From contig NC_081333.1 in NCBI RefSeq assembly GCF_022539665.2, forward strand, positions 1,488,001 to 1,552,000: a stretch of 64,000 nucleotides of DNA. Direction: 5' to 3'. This document shows, piece after piece, positions 1 through 64,000 of this stretch. The notes below the pieces were generated by a model. The model saw only the letters and a list, made by a program, of their open reading frames with translations, was not told the DNA's origin and ran no database searches. The position numbers and the translations under genes are program-made. Source of the stretch: Daphnia carinata. Lineage: Eukaryota; Arthropoda; Branchiopoda; Diplostraca; Daphniidae. The number at the start of each line of letters is the position of its first letter. Position 1 is the first letter of the stretch.

Positions 1-1929
1 GTTGCCTTGGCCATTTTTTGTAGTTTGCTTTTATTTCTTTCAGTGACAGCAAAAGTCGATTACACCGGGTATTTTTATTGTGTTTTTCAAAGCATAACAA
101 GCTCATTGGCATACCGACTCTTCTTAACTTGTTAATCTGAAGCATTTCTTTATGATAGGCATGTGGTGATCCGTGCGATTCCTGAAACGAAAGACCAACT
201 GGAACTTTTGAACGGTTGGTTCTCGCAAACGAGCAGTTTCCTCGAATTCTGGTTCCCACCGAGCAAAATCAACAAGTTTGTCGACATTCGCGTACATCCC
301 GAATGGTACGTTTCATCTTCTATAAGGTTGTAGATTTTATTTAATTTCTATACTGTTAACAGGTACAACCATGTCGTGGAAACCTTAACTCGCATGAACG
401 TTAATCATAAAATTCATATTGCGAATATTGGGGACTTGGTGCGACAGGAACAAGAGACCATCGCTCTCCGACGTGCACTTTACAGTGGAAAAGCAATTGA
501 TCATGAAAATTACCACACATACGAAGAGGTAAATTTATAGCCTACGTTCTTAAAACAATGTCCATCTTTGATTGCATATTAATAAAAATAGGTGATGGCT
601 TACCTGGCTGATTTGGCTAATACGAATCCAATAGTGTCGACGAAGGTTGGAGGAATAACTGCAGAGGGTCGTGACATTGTTCAATTAATTATCAGCACTG
701 ATCTTTCTGCCAACAAACCTGTTGAGTTCTTTGAATGCAACGTACATGCAAGAGAGTGGATTACGGCTGCAACATGCATTTGGATTATTGACCAGGTAAA
801 CAGAATTTTTTGCTTTCTTTTGACAACATTATAGTATTACATGATTCATTATACGCAGATAACTACTGGGTATGGTTCTGATCCCGAAATTACCGATCTT
901 GTCGATAGATACGATTGGAAGTTCGTGCCAATCGCCAATCCAGATGGTTATGCGTACACCTGGAGTGACGTAATTATCTTTTAATTTGGGTTCGGAAACC
1001 TCATCTACGAACAGAATTTATGCCAACTGTTTAACATTAACAGGATCGCCTGTGGAGAAAAAACCGTGTCTTGACAAGTAATGACACATGTCGCGGTGTC
1101 GATATCAATCGTAACTTTCCTATTGGTTTTGGTAGCCCTGATGGTGGATCTGATTCTCCCTGCTCTACAAGTATTACGCTATTTTTATCAACTTTATTTT
1201 TCCCAATTGTGTTTGAAATAGCTCGCATGAAATGGCTGAATTTTTATAATGCATTCGATTGTACCTTGTATCGTCATATCTAGCTTACCGCGGAGAAGGA
1301 CCACTTTCTGAGATAGAATCCAACACAATTAAAGTAATTATTTTATTATTGTTACGGAAAACTTAAATTTTAATGGATATTGAAGGACTTGATTGGTGCC
1401 GATCGTGGGAGAATCAGGTCAGCCATTTCCGTTCATTCCTATGATCAGCAATGGCTATCGCCTTATGGATATTCCACTGCGTATCCACTTGAGTACGCAG
1501 AAATGGTGAATCTTTGCAAGAATGATATTACTTGTGAAAAGCAAAGTTTAATACTTTTCATTGTTGTCACTACAGTACCGTGTCATGGAAATAGGCGTCA
1601 ATGCACTTACGGCCACTTACGGAACACAGTACACATACGGCAGTTTTGCTAACGCACTCTGTAAGTCAAAATTAAGTACAGTCTAAATTTTTTGCTTTGT
1701 CAATTATGAATGACAGCTTATTTCTCCTTTTGTTCTTTTGGAATATCCTCAAGATCTCGGATCGGGTGTTACCACCGATTATTATTACGAAGGTGAAGGA
1801 ATACTACACTCCTACACCGTTGAGCTTCGTGACCTAGGCACTTATGGATTTGTTTTACCACCTGATCAAATTGTTCCGACAGCCATTGAGACGTGGAATG
1901 GAATCAAAGCCTTTGTCAATGCCATATAA
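1..1929 (+). CDS. M14 zinc metallocarboxypeptidase (A/B type), 5' end cut by window edge
   Basis: Secreted digestive-type pro-carboxypeptidase that removes C-terminal residues. The window opens inside the signal peptide (hydrophobic [17 protein letters not shown], bases 1-51). An activation propeptide with many charged residues follows (about 159-528), then the catalytic domain. Ten exons splice in frame, with junctions near 68/159, 305/363, 528/592, 795/859, 969/1044, 1170/1284, 1333/1386, 1505/1576 and 1660/1754. Visible catalytic features are the zinc-binding HAREW (H and E ligands), the [10 protein letters not shown] substrate-binding segment, the later zinc His in SVHSYDQ, and the catalytic Glu in VELRDLG. 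In the specificity pocket (SGVTTDY) a Thr sits where carboxypeptidase B has Asp and A has Ile, so the substrate class cannot be assigned. The initiator Met is outside the window. The family call is sure; A versus B subtype is open. Confidence 0.93.
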
Positions 1930-2738
1930 ACGTTTGACTTGATTGAGCTGCTAACTTTCCAACACCCACAGCACGAATGATTTACTGTTTTGCATGTCTT
2001 TTAAGATTTCCGTTATCTTCAGCACTTTAGGTCTGTACTTTATTGTAAGAAAACAATAGTAAACATAAAGGAACAAAACTTAAACTCCGATTTCATTTTA
2101 CCTTCTTGAGGGCCACGGAACGTCTAGTGAAGTTAAATTTTTACAAGTGGAAATTTTTGCGTGTCACTTAATTCGTCAAAGCTTGGAAATTCCAGTAAAA
2201 ACATGAACTGAGAAATTGCTTGCCATATGTGTGTCAGTAACTGTTGAACTACTATGGCGCAACCAACGTTAGTCGACTTTACCTTATTGTTTCTTACAAA
2301 ACTGTATATGGATAGAAACTTGTTTAACGTAATGTTAACGCATACCCGTTCTCCATGACCTCGAGATTACGTACTGTTATATAGCTAAGGCGGACGTGAG
2401 ATGTCCCATATATAGATTTCCTTATTTTCTCATCGCCTATCCATGCGTCACGTACACCAGGGTATGTTTGGACTGACATTTATCGTCCCACAGCAGTCCA
2501 GTGGATAATGATTTTTCGTCGTTGAAAGCCTTCGTCATGAGAATTGGGAATTTTCAGCCTCAAAAACTCCATTTTTGACCGCCCCTCCGGTACGATACAC
2601 AGGATCCATAAGCATTTGTTTTCCCTTGAGGCTGGAAAAGCCCAAAAATGTTGACTAAGCGTCGTCTGCTTATTTATCAGTTTACGATTTACCTAGCAGT
2701 TTACAGTTGTTTGTGTTGCAATCAGGTTGTTAGCAAAA
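1930..2738. other. Intergenic, carboxypeptidase to ETFDH
   Basis: About 800 bases with the presumed 3' UTR of the carboxypeptidase and the promoter/5' UTR of ETFDH. I see no ORF with coding character and no RNA gene. TATA-like AT runs near 2376 and 2408 are too far from the ETFDH start to assign. Confidence 0.6.
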
Positions 2739-5147
2739 ATGGTCCATGGGTTTGTTTTACGAGCCTTTAATAAAGGTAAATCCTTTATCATTGCAAACTT
2801 TGCTATTCATTCTATCAACCTTATGATTTAGGTCAAAATGGGTGTTTGATTTTTAAACGTTTGTATTCGTGGACGGAGCAATCTTTCCCTAAAATTACGA
2901 CCCATTACACAGTCTATCCACGAGAAAAGGATCCAAGATGGGAAGGTATGCTAGTAAAGCTAATTTGTATAAGTTAGAACAGTAAATTGCACAGACTTCA
3001 ATCCTCTCAGGTGTGGACATGGAGCGAGCAGTAGATGAGGTTGATGTTGTTATTGTTGGTGGTGGGCCTGCTGGAATGTCTGCAGCCATCCGCCTGAAAC
3101 AACTTGCTGCCCAGCATGAAAAAGAAATGAGAATTTGTGTTGTTGAAAAGGCAGCTGAAATAGGTAACCTCATCTGGTTGAAATAACCATGACGTAACTC
3201 TTATGTAATAGGCATTCTCCCATGTAGGTGGTCATACATTGTCTGGAGCCTGTCTGGAGCTAGCTGCTCTGAATGAATTAATTCCTGATTGGAAAGAACG
3301 TGGTGCTCCTCTTCACACCCCAGTAACAGTTGACAAGTTTGCTCTATTGACTGAAAACTATAGGGTCCCATTGCCAATATTCCCAGGTACTGTATGGCAT
3401 CAAAATAATTACAGTGTTGTAAATGAAACACTTACTTTTATGCAGGTATGCCAATGCATAACCATGGAAACATGATTGTGAGACTGGGCCATTTTGTCCA
3501 GTGGTTGGGTTCACAAGCAGAAGAATTGGGTGTCGAAATTTACCCTGGCATAGCAGCATCTGAAATACTCTACCATGAAGATGGAAGTGTTAAAGGAGTC
3601 GCTACTAACGATGTTGGAATCGCAAAAGATGGATCTCCTAAAGTGAGTCCCCCAACATTTATAAAATTTTTCAGAATCCTTTTTCGTGTCGCTATTTTAC
3701 AACGGGTCACTTTTAACGTTTAGGATACGTTTGCTCGGGGAATGGAATTGCACGCAAAATGTACCATCTTTGCTGAAGGTTGTCACGGTCATTTGGCGAA
3801 GAGACTCTACAAAAAATTCAATTTACGCACAGAATGTGAACCTCAAACGTATGCTATTGGATTAAAAGAACTGTGGGAGATTGATCCTGCTAAGCATCGT
3901 CCAGGACAGGATAGAACATACCGTCGGTTGGCCATTGGTATTTATCGGAATAACAAGTCAGTTGGACAAGCTTTTCATTTTTCTCTTTCTCTAGGAGCGA
4001 ACAACATATGGTGGATCATTTCTTTACCACGTTACGGACGAAAACAAAACGCCCCTTATAGCTATGGGCCTTGTGATTGGGCTTGACTACCGTAATCCAT
4101 TTATCAGCCCATACAAAGAATTCCAGCGATGGAAACTCCACCCTTCTGTAAAGCCATTGCTAGAAGGAGCGAAAAGGTATGTCCTTTAACCATAACCTGT
4201 AAGTGAATGACACTGACGTCTTGTTCTAGGATTGGCTATGGCGCTCGGGCCCTTAATGAAGGAGGTTTACAGTCAATTCCGAAATTGACTTTTCCAGGAG
4301 GTTGCCTGGTCGGCTGTTCACCTGGTTTTATGAATGTTCCAAAAATCAAGGGAACACACAATGCAATGAAGAGTGCCATGTTAGCGGCCGAAAGCATATT
4401 TGATACCATTAACAGTGATATTAAGCAAGAAACGGTCGGCATAAATCCAGTAGTCTACGAAGAGCGAATTCGGAACAGTTGCGTTTGGAAAGAACTCCAG
4501 AGCGTCAGAAACGTAAGACCTTCTTTCAGTTCAGCTCTTGGCTTATATGGCGGGCTTATGTACACTGGGCTATTTTACGTACTCGGTCGAGGGAAAGAGC
4601 CTTGGACGTTTACACATCACGGTAAGAAACATGAAAGCAGAGGCATCGGTGACATAATAGGTTGTGCAGTTTATAATCGTCGACAATTTTTTATCTTTAG
4701 GGGCTGACCATCGAAAGCTAAAACCCGCTGCCCAATGCCAACCGGTTGACTATCCAAAGCCTGATGGGAAAATAACTTTTGATCTATTGACTTCAGTTGC
4801 GTTAACGGGAACGAACCATGAAGGGGATCAACCACCTCATTTAACGTTGAAGGACGACACAGTTCCAGTCAAGCAAAATCTTGCTGTATATGATGGCCCA
4901 GAGGGCCGCTTTTGTCCCGCTGGTAACTAAGCTATTGTCATTATAACAACTCGGCTGTCGATTTTATTTGATTCTCGTTCCAGGTGTTTACGAATACGTG
5001 CCAACAGAAGATGGCCAGAGTAAAAAGTTCCAAATAAATGCTCAAAATTGTATTCACTGTAAGACATGTGATATCAAAGACCCCAGTCAAAACATCAATT
5101 GGGTCGCCCCTGAGGGTGGCGGTGGACCTGCGTACAACGGAATGTGA
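2739..5147 (+). CDS. ETFDH: Electron transfer flavoprotein-ubiquinone oxidoreductase, with one apparent 1-bp frameshift
   Basis: Inner mitochondrial membrane FAD/4Fe-4S enzyme that passes electrons from ETF to ubiquinone during fatty acid and amino acid oxidation. The start chosen is the ATG at 2739, whose first exon and the next encode a basic, hydroxyl-rich leader suited to mitochondrial targeting. The dinucleotide-binding motif [13 protein letters not shown] follows at about 3045-3090. Conserved blocks include [43 protein letters not shown] and the [14 protein letters not shown] segment. The C-terminal cluster region has FCPAG and CIHCKTC, giving four Cys for 4Fe-4S. Exons join in frame except near 3910. 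There one extra G (after PGQ) shifts the frame; dropping it restores the expected HTVGWPL followed by the next exon ERTTYGG at phase 0. I interpret this as a sequence error or recent lesion in an otherwise intact gene. Confidence 0.93.
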
Positions 5148-5634
5148 ATGAAATAGCCTTTTGTTCACAGAATTTTAATTAAGCCTGAATAATATCTGAT
5201 AATCAATGCAACATTCTTTTCCCCCAGCGAGAGCTATCAGCTAATTTGTTCTTCAAATATTTCTCCCATGCTTGTACGAATGACTTCATCAGGAATTTTT
5301 AGCATTATGTATTTTTGAGAATGGTAACTGGGTTAGAGACATATGTTGTATGCCGTCTAGTTGTTTTGCTTGAAAGAGCTTGCATTTATCTAGGCATACA
5401 AAAATACATTCTACGTAAATTTATCAGCATTATACATTTTCCCTCATTATTTGTCGCTTATTCCGTATAACAAATTTGTTCTCTTTCCGTTCCCCCTGAA
5501 TTTAATTTCGTCTGCAATGAATTATTGCTTACAGACGACGGTCAGAGTTCGTGTTCTGTAGTGTTGTCTCAGGTGTATTTGTTGGCGCTGATTGTTTTCA
5601 GAACTTATTTTTGAAACAAACAAATAACGTTAAA

Positions 5635-5640
5635 AAATAA
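5635..5640 (+). terminator. Candidate poly(A) signal, ETFDH
   Basis: AATAAA lies about 490 bases after the ETFDH stop, in an A-rich stretch with a second AATAAA-like motif at about 5654. Assignment to ETFDH is by position only. Confidence 0.35.
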
Positions 5641-6644
5641 AGATAAAACTAAAATAAAACAAGAAATGTATGTGGGTTTTTATACATTGTGCCAAATACC
5701 CGCATGTTTTCGTTTGAACACAGACATTTCTGTGGAACTGCACAGTAATGGTTGCAAAGTGCTAGCCTACATCGTGTAACATTTTGAATATGCTTGCCGA
5801 AAAGTAGTAAAACAAGGTTTAGTCGTTTGATTTACTGCCCAAAAAGGTTGAGTTGTCCGTTAGAACAAGATTCGGCAAAATTGTGATTATCCCACGACAT
5901 ACGTCATAACATGAGACGAAGCTTTTTCACTGGAAATCGTTCTCTGTAACAGCATGCAAAGCAATCGCGTGCTTTACTGATATCTTTTTTGTTCTATTTG
6001 GAAAAGTTCTTACTCGACGGCAAGGGAAAATTTGTGAAGCATACATCTGAGGTGAGCCTGAATTTTTCTTGTTTTAGAAACCAAAAGATTGTAAAATGAA
6101 TAGTTTTGCTTATTTTAAATATAAATGCAATAACCTCAGCAAACAGCAGTGTATCTGCTGGCACCCTACACTGTTTTTATGTGGGAAAACTTTTCATTGT
6201 ACATTGCAATTCCAAATAACTACAGTACAATTTGAATTGAACAGAATATCCAATTTAGATCTTCATGAAATTTATTTGTACTCTACGCACCTTAGTACGC
6301 GGTGTCATCGTTATCGCGGCTGATGTATATTTACATATGGACAAGATTTCATTCTTGATGACGTAACAGGTTTACTGAGCACATGTGCATATCAGCACGA
6401 TTAATAACCACAATGTTTTTCTTTGTTGCAGCATCTGTCAGTTCTAGACAAGAATCCGACACGGTACTCCTGTTGAAACATTCTCAAACCTTGAAACCGC
6501 GTCCAAATGACTGCATTAAAGTTTGTAATACCAATCGTTGCATATAAACATAAGTCTCTGTGCTTATTTTGACGCCTTATCCTTTCAGATGTGAAAAAGG
6601 GTGCGCAAGATGAGACGCTTGACGGGATAGCCATGCTATGATGC

Positions 6645-6680
6645 AGGAATTGCGACATATGGGTATATGTCGCAATTCCT
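6645..6680. repeat. Perfect 16-bp inverted repeat with 4-base spacer upstream of Nramp
   Basis: Arms AGGAATTGCGACATAT (6645-6660) and its exact reverse complement (6665-6680) are separated by GGGT. The repeat ends 184 bases before the Nramp ATG, so it may lie in the 5' UTR or promoter. As RNA it would form a 16-bp perfect stem with a tetranucleotide loop. It lacks the CAGUGN loop and bulged C of an iron-responsive element. Confidence 0.9.
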
Positions 6681-6864
6681 CCCAAAAATTTTAGGTTGTA
6701 TCGCTAAGGATCCCTATCGAATGAAATTGCTGATACGACTTTTTGTAGTCGAGTGGAGAACCAAAGTATTTGGAACGCGGATTAGACCACTGCAAACCAG
6801 CATCAACAATTGAAGCTTGATTTTTTCTGCTTTCGCTGATCGATTCGTAACATTTTCCACGACA

Positions 6865-9572
<2,708 letters not shown>

Positions 9573-10332
9573 AAAGCTAAAAGGTAACGGAAATATTAAA
9601 ATTAACTTTATGAAGACACATTGATGGTTAATAGCTTGCACATATTTCAACCAATCATCTCACTTAAATTTATCTTTGGTCCAAGGTAAACGGGTTTCAG
9701 TATTTGGCATAAGATTAACTGTAAGACTTCGAGTTGGGCTCCATCCATGCATTACTGAAATAATTTTTGGTTTTCTTCTGTAAAGACAAGACAGAAAACA
9801 ATTATGAATGAGCATTAAGTTAACCATACAAAATAAAAATGACCAAGAAACATACAAAGAAAAATGCAGCCCACTATTTCCTACCTTATGGCACAAAAAA
9901 CTAATCAGAGTATTGGGAGGTTCGTTGTTGGTATGGATGTTCTTTGAGAAGATTTACAATTGGAGGGTGGTGAAAGCCATGTTTAATGGGCCGAATTTTT
10001 ACTTTCACTAACCAGGCCGCCAACTGATGTTTAAAATTTGTGTACATGAACTGCTGCCATATTTTATTTTGGTACTCTTTCCATGAAAGCAGGAAAGTGA
10101 AACAGTAAGTTGATCGCCCGTTCAAGTTATATTCATGGCGTTTTCTGATCAAAGTTTCCTTGCATGCAAGTCTGTGGCGATGGCCCGAGGTTGCTTGATA
10201 CTTTTATTTTATTATTATTTTTGTTTATCTCGAAAACGATAAGAAAAAAACTGCCTTATCTTTCAGTATACAGATATCTATACATCTTTTTATCAACATT
10301 CTTTTATTGTCACAAAATTGTCCATTCGTTAA
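9573..10332. other. Intergenic, converging Nramp and torsin-activator 3' ends
   Basis: About 760 AT-rich bases between two convergent genes, presumably both 3' UTRs. Short ORFs on both strands show no recognisable domain and overlap each other. No RNA gene was seen. Confidence 0.6.
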
Positions 10333-11427
10333 TTAAACACTCCCGATGTCCTTACACTGTGTGGAGCCGGATTCTGGTTCGATGAAAACCACGTTATTGG
10401 CCACTCGTGACACAATAGAAGCGGATATGTCTATGCCTAGTGCGGGATCCCAGAGATTGTGAAGTTTCTGTTCAAGCTGTTTTGGATTGAGCGGCTTATC
10501 AGAGTCAAACGTGGCAGTCAAGATGATTACACGTTTTTTGAAAGGAGCCATGAAGTTGTCGCAGTAGCCGTGCAACAATAAGGCTGCTCGCGGTGGGATC
10601 ATCTCCAAAGGTCCAAGCACAATTGAAAAAGACTGGTTGAGGATAGAATGGATTTGCGCATCGAGCTCTTTCTTTATAGCGTCTTCCTGTTGCTGGAGAT
10701 TGAAAATTTCATCAACTTTGACCGTTACTCCAGGGAATTTGAAATCCGTGAACTTCGTCGCGTGAAGTAGCTTATTGGTGTTGGTAGCCAGAGCTAAGGC
10801 AACACACTGCATGGTACGCGTAATAGCTGGTGTGTTCACGCCAACGAGAAGAACAACAGCTGGCTGGGATGGTTCCTCTTCAATAACACTACTGAGTGCA
10901 GAGAGGAAACCTATCCATGTTTCTGTCTTTTGCAAAGGAAAAGAGTTCTGCATTTCATCAAGTAATTCCATTGCTTGGCTTAAAGTATTAACTGGGGCTG
11001 ATACCCTCTCCTTTCCAGCATGGTAGTAAGAAGACCAGAAGCCCGATATATGACCACCAAAATAAACTGGTAATAAGGCAATGCCAAAAACTACCAGTAG
11101 AAGTAGAACACAATAAGAGATTGAAGAGTTCAACCCTGATACATCCTCCTGTGCTTTCGATTGTGGCTTATTTGTCACTGAAGGTAAAGGATTCATGGCA
11201 GAAGGCTTCATTTCGTCAGGTGGTGGTGTGTCATCTTCAGATAGGTTTGGATCATTTATAATATGAGTTGAATCAGGCTGTTTTGACTTCTCTGCTTTTT
11301 TGGATCTCTGGCGTTGTTCATTGGTTGGACTTGGTGGACTATCTCTTACCAATGGCTTGCGATTGTAACATCGTGGACTACTGGAATCTGTATTGGAATT
11401 TCTCCGAAAATTTCTAGTGCCTTCCAT
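10333..11427 (-). CDS. Torsin-activating protein (LAP1/LULL1, TOR1AIP-like), copy 1
   Basis: Predicted inner nuclear membrane/ER type II protein whose luminal AAA+-like domain activates torsin ATPases. The 364-residue reading frame has a polar cytosolic/nucleoplasmic N-terminus (residues 1-110, Ser/Pro/Lys-rich), one membrane span (VLLLLVVFGIALLPVYF, about 114-132) and a luminal domain with the family blocks SQPAVVLLVG, LLLHGYCDNF, KKRVIILTAT, LHNLWDP and SRVANNVVFIEPE. The Arg of the SRV segment sits where LAP1 carries its arginine finger (inference). The open frame continues upstream to 11790, but the ATG at 11427 is preferred because a splice acceptor (T-run then CAG) lies just before it, implying a 5' UTR intron. 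Single coding exon. This is the only copy with all three parts clearly intact alongside copy 3. Confidence 0.82.
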   Translation of the reverse strand: MEGTRNFRRNSNTDSSSPRCYNRKPLVRDSPPSPTNEQRQRSKKAEKSKQPDSTHIINDPNLSEDDTPPPDEMKPSAMNPLPSVTNKPQSKAQEDVSGLNSSISYCVLLLLVVFGIALLPVYFGGHISGFWSSYYHAGKERVSAPVNTLSQAMELLDEMQNSFPLQKTETWIGFLSALSSVIEEEPSQPAVVLLVGVNTPAITRTMQCVALALATNTNKLLHATKFTDFKFPGVTVKVDEIFNLQQQEDAIKKELDAQIHSILNQSFSIVLGPLEMIPPRAALLLHGYCDNFMAPFKKRVIILTATFDSDKPLNPKQLEQKLHNLWDPALGIDISASIVSRVANNVVFIEPESGSTQCKDIGSV

Positions 11428-12064
11428 TCTGCAAAAAAAAAAACTATTGTTTGGTCCAAATGTAATTTTAAAAATTATGTCCAGTTTCAAACGAAAACAA
11501 ACAAGACTTACAATTTGCTTGATTGATGCCTGGTTGTATTGCCACTTTATTGAAATTTCTGTGGAATATCCATTTTTGAAGCTACTGTGAAAAACTTTTT
11601 CGTATTTCTCCGTATTCCACAATGGATATTGCACGAGATGGTTTTCTATTTGAGATTGTAAACAAAATATTATTTGTTCAAAGTTTGTAATGGAGATTTT
11701 GGTTTTGAATACATTGCTATACTGCGATAAAATGCAGCGGAAAACTTGACTATTGTGGTTTCCAAGTTTCTGATTAACGTGTTGTTTCAAATATTACATA
11801 AAATTCTAGCATAGTAAGAAACAAATATGGTCCACGGCATTGATTACTCAGATCTTCATAATAATTATATCATTAATAAATAATAATTGCGCTGCTTTGT
11901 AGCTAAAAACTGCTGTTTAGTACTACTCTACTAGTTGTTGGTTTTCCGAAATTCGTGCAACGCTGAGTCTTGCGACGAGTCGCGAAAAAGAAAACAGAAT
12001 TTTGTTAGCTCACACGGCTAATGTTGTTCTAAATTTCCCGGCGAATTGCGTAGAAAGAATAAAA
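11428..12064. other. Divergent promoter region, torsin-activator copy 1 / CTR9
   Basis: About 640 bases between two head-to-head starts (11427 minus, 12065 plus), including the presumed 5' UTR and intron of the torsin activator. The open frame extending to 11790 has AT-rich, non-family sequence and is treated as chance. Confidence 0.6.
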
Positions 12065-15000
12065 ATGGGTTCCGTCGAAATCCCTCTTCGGGATACTGAC
12101 GAGGTAATTTATTGCGTTGGTCATTCTACAACTTTGGGACACAACACTTTAATTTGTGTTTGTTTATTCTTGTCTGTACTCTGTTCATTAGGTCATTGAG
12201 TTGTTTTTTGATCAACTACCTGATGGAGAGGAAGTCATTCAGATTCTTAAACAAGAACATGCACAAATACATATTTGGGTTACCTTGGCGGTAAATACAG
12301 CTTAAACTACTTACCTTATTTATGTTGTACTAATTCTTTTATGCCCTATCTAAGGTGGAGTATAACAACCAAAATAAGATTGCTGATTTTGTCAAGGTGT
12401 TAGAAGCCTCACGCACTGAGTCTAATATGAATTACAAAGATTCGGAAAAAGATCAAATGAAGGCCCTTGATACTTTGGCAGCTCACTATGTCCAACAGGC
12501 AAATAGAGAAAAGAACAAGGACAAAAAACGTGAACTATTCACAAAAGCTACACACCTTTATACAACTGCTGATAAAATCATCATGTATGATCAGGTAATA
12601 CTAACTGTTCCAGTAAATTAACAATATTTTGTCACATCCTTGTTCAAATTTAGAATCACTTGCTGGGTCGTGCTTATCTCTGCTTGTTAGAGGGTGATAA
12701 AATGGATCAGGCTGATGCTCAGTTCAACTTTGTGTTGAACCAGTCACCTGACAATATACCTTCACTCCTGGGAAAGGCTTGCATTTCTTTCAATAAGAAA
12801 GATTACAAAGCAGCTTTGGCATACTATAAAAAGGCTTTGAGAACTAATGCAACTTGCCCAGCAGGTATAAAGTTATTTAATTTATTGCCTTTAGGCCATT
12901 TGTTTGCATTCAAAACCTATATACAGGTGTACGGTTGGGTATGGGACACTGTTTTCTTAAGCTGGGCAATGCAGAAAAAGCAAGAATGGCATTTGAAAGA
13001 GCTCTTGATTTGGATCCTAAGTGTGTGGGTGCTCTAGTAGGAATGGCTATTCTGGAATTGAATTTACAAGAGTCCGATTCTATTCGCAACGGAGTTCAGC
13101 TCTTGTCACGGGCTTACGCAGTAGATTCTAGTAATCCAATGGTTCTTAATCATCTTGCAAATCATTTCTTCTTCAAAAAGGTAAGTAAAAAATTCATTCA
13201 TTTTAGATAAGAAATTTTATTCATTTCTCAATTTAAATATATGTAGGACTATTCGAAAGTTCAACACTTAGCCTTGCATGCTTTTCATAATACCGAAAAT
13301 GAAGCCATGCGCGCAGAATCGTGCTACCAAATGGCTCGTGCTTTCCATGTACAAGGCGACTACGATCAAGCATTTCAATATTATTATCAGGTTCAATCGC
13401 GCTATACATCGCGTTAAATCTCTATTACTTATGCTGTGTCTTGCACAGGCTACTCAATTCGCTTCTACTAATTTCATCTTGCCGCATTTTGGACTGGGTC
13501 AAATGTACATATATCGTGGAGATACGGAAAATGCAGCACAATGTTTCGAGCGAGTGCTGAAAGCCCAACCGGGTAACTACGAAACAATGAAAATTCTTGG
13601 GGTCGCTATACGCTGCTTCTAGTAGCCAGTCCAAGAGAGATATTGCCAAAACCCACCTCAAAAAGGTTGTTTTTCGTATCCTTTCGTCATTCACCCCTTT
13701 CATCGTGTTGCTATTGTATGTGTGTTCGATAGGTTACGGAGCAATTTCCTGATGACGTTGAGGCCTGGATCGAGCTTGCTCAGATATTGGAACAATCAGA
13801 TTTACAAGGCTCTCTAGCAGCATATTCGACTGCCATGAAAATCCTAAAAGAGAAAGTGCAAGCAGAAATACCACCAGAAATCCTCAACAACGTGGGTGCC
13901 TTGTATTATAGGTATGTGAATTAAGAAATTGTGGTACTATTTCTGGGAATACATTTATGTTCACCATTCATAGATTGGGGAACCTGGAAGAGTCGCGGAA
14001 GTACTTTGAACAATCAATCGAACGTGCCAAAGCGGACGCTGAACAGGAGCCTCAAGCGGATAACACCGAGCAAGAACCTCAAACGGAGAATGCGATTTGC
14101 GTCACGACAAACTATAACCTCGGAAGAATCTATGAGGGATTGTTTATGTGTGATAAAGCAGAAAAAAATTACAAGGAAACTCTGAAAGGTATTTTCGTTT
14201 TCTTAATATCGTAATGAACGGAAATAATACGGTATTTTTATTCAGAACATCCTAATTATGTCGACTGTTATCTAAGACTCGGTTGTATGGCACGAGATCG
14301 TGGACAAATATACGAAGCTTCTGATTGGTTTAAAGAAGCTCTTCAAATTAACAACGAGCATCCCGACGCCTGGTCTCTTATTGGTAATCTTCATCTAGCT
14401 AAGATGGAATGGGGACCTGGACAAAAGAAATTCGAGCGCATCCTTAGAGTAACTATACAATAATTTCTTAACAATCAGCATATTTTAGATCGATGCAATC
14501 TTTTTTAAATGACTTGTTTCGTCGGTTTCAATGACAAACCGTAACTGAAAGTTGATTTTATAATTTCAGCAACCAGCAACTGCCAATGATTCTTACTCGC
14601 TTATTGCGTTGGGCAACGTCTGGCTCCAAACTTTACATGTTCCAACAAGAGACAAAGAAAAGGAAAAACGGCATCAAGAGCGAGCCCTTCAGTTATATAA
14701 AACAGTGTTGAAAAACGACCAACGCAATATTTGGGCTGCCAATGGTGTCGGTTGTGTGCTAGCTCATAAGGGTTGCATTCCGGAAGCGCGAGACATCTTT
14801 GCATCAGTAAGTAACTAATGAATTGGTAACTTAAAATTTTACATAATTAACTTTAATAAACAAATTAAACTAGGTCCGTGAAGCAACGGCCGACTTTTCT
14901 GATGTCTGGCTAAACATCGCCCACATCTACGTTGAACAAAGGCAATATGTCTCTGCAATCCAGATGTACGAAAATTGCATCCGCAAGTTTTTCCGACATC

Positions 15001-16562
15001 CGCATGTGGAAATTCTTCAGTACCTTGCTCGAGCGCACTTCCGTGCCGGTAAGCTCCGTGAAGCCAAGCTATCTCTCCTTAAGGCCCAGCATGTCGCTCC
15101 GCACGATACCGTTCTCTTGTTTAACACGGCGTTGGTCCTGCAACGATTGGCGACCCAAATTCTCAAGGATGAGAAATCAGACTTGCAAACTGTGTTGCAA
15201 GCTGTCAGTGAACTACAGCTGTCGCACAAGTTCTTCCAATGGCTCTCGGTTAATGGAGATCGCATGCGTTACGATTTGTCATTTGCTGCTGCCGAGGCTA
15301 GACATTGTGGAGATCTTCTTTCTCAAGTAAGTAATTCCTTGCAAAATGTCTTAGGATAACCATTAACCGGAATTATCCCCTTTAGGCACAATACCATGTA
15401 GCGCGTGCTCGTAGCCTCGCGGAGGAAGAAAAACGTATGAAAAAGAAGCAAGAAGAAGAGAGAGAAGCCTTCCGTATGAAACAGCGAGAAGAACAAAACA
15501 GACTAGAAGAAAGTCGTAGACTGGAGCAAGAAAAACTACTCAAATTGCGTGAAGAATTTATTGAGAAAACCAAGAAAGCGACTCAGTTTAACGATATGCC
15601 AACAGAAAAAGCTGATAAGGGCAAGAAGGTATGTGATTAGGTTTTAGCACAACCGAAACGTACTTGAGATTACTTAACATTGTCGTGTTTTAGAGTCGCA
15701 AGAAGAAGGATGATGAAGACGGTTTCGTTACTGACGGTAGTGATCGTCTACGTAGCGGTGATGAGGGCGCTGGCCCGCCATCAAAGAAACGTAAGGCGGA
15801 ACGGAAGCCACGCCAAACAGAAAGCAAATCACGGAAGAAGACGAAAGGCGGAGAAGAACGTGGGCGGGCAAGGGAGAAAAAAGGTCGCAGTGAAGGCAAA
15901 GGTGCTAAGAAAGGAGCTTCGAAGAAATCAGCCGGAGATATTGAGGATGGCCTTAGTTCCAAACAGAAAAGCAAAGTGGTATCGAAAGCCATCATATCTT
16001 CTTCAGACGATTCGTCTTCAGAGGAAGGTGGCAAATTGCGCATTGCGAGCGGGTGAGTTAGATTAAAATTTTGGTGGAGCACATCCATTAATTCCAGTTT
16101 ACATGGATATTTTATTCATTTATTTCGCGTGTCTCTATTTCCAGTGGAGAGGAAAGTGGTGGTGAAGGGGGCGGAAAAAGCCGGAGGAGAAGAATCGCTT
16201 CCGGTTCAGAGAAGAGCTACAGCGGACGCTCTGTGTCTCGTTCTCCAGCAAAATCGCGATCGCCGTCAGGTTCTCGCTCTGGTTCGGGATCTCGTTCTCG
16301 ATCATCTGGACGTTCTAATTCGAGATCCAAATCTCGATCAAAATCACGTTCACGTTCCAACTCACGTTCTAAGTCGCGTTCCAAGTCCCGATCCAAATCC
16401 CGATCCAAATCCCGCTCGGTTAGCAGATCCTCCCGTTCTTCGCGGTCATCTCAATCGTCTCGTTCCAGGTCTAAATCGAAATCCGGCTCACGTTCATCAT
16501 CACGCTCTAAATCCGGATCTCGTTCTAAAACACCTAAATCAGGCTCGGATGATTCGGATTGA
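12065..16562 (+). CDS. CTR9: RNA polymerase-associated protein CTR9 (PAF1 complex), with one apparent 1-bp frameshift
   Basis: TPR scaffold of the nuclear PAF1 complex, which links elongating RNA polymerase II to H2B ubiquitination and H3K4/K36 methylation. The ATG at 12065 opens [13 protein letters not shown], the conserved CTR9 N-terminus. Family blocks follow: [52 protein letters not shown], repeated TPR helices to about 15360, then the Lys/Glu/Arg-rich coiled coil ([17 protein letters not shown]). The tail is basic and acidic with [10 protein letters not shown], and the last exon (about 16144-16562) is an RS-rich domain of repeated SRSKSRS ending SGSDDSD. At 13599-13602 a run of four Gs should be three: removing one restores LGSLYAAS...[11 protein letters not shown], while as written the frame stops at TAG. 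All other junctions are in frame. Confidence 0.94.
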
Positions 16563-17163
16563 AAACAAATGTTTATGTTATAAAGAAATCTTGCAACATT
16601 TGACAAATTAAACCCTTCATTCTTTTCGCAATTTAACTTGCTGTCTTTTCATTTTTCTTTATTACGTCGATATTGATAATATTGTCAACCGTCGTCATTG
16701 TCATATTACGTTTTGTGTTTCCAATTCTTGGAGAATAGGCGAAGTTTCGAAGTACCTGTTAGTTATTCTACACTGTATCGATGTCCACATCAGGTGCATC
16801 CCAGCCCATTTCGCACATTCATACTAAACTGGAAAGATACTGAATCGTTGGTAAACCAAACAAAAGTGCATCAAAATTCTTGAATTTATCTTCGTGAAGT
16901 TCGACGATAAAAGTAGACATGTTCCAAAACCATGAGTTATACCCTAGCAGTGCTGCTTGAAACTAGCAGAACAAACCCAAGTTAGCACTTACAGTTCAAA
17001 CGAACAAAACCTTTTGACCTGCAGTTTGTTTCGTTACACCACGTTTGACTTGCTAAAAAAAAATTTTACTGTCAAGCTATTGAGCAAGAATTACCAGTCC
17101 AAAAATGCCTGCTTTTCACAAAATTAAGTTTAATCTTTTTATTTTTTATTTTAGTTTACAACG
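16563..17163. other. Intergenic, CTR9 to torsin-activator copy 2
   Basis: About 600 AT-rich bases that should include the CTR9 3' UTR and the 3' UTR of copy 2. Nothing else is recognised. Confidence 0.6.
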
Positions 17164-18006
17164 TTAGCTGTTTAGGACAGCGTGGCAATGGTAGACGTCT
17201 GATGTCAGTGTGGAGCTGTCCAGTCGTGCAAGTGTATGATCAGTTTCTGGTTCGATGAAAACCACGTTGTTGGCCACTCGTGACACAATAGAAGCGGATA
17301 TGTCTACGCCTAGTGTAGGATCCCAGAGACTGTGAAGTTTCTGTTCCAACTGTTTTGAATTGTGCGGGATGTCAAAACCAAACGTTGCTGTCAAGATGAT
17401 TACACTTTTCTTGAAAGGAGCTATAAAGTTGTCGCAATAGCCGTGCAAAAGTAAGGCTGCACGTGGTGGGAGTTTCTCCAAGGGTCCAAGAATAACTGAA
17501 GAGAAGTCACTAAGGATAGAACTGATTTCCTTATCAAGTTCTTGATTGATAGTGTCGTCCTGTTGCAGAAGATCGGTAATTCCATCGACGTTAACTGTCA
17601 CCCTTGAGAAGTCGGCATTTGTGGAACTTTTCTTATGCAATAGCTTATTGACATTGATAGCCAAAGTAAGAGCAACACATTGCATGCTTTGCTTTGAAGC
17701 TGCTGTGTTTCTTCCAGCAAAAAGTAGAACTGCTGGTTGGGATGGCTCATCCTCCATAACACTATTGAGTGCTGCGAGGAAACTTATCCATGTTTCTTTT
17801 TTCTGCAATGGAAAAGAGCTTTGCATTTCATCAAGTAGTTTATTAACTTGACATGAAATATCTGCTTGGATTGATGTCCTGTCTTCTTCAGCGTTGAAGA
17901 GAACTGACCAAAAACCCACAATTTGACCACCCAACAAAAATGGTAAGCAAACACTAATAAAAAGTATGTTGATAGCTAGCAAAAAGTCACATACATAGTA
18001 ATTCAT
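17164..18006 (-). CDS. Torsin-activating protein, copy 2, N-terminally truncated
   Basis: A 280-residue paralogue of copy 1. It retains a membrane span right at its N-terminus (INILFISVCLPFLLGG) and the whole luminal domain: SQPAVLLFAG, LLLHGYCDNF, KKSVIILTAT, LHSLWDP, SRVANNVVFIEPE. Its C-terminus (DHTLARLDSSTLTSDVYH) differs from copies 1 and 3. The approximately 110-residue cytosolic/nucleoplasmic part is missing because the homologous DNA upstream (18010-18175) is broken by stops and small indels. The open frame of the luminal domain is uninterrupted, which suggests it is still functional or was truncated recently. The start at 18006 is the first in-frame ATG. It may be expressed as a short ER-type form or be a pseudogene in progress. 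Confidence 0.7.
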   Translation of the reverse strand: MNYYVCDFLLAINILFISVCLPFLLGGQIVGFWSVLFNAEEDRTSIQADISCQVNKLLDEMQSSFPLQKKETWISFLAALNSVMEDEPSQPAVLLFAGRNTAASKQSMQCVALTLAINVNKLLHKKSSTNADFSRVTVNVDGITDLLQQDDTINQELDKEISSILSDFSSVILGPLEKLPPRAALLLHGYCDNFIAPFKKSVIILTATFGFDIPHNSKQLEQKLHSLWDPTLGVDISASIVSRVANNVVFIEPETDHTLARLDSSTLTSDVYHCHAVLNS

Positions 18007-18009
18007 AAC

Positions 18010-18175
18010 TGAATTATTTCTGTAGATTTGAATGAAGATTATTTGACATTATGGGTAAATGATTTATGACTGAAGTTCTTTTTCCCATCCAGGTGTAGGT
18101 GTCTCAACTAGTAAAGTCTGGATTGTCTGTGGATCACCTATAATGTGAGTTGAACCATGCTGCTTTTATTTTAAA
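18010..18175 (-). pseudogene. Decayed N-terminal coding remnant of torsin-activator copy 2
   Basis: This stretch aligns with the coding DNA of copy 1 at about 11128-11285: on the + strand GGATCACCTATAATGTGAGT here corresponds to GGATCATTTATAATATGAGT there, and neighbouring bases match the TPPPDEM segment. Read in the homologous frame it encodes TPTPGWEKELQS and then a TAA stop, and small indels separate it from the frame of the ORF below. It is therefore a relic of the lost N-terminal region. A spliced role cannot be excluded. Confidence 0.65.
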
Positions 18176-19085
18176 TTTTTTTTTTGAACTCTGATGTTTT
18201 TCATTTTGTGGGAATTGATGGGTTATAGCTTGTCATTGGCCTACAAAGGAAATATTGTGAACAGTTAGTGTGTTTATTTGAATTTCTCCAAACAGTTGTT
18301 TCTGCTTTATCCAAACAGCAATTCAATTGGATTAGTTCAAGTCCGTTCTCGACTAGTGTAGTGCGTATAAAATTTTTTCACAGTAAATTCCATACAGCTA
18401 GTTATGAGCTATTGCTGTTGTAATAGGTTGCCAAGGAGTCGGTAGAATTGTGAAAATAAGGACGGTTGTGACCAACTTCTGTTAATTCTTGTTTCTTTTA
18501 TGTCGGTTGATATGTTGCGGGTGGCCACCGGTATGAATTTTAGTAATAACTGAACTGTAATAACACAGGATCATACTGCCGTGTATGTTCTTTTTTATCT
18601 TCCCATGTCTTATCTTAGTCTCCGTATCAGGTCTACGTGATAGTAGCACTTCGTTATCCTCTTTCGCAAAAATTTATTTATTTTTTCAGCTACGTCATAG
18701 TTAAAAAAGCAAAACGACAAGAGATTGGTTTTATTGAAAGGCAAATATTTTTTTCTATCCTCTGCACAATACCAATTTAAAATGAAATGACTGACCAGTT
18801 TCAACGATGAGGCAGGCTTACAATGGCCAGTTCGTAACAAACGTATACATAAAATGCGATTCAGGGTACGCTTTCTTTCTGAGCGCTGTAGAAAATCCTT
18901 GTGGATTCTTAAATTTACGTACATTAAGCTTTTCAAGGTTGCTCTTCCCTTTTTTATTTTTGTTTTATTTTTTATTTTTGGCTTTTTTTTGTTTGTGGGC
19001 TATACAATATTTGGTTAGTTCTTATATCACGGCAATACCAAAAAAACAATGTATTTTTATTGCGCTAAAATGGTTTTTCCAATGA
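18176..19085. other. Spacer between torsin-activator copies 2 and 3
   Basis: Apart from the Nramp relic, this AT-rich stretch with T-runs contains no supported gene. Short ORFs at 18610-18936 (minus) and 18807-19085 (plus) are explained by the relic or by base composition. Confidence 0.55.
18796..18948 (+). pseudogene. Nramp exon-pair fragment (relic of segmental duplication)
   Basis: Translated, the stretch reads STMRQAYNGQFVT, then a non-coding spacer, then GFLNL. The intact Nramp gene has [13 protein letters not shown], an intron, then [10 protein letters not shown] (8620-8760). The two blocks are in the same order, the spacer is about as long as the Nramp intron (about 75 versus 80 bases), and the intron is retained, so this is a DNA-level copy and not a retrocopy. 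The splice sites and most surrounding codons have decayed. It lies just 5' of torsin-activator copy 3, in the same relative orientation as Nramp to copy 1. Confidence 0.7.
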
Positions 19086-20078
19086 TTAATCACGTCCGAT
19101 ATCATTAGATGATGTGGAATCAGTTTCTGGTTCGATAAAAACCACGTTATTGGCCACCCGTGACACAAGAGAAGCGGACTTGTCTATGCCTAATGAGGGA
19201 TCCCATAGGCTGTGAAGTTTCCGTTCTACCTCTTTTGAATTGCGTGGCATCTCGTAATCAAATGCTGCAGTCAAGATGATTACACTTCTTTTGAAAGGAG
19301 CCATGAAGTTATCGCAGTAGCCGTGCAAAATCATAGCAGCTTTTGGTGGAATCTTTTCTAAAGATCCAAGAACAACCGAAGAATATTTGCTAAGAATAGA
19401 ATGAATTTTCCTATCTAGCTCTCGCGTGATTGCGTTATCCTCTTGCGTGAGATCGGTAATTTCATCCCATTGGACTGTTATATCTTTGAAGTTGGCATTG
19501 GCGGAGTTCGTCGTATGCAACAGCTCGTTGGTGTTGATAGCCAAAGTTGTAACAACATGCTCCATAGTACGCATTGCAACCGGGGTGTTTCCGCCAATAA
19601 AAAGAAGGACTGCTGGTTGGGATGGTTCATCGTTTGTAACACTCTGGAGCGCAGCGAGAAAACTTATCCACGTTTCGACTTTTTGAAATGGGAACGTTTT
19701 TTGCATTTTATCAATTACTTTGATTGGGTCATTGGAAGTATTCGATGGAGTTGATTTCCCGTAGATAAAAAAAGAAAGAAGTAGAAAAAATAATGCTACT
19801 ATTGCAAAATATACTAGTCGCTTGGGCCAGTTCTTGGGTAATAGGAATAACAGTTTTTTCCATGTCGGCTGGAAGCGTGAATCATCCGACTTTAAGTTTT
19901 CATTCTCACCAGGTTTATTTTCTGGACTATCGACGTTTAATTCTTGCAGACGATCGTTTTCCGTTGAACGATTTGTTGTTGCTGACTGTTGTGAACTATT
20001 ATTGGAACTATCATTTTCATCAGAAGATTCAATTGAACTTTCTGTTGCTTCTGAATTTTGCGTAGAATTGGCGTCCAT
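19086..20078 (-). CDS. Torsin-activating protein (LAP1/LULL1-like), copy 3
   Basis: A 330-residue single-exon paralogue. The start is the ATG at 20078 (MDANSTQNSEATE); an in-frame ATG 30 bases upstream is possible. The N-terminus (about 1-80) is very rich in Ser, Asn, Asp and Glu and unlike the basic Ser/Pro-rich N-terminus of copy 1. A membrane span follows (VYFAIVALFFLLLSFFIYG). The luminal domain keeps SQPAVLLFIGGNT, MILHGYCDNF, KRSVIILTAA, LHSLWDP and SRVANNVVFIEPE. Copies 1 and 3 share the C-terminal DIG motif after FIEPE. The divergent N-termini with conserved luminal domains suggest different nuclear or cytosolic partners but the same torsin-directed function (inference). Confidence 0.8.
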   Translation of the reverse strand: MDANSTQNSEATESSIESSDENDSSNNSSQQSATTNRSTENDRLQELNVDSPENKPGENENLKSDDSRFQPTWKKLLFLLPKNWPKRLVYFAIVALFFLLLSFFIYGKSTPSNTSNDPIKVIDKMQKTFPFQKVETWISFLAALQSVTNDEPSQPAVLLFIGGNTPVAMRTMEHVVTTLAINTNELLHTTNSANANFKDITVQWDEITDLTQEDNAITRELDRKIHSILSKYSSVVLGSLEKIPPKAAMILHGYCDNFMAPFKRSVIILTAAFDYEMPRNSKEVERKLHSLWDPSLGIDKSASLVSRVANNVVFIEPETDSTSSNDIGRD

Positions 20079-20707
20079 TAAAAAAAGTATTCTATGGTCT
20101 GAATGCAATTACAAAATATGTGTTAGAATTTCAAATTCTTACAACTGATTCTACAATCATTATTTGAACAGCAGGTTTATCTTTTCCACTAACGAATGCG
20201 TCTCTCGATTTGGGCCGTGTTGCTGCACCCAGAAATTGTCAGAGATATTCCTTACAATTAGTTTTAGGTTAATCTTGTTGTAAACTATTACGAGATAGTT
20301 TGTAGCAAATGAGCACTCCTCGGTCAAATTATAAATTTAGATGGTAGAGATTTAATGCTATTAACTGCTATTTCTTTAACGCTAACTGAATGTAACTAGA
20401 TGCAACCGATTTAATATGTTAACTGCACTACGTTAACTTCGGGACCATGTACTGTAGCTCCACTTGTATTTTGTTATCTGCCCAAGTTTTTATCTAGTAC
20501 TTTTTGAACAATCAGTGGGAAAATTTATGCTGTCCGTTCGACTGTGATATTACAGCATAGTTTATCTGAGATCCCCAATTGTTCGCCTTCCAATTGCGGA
20601 AAACCTTTTCTCTTCTTAACACCAAAGAGGCAATTACATCGCAAGTTAATTAATACATTTATTGGATGACAACGGAACGTGAAAATAGAAACGGAAAACT
20701 AAACAAT
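20079..20707. other. Intergenic, torsin-activator copy 3 to VPS52
   Basis: About 630 bases, mostly upstream of copy 3 and downstream of VPS52. Several TTAACT/GTTAAC-like words occur near 20360-20440, but no gene or clear repeat can be supported. Confidence 0.55.
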
Positions 20708-23594
20708 TTAGAAAGCTGGCTTGTATCTTCTGACTTCGACCATTAGCTGATGAATGTTGATTAAATCGGCGCGAGCAGGAACGTTGCGGAATGGATGTTG
20801 AGTGAGGATTTTTTGAAATCGGTGATAGTATTCTACGAGCTGAGTTAAAGTAGCTTGCAAAATATTGGTTCCGTTTTTGAAATTTGGAAAAAGATTTAAT
20901 ATTTCCTTGTTGATCTCGTCTAAAGATTTTTTCCACCCAGCCATGAAAGAATTAATTGTTTGCGTAGCTCGACCTTTACATCAAAGAGAAAAATGTTTAA
21001 ATCAGAAAGAGAAAACACAATAATAAGATATTCAAATTTCATACGTTCTTCATTCCGCAACGCTTCGTTATGTCCCCGAGTTAACATGACTTCGCAATCC
21101 TTAACAAAGCGGACGAGTCCTTCAAAGTGGAAAAACAATATCTCCTCAACAAATTCGGATATTCGAGCGGAGAGTAGTTCTTTACAACGTGCGGCTTCGC
21201 GACTTTCTTCTCTGTTGCGTTCCTTCAAATAATAGGTAAAGACAATAAGTTGACTAGAGAACGATGCAATAACATATTTGCTACCTTACAGTCATCACGC
21301 TTAACATTAAGTCATAGTTGTTGATCAGGGCAACAAGCTGATCCTTTCTTTTAGTAAATGCCGCGGCAAGGCGTAGAGTGAAACCTTCAACTTCCTCTTG
21401 CATTGTCGAAAGTAAGTGATGCAAGCGTGGAGTCCAGTCCATTGCTGAAGTTATACTGTTATGTTCTATTTCGCAAAATGAAAAATGTTATTAACTAATG
21501 CACTTAAGATTTGAAAAATATTTATACCGTGAATCGCTGAAATAGCTGAAGTGTACTCGGCATAGCGTCGTACTACCTATTGAATGTTTCAATTATTTGA
21601 GATTCAATGTAAAATTTGTTAGTTCGTACATAATGTGGTCGCGTGTCGATGTGAGAATATAATCTAGACGGATCGCAGTCGCGGACACTTTGAATGTTTG
21701 CCTGTACCAAATATTCGAATCTAAACAAGAAAAATAAATTAATCACGATATTAAAGTTCTAGGCAAACTATTCTGGTACCTAGGCCATAATATGGAAATC
21801 AGAGATTCATAATAAAAATCCAGTGCTGGAACAGCTCTCTTGTGGCAAAGATATTGCAATCGCTGGACCATTTGAATGCAAAGAAAGAGTGCCAAGGAAT
21901 CGTAACAAGTTGAGACATACTCTTCGACAAATTTCTAAAGTTGAACCAAAAATTAAATAACATATGCAACATTCATCATTAAACTAATCTACTGACCATG
22001 TAGATGGTACAAGTCTTTCCCATAACTTCTTGAAAGAGCTCCATGGCAGGGGCCCTCTCAACGTGGAAAAATTCGCACAAGAATAGATATTCTCGGCAAG
22101 CATTATCGGCAAGTGCGTAATGCTGAGATCGGAAAACAATTTCGTACGAATATTTGGTTTCACCCTTATGGCCAGCACTCGTACCTGTCGCTGCGGCATG
22201 GGGAACCAACACAGGAGCCTCTAAATTGGTAACGACTTCAACTCGAGTTCCTTAGAAATCAAATATACAAAGTGAGAATTAGCATGAATGGGGTTCCACA
22301 CAAACATATGTTTCCTTGCTTGAATTACCCAAGGTAAAGACAGTCGATTTGCTACTCGAATTTCGTCCACTAGGCGCAGCTCTCCCAAACAGAGATCTGG
22401 CCGCAGCCGCGGCAGCTGCTCCTAAAGACGCATCTTCTGATCCAAGAACGTCATCTTTATTAACGCTGTTTGAATCAACAAGTTTCAGTAATCGTGTAGA
22501 ATAACTCTACATTGCACACAATTTTTTATATAGTAGAATCAAGCGTTAGCATGTGTAACAAACTTTGAAATATGAGAAGTACAACTTTGACATTGTTTGC
22601 ACATAGTCTTGTCTCACTTCATATGCAATTTCTGGCTCCTGAGTTATGAGGAAGTGATAAAAATTCCTAATAAAATAAAGAATGTTATTTTGCACTAAAG
22701 TCAAAATATGCAGTTTAATATGCCTGCCATTACAAACTTACTTGTGCTTTAGGAGTGAATTTTGTGGTAGTTGATAATTCGCAAGCGGTCTTCTGAGTTG
22801 CTGCAATTTCAAGAGCAAAAATTGCCGTAATCTTTCAACCACCTTTATCCGCAACGCACCAAGAACAGGTACGACGTCCTAAAGTAAGTATATATGCACC
22901 TACAGTTACTATTGATTATATGTGAGCTATAGCAAACCCACCTGGGCAGCTCTACTACACCGTTGATGATGGTCTCCACTCAAAGCCAGTTTTGCCTGAA
23001 GTATTATCAGTTGTTCAGAGAAAACTGGTTCTGTCACTGGAGTTTCCAACAAATGCCTGTATGAGAATATTAAGGTGCAAATACAAACAGCACAATTATG
23101 GCCAATGATGCAGATTGGGATTGGTGTTTTAACCTGATAAGTGTTTCAGGAATAACTAAATCATCAATAATCTGACCAGCTAATGATCTTGCTGCTTGGC
23201 GATTAGACAACCTCAATCCAAGTTGAGCTGATTGGTGCTGAAGCTGTAAGATATCACTACTTAAGCCTCCAAGTTGTGATCTAAATGTACTAAGAAGCTC
23301 TTCCATTCTTTCAAGGGCAGCATCACATTGTGTGAACTGTGAGTGAAGTTGCGCCAAGGAAGTCCCTTGATTAACATAGTCTTGCACTGACACAAGTTCA
23401 ACCTATAAATTGGAATTTGAATAAACTGTTCAATCCTTAAAGTTGCACATAATGTCTACCTCCTGCAGCTGTTGTTCAACTTGCTGTGAATATTGCCTTA
23501 AATCTACACCTGAATTGAGAGCTTCTTTTATAATGCTGTCTTTCAGACTATCCTTCAAATCCATTTTGATTTGGGTATCACTTTTATCTTCCAT
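20708..23594 (-). CDS. VPS52: Vacuolar protein sorting 52 (GARP/EARP tethering subunit)
   Basis: Subunit of the GARP and EARP complexes that tether endosome-derived vesicles at the trans-Golgi network and recycling endosomes. The start is at 23594 (MEDKSDTQIKMDLKDS). The N-terminal coiled coil includes SVQDYVNQGTSLAQLHSQF, DAALERMEELLS, LSNRQAARSLAG and DLVIPETLIR, all hallmark Vps52 segments. The C-terminal half contains DNACREYLFLCEFF, SVRDCDPSRLYSHIDTRPHY, ALINNYDLMLSVM, FVEEILFFHFEGLVRFVKD and ends in ARADLINIHQLMVEVRRYKPAF. I traced the exons through and found them in frame throughout, with an Ala-rich insert (AAAAAAAR) in the variable middle loop. Full length, no anomaly. Confidence 0.94.
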
Positions 23595-24187
23595 AGTTCA
23601 CTAACCGTTCCTTTCCCTGAAAATGAAATTCGACGGCAAATTGTTTTTATGGAACTGATGAAATCTCACAGCTGTTTATGTTGACGACAGACGTCGTCTG
23701 CTACGGTCAAAGTCAGTCGTCGATTGGAGGCAACGAAGAAATCATCTATTCGATTAGCTTTGAGTTGCAAGGGTAATCACGAATTTGTATGCGAGTTACC
23801 CGAAATTCTAAATTTATCTGTATTTTAAACTTTTAGATTTTGACATAAATTAAATAGAGGTAATCGTTGTTGAATTTTTGTACAGTAGGTGTCTGCATTC
23901 AAGCTTTAAAAATTCAAAAATTAGGTAAAGTTTTTTTTCTCTTCGGAGAATTAGCAACCCATAACCAGAAATCGCAGAATTTCTCGTTTTAAATTTTGGA
24001 CGTACAGTAGAACTTGACAGTTCTAGAGAAATAAAGTGTGAAGTTCACAGAAGCAATAATTGATACTTGTACATTCACCTCTACCACATTGAATTTATTG
24101 TTGCATTGCATTGTTGCATCATTGTTGCATCACCTTACTTTCAAATCAAAGTTTTACAAGAAATCCTTCAACTGTTATTCATTTAAC
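23595..24187. other. Shared divergent promoter region, VPS52 / DIS3L2
   Basis: About 590 bases between two head-to-head housekeeping genes, without any intervening gene. It includes a GACGACAGACGTCGTC inverted word near 23683-23698. Confidence 0.6.
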
Positions 24188-27100
24188 ATGGCACACTCAA
24201 TCAGCAAAAGCTCAACTCCACAGAGACAAAGCCAAAATAAAACTTTTGAAGAATATTGGGATGAAAAAGATGTTGAAGAAGGTTTACTCAATGGATCTCT
24301 GTTTGAAGTATGCATTTCAATAATCAGTGCTGTGAACACGTTTTTATAATTTTGTTCCATTTCTAGGGTGTCTTAAGAATCAATCCAAGAAACTACAAAG
24401 AGGCCTATATTTCTGCACCTGTGAGTACTTCTGTTTTCTTAGATCAAACTTGTAATCCATAAATGTGGTTCGACAACAGGACGGAACAGAGGACTTTCTG
24501 ATTGAAGGACTTCTACACAGAAATAGGGCACTTAATGGGGATGTCGTGGTTTGCAAGGTGCTGACCGTACAAACAGAAAATAAATGTGAAAAAATAAATG
24601 GCCAAAGTCCAACTTCACAAAGTGAGCGGCCAAGCAAACAACCTACACCTAAAAACGTGATGGAAGAGAGCAAGATGAAGGAGAATATTCTAAAAATGGC
24701 TGTTAATGAAAGCATAGATAAAAAATCATCAGATCTCCATGGCCCAAGAAACATGAAACCTAAAAGCCAGAGAAAAAAAAAGAAATTGAAAGAAGATAAC
24801 TCCAATGTAACCCATGATACCTCTACAGATTTGCAAAGCAAAAATTCAGATATTCCGCCGCAAAGCCTTTCAGAGCTAGAAAAAGTACCCAAGGTAATTA
24901 TTCCAAAGAATGCGAAGAGAGTTGCCGTGAATTAGGAATTTACGTATCTTCTTTAGACGGAAAGCGCTGTGGAGGAGGAAAAAAAAAGAACTCGTCGACC
25001 AAAAAAGAAGAAAAATATGATGGTTGAAAGTCTTGCTACGCAACTAACAGAATCGTGTGCCATTGGAGATTCTGTAGTGACAACCACCAACATAGTGACC
25101 CAAGCAGTAGTAAAAATCGCCACACAAAGCACACCTATTACAATCACGGAAGAAATTGTAGAAATTAACCAGCAGAGCTCAAATCTTCCACGTAAAATAG
25201 CCAAGGTAAATTATTCTTGATTTCACTGACCCCCATACCATAATCATTTATTCTAAACATTTGTGCACAGGTTGTATTTATCAAAGAACTTAAGCATTCG
25301 CGTTGTGCCATTGGCAGTTTGAAACAATGGCCTTACGGTCAGTCCGGTCCAATACCAAGTTGGATTTTGTTTTCGCCCAAGGATCACCGTATTCCTCGCA
25401 TGAAAATACCGTTCACACCAGCGCTATCCAGCTGCCTCTCCCAACCTAATATGCTCTATTTGGCTCGGATCGATTCGTGGGAAGACATCAATAATCCACT
25501 TGGGTAACACTGTATTTTTCACGTTGTTTTCTCGCATGGAGGTGCTATTCTTTTTTCTCCATCTAGTTCGCTTTGTTATTTCATTGGCCAATCCGGCGAT
25601 ATTGAGGCTGAAACAATAGCTCTTTTACTGGAACACCAGGTCGATTATGGTCAGTTCCCTCAAGAAGTCTTTGATAGTCTTCCGTCACTTCCTTGGAGTA
25701 TACCACCAGAAGAAATTCGAAAACGTCGAGACTTTAGGTAAAATTTCAAATGAAACTGCCTCATACATGTTGTTAATAACAGAAAAAAATTTTCCCAACA
25801 GAGAAGAGTGTATATTCACGATAGATCCTGCTGATGCTCGTGATCTTGATGATGCTGTATCTGGCCGGTTCCTGAGAATGGCTGAGGATGGAATCACAAA
25901 GTTGTATCAAGTCTCTGTCCATATTGCTGACGTCAGTTTCTTTGTTCAAGACAACACCGTCCTCGATGACATTGCATCCCGGAGAGCCACCAGTACCTAT
26001 CTAGTCGACAGGGTATGTAGAAAAGAAAAGTAAAATCTTGAAATAATAATTAATCTAATTCGAAATTCATAGGTGATTCCGATGTTGCCGTCCGTATTAT
26101 GCGAGCACGTTTGTTCACTAAATCCTGGTGAGGATCGTTTAGCTTTTAGTGTTGAATGGATAGTTAATGATCGCGGAGAAATTTTGGAAGAATGGTTTGG
26201 CCGTTCAGTTATTCGTTCATGTGTAAAACTAAGCTATGACCATGCCCAGGTTAGTCAATCGATTCATTTTTTAACTCTTTCTTAGTGCAGTAAGATTCCT
26301 TTTGTATTTATTTGTAATTAGACTGTTATCGAAGGAAGAGATGTCAGTAATTGGCCGGTTATCAAAGGACCTTATCCCACGTCAGAAATTTGCAAATCTA
26401 TCCTAGTCCTCCAAGAATTAGCTGGTCATTTGCGTAAAAAACGCGTGGATCAAGGTGCGCTTAGAATCGACCTGCCTAGGCTGGCCTTCAGTATGGATTG
26501 GGAAACTAGAACCCCAATAGGATTTCGAGTTTATGAGCTAAAGGAATCAAATAGGCTGATCGAAGAGTTCATGTTGCTGGCCAACATGCGTGTTGCCGAA
26601 AAAATTTACGGGGTTTTCCCTGAATTAGCCGTTCTACGTTCACATCCACCTCCCCCCACCCATAAATTGGAACAACTTGCGGAGACACTACAAACAATCG
26701 GCATACATCTCGATGTTACTAGTTCAGCAACGCTGCAAGAATCACTGTTGCGATATGGTCAAGGCAGCACTGACCCCATTTCAATGGGAAGAAATCTTGT
26801 GATATCTAATTTGCTGGCCAAGCCAATGAAGGTGACATTTTAGTTAATTACAATTTACACTGGTTGACGTTTACGACGTGCTCTTATAATCTAGTGTGCT
26901 TCGTATATTTGTTCCGGAATTGTAAAGAAAGAAGAAAATTTTCGCCATTATGCCCTCAGCGTGCCCTTTTACACTCACTTCACGTCACCCATTCGGAGAT
27001 ATCCGGATATCCTTGTCCATCGATTGCTAAGTGCTGCTCTGGAACAAGAGGCTTTAGACCATTGGGATCAAAACGTCATCAAAAGGTTTCGTCTTCTTTA

Positions 27101-27621
27101 TAGTTAATCGTGCCAAATAAAAGTTTGAATGGTTCTAAATGTAAGTTATGCATTAGGTTGTTGGACAATTGTAATTCGAGAAAACTAGCCGCCAAAGCTC
27201 TTCAAGAAACGCATTCTGAGCTTCATCTGGCTAATTTAATTCGTAAAAGTGGTTCAATCGAAGTCAAGGGAATTGTGTTAGCAGTGCTCGACCATTCCGT
27301 TGACGTTGTTTTAATTTATCTGGGAATCATACGTCGTCTTTATCTAGAGGTAAAACATATTTTGAAACTATTTTACGTTTGTTAAAATTTTATCTCGGAT
27401 TTTGCTCGTCTCTTTAGAAACTGCCATTGACGATGACACACGAAAACTACAACGGAATTGGAAGGTTGACTTTAGTGTGGGATCCCGAATCGGCGGGCGA
27501 ACAGCCAATTCGTCAAGTTATCTCCGTTTTCAGCCTTTTAGAAATCCTGCTCGTCCCACATACTGAAAACGAGAAACTCGATTTTAATCTGGTGTTGCAG
27601 CGGCCCACTAAAACGCCGTAA
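24188..27621 (+). CDS. DIS3L2: DIS3-like 3'-5' exoribonuclease 2
   Basis: Cytoplasmic exonuclease of the RNB family that degrades uridylated RNAs independently of the exosome. It starts at 24188 ([15 protein letters not shown]). A cold-shock domain begins with the conserved [25 protein letters not shown] and [14 protein letters not shown] Lys-rich low-complexity linker (about 24560-25030) precedes the second half of the domain. The RNB catalytic domain has [15 protein letters not shown] with the metal-binding Asp residues (about 25822-25864), [38 protein letters not shown] and [21 protein letters not shown]. The C-terminal S1-like domain includes [12 protein letters not shown] and LTLVWDPE. 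It lacks a PIN domain, as expected for DIS3L2 and unlike DIS3. All the junctions I traced are in frame. Confidence 0.95.
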
Positions 27622-29260
27622 TTATTATTTTGTTTATTTCCTTTCATCTCCTCGAGACCTTTTTTTTTTTTCAAAATTTCGGAAACGATTCCTTTAGCTT
27701 TAGATTTTATTCATTTTTTTTCTTCTTTTTTATTTAAAATTATTATTATTCATTTTTTTGCATATGGGAGTTTTCCTTATGGGTAAACGGGCGACTGTTC
27801 GTTTCTTTGTTTCCGATCAAACGTTACATTAAAACGGGTGGGAAATTCAGGTGCAACTTACGCTGGTTTCGATTTCTATAAGTTTTTACCATTTTGCGGG
27901 ATTCCCTTTTGATATTGTTTTATCTGCGCGCATTTTGCATGTCATATTTTCTTAATTGACCCAACTTGCGATTAGAAATTGGTACCCCATGACATATGCA
28001 GTCATACTTTGGGTGATACTTTGGACTATTTCAAGTAAAAATCTTGATGTTTATTCTTTTGCATCAGATCATCGACAAGAAATGTTGAAATTTTTCAAGT
28101 TATATACGCAGCTTTGTGGATAACATTTTTAACCAAGCCAATCAATACAGATGATCATAAGAGGATCCTGTTTTTCAAGTAAAGCGTATTTGAAAAATAT
28201 CCAACATTGTATGCTCCCCACTGGATTGGCTCAAAGACTAATTGGCTAGTGACCTCAAACCTTTGTCGAAGAGGCGTGGTTAGTCTTTCCCAACCTTTTT
28301 TACTTCTTTTTCTAGATCTATTCTTCGTGTTTCATACTAAGACCGTCTCTTGTTGGCAAAGAGCCGGGCCTTCCAAGACGGACACGGGGGAGAAATTTAA
28401 TCAACGCTAGTCTACACGTTCGATCGCCTCCCTCCTTCTTTCAGATTTTTCGGTTGTTATTGTTCTGTATTGTATCGGAGAACGGCCAGAAAATGGACGC
28501 GGTCCATCACGACACGATGAGAAAGGATTTGCTAGTCCTGACTAATGAGTCTTTGCGAAGTCTGATGGGTGATACAAAGATCGCGTTTTATCATCCAGAT
28601 TCTTTTATGTTAAACGGGAAGAAGAGGGAACTAGTCGTTGGGACGTTCGCCATCGATTACTAATAGAAAACGTCACATTCTACGCGACGTACCATTAGCA
28701 GCATCTTTGACGCCAATTTTCTATTCCGTTGGTTGATGAGATATTTAATGAGGTTTCCACCTTCTGATGTCGCAATCCAGCCGGGGGCCGAATATTTTCG
28801 TGGGGTTTCTTCCCGATTCCCCTCCAACATCGATTCAATGTTTGCTTGTCCGATTTTTGCTCACTTTATGTAAAATGTTGCATTAATAAGAAGCAACAGC
28901 ATAGACTAAAATCGATTAACTTTAAAAATCGTTTGAAAACCAAATACTTCAATTTTTTACGTATTTGAATTGTTGAAATGTCACGTTTTTTCGAGTGTTG
29001 TGCGTGAAACGAAAGAAACCAAAGGGCAAGGTGATAAGGCATACCTCAATCGTCAATCAATCGAATACGCAAGCGCGTTTGTTGGAAACTGCGTTCTCCT
29101 TTATAGCGGTAGCGGACCGGACAATCCCAAAACTATGAAGAGAAGAGAGGGAAAAAGAGAGGCTGAGCCCGTCTAGAGCTTTATTTCCTTCTGTGTCGTC
29201 AATCTCACTCGACTTATCCTTTTTCTATTGTCCACCCTTTTTTTTACTTCCATCCGGAAG
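27622..29260. other. Intergenic, DIS3L2 3' UTR and upstream of orphan secreted gene
   Basis: About 1.6 kb, T-rich at first (27660-27760). A 69-codon frame at 28454-28663 is polar and codon-like but matches no family I know and has no clear splice partners. I do not call it a gene. Confidence 0.5.
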
Positions 29261-31534
29261 ATGCAAACCGCAAGGCGAATTGTCGTCCTTTTACTGTTCA
29301 TCATTTCATCAGGTAATGTTTTTTTCTTTACATTCTTTTAAACTTTAGGTTAGGTTTTAAACGTTAGGTTATTAGAATATCTTTTTTTTTTTTTTTTTTT
29401 ACCTAAATGTAGTTCTAGTTAAAAAGAGTAAGAGACGTAGGAGCGACAGCCAATCGCAGAGGAAAAGAATATTTCTAGTTAAATCGTTGCTTGTACAGAT
29501 TTGGCTTCCAGTTGCCATTCTGATAAGAGAAGTTTCGGTGTTGTACCTGTTCCTGACACATGTCATCACCTTAGCCATTGGCAAGGCGACACGGTCTGAA
29601 ATAATCCCATTTCTTCCCGCTTCCATACCAAAATAATCTATTCAATAACTAAAATAGCATTTTTTTGTTCAAAAACTGAAACTACATAAGGAGAAAGAAT
29701 ATTATATTTGGAAATGTCCTTCCCCAATAACGATCCACTTTGACCTCTAACGCGGACGTGAACATGGCTTTCAACTAATTGGCTAAAAATCATTTTTTGC
29801 TAAAGAAAGATTTAAAAAACATAAGCGAAAAGACAGAAAACGAAATTCATCGTGATTTCTGCTATAGGCGGTACTGACTCTATTGCAACGTCTGAATCGT
29901 CCTCGGGCTTCGCCGTCAACTCAACTATTACAATCTCACCTCTCCCTAAGGTACTCCCGACACGTAGTCACGTACAACATCTTATATTGCATGTGAGTCT
30001 AGGACTATTTTCAATGGTCTTCTGATTGTTAACACTTGCCAAGCATCGTCTCATTGTGGTACGAGGAAAACCGATAAAAGTTAAAGAATATTTTCCATTT
30101 TTTTCTCCTCAAAAAAGGAAAAGAAAATATATTTACAGAAAAGGGCAAAGTATAGCTTCGTTGTTAACTACGATAGCTCGTGGGGAAGCCAAACGTGTGG
30201 TTCCATTCCCACGCTTCACGTTCCATCATTTTGGCTAAAAGAGAATTGTGAATGTCAACCAAAAAAAATTTGTTTGTTTTTTTTATCGTGCAGAACGTTA
30301 TTATTGGGAAAAAGCAGGACGTGTTGGACTCGCAGAACGGAAGAAACGCTGTAATCGACGCAGTGGTATTTTTCTTGCTCTTTCATATGAAGCTCTAAAA
30401 TCTAAAATATTCAATCATAATGATATTTCTTTCTCGAAGGAATTGATCGATCCTAAAGCAAGCGAACAAGTATTGGAACTCATTGTCAAAATCGCAGAAC
30501 ATCCGGCTATTTGGAAACAAATTCATCGAGTTTTGGGTAGAAACTATTTCAAATATCTGAAAAATGTTTTGAAGCATGATTTTTCTTCATTATTAGAAAC
30601 GCTGGAAGCAAACAATGCAGCTTATTCTCAAAGGATCGATGCCAGCCGGAGTGAATCTAGCTGGACCAATAAAAGATTGGAAAGACCAGGAGATAAGAGG
30701 AACGATGTGCCTGACGATAAAATAGCTATTATTTCAAACACAACTAGTTTAGGTATTTCACCTTCGCCTTCATTAGAAACGGCATTCCAACGTTGGAGAG
30801 ACGTCCTTTTTGCTGTTGAGGAGTCCCACCTTATTCATCCTCAACTCGAGGCATCTGGGTTGCAACCAAACAGGGAACCAAAAACCGAACAAGATGTTCA
30901 AAGATGGGCTTCTACAGGAGTACTCAATCAGCCAGAGCAAAGACGTTCAGAAAAGAATTTTGAAGAACGTCTCAGTGAAATCGAAGATGAACTAAAAAAA
31001 TTAACAAGATTAAGTCGTACGTTCCCATTTAAAATGAAGCACCTCACCACTTATGGTCGCCAACAAGAAAAAAAAGGAAAGATAAAGACTACAGAGATAC
31101 TCACAAGAAATGGGGCTTACCAAAATCGAAGTGCTGATGATGATTCTAAACCAGTTATTAGGGTTCATCCCAAATTCCAGTACCACAAAGTGCAAAATAC
31201 TACCAATCAGCCAGGGACGAGTAATTTGTTAGGGCCAAATTACTGGAAGAAAATTGCTTCGTTGAAACACAACGGTAGCAATCCGACATCTAGACGTAAC
31301 TCGTTCGTCGCCGTATCAATAACATCCCCAGCTAGTGATAAACATGAACGTGACGAATCGTTAATAGCCAACGTACAGCAACAAGGAATGCTAGCGACAG
31401 AACCGCATAAGTCAGATTTTGGTAAGCCTTGTAAGAAATTGCACAACACCCGAAAACAGAGCAAACAACGCCCTCTAAATAGCAGGCAATCGAATAATAA
31501 AGACCAATCCAGTGATTATATAATTAATGGCTAA
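29261..31534 (+). CDS. Orphan secreted basic protein, exon structure partly uncertain
   Basis: No family is recognised. Exon 1 (29261-29312) encodes a textbook signal peptide, MQTARRIVVLLLFIISS, and ends at a GT donor. A large exon from about 30293 (after TCGTGCAG) to the TAA at 31532-31534 encodes about 413 residues. It has one Leu-rich helical block (KELIDPKASEQVLELIVKIAEHP...KYLKNVLKHDF, residues about 45-110 of the exon), a predicted short coiled coil (EERLSEIEDELKKLTRL) and a Lys/Asn/Ser-rich tail with N-glycosylation sequons and almost no Cys. Exon 1 joins the large exon in frame directly. A possible middle exon starts at 29868 (Ser/Thr-rich) and is in frame only if it ends near 29963; its more obvious donor at 29992 would shift the frame. 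It may be lineage-specific. The coding status of the large exon is likely but not proven. Confidence 0.55.
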
Positions 31535-32311
31535 GGGATAAAGATGCTTGTGAAATGTACTATTATTCCTTACTTTGTCACTGACATGGTGATTTTTTCT
31601 TACCAATGGTGAGAACAACACATCTTCACCGAACTGTAGTTTTAAAGGGAAAAGTTGTTGTACTTTTCTGCGTAAAAATGGCTTGTTGTCCATTATCTAC
31701 AGCAGGTTTCATAATTATGCAGAAAGCGTAAATCGTAAAAAAGACCGTAAGCAAGTATGTTCTTAAGTATCTTTTTTGTTTGTCTTTTATCCGTTGGTTG
31801 TGGCATCCTTAACGTAGAATTACTTATGTACAGTTTTTTTGCAATGTACCGTGCTTCACTATGCACAATAGTAGATTAAACGTGTGCTGTTTAAATCTCA
31901 ATATACTGAAACGAAATTTCAAATATGAAATTTATTTTATATTTTATATCTCCTTCCTCTGTCTAGTCTCTAGCAGAGTCATAGAGAATATTCTCTATTG
32001 ATTCTGGTCTCTAGTTTCTTTTTTTCTCTCCATATTTTTGCATCTGCGTAAATGAAAGTATGGCAACGCCGCATTTGTACTGTCAAGTTGAAATTTGAAT
32101 GGTAGTCTAGTAACGGATGGTTAATTTTCATGTCGTTCCACTAAATGTAAGTTTTTAAAATAAACTTCTGTATTTCAATCAACAGTAGTATTAATTCAGG
32201 TAAAACTTTGTTTTCTGTAAGTATTGTCTTTTTAGGGTTTTTTATTACGTGATGCAAACTATCCATTAAATGCATGTTTCGTTCTTGTGTTTGGATTTCA
32301 GTTGCAAAAGG
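31535..32311. other. Intergenic, orphan gene to kinesin
   Basis: About 780 AT-rich bases. The last part holds the 5' UTR of the kinesin gene, with a probable UTR intron ending at the CAG just before 32302. No other gene was seen. Confidence 0.55.
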
Positions 32312-35300
32312 ATGGCTGACAAAATCCAAGTGGCCGTAAGGGTACGGCCAGTATTGTTTCAAAAGAAAGATGTTGAAGTTCATTGGGCTTGTGAACAAGG
32401 TATGGTCTTTCAAATTGAACCTGGCACCAAAAAAAGGATTGGAAATCCTTATTTGTTTGATCAAGTCTTTGGTACGGAAACCCAAAACTATAAAATTTTT
32501 ACTGCATTGGTTCAACCCCTGATTGATTCTGCCATGAATGGTTTTAATGTAACTGTCTTGGCATATGGCCAAACTGCATCTGGGAAAACATACACCATGA
32601 TGGGAAGTCAGAAAGAGCTTGGGATTGTTCAATTGGCAGTTAACAGAATTTTCACACTTATTGAACAAAACCCTGAGCGTGCCTTCTTATTACGATGCTC
32701 ATATATTGAAATTTATAATGAATCAATTTCTGACCTCCTTTCGTCAAGCCATCAAAAACTGAAAGTGCAAGAATTGGCAGAAGGTCATGTCGTTGTACAC
32801 AATTTGATTGAGACTAATGTGAATACCCCTGATGCTGTATTAAAGTTAATGCAACAAGGTAACAAGCAGCGAAAAGTTGGGGGCACCAGCATGAATGAAA
32901 GAAGTTCTCGGTCTCATACCATCTTCAGGATAATTGTGGAAAGTTTGCCTCGTGATGAAGCTGATCGGTCTGATGCTGCTGTTATAGTGTCTCATATCAA
33001 TTTGGGTAACATCGCTATTGTATTATGAATTTCTCGTCCTAAAATTTTTTCGAAAACCCTAGTTGATCTTGCTGGATCGGAAAAAGCTTCCCAGACGAAT
33101 GCAACTGGCGATCGTTTCCGCGAAGGATGTGCAATCAACACCAGTTTGTCTGCTTTAAGTCTGGTCATCAAGCAGCTGAGTGAAGGCGAAGGTTTTGTTA
33201 ATTTTCGTGACAGCAAGCTCACTCACATTTTGCGAGCTTCGCTAGGTGGAAATGCACGCACTGCTATCATCTGCAACGTTACTCCAACCGTTTTGGACGA
33301 GACTTCTTCAACCCTCAAGTTTGCCTGTAGCGCCAAAGCTGTACAGAATCAACCACACGTCAACGAAGTTCTTTCAGATCAGGTGTGTTTTGACAAATTA
33401 ATTAAGTACTCCGCTGAAGTACCACTACCGTTTTTCCCAACAGGCTCTGCTGCGCAAATACAATAATTACATCAAAGACTTGGAGAAGAAATTAAAAGAA
33501 AAAGAACTAGAAAAGAAGCCTGAAGCTATTGAAGAAATGCAACGACTTCTACAAGAAAAAGACATGAAAATCAATGAGTTGAAGGAGCAGCTAGTGGTAT
33601 CAAGTTGTGGTGATGTAGCATCTGGAAGACCAGATAATAGTCTTAGTGTAAGTTTTAAAATGTTTTCAATGTAAATGCCATATCAAATCACCTTTTCTTT
33701 TACAACAACGGTTAGTGTGCCCAACGAAACTTGCGTCGAATGACATGGGGTGGTAACCGCTTGAGACAAGAATTAAACCTTCTAGGTCCGGCCGTTCTGG
33801 AAGTGAATACACCCCCAGTTCCATCTTCGGAGAGAGTTCCACGCACAGGTAATTTAAACTTAGTTGAAAAATACAACTTTCATTTTCACATAGTTTTTCG
33901 TTGAAACAGTGCCAATCTTTGAATATGTATTGAAAATCTTGCTTGATTTATTGTTACAGTGGCACAGGTATTTGCTAGTCGCCAGCGATCAAGTAATCTT
34001 ACCGGTTCTGATATGGCTATTGACGAGGCATCAGGAGATGCAGAAAGCTTCGAATCAGAAACGTTTTTGCCAGCGGAAATGGTTTTTAGTTCAGTTTCTG
34101 ATCCAGTAGCTAAAGTGAGCGTGGGAACGATGACTGATGCAGGAGAATCTCCTTTCAAGTTACCTAGCGTGCCTTCTACGCCCGTTCCAGTATTGCGTGA
34201 ACGAGTGCAGCGTTTGCGCATGACATTATTGAATAAAGAAAAAGAAAATGAAGATCTAAGGGAAGAATTAGAAGATCTTACAAACTTTACCCGCTTAGAG
34301 CAGGAAATCGGAGTTCATCCACAAGTTACGGCAAAAAACGTTGCGACTCCGGTATGAAAATTCATATTTAAGCATATGCGTTATCTATAAGAAATATTCT
34401 TATATTCAGGAATCCGCCGATCAGCTACATCGAGCATTACAGACGGCCAACGATATGGAAGTCTTATACTTGGATACACATCGAAAACTCAGCGAGCTTC
34501 AAACAGAATTTAGAACTAAAGAAGCGGAACATGAAGCACAAATTCGTTCGCAGCAAGCTGACTTCCAAGAGCGATTAGAATCAGAAACGAACGAAAGGAA
34601 ACGCGTCTCCAAAGAATTGGTTAGAAATCGGCATAATACCATTTCAGAGTTATTCCAATTTAAAGTAAAATTTGTAATTTTTTTTAAAGAGCGATCTTAA
34701 GGATAAATTCTATCGATTGGAAAGAGATCACTCAGAATCAGACACTCACTTGCAAGTTATTAGTGAGAGATATGCTAAGCGAGAAGTTGATCTTCGAAAT
34801 ACACTTCAGGTATGGGGAATCCCGAGTAAATTTGGTTGGAATTTAATTTAAGTTGATTGTAATCTTTGTGTTGCGTGCAGGAAGCTTGGAACCAACTGGA
34901 GCAGCTTGGCCAAAATCCCACAGCGATACAACAGAATTTTGACGCTAAGCAGAGACTCGTTGTTGTGGAACAAGAACTTCTCGAAATGTAAGTCAGTCTT
35001 CTGATGTGAAAGGAACTCTATGCTTGACTGAAATTCGATTTAATTTTGCATTATTACAAACAGGCACAAGCGTAACGATGAAGCACAATCTCAAATTCGC
35101 TCACTTACAGATGAGCTACGTCATCTCAAGGACTCTGCTCTTCAAATGCCTAACGATGTTGCCAAAAATGATGATGAAATGCATGATAGTTCTCTTAGCG
35201 GAATGTGCCTGGCAGATGAATTACGTGACGTTTTTGCTAATGATGATTGCTCTTTCGTTTCGCGTGCACGTCAAACCCGCAAACGGCCGAGTTCAATTTT

Positions 35301-38300
35301 ATCTGTTGCATTGGAAAAGATGGATCAATCAACGTGTATTTTGGAATCGTCCCAATTGGAAATTGAGCCAAGCAAAAAAACTCGGTTAGCGGTTACATCT
35401 GATCAGTCTGACGAATTAGATGTGTTAGAAATCAAAGAGATACGTGAATACCTTATCGAATTGCAGGTAACACATCATCGCTTATTTCTTTCCGTACCTG
35501 TTGCAAATCTTGGTTTTGTTTATTGCAGAGCGTTTTATTACGTTACGAAACTGATTATGATGCTCAAAGTCAAGAAAAAGAAGCTCTACGTAACCAACTA
35601 CAAAGCGCACAAAACGAACTTGCAGCTCTTCGTCAAGAGCAAAACAAAATGGAGTTCTCCGCTCGACAAGAAGAAAGTTCTACAAACAAATTCAATAATT
35701 CAAGAGAAGGATTTGATTCAAGTTGCTTCATGGGTGACCCGTCGATTTCCATTTCAGTCGTGAATATGGAACAATCTTGTGGGTCGGATGAAGAATTCGT
35801 TAGTTTAAGAGAACAGCTTGGAGAAACGTGTGGATCTTTGACGGCTCATGAAGTGTCGGAATCGGCTGCGCAAGTCATACAAAAAGTGGATGATAGTAAT
35901 AAACGCCAACAAGAACTTGAAGAAGAAGTATCCCAAATGGCTGCCAAAATCCACGAACTTAAGGAGGAACTCGCTTCAAAAACCATAGCGGTGGAACAAT
36001 CGCTTCGATCTCTCGAAACCGCACAGTCTACCATCCAAGTCCTTGAACAGCGAAGCATAGGACGACAACAGTTGATATCAAGTCTAGATGAATTTGATGG
36101 AAAAATTCTCTTGCTACATGAAGAGTCAACTGTCGTATCAAACAACGTCGATTCAGCACGTAAGATTTTCACGAATATTCGAAATGAAATGAATAAGCTA
36201 TCCGAGCAAAAAGATGTTCTCGAGCTTCAGGTGAGAAAGGCAAATGAAAATCTCGAAGCCGCTCATACTGAATTGAGTGAAACGTTAGAACGCCTTGCCG
36301 CTTCAAGTGAGCTCGAACAGAAACCTAACATTGAACATGAAAAGACTTATGAAGAACTGAGCCGTGCTCTGGAGCAAATCGAAAAACTGAAACTAGAGTT
36401 CGACTTGAAGACGGCTGAGGTCCATGCTGCTCAAAACGACCTCAAGCAAACACGTTCTAGAATGGAGGAAGTAGAACAAAGCTCTTTTGAAAAAATTCAG
36501 CTGGAAGAGCTTGTTGAAAAATTAACGAGTCAACTGGATAGCCTACAAGATGCTTTAGATTCCAAGACTCAAGAACTCGCAGATGTTCAGGAAGCTGAAA
36601 AAGAGGCATTGCTTCAAAAAGAAAACTTCAAAGCTGAATTGGAAAAGAAGCTGCTTGAAATCAGTCAAGCACATGATGAAATAACTGCAGTTCACCTGGA
36701 GTTAGACTCCACCACAGCTGATCTCAAAAGTGTGCGACAAGAACTGGAAGAAGTCCGTACAAACTCTCAAGAATTTTTGCGTTTAAAGGAGCAGTTAGAA
36801 ACAGAGAAAAAAGAGGTTCTTGTTATGGTAGAAGAACTGAAAGAACAAATTCGCATTAAATCTATTGCGATGGAGGAGGCTAAAAAACAATTGGAAGAAC
36901 TACAGGGCAATGATTCCGAAGTTGACTGCCTACGTAATGCACTTGAAAAAAATCGGGGTCAAGTAGAAGAGCTTCAAGTGACCAATAAAGAACTCGTAGA
37001 TGAAATAAGCGTGGCGAAGATAAAAATCGAAGAGCTTAGCGATGAATTGCAGTCAAAGATTAACATTCTTTCGGCAACTGACAAAGAAGCTTCGTCAAAA
37101 CAACAAGAATTATCAGTTGAATTGGACATCAAGTTGCAAATAATCGATGAACTTGAACTCAGTCTTAAGGAAGCACATGCTCGTTTGATTGAGGTCCAGT
37201 CCATGAAGGAAATCGTCCAAAATGATTTGGCTAAAGCGAAAAGACGAATTGAAGATCTCGAAGAAAACCTCGAGTCAGAATGCGACGCTCATTTAGCTTT
37301 GCAGCGAGTTGCAGAGCAGGCGGCTTCTATTGCGGCTGCAGCATCGAAAAATAGTTTGGAGGAAAAGGAGAAAACAGAACACCAGCTTCTTGAGCTCCAT
37401 GGAAGAGTCAATGAATTAACGCGAACTCTTGAGGAAAAAACGACTGCCTTGGAAGCTGCGAAAGCTGAAGTTATGAAGTTTGAACATTCCAGTCGCGTAA
37501 CGATGGTGGCGCGCGAAGATTTCGATGCTTTGCAATCGGATTGGAAAGAGGCAATTGAACAAGTGTCTCGGTTGGAAGCATCATTAGAAGAAAAAGTTTT
37601 ACAAGTTGAAAATTTGTCTAGAAATATGGAATCATTTCAATCTCGGGCACTTGCTCTGCAACTTGAAAAACAAGGTCACTCTACGCAAGTAGCTTCCCTT
37701 GAACGCAATATAGAGGATCTTGTAGCTCAAAATGCAAATCTCAGTAAAGAAATTGAGCAATACCAGTCGGATATACAGTCCAAAGAGGAAAAACTGGTTA
37801 GTCTTGGTCCTATGACTGAAAAAATCTTAATGCTACAAGCTCGTCTTGAAGAGACCGCCAGCAAATCAAGACAGATGTCCTGTGCTTTAGAGAAGAAAGA
37901 AGAGGAAGTGCGTTGCTTACACGAGGAATTATCTCACGCCACAGATAGTCAACTTAGAGGCAAAGAAGATTTAAAACACACCGAGCAAAGATTGCACGAA
38001 TCCCACAAAGAACTGGAAAGCATTCGATCCGCACTTGAATCTATGCAAAGTGCCAATGATGATCTCCTGACGCAGCTCAGTTGTAAAGAGAACCTAAATG
38101 AAAATCTACGCAAAGACATGGAAAACCTTACGCAAAGATTCGATATGTTGCATTCCAAACTGCAACAGGTTCAGTCTGAGAAGTCGAGTCTGTCAGACCG
38201 GATTCAGTCGTTGGAAACGGAATTAGAATGCCGAGATCAAGAAATTGGAGACATTCGAAGTGGTCTCGATGACATCCAAAAAGAACGTGAAATATCTTCG

Positions 38301-39660
38301 CAATTAAAGCAACGCCTTAATGCTTTGCAAGTGCAATATAACGATGCTGTCAATCAGTGTCAAAAATTGGCATCGGTGAGGGATGAAATTTTGGAACATC
38401 AAGAGCGTTCACGAGGGGATATTTTACGCCTTAACTCAAAGTTACAGTTGATTACTGAAGAGAAAGCGGCATTAGAACAAAATAAATTGCTTTCCGAGTC
38501 ACAGAAGAACGCCATCCTTTGCGATTATGAAAATTTGAAGACTACGCTATGTGAAACGGAAAGCCAATTACGTGTGGCCCAGGGTCAGCGTGATGATTTT
38601 AGTCATCAAATAAAAATATTGAACGATCAAATCGGTCAAGTACGAGCCAAACTTACTGCCTTCGAATCGAACTCAAATCAAGTAGCCCAAAGACAGATGG
38701 AAGAAACGATTGATGGTCTTAAAAGAGAAATCGCTGACACCAAATCAAAAAGCGAAGTTCTACGATTGAATTTTGAGACAGAAGAGAATGCTCGCAAGAA
38801 GAAAACTGAGAGGCTGGAAAAAGAACTTGATTCTGTAAAGCAGCAGGTGCAGTACCGCTATGCTTTATGGTATACCAAAAATGCATTTATCTTGTCTTTC
38901 CTTGTAGTACTTAAAATGCAAAGAGCAGCTCCGCCTACTCCGTCATGGGCCAAATGAAGAGGCAACAGTTAGCTTACCCAAGCATCGTGTTTCTATCTCC
39001 GTTGAATCCATATCTATCCAAACTGATCCGATTGCTGATAAAGGATTTGGCGTAAGTTTTCAAAAAATTTTACTTTAACTAGTCAGTTTTCTTGTAAGCA
39101 ATCATGTTTTAACACACAGTTCCGATGGCAAATGGAGCAATACGTTTCAGACAACGAGCGGCTAAGGAAGAAAGTCTCTGATCTTGGCGAAAGAATGGAG
39201 TTTTACAAAGAAAAGCTAATTAAATATCGAACAATGTATTTCCAAATGACTGGCCAAGACCCACAGAGGCCACCAAGCAGTTCGTCGAACAACTCTTCAC
39301 AGCCACTCGAACGTCAATCGTCTATTTCTGCTGGTTCGCGAGAAAATACTGCAGGTATGAACGCCATTTTCGTGCACAAAAAAAGAAGCAAACTGAATTT
39401 CATAACGACTTCTTTCAGATCGCCCACTGGTGGAGGCCGAGCGAAATCTTAGAACAAAAACTTCGGCTCCCATTACAACAGGAAACCCACTACCCGCGTC
39501 ATTAGCTCTTCAAGAGCAACACCAAGAAGAAATGAAAGCTCGAATGCCGAAAGCTGTTGCAGTGGCCCCAACTTCGTCGACTCGATGGGCTACCGGTGCA
39601 AAAAAGGAATCTCTTACTAAAGAGGAGATGGAAAAAATCAACAATTGCAATCCTAGCTAA
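32312..39660 (+). CDS. CENPE: CENP-E-like kinesin-7 with long coiled coil
   Basis: Plus-end-directed mitotic motor that links kinetochores to microtubules in the CENP-E family. The N-terminal motor (about residues 1-330) has the P-loop GQTASGKT at residues 86-93, switch I NERSSRSH at about 195-202, switch II DLAGSEKA and the final NTSLSALSLVIKQLSEG and FRDSKLTHILR segments. The neck and roughly 1,700 residues of heptad-type coiled coil follow. Most of the coil is one exon of about 3.4 kb (about 35528-38848). The C-terminus is Ser/Pro-rich and ends ...KKESLTKEEMEKINNCNPS. The junctions I traced are in frame. The total of roughly 2,100-2,200 residues is close to insect CENP-E proteins. The kinesin-7 motor match is strong; CENP-E orthology rather than another kinesin-7 is inferred from motor similarity and architecture. 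Confidence 0.88.
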
Positions 39661-40274
39661 TAGAAAGTTTCTATTGGTTTCTTCCATGTAACGTACCCTA
39701 AAATTTCGCTGCGTCGGTAATGCTTTTGTAATGTTATTCGTTTTCCTTTTATTCTCAATAAAAAAAAAGATATATTCTATGCAATACTTCTCCACTTTGA
39801 AGTGTGGCTTGAATAATCTAACAATGGTGTGATCATAGCCAGGAAGTTTTGTTTGTTTGGTGGAGATAGAGATAGGCGCGTTTCCAGCCACGCAATCACG
39901 TTAGAAAAAGATTGGCAGCGTTGGGTTGCCAACCGCGTTGTTTACATCAACAAACCCGTATGAATGTAATTGATCACCACTGTATTCGTTACCGTATTAT
40001 GTTTAATCTATATGCACTACGTATTGCACGTACATTTTCTATGTAACTTGCGAGCGAATTCGGAAAACGCTTTCTTGGATCGAAGAATTTCTCATTATGT
40101 CCGAAAGGGTTGGTAAGCAGTTGGATCGTGTGTTTGTTATTACCACTCGATTTTGTAGTACGAACCTGGAAAAACGTTGACTTACTACTTTCTGTGATCC
40201 TTTTTACCACAGGTTTCCACACACTGTTGGAATAAAATTTCAATCCATATAGCCATATAGACAACATTGCGGAA
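39661..40274. other. Intergenic, kinesin to ARL13B
   Basis: About 610 bases. After the kinesin 3' UTR there is presumed promoter and 5' UTR of ARL13B. Nothing else is recognised. Confidence 0.55.
39757..39762 (+). terminator. Poly(A) signal of the kinesin gene
   Basis: AATAAA lies about 100 bases after the stop codon and is followed by an A-run. Position and context fit the transcript end. Confidence 0.6.
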
Positions 40275-41946
40275 ATGGGAAATGGAGGGTCACTGTGCAA
40301 TAATATTGGCCTTAAACGGTATACCTTTTTAAGATATTATTTTATTAATAAGCAACACATTTTTTGTTTTATTTTGATTCAACAGGCAACTTACCATTCT
40401 TGTGGTCGGGCTAGATAACTCTGGCAAAACAAGTATGAGCCGAGCTTTAGTTGGAGGTAAATTTTTTTTATGCTTCTAATAATTATTAAGTTTTTTGTTA
40501 ACTTTTATCTACTCTTGTTTCATTATCATTGATTTTTAGAAACATTAACAGACACTGTTCCCACTATTGGGTTCTCAAAATTTGTAACCAAACAAAAGGG
40601 AATTACTATTAATATTTATGATCTTGGGTATGTATACCAATTATTCAACTTTTTAATATTGTATGTATGGCTATGTATTATACAGGTTACACTTACAGTA
40701 CTTCAATTAAAATTTGTGCATTTAGCGGCAGCTCCAGAATTCGTGATATTTGGCATAACTATTTTGCTGAGGTACATATTGTCTCACATTGCAAAAAGTT
40801 TACAATGTTCGTTTAGGCATTACTCCCCTAATCTTTTCCACACTTTCATGGAATTTAGTGCTACGGAGTCGTCTACGTTGTTGATGCTAGTGATTCTCAG
40901 CGATTGTCCGAAGCTCACGAAAATCTAAGTTCATTAATGAAACACCCAATACTTAAAGGAAAGCCTCTACTTCTGTGAGTAATCAGTGTTCTTTTTTTCT
41001 CGTTACAAAACCATTGCGACCAACGTACATGTTACTACCAGGCTAGCCAATAAACAAGATCACTTCGATGCTCTCGATGAGGTGGACGTTGCCGACAAAC
41101 TTCAGCTCGAACTATTGGCCAACGTGTGCCAAACGCCTACTAGAATTGAAATCTGTTGCGCGACACAGGGTACCGGAAAGAACATTGATCCCATTATACG
41201 AATTGGATTCCAGTAATAACTAAACAAGCCTATTAAAAAATCAAATTAAACTAAATTTGTGTGTGTATAGTTGGTTGGTTGAAACTATTATTAGGAACTT
41301 CGACAAGATTGATCGGCGTGTGACGAATGATATAGCGGCGCAAAAAGCAAAAGAGGACAAAGAAAGGGATTCTAGAAGAGCGAGAATAGAAAGACTCAAG
41401 GCTTTGCAAAACGAAGTGGAAGAAACTGTTACACAGATTTGTGTTGATCCATTAAATGGCATCAAAAACCATTTTCAGCCCCTTGAAGAAATAACAGTAT
41501 TGCGGAGAAACTAGAATAAATAAAAACATGTGTTAAATCTTTTTATTTTTAGGAAGAATGGAATCTTCCTGGATCTATATCGGAGACCGATCGTCCGCAA
41601 AGCAAGGAATCCCCCAGTGGGTTGACCGATTTGATGTCTCAAGCACAAATCGACCAAACTGAAGAGTTAAATAGTCCTGAGATGACTGAATTGGTATGTT
41701 GGGTTTCATGTTCGGTTACTCCTCACGCTTCATGTTTATTTTTCTATTAAGGGACATACCCAGAATGACTTTCGAGGTACTATTTCGGCTCCCAGCGAAA
41801 TGACCGGATCCAATTCTGTAAAAGTTCCTGTGTTAAGCCGAAACGATCAAATTAGCTCTGCATCCCCTACAGCTAAAAAACTTAATCAGCGCAGCAACGG
41901 AAAACCATTGCTGCCGCTTACGAAAAATGGGAAACTTTCCAAATAA
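40275..41946 (+). CDS. ARL13B: ADP-ribosylation factor-like 13B, ciliary GTPase
   Basis: Ciliary-membrane GTPase that acts as exchange factor for ARL3. The ATG at 40275 opens MGNGGSLCNNIGLKRQ, and the next exon encodes ILVVGLDNSGKTSMS (P-loop GLDNSGKT). Switch regions are TVPTIGFSKF and IYDLGGSSRIRDIWHNYFAE, where the usual catalytic Gln after DxGG is replaced, as is typical of ARL13B. Then come YGVVYVVDASDSQRLSEAH, the nucleotide-base motif NKQD and CCATQGTGKNIDPI. After the G domain a helix (HWLVETIIRNFDKIDRRV) leads into a Lys/Glu/Arg-rich coiled coil and a polar tail ending at the TAA 41944-41946. Exons splice in frame. An N-terminal MGxxxS/C could be myristoylated and palmitoylated. I see no clear RVxP ciliary-targeting motif in the tail. 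Confidence 0.9.
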
Positions 41947-42251
41947 TGAAGGCAGTTACTTGAATCTCTAGTCTATTTGATCCAAAATTCTATTTTCTGC
42001 TTATCATTCACGACCTAACGGACTTTTCTACTATCAATGACTGAACTTCTTAAACGAGGTCTACTTTCGCTTGTTTCATGTATTTCGTTCGATATTACAA
42101 ATCTTAAAAGATTACTTCGGTGTAGTTAAGCAAAGGTAGTAACTTCTTGTTACGTGCCCACTGTTAGCTACCTCCAGAAATATCTCAAATTTTCATCACA
42201 TAAATTGGTAGAGATTTTTCTCTGCCTCTACAAAAAGCTACTGGTTGCCCT
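41947..42251. other. Short convergent gap, ARL13B / ISCU
   Basis: About 300 bases of overlapping 3' UTR space between convergent genes. No distinct feature is seen. Confidence 0.6.
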
Positions 42252-42960
42252 CTACTGAGCAACAGCACTCCTTTTTTCTTCTTTTTTCTTCTGTAAAGTT
42301 TGTTTCACTTGGTAATCCTTCAATGCTGCTTTGATTGCATCCTCAGCAAGCATAGAACAATGCAGTTTGACTGGTGGAAGCGATAATTCTTTCGCAATTT
42401 CAGTATTTTTATTTTCAAGGCATCATGAACCTATTATACCAATATAAAATGTTAAAAAAGATTACACTTTCCAAAAAATAATAGTAGCTTACTGATTTTC
42501 CTTTCACCCATTCAGTGGCTAATGAGCTTGATGCAATCGCTGAACCACAACCAAAAGTTTTGAACTTTGCATCAATAATTTTCCCGTTTTCATCAACTTT
42601 AATTTGAAGTTTCATCACATCACCACAGGCTGGAGCTCCAACAAGACCTGTGCCTACATTGACATCCTTCTTGTCCATAGAACCAACATTCCTTGGCTTT
42701 TCATAATGATCTATTACCTGAAGAAAGCGATCAAATATAAAAATAAGACAAATTTTTTTTAGTGGTTGCAGGCCTGCGGACGACACATATACGTATGCAA
42801 GTTATAAATTGCGTCAAGTGATTCATTTGACGAAAAACTCAACAAATATCCATCTTTGCAGTTTGCTTACTTTCTGATGATACGAAGCACACAATACCGA
42901 CGGCTGATTCGCTGAACGAGACCGGATAACCGCACGAGAAATGTTTTGATACATCGCCAT
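42252..42960 (-). CDS. ISCU: Iron-sulfur cluster assembly scaffold ISCU, with one apparent 1-bp frameshift
   Basis: Mitochondrial scaffold on which Fe-S clusters are built with NFS1, frataxin and HSPA9. The ATG at 42958-42960 begins a basic mitochondrial presequence (MAMYQNISRAVIRSRSANQ). Exons are 42871-42960, 42493-42717 and 42252-42430. The core has VIDHYEKPRNVGSMD, VGAPACGDVMKLQI with the first ligand Cys, FKTFGCGSAIASSS with the second, the HSCB/HSPA9-binding LPPV motif, and VKLHCSMLAEDAIKAAL with the third Cys. In exon 3 the frame breaks once: the run AAATAAAAATACT should have one more A to read IKNTEIAKEL. As written (T5 at 42406-42410 on the + strand) the frame runs into a stop. I interpret a homopolymer error or recent lesion. 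The rest is intact. Confidence 0.92.
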
Positions 42961-43477
42961 TTTTGCCTGATCTTTTATTTTTCGACTATGAGGTGCTAAA
43001 TTACATCACATGTTGGAAATAACAAAAAAGGAAAACAGCGTTGCCGCTATAATCTAAAACAAATAAATGAACGGCGGTAAAATTGACACGGAAAATGTGA
43101 AACAAGGTGAAATGAGAATATTATGTAACAATTTGTTAAATTATCATCTCGAGCAAATCTTAATAAAAAATTTATGATACGGTAAGAAAAAGCGAGGGGG
43201 AAGGGATCACCCCCCCCCTATCTTTAAGACTGCATAATTGCAAGGTTGCCTAAAAAACTAGATGAGAGGTAACGTTTTTCGAATTATTGCAAGGTCAAGT
43301 GATCGATTTAGTGGAGGAAAGGAAACCATGGGTAGGGTAAGAATATTGGTCAGTTGAACTACTGCTTCAACGTGTGTTAGTCGTTTTCCTTCACAATCCC
43401 TCTGTTTTATGATATTTTCCAACGTTAAAGGGAAGGAATCAAGTAATTTTTTGTGCGTGATTAGAAATCCTGGACAC
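42961..43477. other. Divergent promoter region, ISCU / H2B variant
   Basis: About 520 bases between head-to-head starts, with a C9 run near 43211-43219. The in-frame ATG at 43409 would add 23 residues to the H2B variant, but these are hydrophobic and unlike histone tails, so I do not use it. Confidence 0.55.
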
Positions 43478-45544
43478 ATGGCTCGTAGGAAGAGAAGTAT
43501 AGGTTCCGTGGAAAAAGAGCTTGTGCAACCAGCTCTGAATCATAGGCAAACCAGGGAATCGACACGACGTAAAAAATCTTTCCAGACGGCTCGTTTCTCT
43601 AACTATGTGTTCAAAGTACTGAAGCAAGTGCATCCACAGGCAAGTTTTTAGTTATCGCTGATATATTTAGTTCAATGATTCGCTTTCTTTCTATCCGTTC
43701 TATTAAAGAAAAAAAATTCGTACAGTGTTTTGATATTAAAATCATATTTTTTTTTGTTCATGTAGTTGTCGATGACGAATAAAGCAATGAAAGTAATGGT
43801 AAGTTCTGTAAACGTTTATGTTATTTTCAGTCCCTAAAAAAGAATAACCGTTTTTATTTTCGAGGATGATTTCATGCACGACATATACTCGCGACTGGTG
43901 GCTGAAGCGGCAGGATTGGTGAAATTAACAAGAAGATCAACCCTTTCGGCGTCCGAATTTCAAACAGCCACAAGGCTAATTCTGCGTGAGTGCATTTAAA
44001 TATAAATATCTTGGAATACAGCAGAATGTGCCGGTATTGTGCTGTGCGTACGATGCCTTTTCCGTGTCGCTTTTCCGTAACATGTAAATTGAATTTTTTA
44101 ATGATAATTACGGGTATCATTGATGTCGTGATATTGGTATGAAAAGCCAGGGCGAAACATATTTGTTCTAACGAAGTGGCGTGATCAATAATTTTGTTTT
44201 CCATTCACTTTTTCATTAATTTAATTAATTATTTTTTTCTTTTCGTCTTTCTTACGTTAGCTGGGGAATTAGCTAAACACGCCATCAGCGAAGCGTCAAA
44301 AGCTGTAGCCAATTTTCTAACGTCGAGGTAAGCTTGCAAACTTATGAATTTCTAAAAATTAGCTTTCTATTTTTGATTGTACAGGGATGACGATGCCAAG
44401 AGATCCCACGCTCGCCGAGTCATTAATAATCCACCGTCCACCACTTCAGCCGGTGCGAGCAATCAAGAGCCTGTAGAAATTGAAATTTTTGGGACCGGGC
44501 GGCGCCCACCTGTGAGTGTCGATACCGAATCGATTGAAGAAGATGAGTTTGTGAAGCAAATTAACCCCACCCGAAAATTTTACCCAGTGTATCCATCAAA
44601 GGATAATCAGATAGAGCAGATGAAAATAATTCAAAATGCAAGCAAGAACATTCCAGATAGCTCAACCGCTTTACATCCCATCGACGAGGAACGTGAAATG
44701 TCTGAAGAAAACATAACAGATGAAGAAAATGGCTCGACAGTGCTAGGTGAACCAGGTCCTCCGACACCTCCCACAGAAGTCGAATCGGACACATCAATTA
44801 CTACCACCGAGACACCTCCAGTGGATGTCGAGTCGGACGCATCGACCACCACATCCAAAACACCTCCCATCGCGTTAGAATCAGACGCGTCGACGACCAA
44901 ACCAGATATATTTGACAAAAGTGAGATCGGTGATGCTAATGAGCCGAAACACCCTGACGATGAGGCGAATAAGAAACGGGACAAAGAAGCGGATACCTTA
45001 GAAATGGACGCTCAGTCTGTCGATAGTGAAGAAGCCGAATTGTTGGTAGTTGTAAATGTCAAAGGAAAGGTTTGTCGAAATCCCACCCATGTATTACCTG
45101 GTAAGCTTAAACAGGCTGTTATCCCTCAGATATGAATAACCTTATTAATTGCATCTTGTCTTTAGGTTCGACTATCACAGCGCAAATGACATCCAGCTCG
45201 GACACCATGCATTCAATCGGTACTCATGTCACGTATAAATTTATATTGCCATTTTCAAACTAACAATACAGTAGATACAGAGAGTCAGCGTGTTTCGGTA
45301 TCCGTAGATACCGGGCGACCACCCCATGTGGAAAATGAGGCTGTGGTGTCTGGTACTAGTAGTTCTACAAATTCAGACGCAGCTGAAGCACAACCTCAAC
45401 TTACTGTTCGATGTTCTACGGTATGCAATTAATTGCCCTGTTTAGTAAAATTATTATAATATAGCTCTTCGGTAGGTTACTAGCACAAAAACTACGTTAA
45501 TTCACGAACGTAAAGAAAAAGTCAGTGAATGGTTTACTGGATAG
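43478..45544 (+). CDS. Histone H2B variant with a very long acidic C-terminal extension
   Basis: Predicted nuclear core histone of the H2B family. Eight exons join in frame to 456 residues: 43478-43639, 43766-43798, 43865-43985, 44261-44327, 44385-45100, 45166-45219, 45272-45420 and 45476-45544. Residues 1-37 form a basic tail (MARRKRSIGSVEKELVQ, RRKKS). Residues about 38-128 align without gaps to the H2B fold: YVFKVLKQVHPQ, NKAMKVMDDFMHDIYSRL, AEAAGLV, RRSTLSASEFQTATRLIL, PGELAKHAISEASKAVANF. The lysine that Bre1/RNF20 ubiquitinates (vertebrate K120, in VTKYTS) is Asn here (VANFLTS). Residues 129-456 are an acidic, Ser/Thr/Pro-rich extension with three imperfect repeats around VESDxS-TTT-PP (bases about 44764-44910). 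Ordinary replication-dependent H2B genes are intronless, about 125 residues and lack this tail. Intron 1 uses a GC donor. The tail's function is unknown. The histone call is certain from the fold alone. Confidence 0.9.
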
Positions 45545-48440
45545 AAGAATAAATGAAGACCCAGCCTACTAAGTTCTTTACATAATTTTGTTCATAATAG
45601 GGTAATGTAGACCCAAGTAACTGTTATGCTTTTTTTCCCCTCTCCAAACTGTTTTACAAATTTTTAAAATTATCTTCAAAAGTGTTGCAATCAGAAATCT
45701 TGAGATTTGGTAGAAAAAGTCACGAACGTTTTTCGTTTGTTTGATGGGCAAATATCTGATAATTGTGCAGAATTGACGGATTGAAGTTATTTTGTCCTAA
45801 TAGTTCGTCATAGGACTGTTGAATAGAAGGAATAAGTCACCTATCAATTTGAGCTCTATCGGAATGTTGTTCCAGTTTCCCAATAGGGATTATGTGTAAT
45901 GTAGACGATTAATAAGTACACTCGTCCGTGTTTGACAATGTTTTGGTCAATGCCGACGTTAGCGTTTCGGAGAAATTCGGGAAGTTCATGCGTTCATTCT
46001 TACATCTCAACGGTTAGTACGACGCGCTGTTTGACCCACTTTTTGACAGACAACTATAGTTCGGTAGTTCACTATTTTACAAACGCCAGCTAGCGGTCAA
46101 GAGTGTCAAAGCACAATCTAGCAGTCAACATCGATGGCGGATATGAATAGATCTCTCCCCAAAAGAAGCAGGAGTATTCTAAATACTGTATTTGTCAATC
46201 GATTGTTAGGCCAGTTTCGTTTGCCAGTCAATTGTCTATGGAGACGGTTATGGAAAGGAGATTAACGTGTTAATATCGTTAAGCTTTGAAGGCAGTGCTT
46301 GGATTGGATGGAGTGTTTGGTAAGCCAACAGAGATTCTAGATTACAGGTATGATAGTGTTTGATGTTTAAAAACCCTTCTATGCTCTACAGAAGGCATGA
46401 TCAAAGTGATTACTGACCATGTTTTTTGCCCTGAACATTACAACCATGCTTGGTATCAAGTTTGGATATCAGTTTTCTTACATCCATCATTGCATCCAGT
46501 TTAGGTATGTTGACCTTAGGACTATTATAAAAGTAGTCCAACTATAAAACTCAAGCGTAATCACATGGCAATCATGCAAGTTAAGCAAAACATTTTCTTG
46601 AAAATTTTATTTTGTTTAACAATGTACATATTGAGCAAACCAATCAAGTGAAAACCCATTCTATATTTACAAGTGAAGAGTTCGAAGGTATGAGCAAGTT
46701 CTTTATTTACAAGTACATAATCTAAAATGAGTCCATAGGTACGCAGCATCGATTTCCAGGGAAAATTGATGACTGTAAGATGCAGCGATCGTTATTATCT
46801 AAAATACCGCGGCTGCCACCTCTGGTTCTTGTTTTTCCTTTCTTCGCATGAAAACTAGAGTGATGCAAGTCGGTATCCGCGCGAAAACCAAGATGCAAGA
46901 CGCCAAAGATCGTAAACAAATAACCACGTACAATTGCCGCTCGCAATGAAATGACAACATTCGTACCCTGCATTGGTAATGGTAGCTGCACCTTGAAGAA
47001 AACGTGTGGAGCATGGCTAATACAAAATTTAAAAAAAAAATAAACTGTAATGAAACTTCATGTCGGCGACTTTGATCACTTTTTCCTCTCTTGTTTACAA
47101 TGTAATGTCACATTGTAGTAGCATTGCACCACAGTTATGGCCAACAGTTAAAGCCGACTAATTGGACAAAGTCCTCATTTAATCCATATTAAACCCAAGG
47201 AGACAGACGAAACAGTCTATGTAAAAAAAATAATCACTTTTTCGGGATCCTCCCACATCTTGCTGAGGTGAAGTTTGCGGGTCGATAGATTTAGCTGATT
47301 CTGGCATTATTTGATTAACAAAATGCGTGCCAGCCTTAAACTTTGCAGGAATAACGAACGTCTGGTTCGTTATGTTGGGTACCTTGTAATTTGTATTAGT
47401 TTTTCAGTATTTTCGGAGCATTTTTGGAAATTTGCATATTAAAAGACTGCATAAAACACCCGAACTTAGTAGTATAGTAAACTATTCACCGCGAGTATGT
47501 AAATATCCTGGAATGCTTATAGTTCGTTATAGTATAACGTTTTAACAATCCTGTGTCGTGACGGATCGAAACTCACAGGATTGAACGCTGACGTCGTCTG
47601 TCATGTCCGCCATTTTAGCTGTGTCTACATGAGAACATTTCTACTCTGTTATCGTCAAAGTTTTCCCATTTTTTTGTGCATTTACATTAGCAAGTAAGTA
47701 ACACGACACAATTATTATTCTTCAGGCATTATTTTTTTGCTTCATTATTAGACCTAGGACAATGGAAGCCTGTTATGTTAACAAGTAATGATAAGTAGAA
47801 CTCAGGTAGTGAACAATCAATGCTGAAATTGTACCTAAGTAAATGCAATCTTGGGTTTTTCAGGAGTTAACTATCTCTCAGTTCTTCATCAGAGCATAGT
47901 AAAAGCATTATTTTTAATTTAATGCTTGAATATTATTTTGCAAAGAATCTCTCACAAAGAATCGTGAGTTGACCTAAAAGGATTGACTGTATTGTTTCAA
48001 GCTTAGGCACACATGTTGAACCATTACTGCTTAAGTCACCTGTCATTATTCATCTATAACTAGAGAACCAAGTGATTTATTTGTCCTTTTCACTTGGTAC
48101 TTCACGTTGTGACTTTTGTGTGCACTAGATATTCCCTTAATTTGATTCCGTTGAATCTTCATTCAAGGGGTTCAGGTTTATGCAGAGCTTTTATTGAAAG
48201 AAAATTGAAGATGCTAGCTGTCTGCATAAAATTTTTTTAGAATGAAAATCTATTTTAACAAAAGTAGCATCACCTGTCTTCACACAGTTCAAACATTATG
48301 TCCCAGTAATCAAAGGAAATCACCTGAGCTAGTTTTCAAACATGTATCTTTGTTTGAATCATAATCGGTACTTTAGTCTCTTATCTGCCAATGTTGTGTT
48401 GCTTTTTTCTTGTCTGATTTTCTTATATCTGTTGCACAGG
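45545..48440. other. Gene-poor stretch, possible non-coding first exon near 47.6 kb
   Basis: About 2.9 kb of AT-rich DNA. Short ORFs around 46.56-47.01 kb have no family resemblance. A clean donor AA|GTAAGT at 47694, and an acceptor CACAG just before 48441 leading into the satellite, could define a spliced transcript ending at the AATAAA near 49747, but there is no coding support. Otherwise nothing is recognised. Confidence 0.45.
45548..45553 (+). terminator. Poly(A) signal immediately after the H2B-variant stop
   Basis: AATAAA begins only three bases after the TAG, which implies a very short 3' UTR, a polyadenylated mRNA and no histone stem-loop. I see no histone 3' stem-loop downstream. 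Confidence 0.55.
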
Positions 48441-48489
48441 TTCGTTTTCGTATAGTCGCTACCTTTTGCTGTGGTTTCATCGCCGTCTT

Positions 48490-49180
48490 CGCCTTCGCCT
48501 TAGTCTCATCGCTGTTCTCGCCTTCACCCTGGTCTCTTCGCCTTCGCTGTGGTCTCTTCGCCGTCTTCGCCCACGCCGTCTTCGCCTTCGCCGTGGTCTC
48601 TTCGCCGTCTTCGCCCTCGCCGTGGTCTCTTCGCCGTCTTCGCCCTCGCCGTGGTCTCATCGCCTTCGCCCTCGCAAGTCTTCGCCTTCGCCCTCGCAAT
48701 TCTTCGCCTTCGCCCTCGCAATTCTTCGCCTTCGCCTTCGCCCTCGCAATTCTTCGCCTTCGCCGTGGGCTCATCGCCTTCGTCGTGGTATCGTCGCCGT
48801 CTTTCCCTTCATCGTGGTATCGTCGCCGTCTTTACCTTCATCGTGGTATCTTCGCCTTCGTCTCGGGTCTCATCGTCGTCTTCGCCTTCGTCTCGGGTCT
48901 CATCGTCGTCTTCGCCTTCGTCTCGGGTCTCATCGTCGTCTTCGCCTTCGTCTCGGGTCTCATCGTCGTCTTCGCCTTCGTCTCGGGTCTCATCGTCGTC
49001 TTCGCCTTCGTCTCGGGTCTCATCGTCGTCTTCGCCTTCGTCTCGGGTCTCATCGCCGTCTTCGCCTTTGTCTCGGGCCTCATCGCCGTCTTCGCCTTCG
49101 TCTCGGGTCTCATCACCGTCTTCGCCTTCGTCTCGGGTCCCATCGCCGTTTTCGCTTTCATCTCATCGCCATCGTTCGCG
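48490..49180. repeat. CTTCGCC-rich minisatellite with a 30-bp tandem core
   Basis: From 48851 to 49150 ten 30-bp units run head to tail, starting TTCGCCTTCGTCTCGGGTCT. The first six (48851-49030) are identical and the last four differ by one or a few bases. From about 48490 to 48850 shorter, degenerate related units (TTCGCCGTCTTCGCC...CGTGGTCTC) precede it. Because the unit is a multiple of three and lacks stop triplets in several frames, three + strand frames stay open for 250-317 codons and also a minus frame; their translations are simple Arg/Ser/Val/Leu or Lys/Thr/Glu repeats. I regard these as a by-product of the repeat. Confidence 0.9.
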
Positions 49181-49308
49181 TGCGACCCACAAAGATGGAA
49201 CAATCGGATCCAGGAAAAAAATTGCGGCGATCGACCGAGACTGCGCCGCGGGACTTTTCGGGTATCATATTGTTTTGTATTGTTCTGTGTTATGTGTTGT
49301 ATTGTATA

Positions 49309-49650
49309 GTTAACCTGTTGGCTGCCACCCCGTTTGCTCCCATTTTTTTTGTAGGTTGTAGGGAACCGGGCGCTGTTCTTCCCCATGGCCATGGGGGGAA
49401 CAGTCGCCAACGCGCCTAAAGGCACAAGGCCTTTAGGCGCGCCTAGGCAATGCACCAGTAGGGACTTCTCTTTTTCGGTCCGGTGATAGAAAGCCTGGGG
49501 TGTGCATTCCCGGAATGGCCTCTATCACCGTGCCAGCCCGGACTTGTCTTCGGACAAGTCCCCCTTGGTCGGGATCCTTCAGACGCGACGAGTAGCTACT
49601 GTAGTTTCAGCAACCTACGGGTTGCGTGGCTTGGCAGCCAACAGGTTAAC
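49309..49650. mobile_element. 342-bp terminal-inverted-repeat element (MITE-like) with nested hairpins
   Basis: Perfect 19-bp terminal inverted repeats, GTTAACCTGTTGGCTGCCA at 49309-49327 and its exact reverse complement at 49632-49650, are flanked on both sides by TA, as in Tc1/mariner-type insertions. Inside are further perfect inverted pairs: GTAGGTTG 49351-49358 with 49611-49618; a CCCCATGGCCATGGGG palindrome 49381-49396 flanked by CTGTTC/GAACAG; CGCGCCTAAAGGC 49411-49423 with 49429-49441; CGGTGATAGA 49481-49490 with 49521-49530; GGACTTGTC 49540-49548 with 49553-49561 around TTCG. No transposase is encoded. A non-autonomous element is most likely. The internal structure is unusually elaborate. 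Confidence 0.75.
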
Positions 49651-50772
49651 TAGTTATGTATGTATGTGTTTATGTGTATGTAAATATGTATTCGTGTATT
49701 GTATATTATGTAAAATAGTGGCGGAATTGTAGGGTGGAGGAGGGTCAATAAAAAGAATTGAATTTTTATTTACTTTTTCGTGTGTACTTTATTTAACATG
49801 ACTAAAACAACATAAAAAAACAAACTTAGAATACTTATCCGACAATCTGTTTCACTTGTCTATCTAGTCATCAACGAAGTATTTGTTCCAAAACATCTTT
49901 TCACTGTCAGATAAACATATATACTTTTCCTGGCGAAAAAAACACCCCCAACGCTTAAGAATATTTAGTCAAAATTTACGACGAATTCCTTTTTCTTTTT
50001 TTTTCTGTTTAACTGTCGAAAACAATTACTTTGCAAAAAACAAACAGAAAAGAAATGACTCATCATTGGCACTAGATCACTTACCACGGCATTGTGAAGG
50101 AATTTAACCAATTTTAGCTTTAAGTTCCCAGCTTCCTTCAAAGTACGTAATGACTCCCCAAACACAGAAGTGATACTAGACATATTATATTTGCACCAAA
50201 ATCATAACACGGGTGATATTTCTTTCAGTCGTAGAAGAATGCCATGGCCAGCTCAGCCTATTGAGTACATCCTGGAGACCTGCAAGTACAGTTATAAAAC
50301 TAATACTTTTAACGTCAAACAGCCAAATTGGGGCAAAAACCCAATTACGACCTGAAAGAACTATGACAATTAGATTGTGGATAATACTACAAAAGATGAC
50401 AACTTTCGTTAAAAAAAAAGCCTTTTGCGGTAAAGTTGGACGCACTCGACTTACAAATATGTAAAACGTGCTGGTAAGCAAACGAGCATCGAGCATTGGT
50501 TCTCCTTTAAATAATTTTCAAAGCATGGTAAAATATTTCTTCTAAATAAATTTTTGCCAAAATACCTCAAAGCATTTGTACAGAATGCTTTCCATACATA
50601 AATGTCCTATTAAGCTCAAAATGCGAAATCTACGTGAAAAACAAACACGAAATTACTGAAAATCGTCAAAGAAGTTTTAACGAGAGAACAATCCGTCATG
50701 GCTTCTCTACCACGTTACGCGAAATGAAACAGCTGACATTAGCATGCCATATGGTATGCCGTAATCCGTTTA

Positions 50773-50827
50773 CCCCCCCCGCCCCCTCTCTCGCCCCCCC
50801 CAAAATGGCGGTTTTACTGCCGCCATC
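50773..50827. repeat. C-rich tract (G4-capable on minus strand) followed by ATGGCGG hairpin
   Basis: Runs C8, C5 and C8 at 50773-50801 could fold as a G-quadruplex on the minus strand if one long run is split. Immediately after it, ATGGCGG and its reverse complement CCGCCAT are separated by eight bases. The role is unknown. Confidence 0.6.
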
Positions 50828-51126
50828 TACCGGTCAGATTTCTAGTTAATTCTACACATACACTACCGAATATTTCTGCTGCATCACCCTAGCGCTGTAG
50901 CGTACTGGCGCGCTAGTAATGTTTTCGATTTGCACACACACCAATTTTATATTTTAGATTACTCCAAAACTATAAACTCTACGTAGAAAAAAATTCAATT
51001 TTCGTCTTCCTTGGTTAATTTTGAATCAGAATCATCTATAGTTATCTAGATTTAATGCTATTGTTTTTTTTAATAGGAAAAAATTTTAAACCCAGGCTTA
51101 TTTTTTAACCCAACTTTTGCGGCTTT

Positions 51127-51575
51127 TTACGAGTGAGAAGGCCATAGCCTTCCCACTTTTGTCAAAATCGGAAAAACCACGACAAGACCGTATTGTCGAC
51201 AAGATTTTAAATAACAGTTTGAATTGCAGAATTTTGAATAAAACGCAAACAAAGTTATCTTAGAGCAACTACTTTTAATCTGAATAGCGAAAAAACTATT
51301 AGTCCCATGCAAAAATAAAGCAGATTTTCGTGATCCCCGTGAAATTTTGAGTAAGATTCACCTACATTGAGCTATAGTTAGATTTTTGCCAAAAATGGAA
51401 AAGTGGGAAGGCCATAGCCTTTCCCTTCTGTTGAAATCCGAAAAAAAATTAAATCTCTTAGAATTGAATGAAACTTACCAGAAATAGTCAGAATTGAACG
51501 CGGATTCCAAATCTAGTATTTGTTTTCGTTTTACTTCTACAGCTTCTGAATAAAACGCAATCAAAGTTATCTAGT
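51127..51575. repeat. Pair of diverged direct repeats each carrying a GAAGGCCATAGCCTTCC-type palindrome
   Basis: Two segments, about 51127-51275 and 51405-51575, share GAAGGCCATAGCCTT near the start and TGAATAAAACGCAA.CAAAGTTATCT near the end, in the same order. The first shared word is itself an inverted repeat (AAGGC/GCCTT around CATA). The spacing differs by indels. They are probably two old copies of a repeat unit. Confidence 0.6.
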
Positions 51576-52133
51576 TCGTTTTCGGTCGCCAACGCCATCT
51601 GTTAACAGAAATATTGTAAAAATAGGTTTTGATATTGGAAATATCAATGAAACTAGGATCAAGTTATTCTGAATGTAGGCCGTTCACGATGCAGCTTTTT
51701 ATCAACTGTTCCCTGGCAGTCTGCAACTGCCCCACATACCAAACACATCTACACATCGCTACTTTCATTTCCTGCTAACGTTGAACTGAAAGGTTCCTCT
51801 CCCAGCAAAGCATGACTCTCCTGCTATCATTGAGCTCTGATTCTAGGAAAAAAAATCATTCAAAAATTCAATACTTAACATGTCATCTTTTGATAAGGTA
51901 GTCAAAACTGGTCACCATGTGTAAGCTCCATCCAGTGAATCTAAATCTCATTGCTTACTAATTATATTAGATTGAGAAATAGTACAGATTCATTAAGAGG
52001 GATATTGGAAGATATTACAACACCAATTTGCTAAAATCAACAACTACTAAGAAAGAGATTTTTGTTTAGATCTTGCGTATTACATGTGCCTTTAAAAAGG
52101 CGATTAGACGAAAAATCGGATCTAGAGTAAAAC

Positions 52134-55100
52134 CTATTCTTCTCCTGGTTGGACTTCCATGATGTTTTCAAATGAGAATGGAACGAAAAGGTATCCAGAG
52201 CCAGCGTAGAATTTGCTCTGAAATTCGACCCTAAATAGACAAACATAACCAATAAGAAAGCACCATTCGCTAACTCTTTATTTGCTTCTTACCAGTGAAG
52301 ACGTAAAGTGTGAAGGAAAGCCGAAAGGCCTTCCATGAGGACGAGAATACTGACTGTCAGAGCAGCCCAAGCAGCAAAGATGAAATATAAAAGAACTCCA
52401 CCATACCAATCCTGGAACATGAGACCTTTGCGCAGCACCATCAGCCACAGAACTTCAGACAGTTCTATAGCATTTTCAAAGAATAAAATAAAAGGAATAG
52501 GAAACAAAATAAACATTGAATTTCTCTTACGGGAGTGCGCCAAACTTAGAGCCCACAGACGCAAATAAGATGCCGTGTGGGAAACGGATCCAAGAACATA
52601 CTCGATAGTATGAATGGCCTAAGATTCAAATTATTAATAAAATTTCCAACCATTTTCCTTTTCTGCGTTTGTTTTAGGATCTTACCTGATGAATCATAAC
52701 ATCGCTAAACTCATGCGGCTCGTCCCCTCCTTCATGGCCATCAGTTTGCGGTACTCCAGCTACTTCCACATCTTCACCTTCAGCAGTTCCATTTTGGTTG
52801 TGTAATGCCTTTAGGGAAAAAAATTACACGTGTCGAATGTGATGTCGAACAGATAAATGTTATTTGAAATTAATGACTCACAGCATGATTTTTCGATTTG
52901 TTCATTTCCATTTTAAACAAAATAGGTTTGCCTAGAAGTAGGACTGGAACCACTAGGACTGCCACGATAATCATTACTTTTTGAAGCGTCACCTGAGCCA
53001 AGCATATTGTAAATAAAGCTGGATCAGATTAATCCTTACTTCAAAAATTAGTTTGCAGTACCTGCCCCGGATACATGTAGTTGTCACAACCATCAAGTGG
53101 TACGGTGTCGTATTTGAACAGTACCATGCCAATAAACGTGATAAGAATCGAAGGTGCGCATCCAGGCGTAAGAGCCTCTGAAAAAAGAAAAGTGTTACAA
53201 GCTCCTCTACTCCCAATCGAAACAAATCAATAAAATCTTACGGTCTTCAGCTCCTGCGTAGTACTTGGTCCACTTGATGAACATCAAAATGCAAAGGTAG
53301 CCGAACAGGAAAACCAAGAAGATGATTTGTGGAATGAACTCGACGAGAATATTCATACTACGGCCGAAATAGCTAAAATAAAATCAAATCACAAACTTGT
53401 AATGCCTTCATTATTGTTTAAGAATATCTTGATGTCAATACCGATGATTCCAAATGCCGAGGATAACACCGAAACCCATGTGAACTACACCGAAAATGAT
53501 GGAAATTTTCATTTTGTATGCGTTCAGATATGGAATCTTATTCTCGGCCATCATCCAGATAGGGTCGACACCAAATGGGTAAGGTGTTTGTCTGTAGTGA
53601 CCATTGGCTTCGTCGGGGACCAACATCGCGGAGTGATGATGTTGCAGTTCTTCGTGCGTTAAGTTAACCTTGTAGCCCGAGCCAAATATATTGACACCTT
53701 TCGAGAAAACATCGTTGTAGATGAATCCGGCATAAATGGAGAAGAGACCCATCAATAACATGATGTAACGACCGGCGAAGCAGATGACCCAAATCTGTTA
53801 TTAACGTGGTGGATAAAAGAAGATTTCTTTTTGATACCAAAAGCTAAATGTTACTTCGCTTTGGATCTTTTTGGCCGCAAGTGGTTTTTCTTTTAGAACC
53901 ATCCAAAGGGAAAAAAGTGTCATCAAGAGACCATGGCCAGCATCACCAAACATCATGGAGAAAAGAAAAGGGAAGCTGACGATGGTAAAAGATGCCGGGT
54001 TCACCTCACGATAGGTGGCAACTCCATAAGCATCTACCAGATTCTGAAATCCAGCGGTGAACTTGTTGGTGCGGTTATAAGTTGGCGGAACCTCTCTCGT
54101 CATCATCCGATTTAAGATTGGGGGAACTGAACTTCCACTGCGTTCCTGTTCAAGTCAATCAGTAAAACTTATAGGCTTGAAACCATTGAACAAAATGCGA
54201 TACAAGATTTCAGTACCGTTCCACGTCGAAGGGACATTTGAATAGTTTCCATATCTACGACTGGTATCCAGCATTCAGCAATCAAACATTTTTGGGTTAC
54301 ATCCAAATTGAACAAATTCAGGGTATGATAGATGGACTGAAAATATAATTTCAAACACAATTTTTAAAGAGAGGCAACCCAGATGCAATTGTTTTGTTTG
54401 TTTTTACCTTAATCTTTCTGACTTTGACAAACCAATTTTTAATATTTTTAGCAGCAGCAACCAAGACTCGATGACGATGGTCCTGTGTTTGGCCCAATAC
54501 GGTATTCAAATCCTCGATACGAGTCATGACACCAATTGCCATTTCACGGCGCTCCGCTGGCGTCTCCGGGCACGGGTAAAGAGTAGCACGGAAGCCCTCG
54601 CAAATTTTCTTCACGCGAGTTTTGAGTTGATCTCCTTGAAAGAAGATGATGAACACTGATTTGTACACCTGATCTCCCTGTAGTCAAAATGAAGAAAACT
54701 GGCTCACTCATTTGGGACAGGATATTATTGTGTAATGGACACTTACAGTAACTGGATCTTCTAGGGCAGAATCAATTTCGGCTTGGCGAAGAAAGACGTT
54801 ACCACGGCAAGCACGCCACAGCATCCTTTCAAATGCAGGAAGACGTTCTCGAAGAATGACTCCAGCGACAAACCTGTATGTCGGAAACGCTACATTACGT
54901 ATTTGCATCTCTAAGAGGTGGAGCGGTGATGGTGGGTACGAAAATGGGCAAAGGGAGAAAAAGTAATAAAATAATAATAATGAAGAAACAAAAAAAAAAA
55001 AAAAAAAGATTAAAAAACCAAAATGATAAGAAAGAAAATAAAACAGCAAAGAACAAAAGAATAAATTTGAAAATATTTGGCGAGAATTTCTCGCTGATCT

Positions 55101-57818
55101 TTCACCTTGATTTGACCTAACATCTTTCGACTTGTTTAATAAAATACGTTAACCATAGATTGTATCATTATGCTGGGCAATAGCGAAATGATATGGCCGT
55201 TGCGTAAATCATCCTTCGTTACCCGAGTTGTTGAGGAGAGGCCACTTGTCTGCTGATCACATCTTCCGGGATCAAGGCTCGAGTCATACTCTCCGTTTCC
55301 ATCAGACTTTCCCGCTATATCAACGTGCAGTTTGGAGTTTGTAAGTGAAGAAAATGAGCGGGCAGAGGAGATAAGAAATACCGAAAAAATTGTAACATAA
55401 AAGCGCACCGTTAACATTTGAAAAAAAATATTAATTTCCATTTCACGGCGCGCCCAGAACATAAGTAAAATAAAATCAGAAAAAAAAAAAAGATTTTGCC
55501 TGAATTTCAATAAGCATTACGCTCGAGAGATAAAAGGTAATAAGCTGTAATTTAAGATGTGTTCTAGGATATGGCATGGGATTGGTTATGGTTTTACAAA
55601 GTAATTTCATGAAGAATTTGAGTCTTTCTGCCAAAATTAAGCATATTCAACCAGCATGAATACTATTGTAAGCGCCAAAAGTAAGCAAATCAACCAGCGT
55701 GGAGGCTGATATTGGATCATTTAATGCGACTGGTTTAACATAGATATACGTTTTAAGAAAATTAACATCTCAAACGCCGAGATAAGCTTAACCCATCACC
55801 GGCAAAGTCAAGCGGGACATATCCCCTAGGTTAGAATAAGAACGAATTCGTTAGTCAATTTCTTGTGCTAAAAAAGGTTCAGAGAGCGAAAAAGTAAGTT
55901 AGGATGGAGACGGACAGAGACTATGGACGGTTGACGAGTTGCCAAGGATGATTTGGCTGCCAGCAAGGTTTGCACGTATGAGTGTCGTATGAATGTTCTC
56001 ATTTTAAATTATTTCAAACGATTAACGTAAAAACTCTAGGTAACGGACAACTAACGAGAAATCCTCACCAGAAAGACAGGAAAGTTATTATGAAAACAAA
56101 CGAAAATAAAGTGAACAGAAACACAAGAGGGTTAATCTAGTTCATCTTAGTCTTCTAATTGCTTAAAAGACAGATGTTGCTATGTTAGAAAACAAAAATT
56201 CACGGAAAAATAATCAATTCGATATAATGCTTGGGGAGCCCATAGAATTAATGGAATTGACTATTTGTCGGTTAGAATACGCAACAGAATGCCAGCTGGA
56301 CTGTTATAGATTTCAATGGAGGATTTTGAATGACTACAATGTACACGTTCTATTCCAAAATGTTTGCTTTCAAAGTGTTTTTTGTTGTATAACTGTCCAT
56401 GCATGGCTTCTAGAATGGTTATGATAGGTTTGTATACCCAAGTTTAAGCACTTGGCCTCCAGTGCGCAGTCCGTCATCGCCGAGCAAGTTGGCATGCTCA
56501 TCTTCGTGACCCGATTCGGCCATCTGTGGACGTATGCCATGCCGATGGGCAGAAGTATGTTTTACTTTTTCTGTGACTTTGTCTTGACTAAAGACAGCTT
56601 CAATCTTGTTTTGTGTTTGTGTTGTTTTGTGTTTGTGTGTTTAGTTCAGAATTGTACCATTCCGACCCAAATGTGCATGCGTATGATATTTTTTTTTTAC
56701 GTTTTCGTATATGCGTGCAGGTAAATGAATTTCAGATTAGCGAGCCAGCGCGCAGGAGCGGAGATATGAGTATGTAGACGCCATGCAAAATGAAGTAATA
56801 AGGGGAAGTCAAGGTAGAATGAGATGCATTAGAAAAGAACCGATGGTAAAAACCGAGAGGCGTGGGAAACATATGAAATGAATAAAACTAGATTAGAAAC
56901 AAGAAAATAAGTAACTGACTAGACATGCGCTCTATGTAAAATCAATTAAATCATTGGCATTATGCAAGCTCAAAGGGATTACCATGAACCAAAAATCAAC
57001 GAAAAACTTCATACCAAAAAAAAAAAAACTGTTAATAATAACAGAATTTTATCAAAAGAATGAATACTGAGATTAATCAGGTTTAGGGAGAAGCTTTCAA
57101 GTTGTTATTAATGTAAACGGTTTCTCTTAATGGTCACCTATTATCCCTCTACATATTGCTTTCATTTTCTGTGATATTGTATAGACATCATATTGAAATA
57201 TGGATAACCAAGATTCCAATATGATGTGCAACACAAAATTGCTCCACAACTGTACCTAATAAAAATGTCAGATTTTTCATACCTCATCAAAGAATGTCTG
57301 GGTCTTACGTAAGATGTGCTTCAACTCAGTCAGCTCGAGAAAGTTTTTCTTGAGTGCCTCAGAATTTTGGTTCACCTCCCTCAATTCATTTTCCAGTTTT
57401 TCAAAAGCTGCTTCCAAATCAATCATCTCTCTTGGTTGAGGGGCCTCTGGGTTCTCTCCAGTGTCCAAAATGGGGATGTCATCTCTCTTGATTTCTTTTT
57501 CAAGATAGCGGAGTTTCCTTTCCATTTCATCACAGCGTCTGACTTCATTGACAAACTTGCGTTGGAAAGCACTAACATCGGGATTCAACTGCAAATCAAC
57601 AAACAAACATGTGTTAATTCTTAATACTCCTGCCTTAATTTGTGCTTTATACACAATTTAATCATTAAGTATACTGGACTAAAGCTTAGGAAACAAGTAC
57701 TCACGTCACGGAATTGGGCAAGTCCTAGTTCTCCCAATTCAGCTACACAAGCGTAAGCAGCCTCGCTCTGCAAGAAGAGCTGACAAAGTGTCATTTCTTC
57801 GCTCCTGAAAAGCGGCAT
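52134..57818 (-). CDS. ATP6V0A: V-type proton ATPase subunit a (116 kDa), with alternative third exon
   Basis: Membrane subunit of the V0 sector that forms the proton half-channels. It starts at 57818 ([21 protein letters not shown], the conserved N-terminus). Exon 2 is 57283-57588, then either 56438-56523 or 55223-55314, then 54747-54873 and further exons to the stop at 52134-52136. With the first alternative the product is 834 residues, normal for the family. The cytosolic N-half includes [25 protein letters not shown]. The membrane half has [76 protein letters not shown] with the essential Arg, and [10 protein letters not shown]-like helices. The C-terminus is [17 protein letters not shown]. 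Both alternative exons are phase-compatible. No frameshift is seen. Confidence 0.95.
55223..55314 (-). other. Alternative exon b of the V-ATPase a gene
   Basis: Encodes [18 protein letters not shown] and on to QQLG, with acceptor TATAG and donor GTAACG. It begins at phase 0 and ends with two spare bases, exactly as exon a does, and would join FFDE upstream to FVAGV downstream. The TESMTRALI core resembles the insect Vha100-1 sequence in the same place, as I recall it. Confidence 0.75.
56438..56523 (-). other. Alternative exon a of the V-ATPase a gene
   Basis: Encodes [18 protein letters not shown], then [11 protein letters not shown], with acceptor CCACAG and donor GTATAC. It starts at phase 0 and leaves two bases. 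LKLG plus the next exon gives LKLGFVAGVI, the usual family reading. It is in the same long intron as exon b, so splicing both together would shift the frame. Confidence 0.8.
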
Positions 57819-58523
57819 TTTGAATTCGTTGTTTCAAGCCGGCTATCTTTCAGAAGATAAGGGAAAAACTGTTTTAGGTAAAATGACTTTAAGGTGCAAT
57901 TTGGATTTTATCGGCTGGATAACGTCGAGTCCAGAAGGTGCCGAGAAGACTGCCAATCTGGATCGAGTCACGAGATCTGACAGCCCGTTTGAGTCACAAG
58001 ACCAAGTTCAGCTGTTTATCGATTTCTTAGTACAGTAATCGCCGATAGGTGTCTCTGAGAAGCAATTTTTTTAAATTTTCTATTTTGCTGGCGCGCATTT
58101 CAAAACGGTCATACCAGTCTGGTTTGCTAGTTTGTTACGTAATCTTTTATTTTTCCTTATGCAAAAGCATATGATGAACGAAGTTGATATTAATATTTCA
58201 TATGAATCTCGCTTAACACTCCGCTTAACACGTTTTTCGTTATTATAATTCAAATTGGCCAACTTAATTGCTATTTTCTACTCAGTCACTGAAATCAATA
58301 TTATATGCAACACATGTGTAATCGTTCTTTTTCGAGTATACGCACATTCTCAGTTAGCAGGACACGTTTGACACTAGCTGCCAACGCACCAGATCAATGG
58401 GGAGGACATGAAGACATTAACAACAAAACATAGAACAGAAGAACTGAAAAAAAAAAACAAATAACTAAATAAAACAAAACAAAAAATCGGCTTTTTCCAT
58501 TATGTCAACGGAATTTTTATAAA
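57819..58523. other. Gap between V-ATPase start and CPAP1 stop
   Basis: About 700 bases containing the V-ATPase promoter/5' UTR and the 3' UTR of the cuticle protein gene. No separate gene is supported. Confidence 0.55.
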
Positions 58524-60324
58524 TTACTGCTCCTCTTCTTCTTCAACTAATTCCGGTTGAGCTTGGGGGCGGCTACCAGAGCGGCGGTTGGGCGAGTCTT
58601 CACCACGGGAAGGTTTGTTGAATGCGGCTACCTCCTCTTCGGCGTTGGGTGCCTGAAATGCTGGACGCCTCGGTTCAATTCCCTGCTGTTATAGAATAAA
58701 AAACAAAGTTAGTCTCTTGCATAAGCATATGCAGGGAATTGTTAGGCTATACAATGTTAGGCCTCGTGAAACCAATTAAAGCACTTACTCTTCGATTTTC
58801 GTTGCTGATGCGTTCCCGGTTGGGTCTGTCGGGATTGTACCGTTGCTGTTGTGGTTGGCTACGATGGTTCTGGGTTGGTGTTGGGCGCTTGTTGTATTGA
58901 AGATTGGGTTTTTCCGGCTCCACAACATCGGCCATATCATCTCCAGGCTCGTAGCCTTCAGGGTAATAACGATCAGCGTACAAGGTGCTGTTGTTACCGT
59001 CCTCGTCTTGCATGGGCTGGTACAAGTACTCGTTAACGAAGTGGAATTGAGACGACTTTTTGCAGATGTTATCTTTGGTAACCGGCATGCAAATCAGATG
59101 AACCTGCAAGTGCAAACGTAACGGATTGTTATAGGTTTTGACTTGTTCTTTCATTAACTCTTACCTGGTGGAAAGAGGCTCCAGCTGGGCAAAGCCAAGA
59201 ATGGCGAGTGCGATCTTGGCAGTAGTGGAAGATTTCGCATTCGACGGCCTCATCAGCGTAGTAACCGTCCTTCTTTTCAGCGCAGCTAAAGTCCGTCTTC
59301 TGGAGCAACAACTGCAATTTGTCCGGCTTGACTTCTTCCTCTTCCTCTAGCAATTCTTCCTCGTTTTCGGCGGGCTGTTTTACCTGTGGCCGACGTCTTT
59401 CATCCTCCAATCCGTTATTCTGTTAATGGAATGCATTTTTTTTTTTTAAATTTTAATATGGGTCAAATTTATCCAATTATATTTTTATCGCAGAGTTAGA
59501 TGAAAGGCCCACCTGTTGCGGACGGTTGGGTTTGTAGTCGGATGGGTAATTTGGTCTGCGTTGTTGTGTCTGCTGAATTGATGGCTCGGCCCTCTCGTCT
59601 TGTGGTCTGGGGCGGATGCGGATGGGTTTTTCCGGATTCTCTCTTTGTTGAGGACGAACGGGTGCGCGCTGGATGAATTCTTCTGGAAATTCTCTTCTGA
59701 TTTCCGCGGAAGTCAGTAGCTCTTCAGGCTCTTCTTCGGGTTTCGGTTGAGGGCGAGCAGCTTGCGGTATTCCTTGTCTAGCCTGTTGTTGTTGTTGCTG
59801 TTGTTGTTGCTGCTGTCGTTGTTGAGCGGCGGCAATAAATTCTTCCGGCTGTTGACCAATCAAAGAAAGCGGAACGGGTGGTAAGCTTCTTTCCTGTTAC
59901 ATTCACGAAGCAAAAACAATAATCATTAATAACCCGCAGGGTATGTGATGTAAACAGATTTAAATTTGTAACTAACCGGCTGATTTCCCGGAACGAATGG
60001 AGGCCTAGGACCGTTGGATGGACGCTGGAAATTGGGCCCTTGTTGGAAACGCTGCTGGGCTGCTGGCTGGGGCAGCAATGGGCGGTTGTTGGACGGTCCG
60101 GGACCAGCCAGATTCTCGGAAGGCTGTGGTTGCTGTGGGCCACCGAGATTGCCGGCCCTTTGTTGCAACACCTGTTTGGCCTGCTGGGCAGGTGGTCCAG
60201 GGAAGACGAGTCCCGAAGATGAGAATCGCGATGATGAGAAGAGCTGGCGTTCGTTGCGCTCGGCATCAGCTGACACGAGCACGGCTGCGGCAATGAACCA
60301 AGCAGAGACCACCGACAACTTCAT
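58524..60324 (-). CDS. CPAP1-type cuticular protein with one chitin-binding domain
   Basis: Secreted protein predicted to bind chitin in cuticle. Five exons (59977-60324, 59513-59893, 59165-59419, 58789-59103, 58524-58685) give 486 residues. Residues 1-20 are a signal peptide (MKLSVVSAWFIAAAVLVSADA). Residues about 20-280 are Pro/Gln/Arg-rich, with a polyglutamine run of 11 or more (about 59786-59828) and a Glu-rich patch just before the domain. A single CBM14 (peritrophin-A) domain spans residues 288-342 with six Cys spaced x14, x5, x9, x12 and x8 and conserved aromatics (GYY, FHYC, FH). The rest is an acidic and Gln/Arg-rich tail ending ELVEEEEQ. One domain flanked by long spacers is the CPAP1 layout. 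The specific CPAP1 subgroup is not assigned. Confidence 0.88.
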
Positions 60325-60399
60325 GTTGGGATTTATCTCGGGCTAGAATTGGAATGAGTAATTCCCTTCTCGGGTTGGATGGCTGAAGGTGAGCAGACA

Positions 60400-60404
60400 A
60401 CTGA
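60400..60404 (-). promoter_or_regulatory. Arthropod initiator TCAGT of the CPAP1 gene
   Basis: TCAGT on the minus strand puts the transcription start A at 60402, about 78 bases before the ATG and about 31-33 from the TATA box. Confidence 0.65.
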
Positions 60405-60427
60405 AGATATTGAGCCAAGACCATCGC

Positions 60428-60435
60428 CTTATATA
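60428..60435 (-). promoter_or_regulatory. TATA box of the CPAP1 gene
   Basis: On the minus strand TATATAAG lies 26-33 bases upstream of the initiator at 60400-60404 and about 100 bases upstream of the CPAP1 ATG. The spacing matches a canonical TATA-driven arthropod promoter. Confidence 0.75.
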
Positions 60436-63166
60436 CGCGCGTCGAGCTACAGTTCCAATCAAGCTGACGGCACAAGTGCACCGTTTCCAGGTCTTTGTTC
60501 GCTCCCTCCCACAAACCCACCCTTTCCAGAACAGTTGTTAATGCTTCTTATTGCTTGTCCTCATTCAAGAAACGCCTTGCCACGACTTCCAGCACTCACC
60601 TCAAAGTAGAAAAAATAAAATAAAATACGTCCACCATCCTCTCCTCCTTTATGATGGCTAATGTCAGGTATTTTTTTTTCTTGTTTTTGTTTCATTTTGT
60701 TAATATTGCTGTGTGAAGCGGCATGATTATTTTGGTGTCCACATATCATCACGACGAAGAGACGCTGTTACGTCAAGCGTGAATGATAGCCTGGATTGTG
60801 GAGCCATTAGAGAAAGATACTCGAAATATTTTCTCCGTTACACGATGCAACATTTTTTTGTTTTCTTTCGTTAACGATGGATGGATGATGCGTGTGGAAT
60901 GATTCCAGAAGTCAAGAGCCGACCTTCCGTCACGGTCACAACGCTGAATGTTTTTTCTTTTTGTTTAAAAGAAATATTCAAAAATGAATATACGCAGGGC
61001 TGTTAAAACATCCCAACTGGGACGATTACGGTTGTTAGATATCGAGATCCATGAGGAACTTCTTTTTTCTTTTCCCTCATTTTTACTTATAGCATACACG
61101 TGTGACCGGCAATGATGACTACTATTATGATGGATTGTAGCAAAGAGGAAAAAAAAAATATATATATATCGCGACGACCTAACGGACACGTTCTGAAAAG
61201 AAATGGGTCATGAGGTGATCAACTTGCTTGATGCTCTCGCACGTTTATCCTTTTGTCTGCATTTGTTCTGTCTAGTGTGTGCAAGTAATGGCGAGTGCAC
61301 TTACTCGTTATCCTTAACAAAGGAAGAGAACGAATGGCCTCTGCCAAAGTCATCTGATGCCACTAGTCATGTCCTCTACTCATCTTTCTGAAAGGGGCTA
61401 CCGGCATTCACCCTCCGGTTCACTGCACTCTCTCTCCTGTGTCTAACAACGCAACATATTTTTGGCCAAAAAACCGAGCGCATATATTCAGCGTGACTGT
61501 CATTTGAAGTGGTGTGCAATAGCCCCGGCATTTCTGTTTACCACTCATCTAACGGTGCAGGCTGCCGTTCTACTTCAAAAACCAACGACCAACAACCTCG
61601 GTAAGAAACATCCAGACGTTAATACGAACACCTATGTGCCAACGTGACATGTAAAAACTGCCACGTCGGGCTGTTCCAGTCGCATTAAAAATGCTCAAAA
61701 AAAAAAAAAACGAAGAAGAAATTCAAGTTATTTAGAAAATTACCTGCTAGGGTCGTGTAATAGTTTTGATCTCGGCAAATGATGGTTGATCCAGTAACGA
61801 ACGCGGGACACACGTCGTCGCATCAGCCATTTCCAAAGAGGAGGTCCTTGTACTCGACAGCCGTCTGTACCTAATCTGCTTTAATGGCAGACTTGGTTAT
61901 ACATTACTGTTCATGAGTCTTCCAGTCCTTGGCCGTGACATTGCAAAGTCATGAACAATGCATAGAGAATGGAAGGGGGGTCGTTGTTATTGAAATAGAA
62001 CCACAACAGGTGGTTGGTTCGGTATTGCGGTGCGTGTTGAGGTCGTTGTGATGACGTGATATCATCACGGACCTCCCGCGGTAGGTTTTCCTAGGCGAAC
62101 TCAAGACTGATAGTAACCTACAGTGCCTCGAAAAATATAAGAATTAACGCGAGAAGGTAACACAGAATGAAGGATGGCCGCCGGCATGAGTGGAGCTAAA
62201 GGTGAGGAAGACAGTATAAGAACAGAAACAGATTACTTACATGGCCCACATAAGCCAGGTCGTGTCTTATTGGCCTACATTTTTACGCGTAGCCTCAGTG
62301 TGATAACGTTTTATGAATTTCAGTTGTATGAGGTTAGTATAATCTTTGGCGACAATGTTCGTGCTTATTTCACGTCATAATGTAATTAGCTCTTTCTGTT
62401 TTGTTTTGTTTTTCCTTGTCGTCCATCTGTTTCGAAATAGCCGGAGAAATTCGGGTGTTACTTTAAAAGCAAGTTTTTTACTGGAACATCATTCCAGATC
62501 CATTAGTTGTTATTCTACTGGAACTTTCGAATTTTGCTAGTTTTACCTCTTTTTTTTTTCCTTCCTTAAATTGGATCAATGGCTTAATATCAATCGCTGT
62601 TTAGTATTTTTGCCAGGCCAGCAGCTTTTAGGGTCTCTCTTTATTGCTTAAAGCTAATACTATCGCAACAACTATTTTTAAAACGATCCGACCTCATTGA
62701 AAAAAAAAAAGCATTGCAAACAATGTCACCCAGAACATAACCTGTTGTTTCGTTACAATTGACACAAATGATACACACACAAAAAAGAGAGAACAGGATT
62801 TAACCAAAAAAAAGACACTCAAACAAACAGAAAATCTTTTGTTGTTGTTGTTTGTGTGTGTGTGTGTGTGTATGATTCACAAAATAGAGCATAATCAAGT
62901 GTGTTTTTATTTACAAAAGACATCAACCAATAATAGAACAAAGAAATTCGAGTTTGTTTGGAGAACAAACCGATGCGTAAAAAGATGGGGGGAGCATTGC
63001 TGATTGGCCAGGAAAAGAGTTTAAGGTCGCAGGTAGTGGACAAGCGGGAATAAGGCTGGGATCCAGCTGGAACGAAAGAATTGGAAAACAAAACAAAAAA
63101 AAAAGGGCCTGCCATTTTCTTTTGTTCGTGTGCGATACGTGCGCAAATTTTTCAATCGTTCAGTGA
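60436..63166. other. Intergenic upstream of CPAP1, T-rich, with a (TG)n run
   Basis: About 2.7 kb. It holds a (TG) microsatellite near 62850-62872 and several short A/T homopolymers. ORFs seen here (60561-63115, both strands) are short and of biased composition. No gene is supported. Confidence 0.55.
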
Positions 63167-64000
63167 TCACATGTCTTTGCCGTTGTCCCTCACGCGGATG
63201 TTCAACAACTCTTCAATAGGCAAAATGGGATCGTTCGTTGCCATGGTGAAGAACGAATGACGCGGCTTTTCTTGAACTGGAACGGGTTCCTAATCAACAT
63301 TTCAATCTCAATTAAAACAGCTTAATCGCATGAAATCTTTTCATTGTTTTTTTGCATACCTTATCTTCTTTCTCTTCGATGTTGCTATCTACACGTTCGC
63401 TGGACAAGTCCGGCTTGTCCAAGAAAGGCTGACCAGCTGATTCGTAAGCATAACTTTGTTGCTGATGCGTTGGGTAATCCTGTTCCTCTTCAATCGGTTG
63501 TGGTTCGGGATTCTCAATGTCTTTGTCTGTCGCGATGGAAGCCACGCTCACGAGCTCAATCTTCGCAGATTCTGCCTCTTCCTCAGCCTTTGGCATGCTG
63601 GACGTCTCTGTTTTACCAGAAATCTGCGGCTCCGATGTGGGTGGCCATTGGTCAGGTGATGCGAGGACCGAGCCAGACTCTTCTTCATCATCCAATGACG
63701 GTTCGATGATCGGTGCAGCTGTTGTGGTACGAGCAAATTGCCCTGGTCTCATTCTCTTGTTAGGTCGTGGTGGAATACTGGGCATCTCCACCACCTCTTC
63801 CTTAACAACAGGTTTAGGACTGTCTTCCGCTAACAACCTTTCTTCCTCTTCTCGTTGCTGCTTCTGCTGGATTCTTCTTCGAACGAAAGGACTACCGGGC
63901 ATCTTGCCGAAGAGATTCTTCCTGCCAGAAGGCTCTTCTTCCTGGACATCAACTTGAACAGGGGCCACCTCAGCTGTTGGTGTAACCGGCTCTTCTTCTT
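63167..64000 (-). CDS. Unrecognised Glu/Pro/Ser-rich protein, 5' end beyond right edge
   Basis: The last two exons are visible: 63360-64000+ and 63167-63289, joined in frame at a GTATGC donor and an ATTAG acceptor. The visible 254 residues are low-complexity, rich in Glu, Pro, Ser, Gln and Lys, with a basic segment (FVRRRIQQKQQREEEERLL) and a Thr/Ala stretch (ARTTTAAP). The C-terminus is more ordered: RHSFFTMATNDPILPIEELLNIRVRDNGKDM. No domain is recognised. It shares the strand and the style of the neighbouring cuticle protein, so an extracellular matrix product is possible, but no signal peptide is in view. Confidence 0.6.

Follow-up and report, generated by a model that had tools for sequence, protein, structure and literature searches.

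This locus raises the question of whether a single gene of Daphnia carinata can encode a histone H2B joined to a tail longer than the histone itself, and what kind of protein this would be. The window analysed is a 64,000-nucleotide stretch of DNA (G000:C3:1488001-1552000) within a 108-Mb genome of 106 contigs, and the gene runs from 43478 to 45544 of it. The initial annotation described eight phase-consistent exons, and the chain is borne out: the joined length is 1371 nt, or 456 amino acids plus a stop codon, with no internal stop. The features are listed in window coordinates, with deposited relatives given as P0002-P0004.

43409..43477, plus strand: a further 23 codons ahead of exon 1, included in the deposited isoform X2 model and absent from P0002-P0004
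43478..43639, plus strand: exon 1 (residues 1-54), encoding the basic N-terminal tail and the beginning of alpha1, followed by a GC splice donor; MARRK start common to P0002-P0004
43766..43798, plus strand: exon 2 (residues 55-65), covering loop 1 and the beginning of alpha2
43865..43985, plus strand: exon 3, alpha2, loop 2 and alpha3, residues 66-105, with codon 106 split
44261..44327, plus strand: exon 4, alphaC helix including the lost K120 position (Asn123); ends at residue 127
44385..45100, plus strand: exon 5, basic linker DDDAKRSHARRVIN, conserved EPVEIEIFG at residues 156-164, an acidic region rich in S/T, and the TPPTEVESD island at residues 255-263
45166..45219, plus strand: exon 6, residues 367-384
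45272..45420, plus strand: exon 7, with its acceptor either at 45272 or, as the deposited model implies, at 45275 (one Val fewer)
45476..45544, plus strand: exon 8, last part of the tail together with the stop codon

Six of the seven introns (2-7) are bounded by GT-AG, and intron 1 by GC-AG with the donor CAG/GCAAGT. Intron lengths range from 52 to 275 nt (n=7), and retention of any one of the seven, tried singly, introduces a stop codon every time. Exon 5 (716 nt) has no stop codon in the frame used and 23 and 12 in the other two, and an open sequence of its length was found in 0 of 5000 first-order Markov simulations of the same make-up. An AATAAA lies at 45548, just past the stop codon, and because it is so near, its use as a poly(A) signal is uncertain.

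The product is already represented among deposited proteins. A database search matches it at 100% identity over 100% of the query to P0001, the D. carinata 'uncharacterized protein LOC130693620 isoform X2' of 478 amino acids, which differs from the chained 456-residue product by an ATG 23 codons upstream (43409) and by one Val missing at the exon 6/7 junction, as would result from splicing at 45275, 3 nt beyond the acceptor at 45272. The search for full-length relatives scored a capped set of proteins whose lengths lie between 0.55 and 1.75 times that of the query; those found include P0002 (D. sinensis GHT06_011719, 83% identity to the product), P0003 (454 amino acids, 84% identity) and P0004 (D. 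pulicaria LOC124343977, 51% identity over 97%), all three of which start with MARRK, as had been proposed for this gene. Computational gene prediction may be the source of P0001, P0002 and P0004. The contigs behind P0003 do not exceed 1855 nt, whereas the gene in the window spans 2067 nt between its start and stop codons, which points to a spliced cDNA as the source of P0003. Fold and tail are joined in at least five full-length proteins (P0001, P0002, P0003, P0004 and P0006), and exons 5-8 were not found to form a separate gene, in keeping with the single gene first described. Because the deposited model and the orthologs match the chained product, LOC130693620 is a real, conserved gene. No second tailed H2B locus was found elsewhere in the D. 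carinata genome, and among viral contigs 161 pattern stretches yielded no confirmed relative. Precomputed annotation of the database matches places PF26281 beside PF00125; PF26281 is absent from the Pfam scan results.

The gene does not have the build of a replication-dependent histone gene, which would be intronless, carry a 3' stem-loop (RF00032) and lie in multicopy clusters. No Rfam family, the histone 3' stem-loop included, has a match at the gathering threshold within the 64-kb window. RF00032 matches do occur in L015, L016 and L017, loci that hold canonical H2B genes, with the stem-loop not assigned to individual genes there; the canonical H2B genes of D. carinata lie on contig C6 and encode a protein of 123 amino acids. 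Given its seven introns, the one tailed locus found and the lack of an RF00032 match in the window, LOC130693620 would fit a replication-independent, polyadenylated gene.

The N-terminal part of the protein has the ungapped H2B fold that was claimed for it, aligning gap-free to residues 36-124 of human H2B. A loop-1 deletion in the fold was also considered and was rejected by a check of the register against human H2B. The designation as an H2B variant agrees with the Pfam scan, in which Histone is the sole family above cut-off in the three proteins scanned (P0001, P0004 and P0006). Of the solved chains closest in sequence, 60 of 178 are listed, and almost all of these carry an H2B label; a structural search with the predicted model ranks nucleosome and histone-octamer chains at the top, with 39-53% identity (the chain molecules being unlabelled), TM-scores by target of 0.43-0.62 and rmsd of 5.4-19. 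The AlphaFold model, made with a 17-row alignment, is of low confidence overall (mean pLDDT 49.3), although the histone helices average about 68-80 by block; the alphaC helix is predicted to extend into the basic linker, with confidence dropping (59-68). The fold matches the canonical H2B of the same genome at 42 of 89 residues, and the fold of P0001 is identical to those of P0002 and P0003 at 89/91 residues each, P0004 at 87/91 and P0006 at 67/91.

A fold-only profile search extends the comparison to short records with the same residue signature: P0075, P0078, P0079, P0080, P0081, P0083 (a near-copy of P0079), P0085 and P0088, found among the 120 of 6430 matches listed. Twelve class folds were compared (P0001, P0002, P0003, P0004, P0006, P0075, P0078, P0079, P0080, P0081, P0085 and P0088). 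In a tree with 21 hand-picked H2Bs, including manatee H2B type 2-K1, a spider H2B.L4-like protein and fungal and plant H2Bs, the 12 folds form one branch of length 1.74 with support of 99/100, apart from the others; the bootstrap of this tree is not fully settled, two comparison rows are long and P0120 was dropped for want of an anchor. A further record, P0076 (D. pulex, late histone H2B.L4-like), is a 155-residue relative of the class fold whose middle resembles translated intron 3, and it looks like a decayed or mis-modelled duplicate.

For single residues, in human numbering, the comparators were 98 of the 120 listed profile matches plus the human and D. carinata canonical H2Bs (n=100); the 22 matches dropped were seven class rows, P0083, P0076, eight without LPGELxKHA in register, one short and four without an anchor. 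K120, the RNF20/Bre1 ubiquitination site, is found in 0/12 class folds (N in seven, T in three, S in two) and in 97/100 of the others, where the three exceptions are doubled-H2B records whose first copy is cut there. R79 is lost in 12/12 class folds, none of which has K or R at 79, compared with 93/100 of the others; R92 is present in 0/12 against 98/100, and Y83 in 1/12 against 98/100. Positions 92 and 79 are presumably at the H4 side of H2B. The class also has L52, K/R/H60, D64 and M66 in all 12 folds and E or D at 71 in none; E76, E105 and K116 are each present in 12/12, and position 113 is E in nine and D in three. As judged from these alignments, the tailed protein is part of a wider fold class without K120 and other usual residues.

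The tail had been described as an acidic, Ser/Thr-rich extension of about 328 residues. Its length and composition stand (328 residues, 129-456, net charge -31, with 62 D/E and 76 S/T), although its acidity is only moderate, and the charge is concentrated, with -24 within residues 229-358. The net charge of the tail is -36 in P0002, -30 in P0003, -36 in P0004 and -41 in P0006, and P0001 is identical to these tails at 258/327, 265/324, 137/294 and 71/277 aligned positions, respectively. The Pfam scan of the tail gives no domain above cut-off in P0001, P0004 or P0006, and the AlphaFold model has a weak C-terminal helix in an otherwise unstructured tail, which is thus predicted to be disordered.

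Conservation within this tail centres on EPVEIEIFG, which is invariant in five rows (P0001, P0004, P0011, P0061 and P0068) and is the most conserved stretch of the first 232 tail residues; once P0006 is added, the window QEPVEIEIF scores 0.93. Each was matched by 0/2000 column shuffles, which ignore the aligner's own fitting and were applied to hand-picked rows. PVEIEIF occurs in 10 of 11 tail rows, being missing in P0081; the remaining proteins among the 188 retrieved lack it. Conservation of the TPPTEVESD island is weak: with five rows, a fraction of 0.0105 of 2000 shuffles score as high, and for PPTPPTEVE, its counterpart once P0006 is included, the fraction is 0.068; TPP at the same spacing is missing in P0006 and P0081. 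DAKRSHARR (0.103) and SEENITDEE (0.18-0.22) are not significant in column shuffles. Single-sequence matches to consensus patterns for SUMO interaction, the Fbw7 degron and WDR5 did not exceed chance and were discarded as evidence. The initial annotation suggested that the tail might recruit chaperones or kinases or serve as an electrostatic spacer; with conservation concentrated in one short motif, the alignment points to docking more than to simple spacing. P0081 has 81 residues beyond the fold, with a net charge of -3 and without PVEIEIF, a result that counts against a uniform tail across the class; in the short records P0075, P0078, P0079, P0080, P0085 and P0088 no tail was seen.

The reading preferred here, which is given an even chance of being right, is a replication-independent H2B variant that would form ubiquitin-refractory, probably labile nucleosomes and present a tethered tail for docking; its anatomy has been set out above, and the mechanism would run as follows. 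The variant would pair with H2A via its conserved H2B fold and enter nucleosomes. With Y83, R79 and R92 lost at or near the H4-facing side, H2A-H2B would be released more easily, and with K120 lost, the usual H2B ubiquitin mark would be impossible at that place. The tail would act as a disordered, acidic, S/T/P-rich arm of about 300 residues in which EPVEIEIFG docks a partner, and the variable remainder would be a charged, probably phosphorylated spacer. In the available text of PMC10450195, H2B Tyr83 forms a stacking network together with Tyr72 and Tyr88 of H4, the loss of which accompanies unstable nucleosomes in Trypanosoma brucei and Melbournevirus. H2B E76 bonds to H4 R92, according to the available part of PMC8235166, and because E76 is kept throughout the class, octamers of the variant may be stable, which would count against labile nucleosomes. 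A bolder form of the preferred reading, considered improbable as a whole, envisages a deep, undescribed H2B class beyond Daphnia that is ubiquitination-proof and loosened from H4, with one or two tethered tails per nucleosome. Each tail would bear PVEIEIF as a conserved hook, perhaps a strand that binds SUMO or a WD40 protein, and TPPTE as a conserved site and possible phosphorylation-controlled degron; such a histone would govern by its own tail how long it stays on chromatin and which partners it recruits.

The tail may instead be a built-in chaperone that bends back onto the surface with which its own H2A-H2B dimer contacts DNA; the variant would thereby stay soluble and could readily be deposited or evicted. 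DEF/Y is a motif consensus of H2A-H2B chaperones, and the title of PDB entry 6kbb names a DEF/Y motif. Tails of -30 to -41 in P0001, P0002, P0003, P0004 and P0006 are in favour of such a role, as is a DEF/Y-like stretch, EEDEF or EEDEY, in P0001, P0002, P0003 and P0061. However, Leu replaces the aromatic residue in P0004, P0036, P0056 and P0011, the stretch is missing in P0068, P0006 and P0081, and the best-conserved part of the tail is hydrophobic-alternating rather than acidic-aromatic, such that a chaperone role is thought unlikely.

Also rather unlikely, and slightly more doubtful, is a histone-fold protein that functions outside the nucleosome, where H2A or a different histone-fold subunit would be its partner within a regulatory complex, with the tail as an activation or scaffold region. 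The low match to the canonical H2B of the same genome, the altered positions 79, 83 and 92 and the likeness of the tail to regulatory disordered regions would all suit such a protein, but the class retains E76, E105 and K116 without exception, an alphaC helix is predicted, and the solved-chain matches listed are nearly all H2B. A third alternative, compatible with the preferred reading and assigned a small probability, is a variant of germline or sperm chromatin, similar to mammalian germline or hydrozoan sperm H2Bs, with a tail that evolves fast under reproductive selection. As far as the accessible portions of PMC8857922 and PMC5011920 go, divergent H2Bs are often germline proteins, and the identity of the tail to that of D. 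pulicaria is low; however, the hydrozoan and sea urchin sperm H2Bs in the accessible portion of PMC5011920 bear SPKK or SPKR in N-terminal tails, not acidic C-terminal tails, and the Daphnia folds are highly conserved (87-89/91). Mis-annotation, with exons 5-8 drawn from another gene or the locus a pseudogene, is scarcely credible and was rejected: nothing was found in its favour beyond the possibility that three of the five full-length relatives are computed models too, and against it stand the joined fold-tail relatives, the open exon 5, the in-phase chain and, for P0003, a contig shorter than the gene.

The preferred variant can be set beside known histones. Like canonical replication-dependent H2B it has an ungapped histone fold with E76, E105 and K116; unlike it, the class is without K120, R79 and R92 (and, in 11/12, Y83), and the D. 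carinata gene has seven introns, one tailed locus and a 328-residue tail. MacroH2A consists of a histone fold and a large C-terminal region with a folded macro domain. The tailed H2B shares the order of fold and large C-terminal region, but its tail has no Pfam domain above cut-off and is nearly structureless in the low-confidence model. Mammalian H2B.W (H2BFWT, H2BFM) is similar in its divergent fold, with about 50% identity to canonical H2B, and in its extended C-terminal tail, according to the available text of PMC8857922 and PMC11742582, but most H2A- and H4-interacting residues are kept in H2B.W in the latter, whereas 79, 83 and 92 are changed here; the tree had no H2B.W row. Vertebrate H2B.K and H2B.N are also intron-bearing H2B variant genes, with one intron at a shared place in the available text of PMC8857922, compared with seven in the tailed gene. 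The sole H2B.K row, manatee 'H2B type 2-K1' (P0145), is not part of the class branch (99/100). A D. pulex 'H2b variant' is 77.2% identical to H2b in the available part of PMC4514973, and was rejected as too close to be the tailed protein.

As far as the accessible literature text goes, no published account of this protein, of an H2B tail of such length, of the PVEIEIF motif or of the residue signature was found; the protein, already deposited as 'uncharacterized', looks like a member of an undescribed class of chromatin protein. H2B variants are the least characterised class of histone variants, with few known in animals, in the available text of PMC11742582 and PMC8857922. A K120-less class in a tractable ecological and genetic model would be a natural test of what H2B ubiquitination is for, and the variant allows one to ask how a nucleosome behaves with a permanent disordered tail that exceeds the histone in size.

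Other histone loci were observed in the same genome. L031 (G000:C1:6306500-6311500) holds, at about 1910-2440, a second intron-bearing H2B gene with a canonical fold, K120 kept and no RF00032 match; by eye, its introns follow ...SGDK and ...VLKQ, at a place unlike that of the introns in the tailed gene. Two H3 frames seen by eye in L032 (G000:C5) and L035 (C6), the latter apparently partial, are presumed to be CENP-A-like, and an intron-bearing H2A on the minus strand of L034 (G000:C2), ending by eye in a C-terminal SQEY, is presumed to be H2A.X-like.

In the window itself, a NifU_N (ISCU-like) gene lies on the minus strand at 42252-43005 (frame 42415-42801), head to head with the histone gene and separated from it, by eye, by a few hundred bases; a shared promoter is possible. 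Three similar minus-strand frames are found at 10333-11793, 17164-18048 and 19086-20108, of which the first and second have a match to the C-terminal AAA+ activator domain of LAP1 and the third is alike by eye. A TPR frame followed by an RS-repeat frame at 14874-16611 is presumably CTR9-like, and a Kinesin motor followed by a 1169-residue frame resembling a coiled coil at 32270-39452 is presumably CENP-E-like. At 48373-49309 there is a GC-richer, minisatellite-like repeat in which three forward frames are open over 269-333 amino acids.
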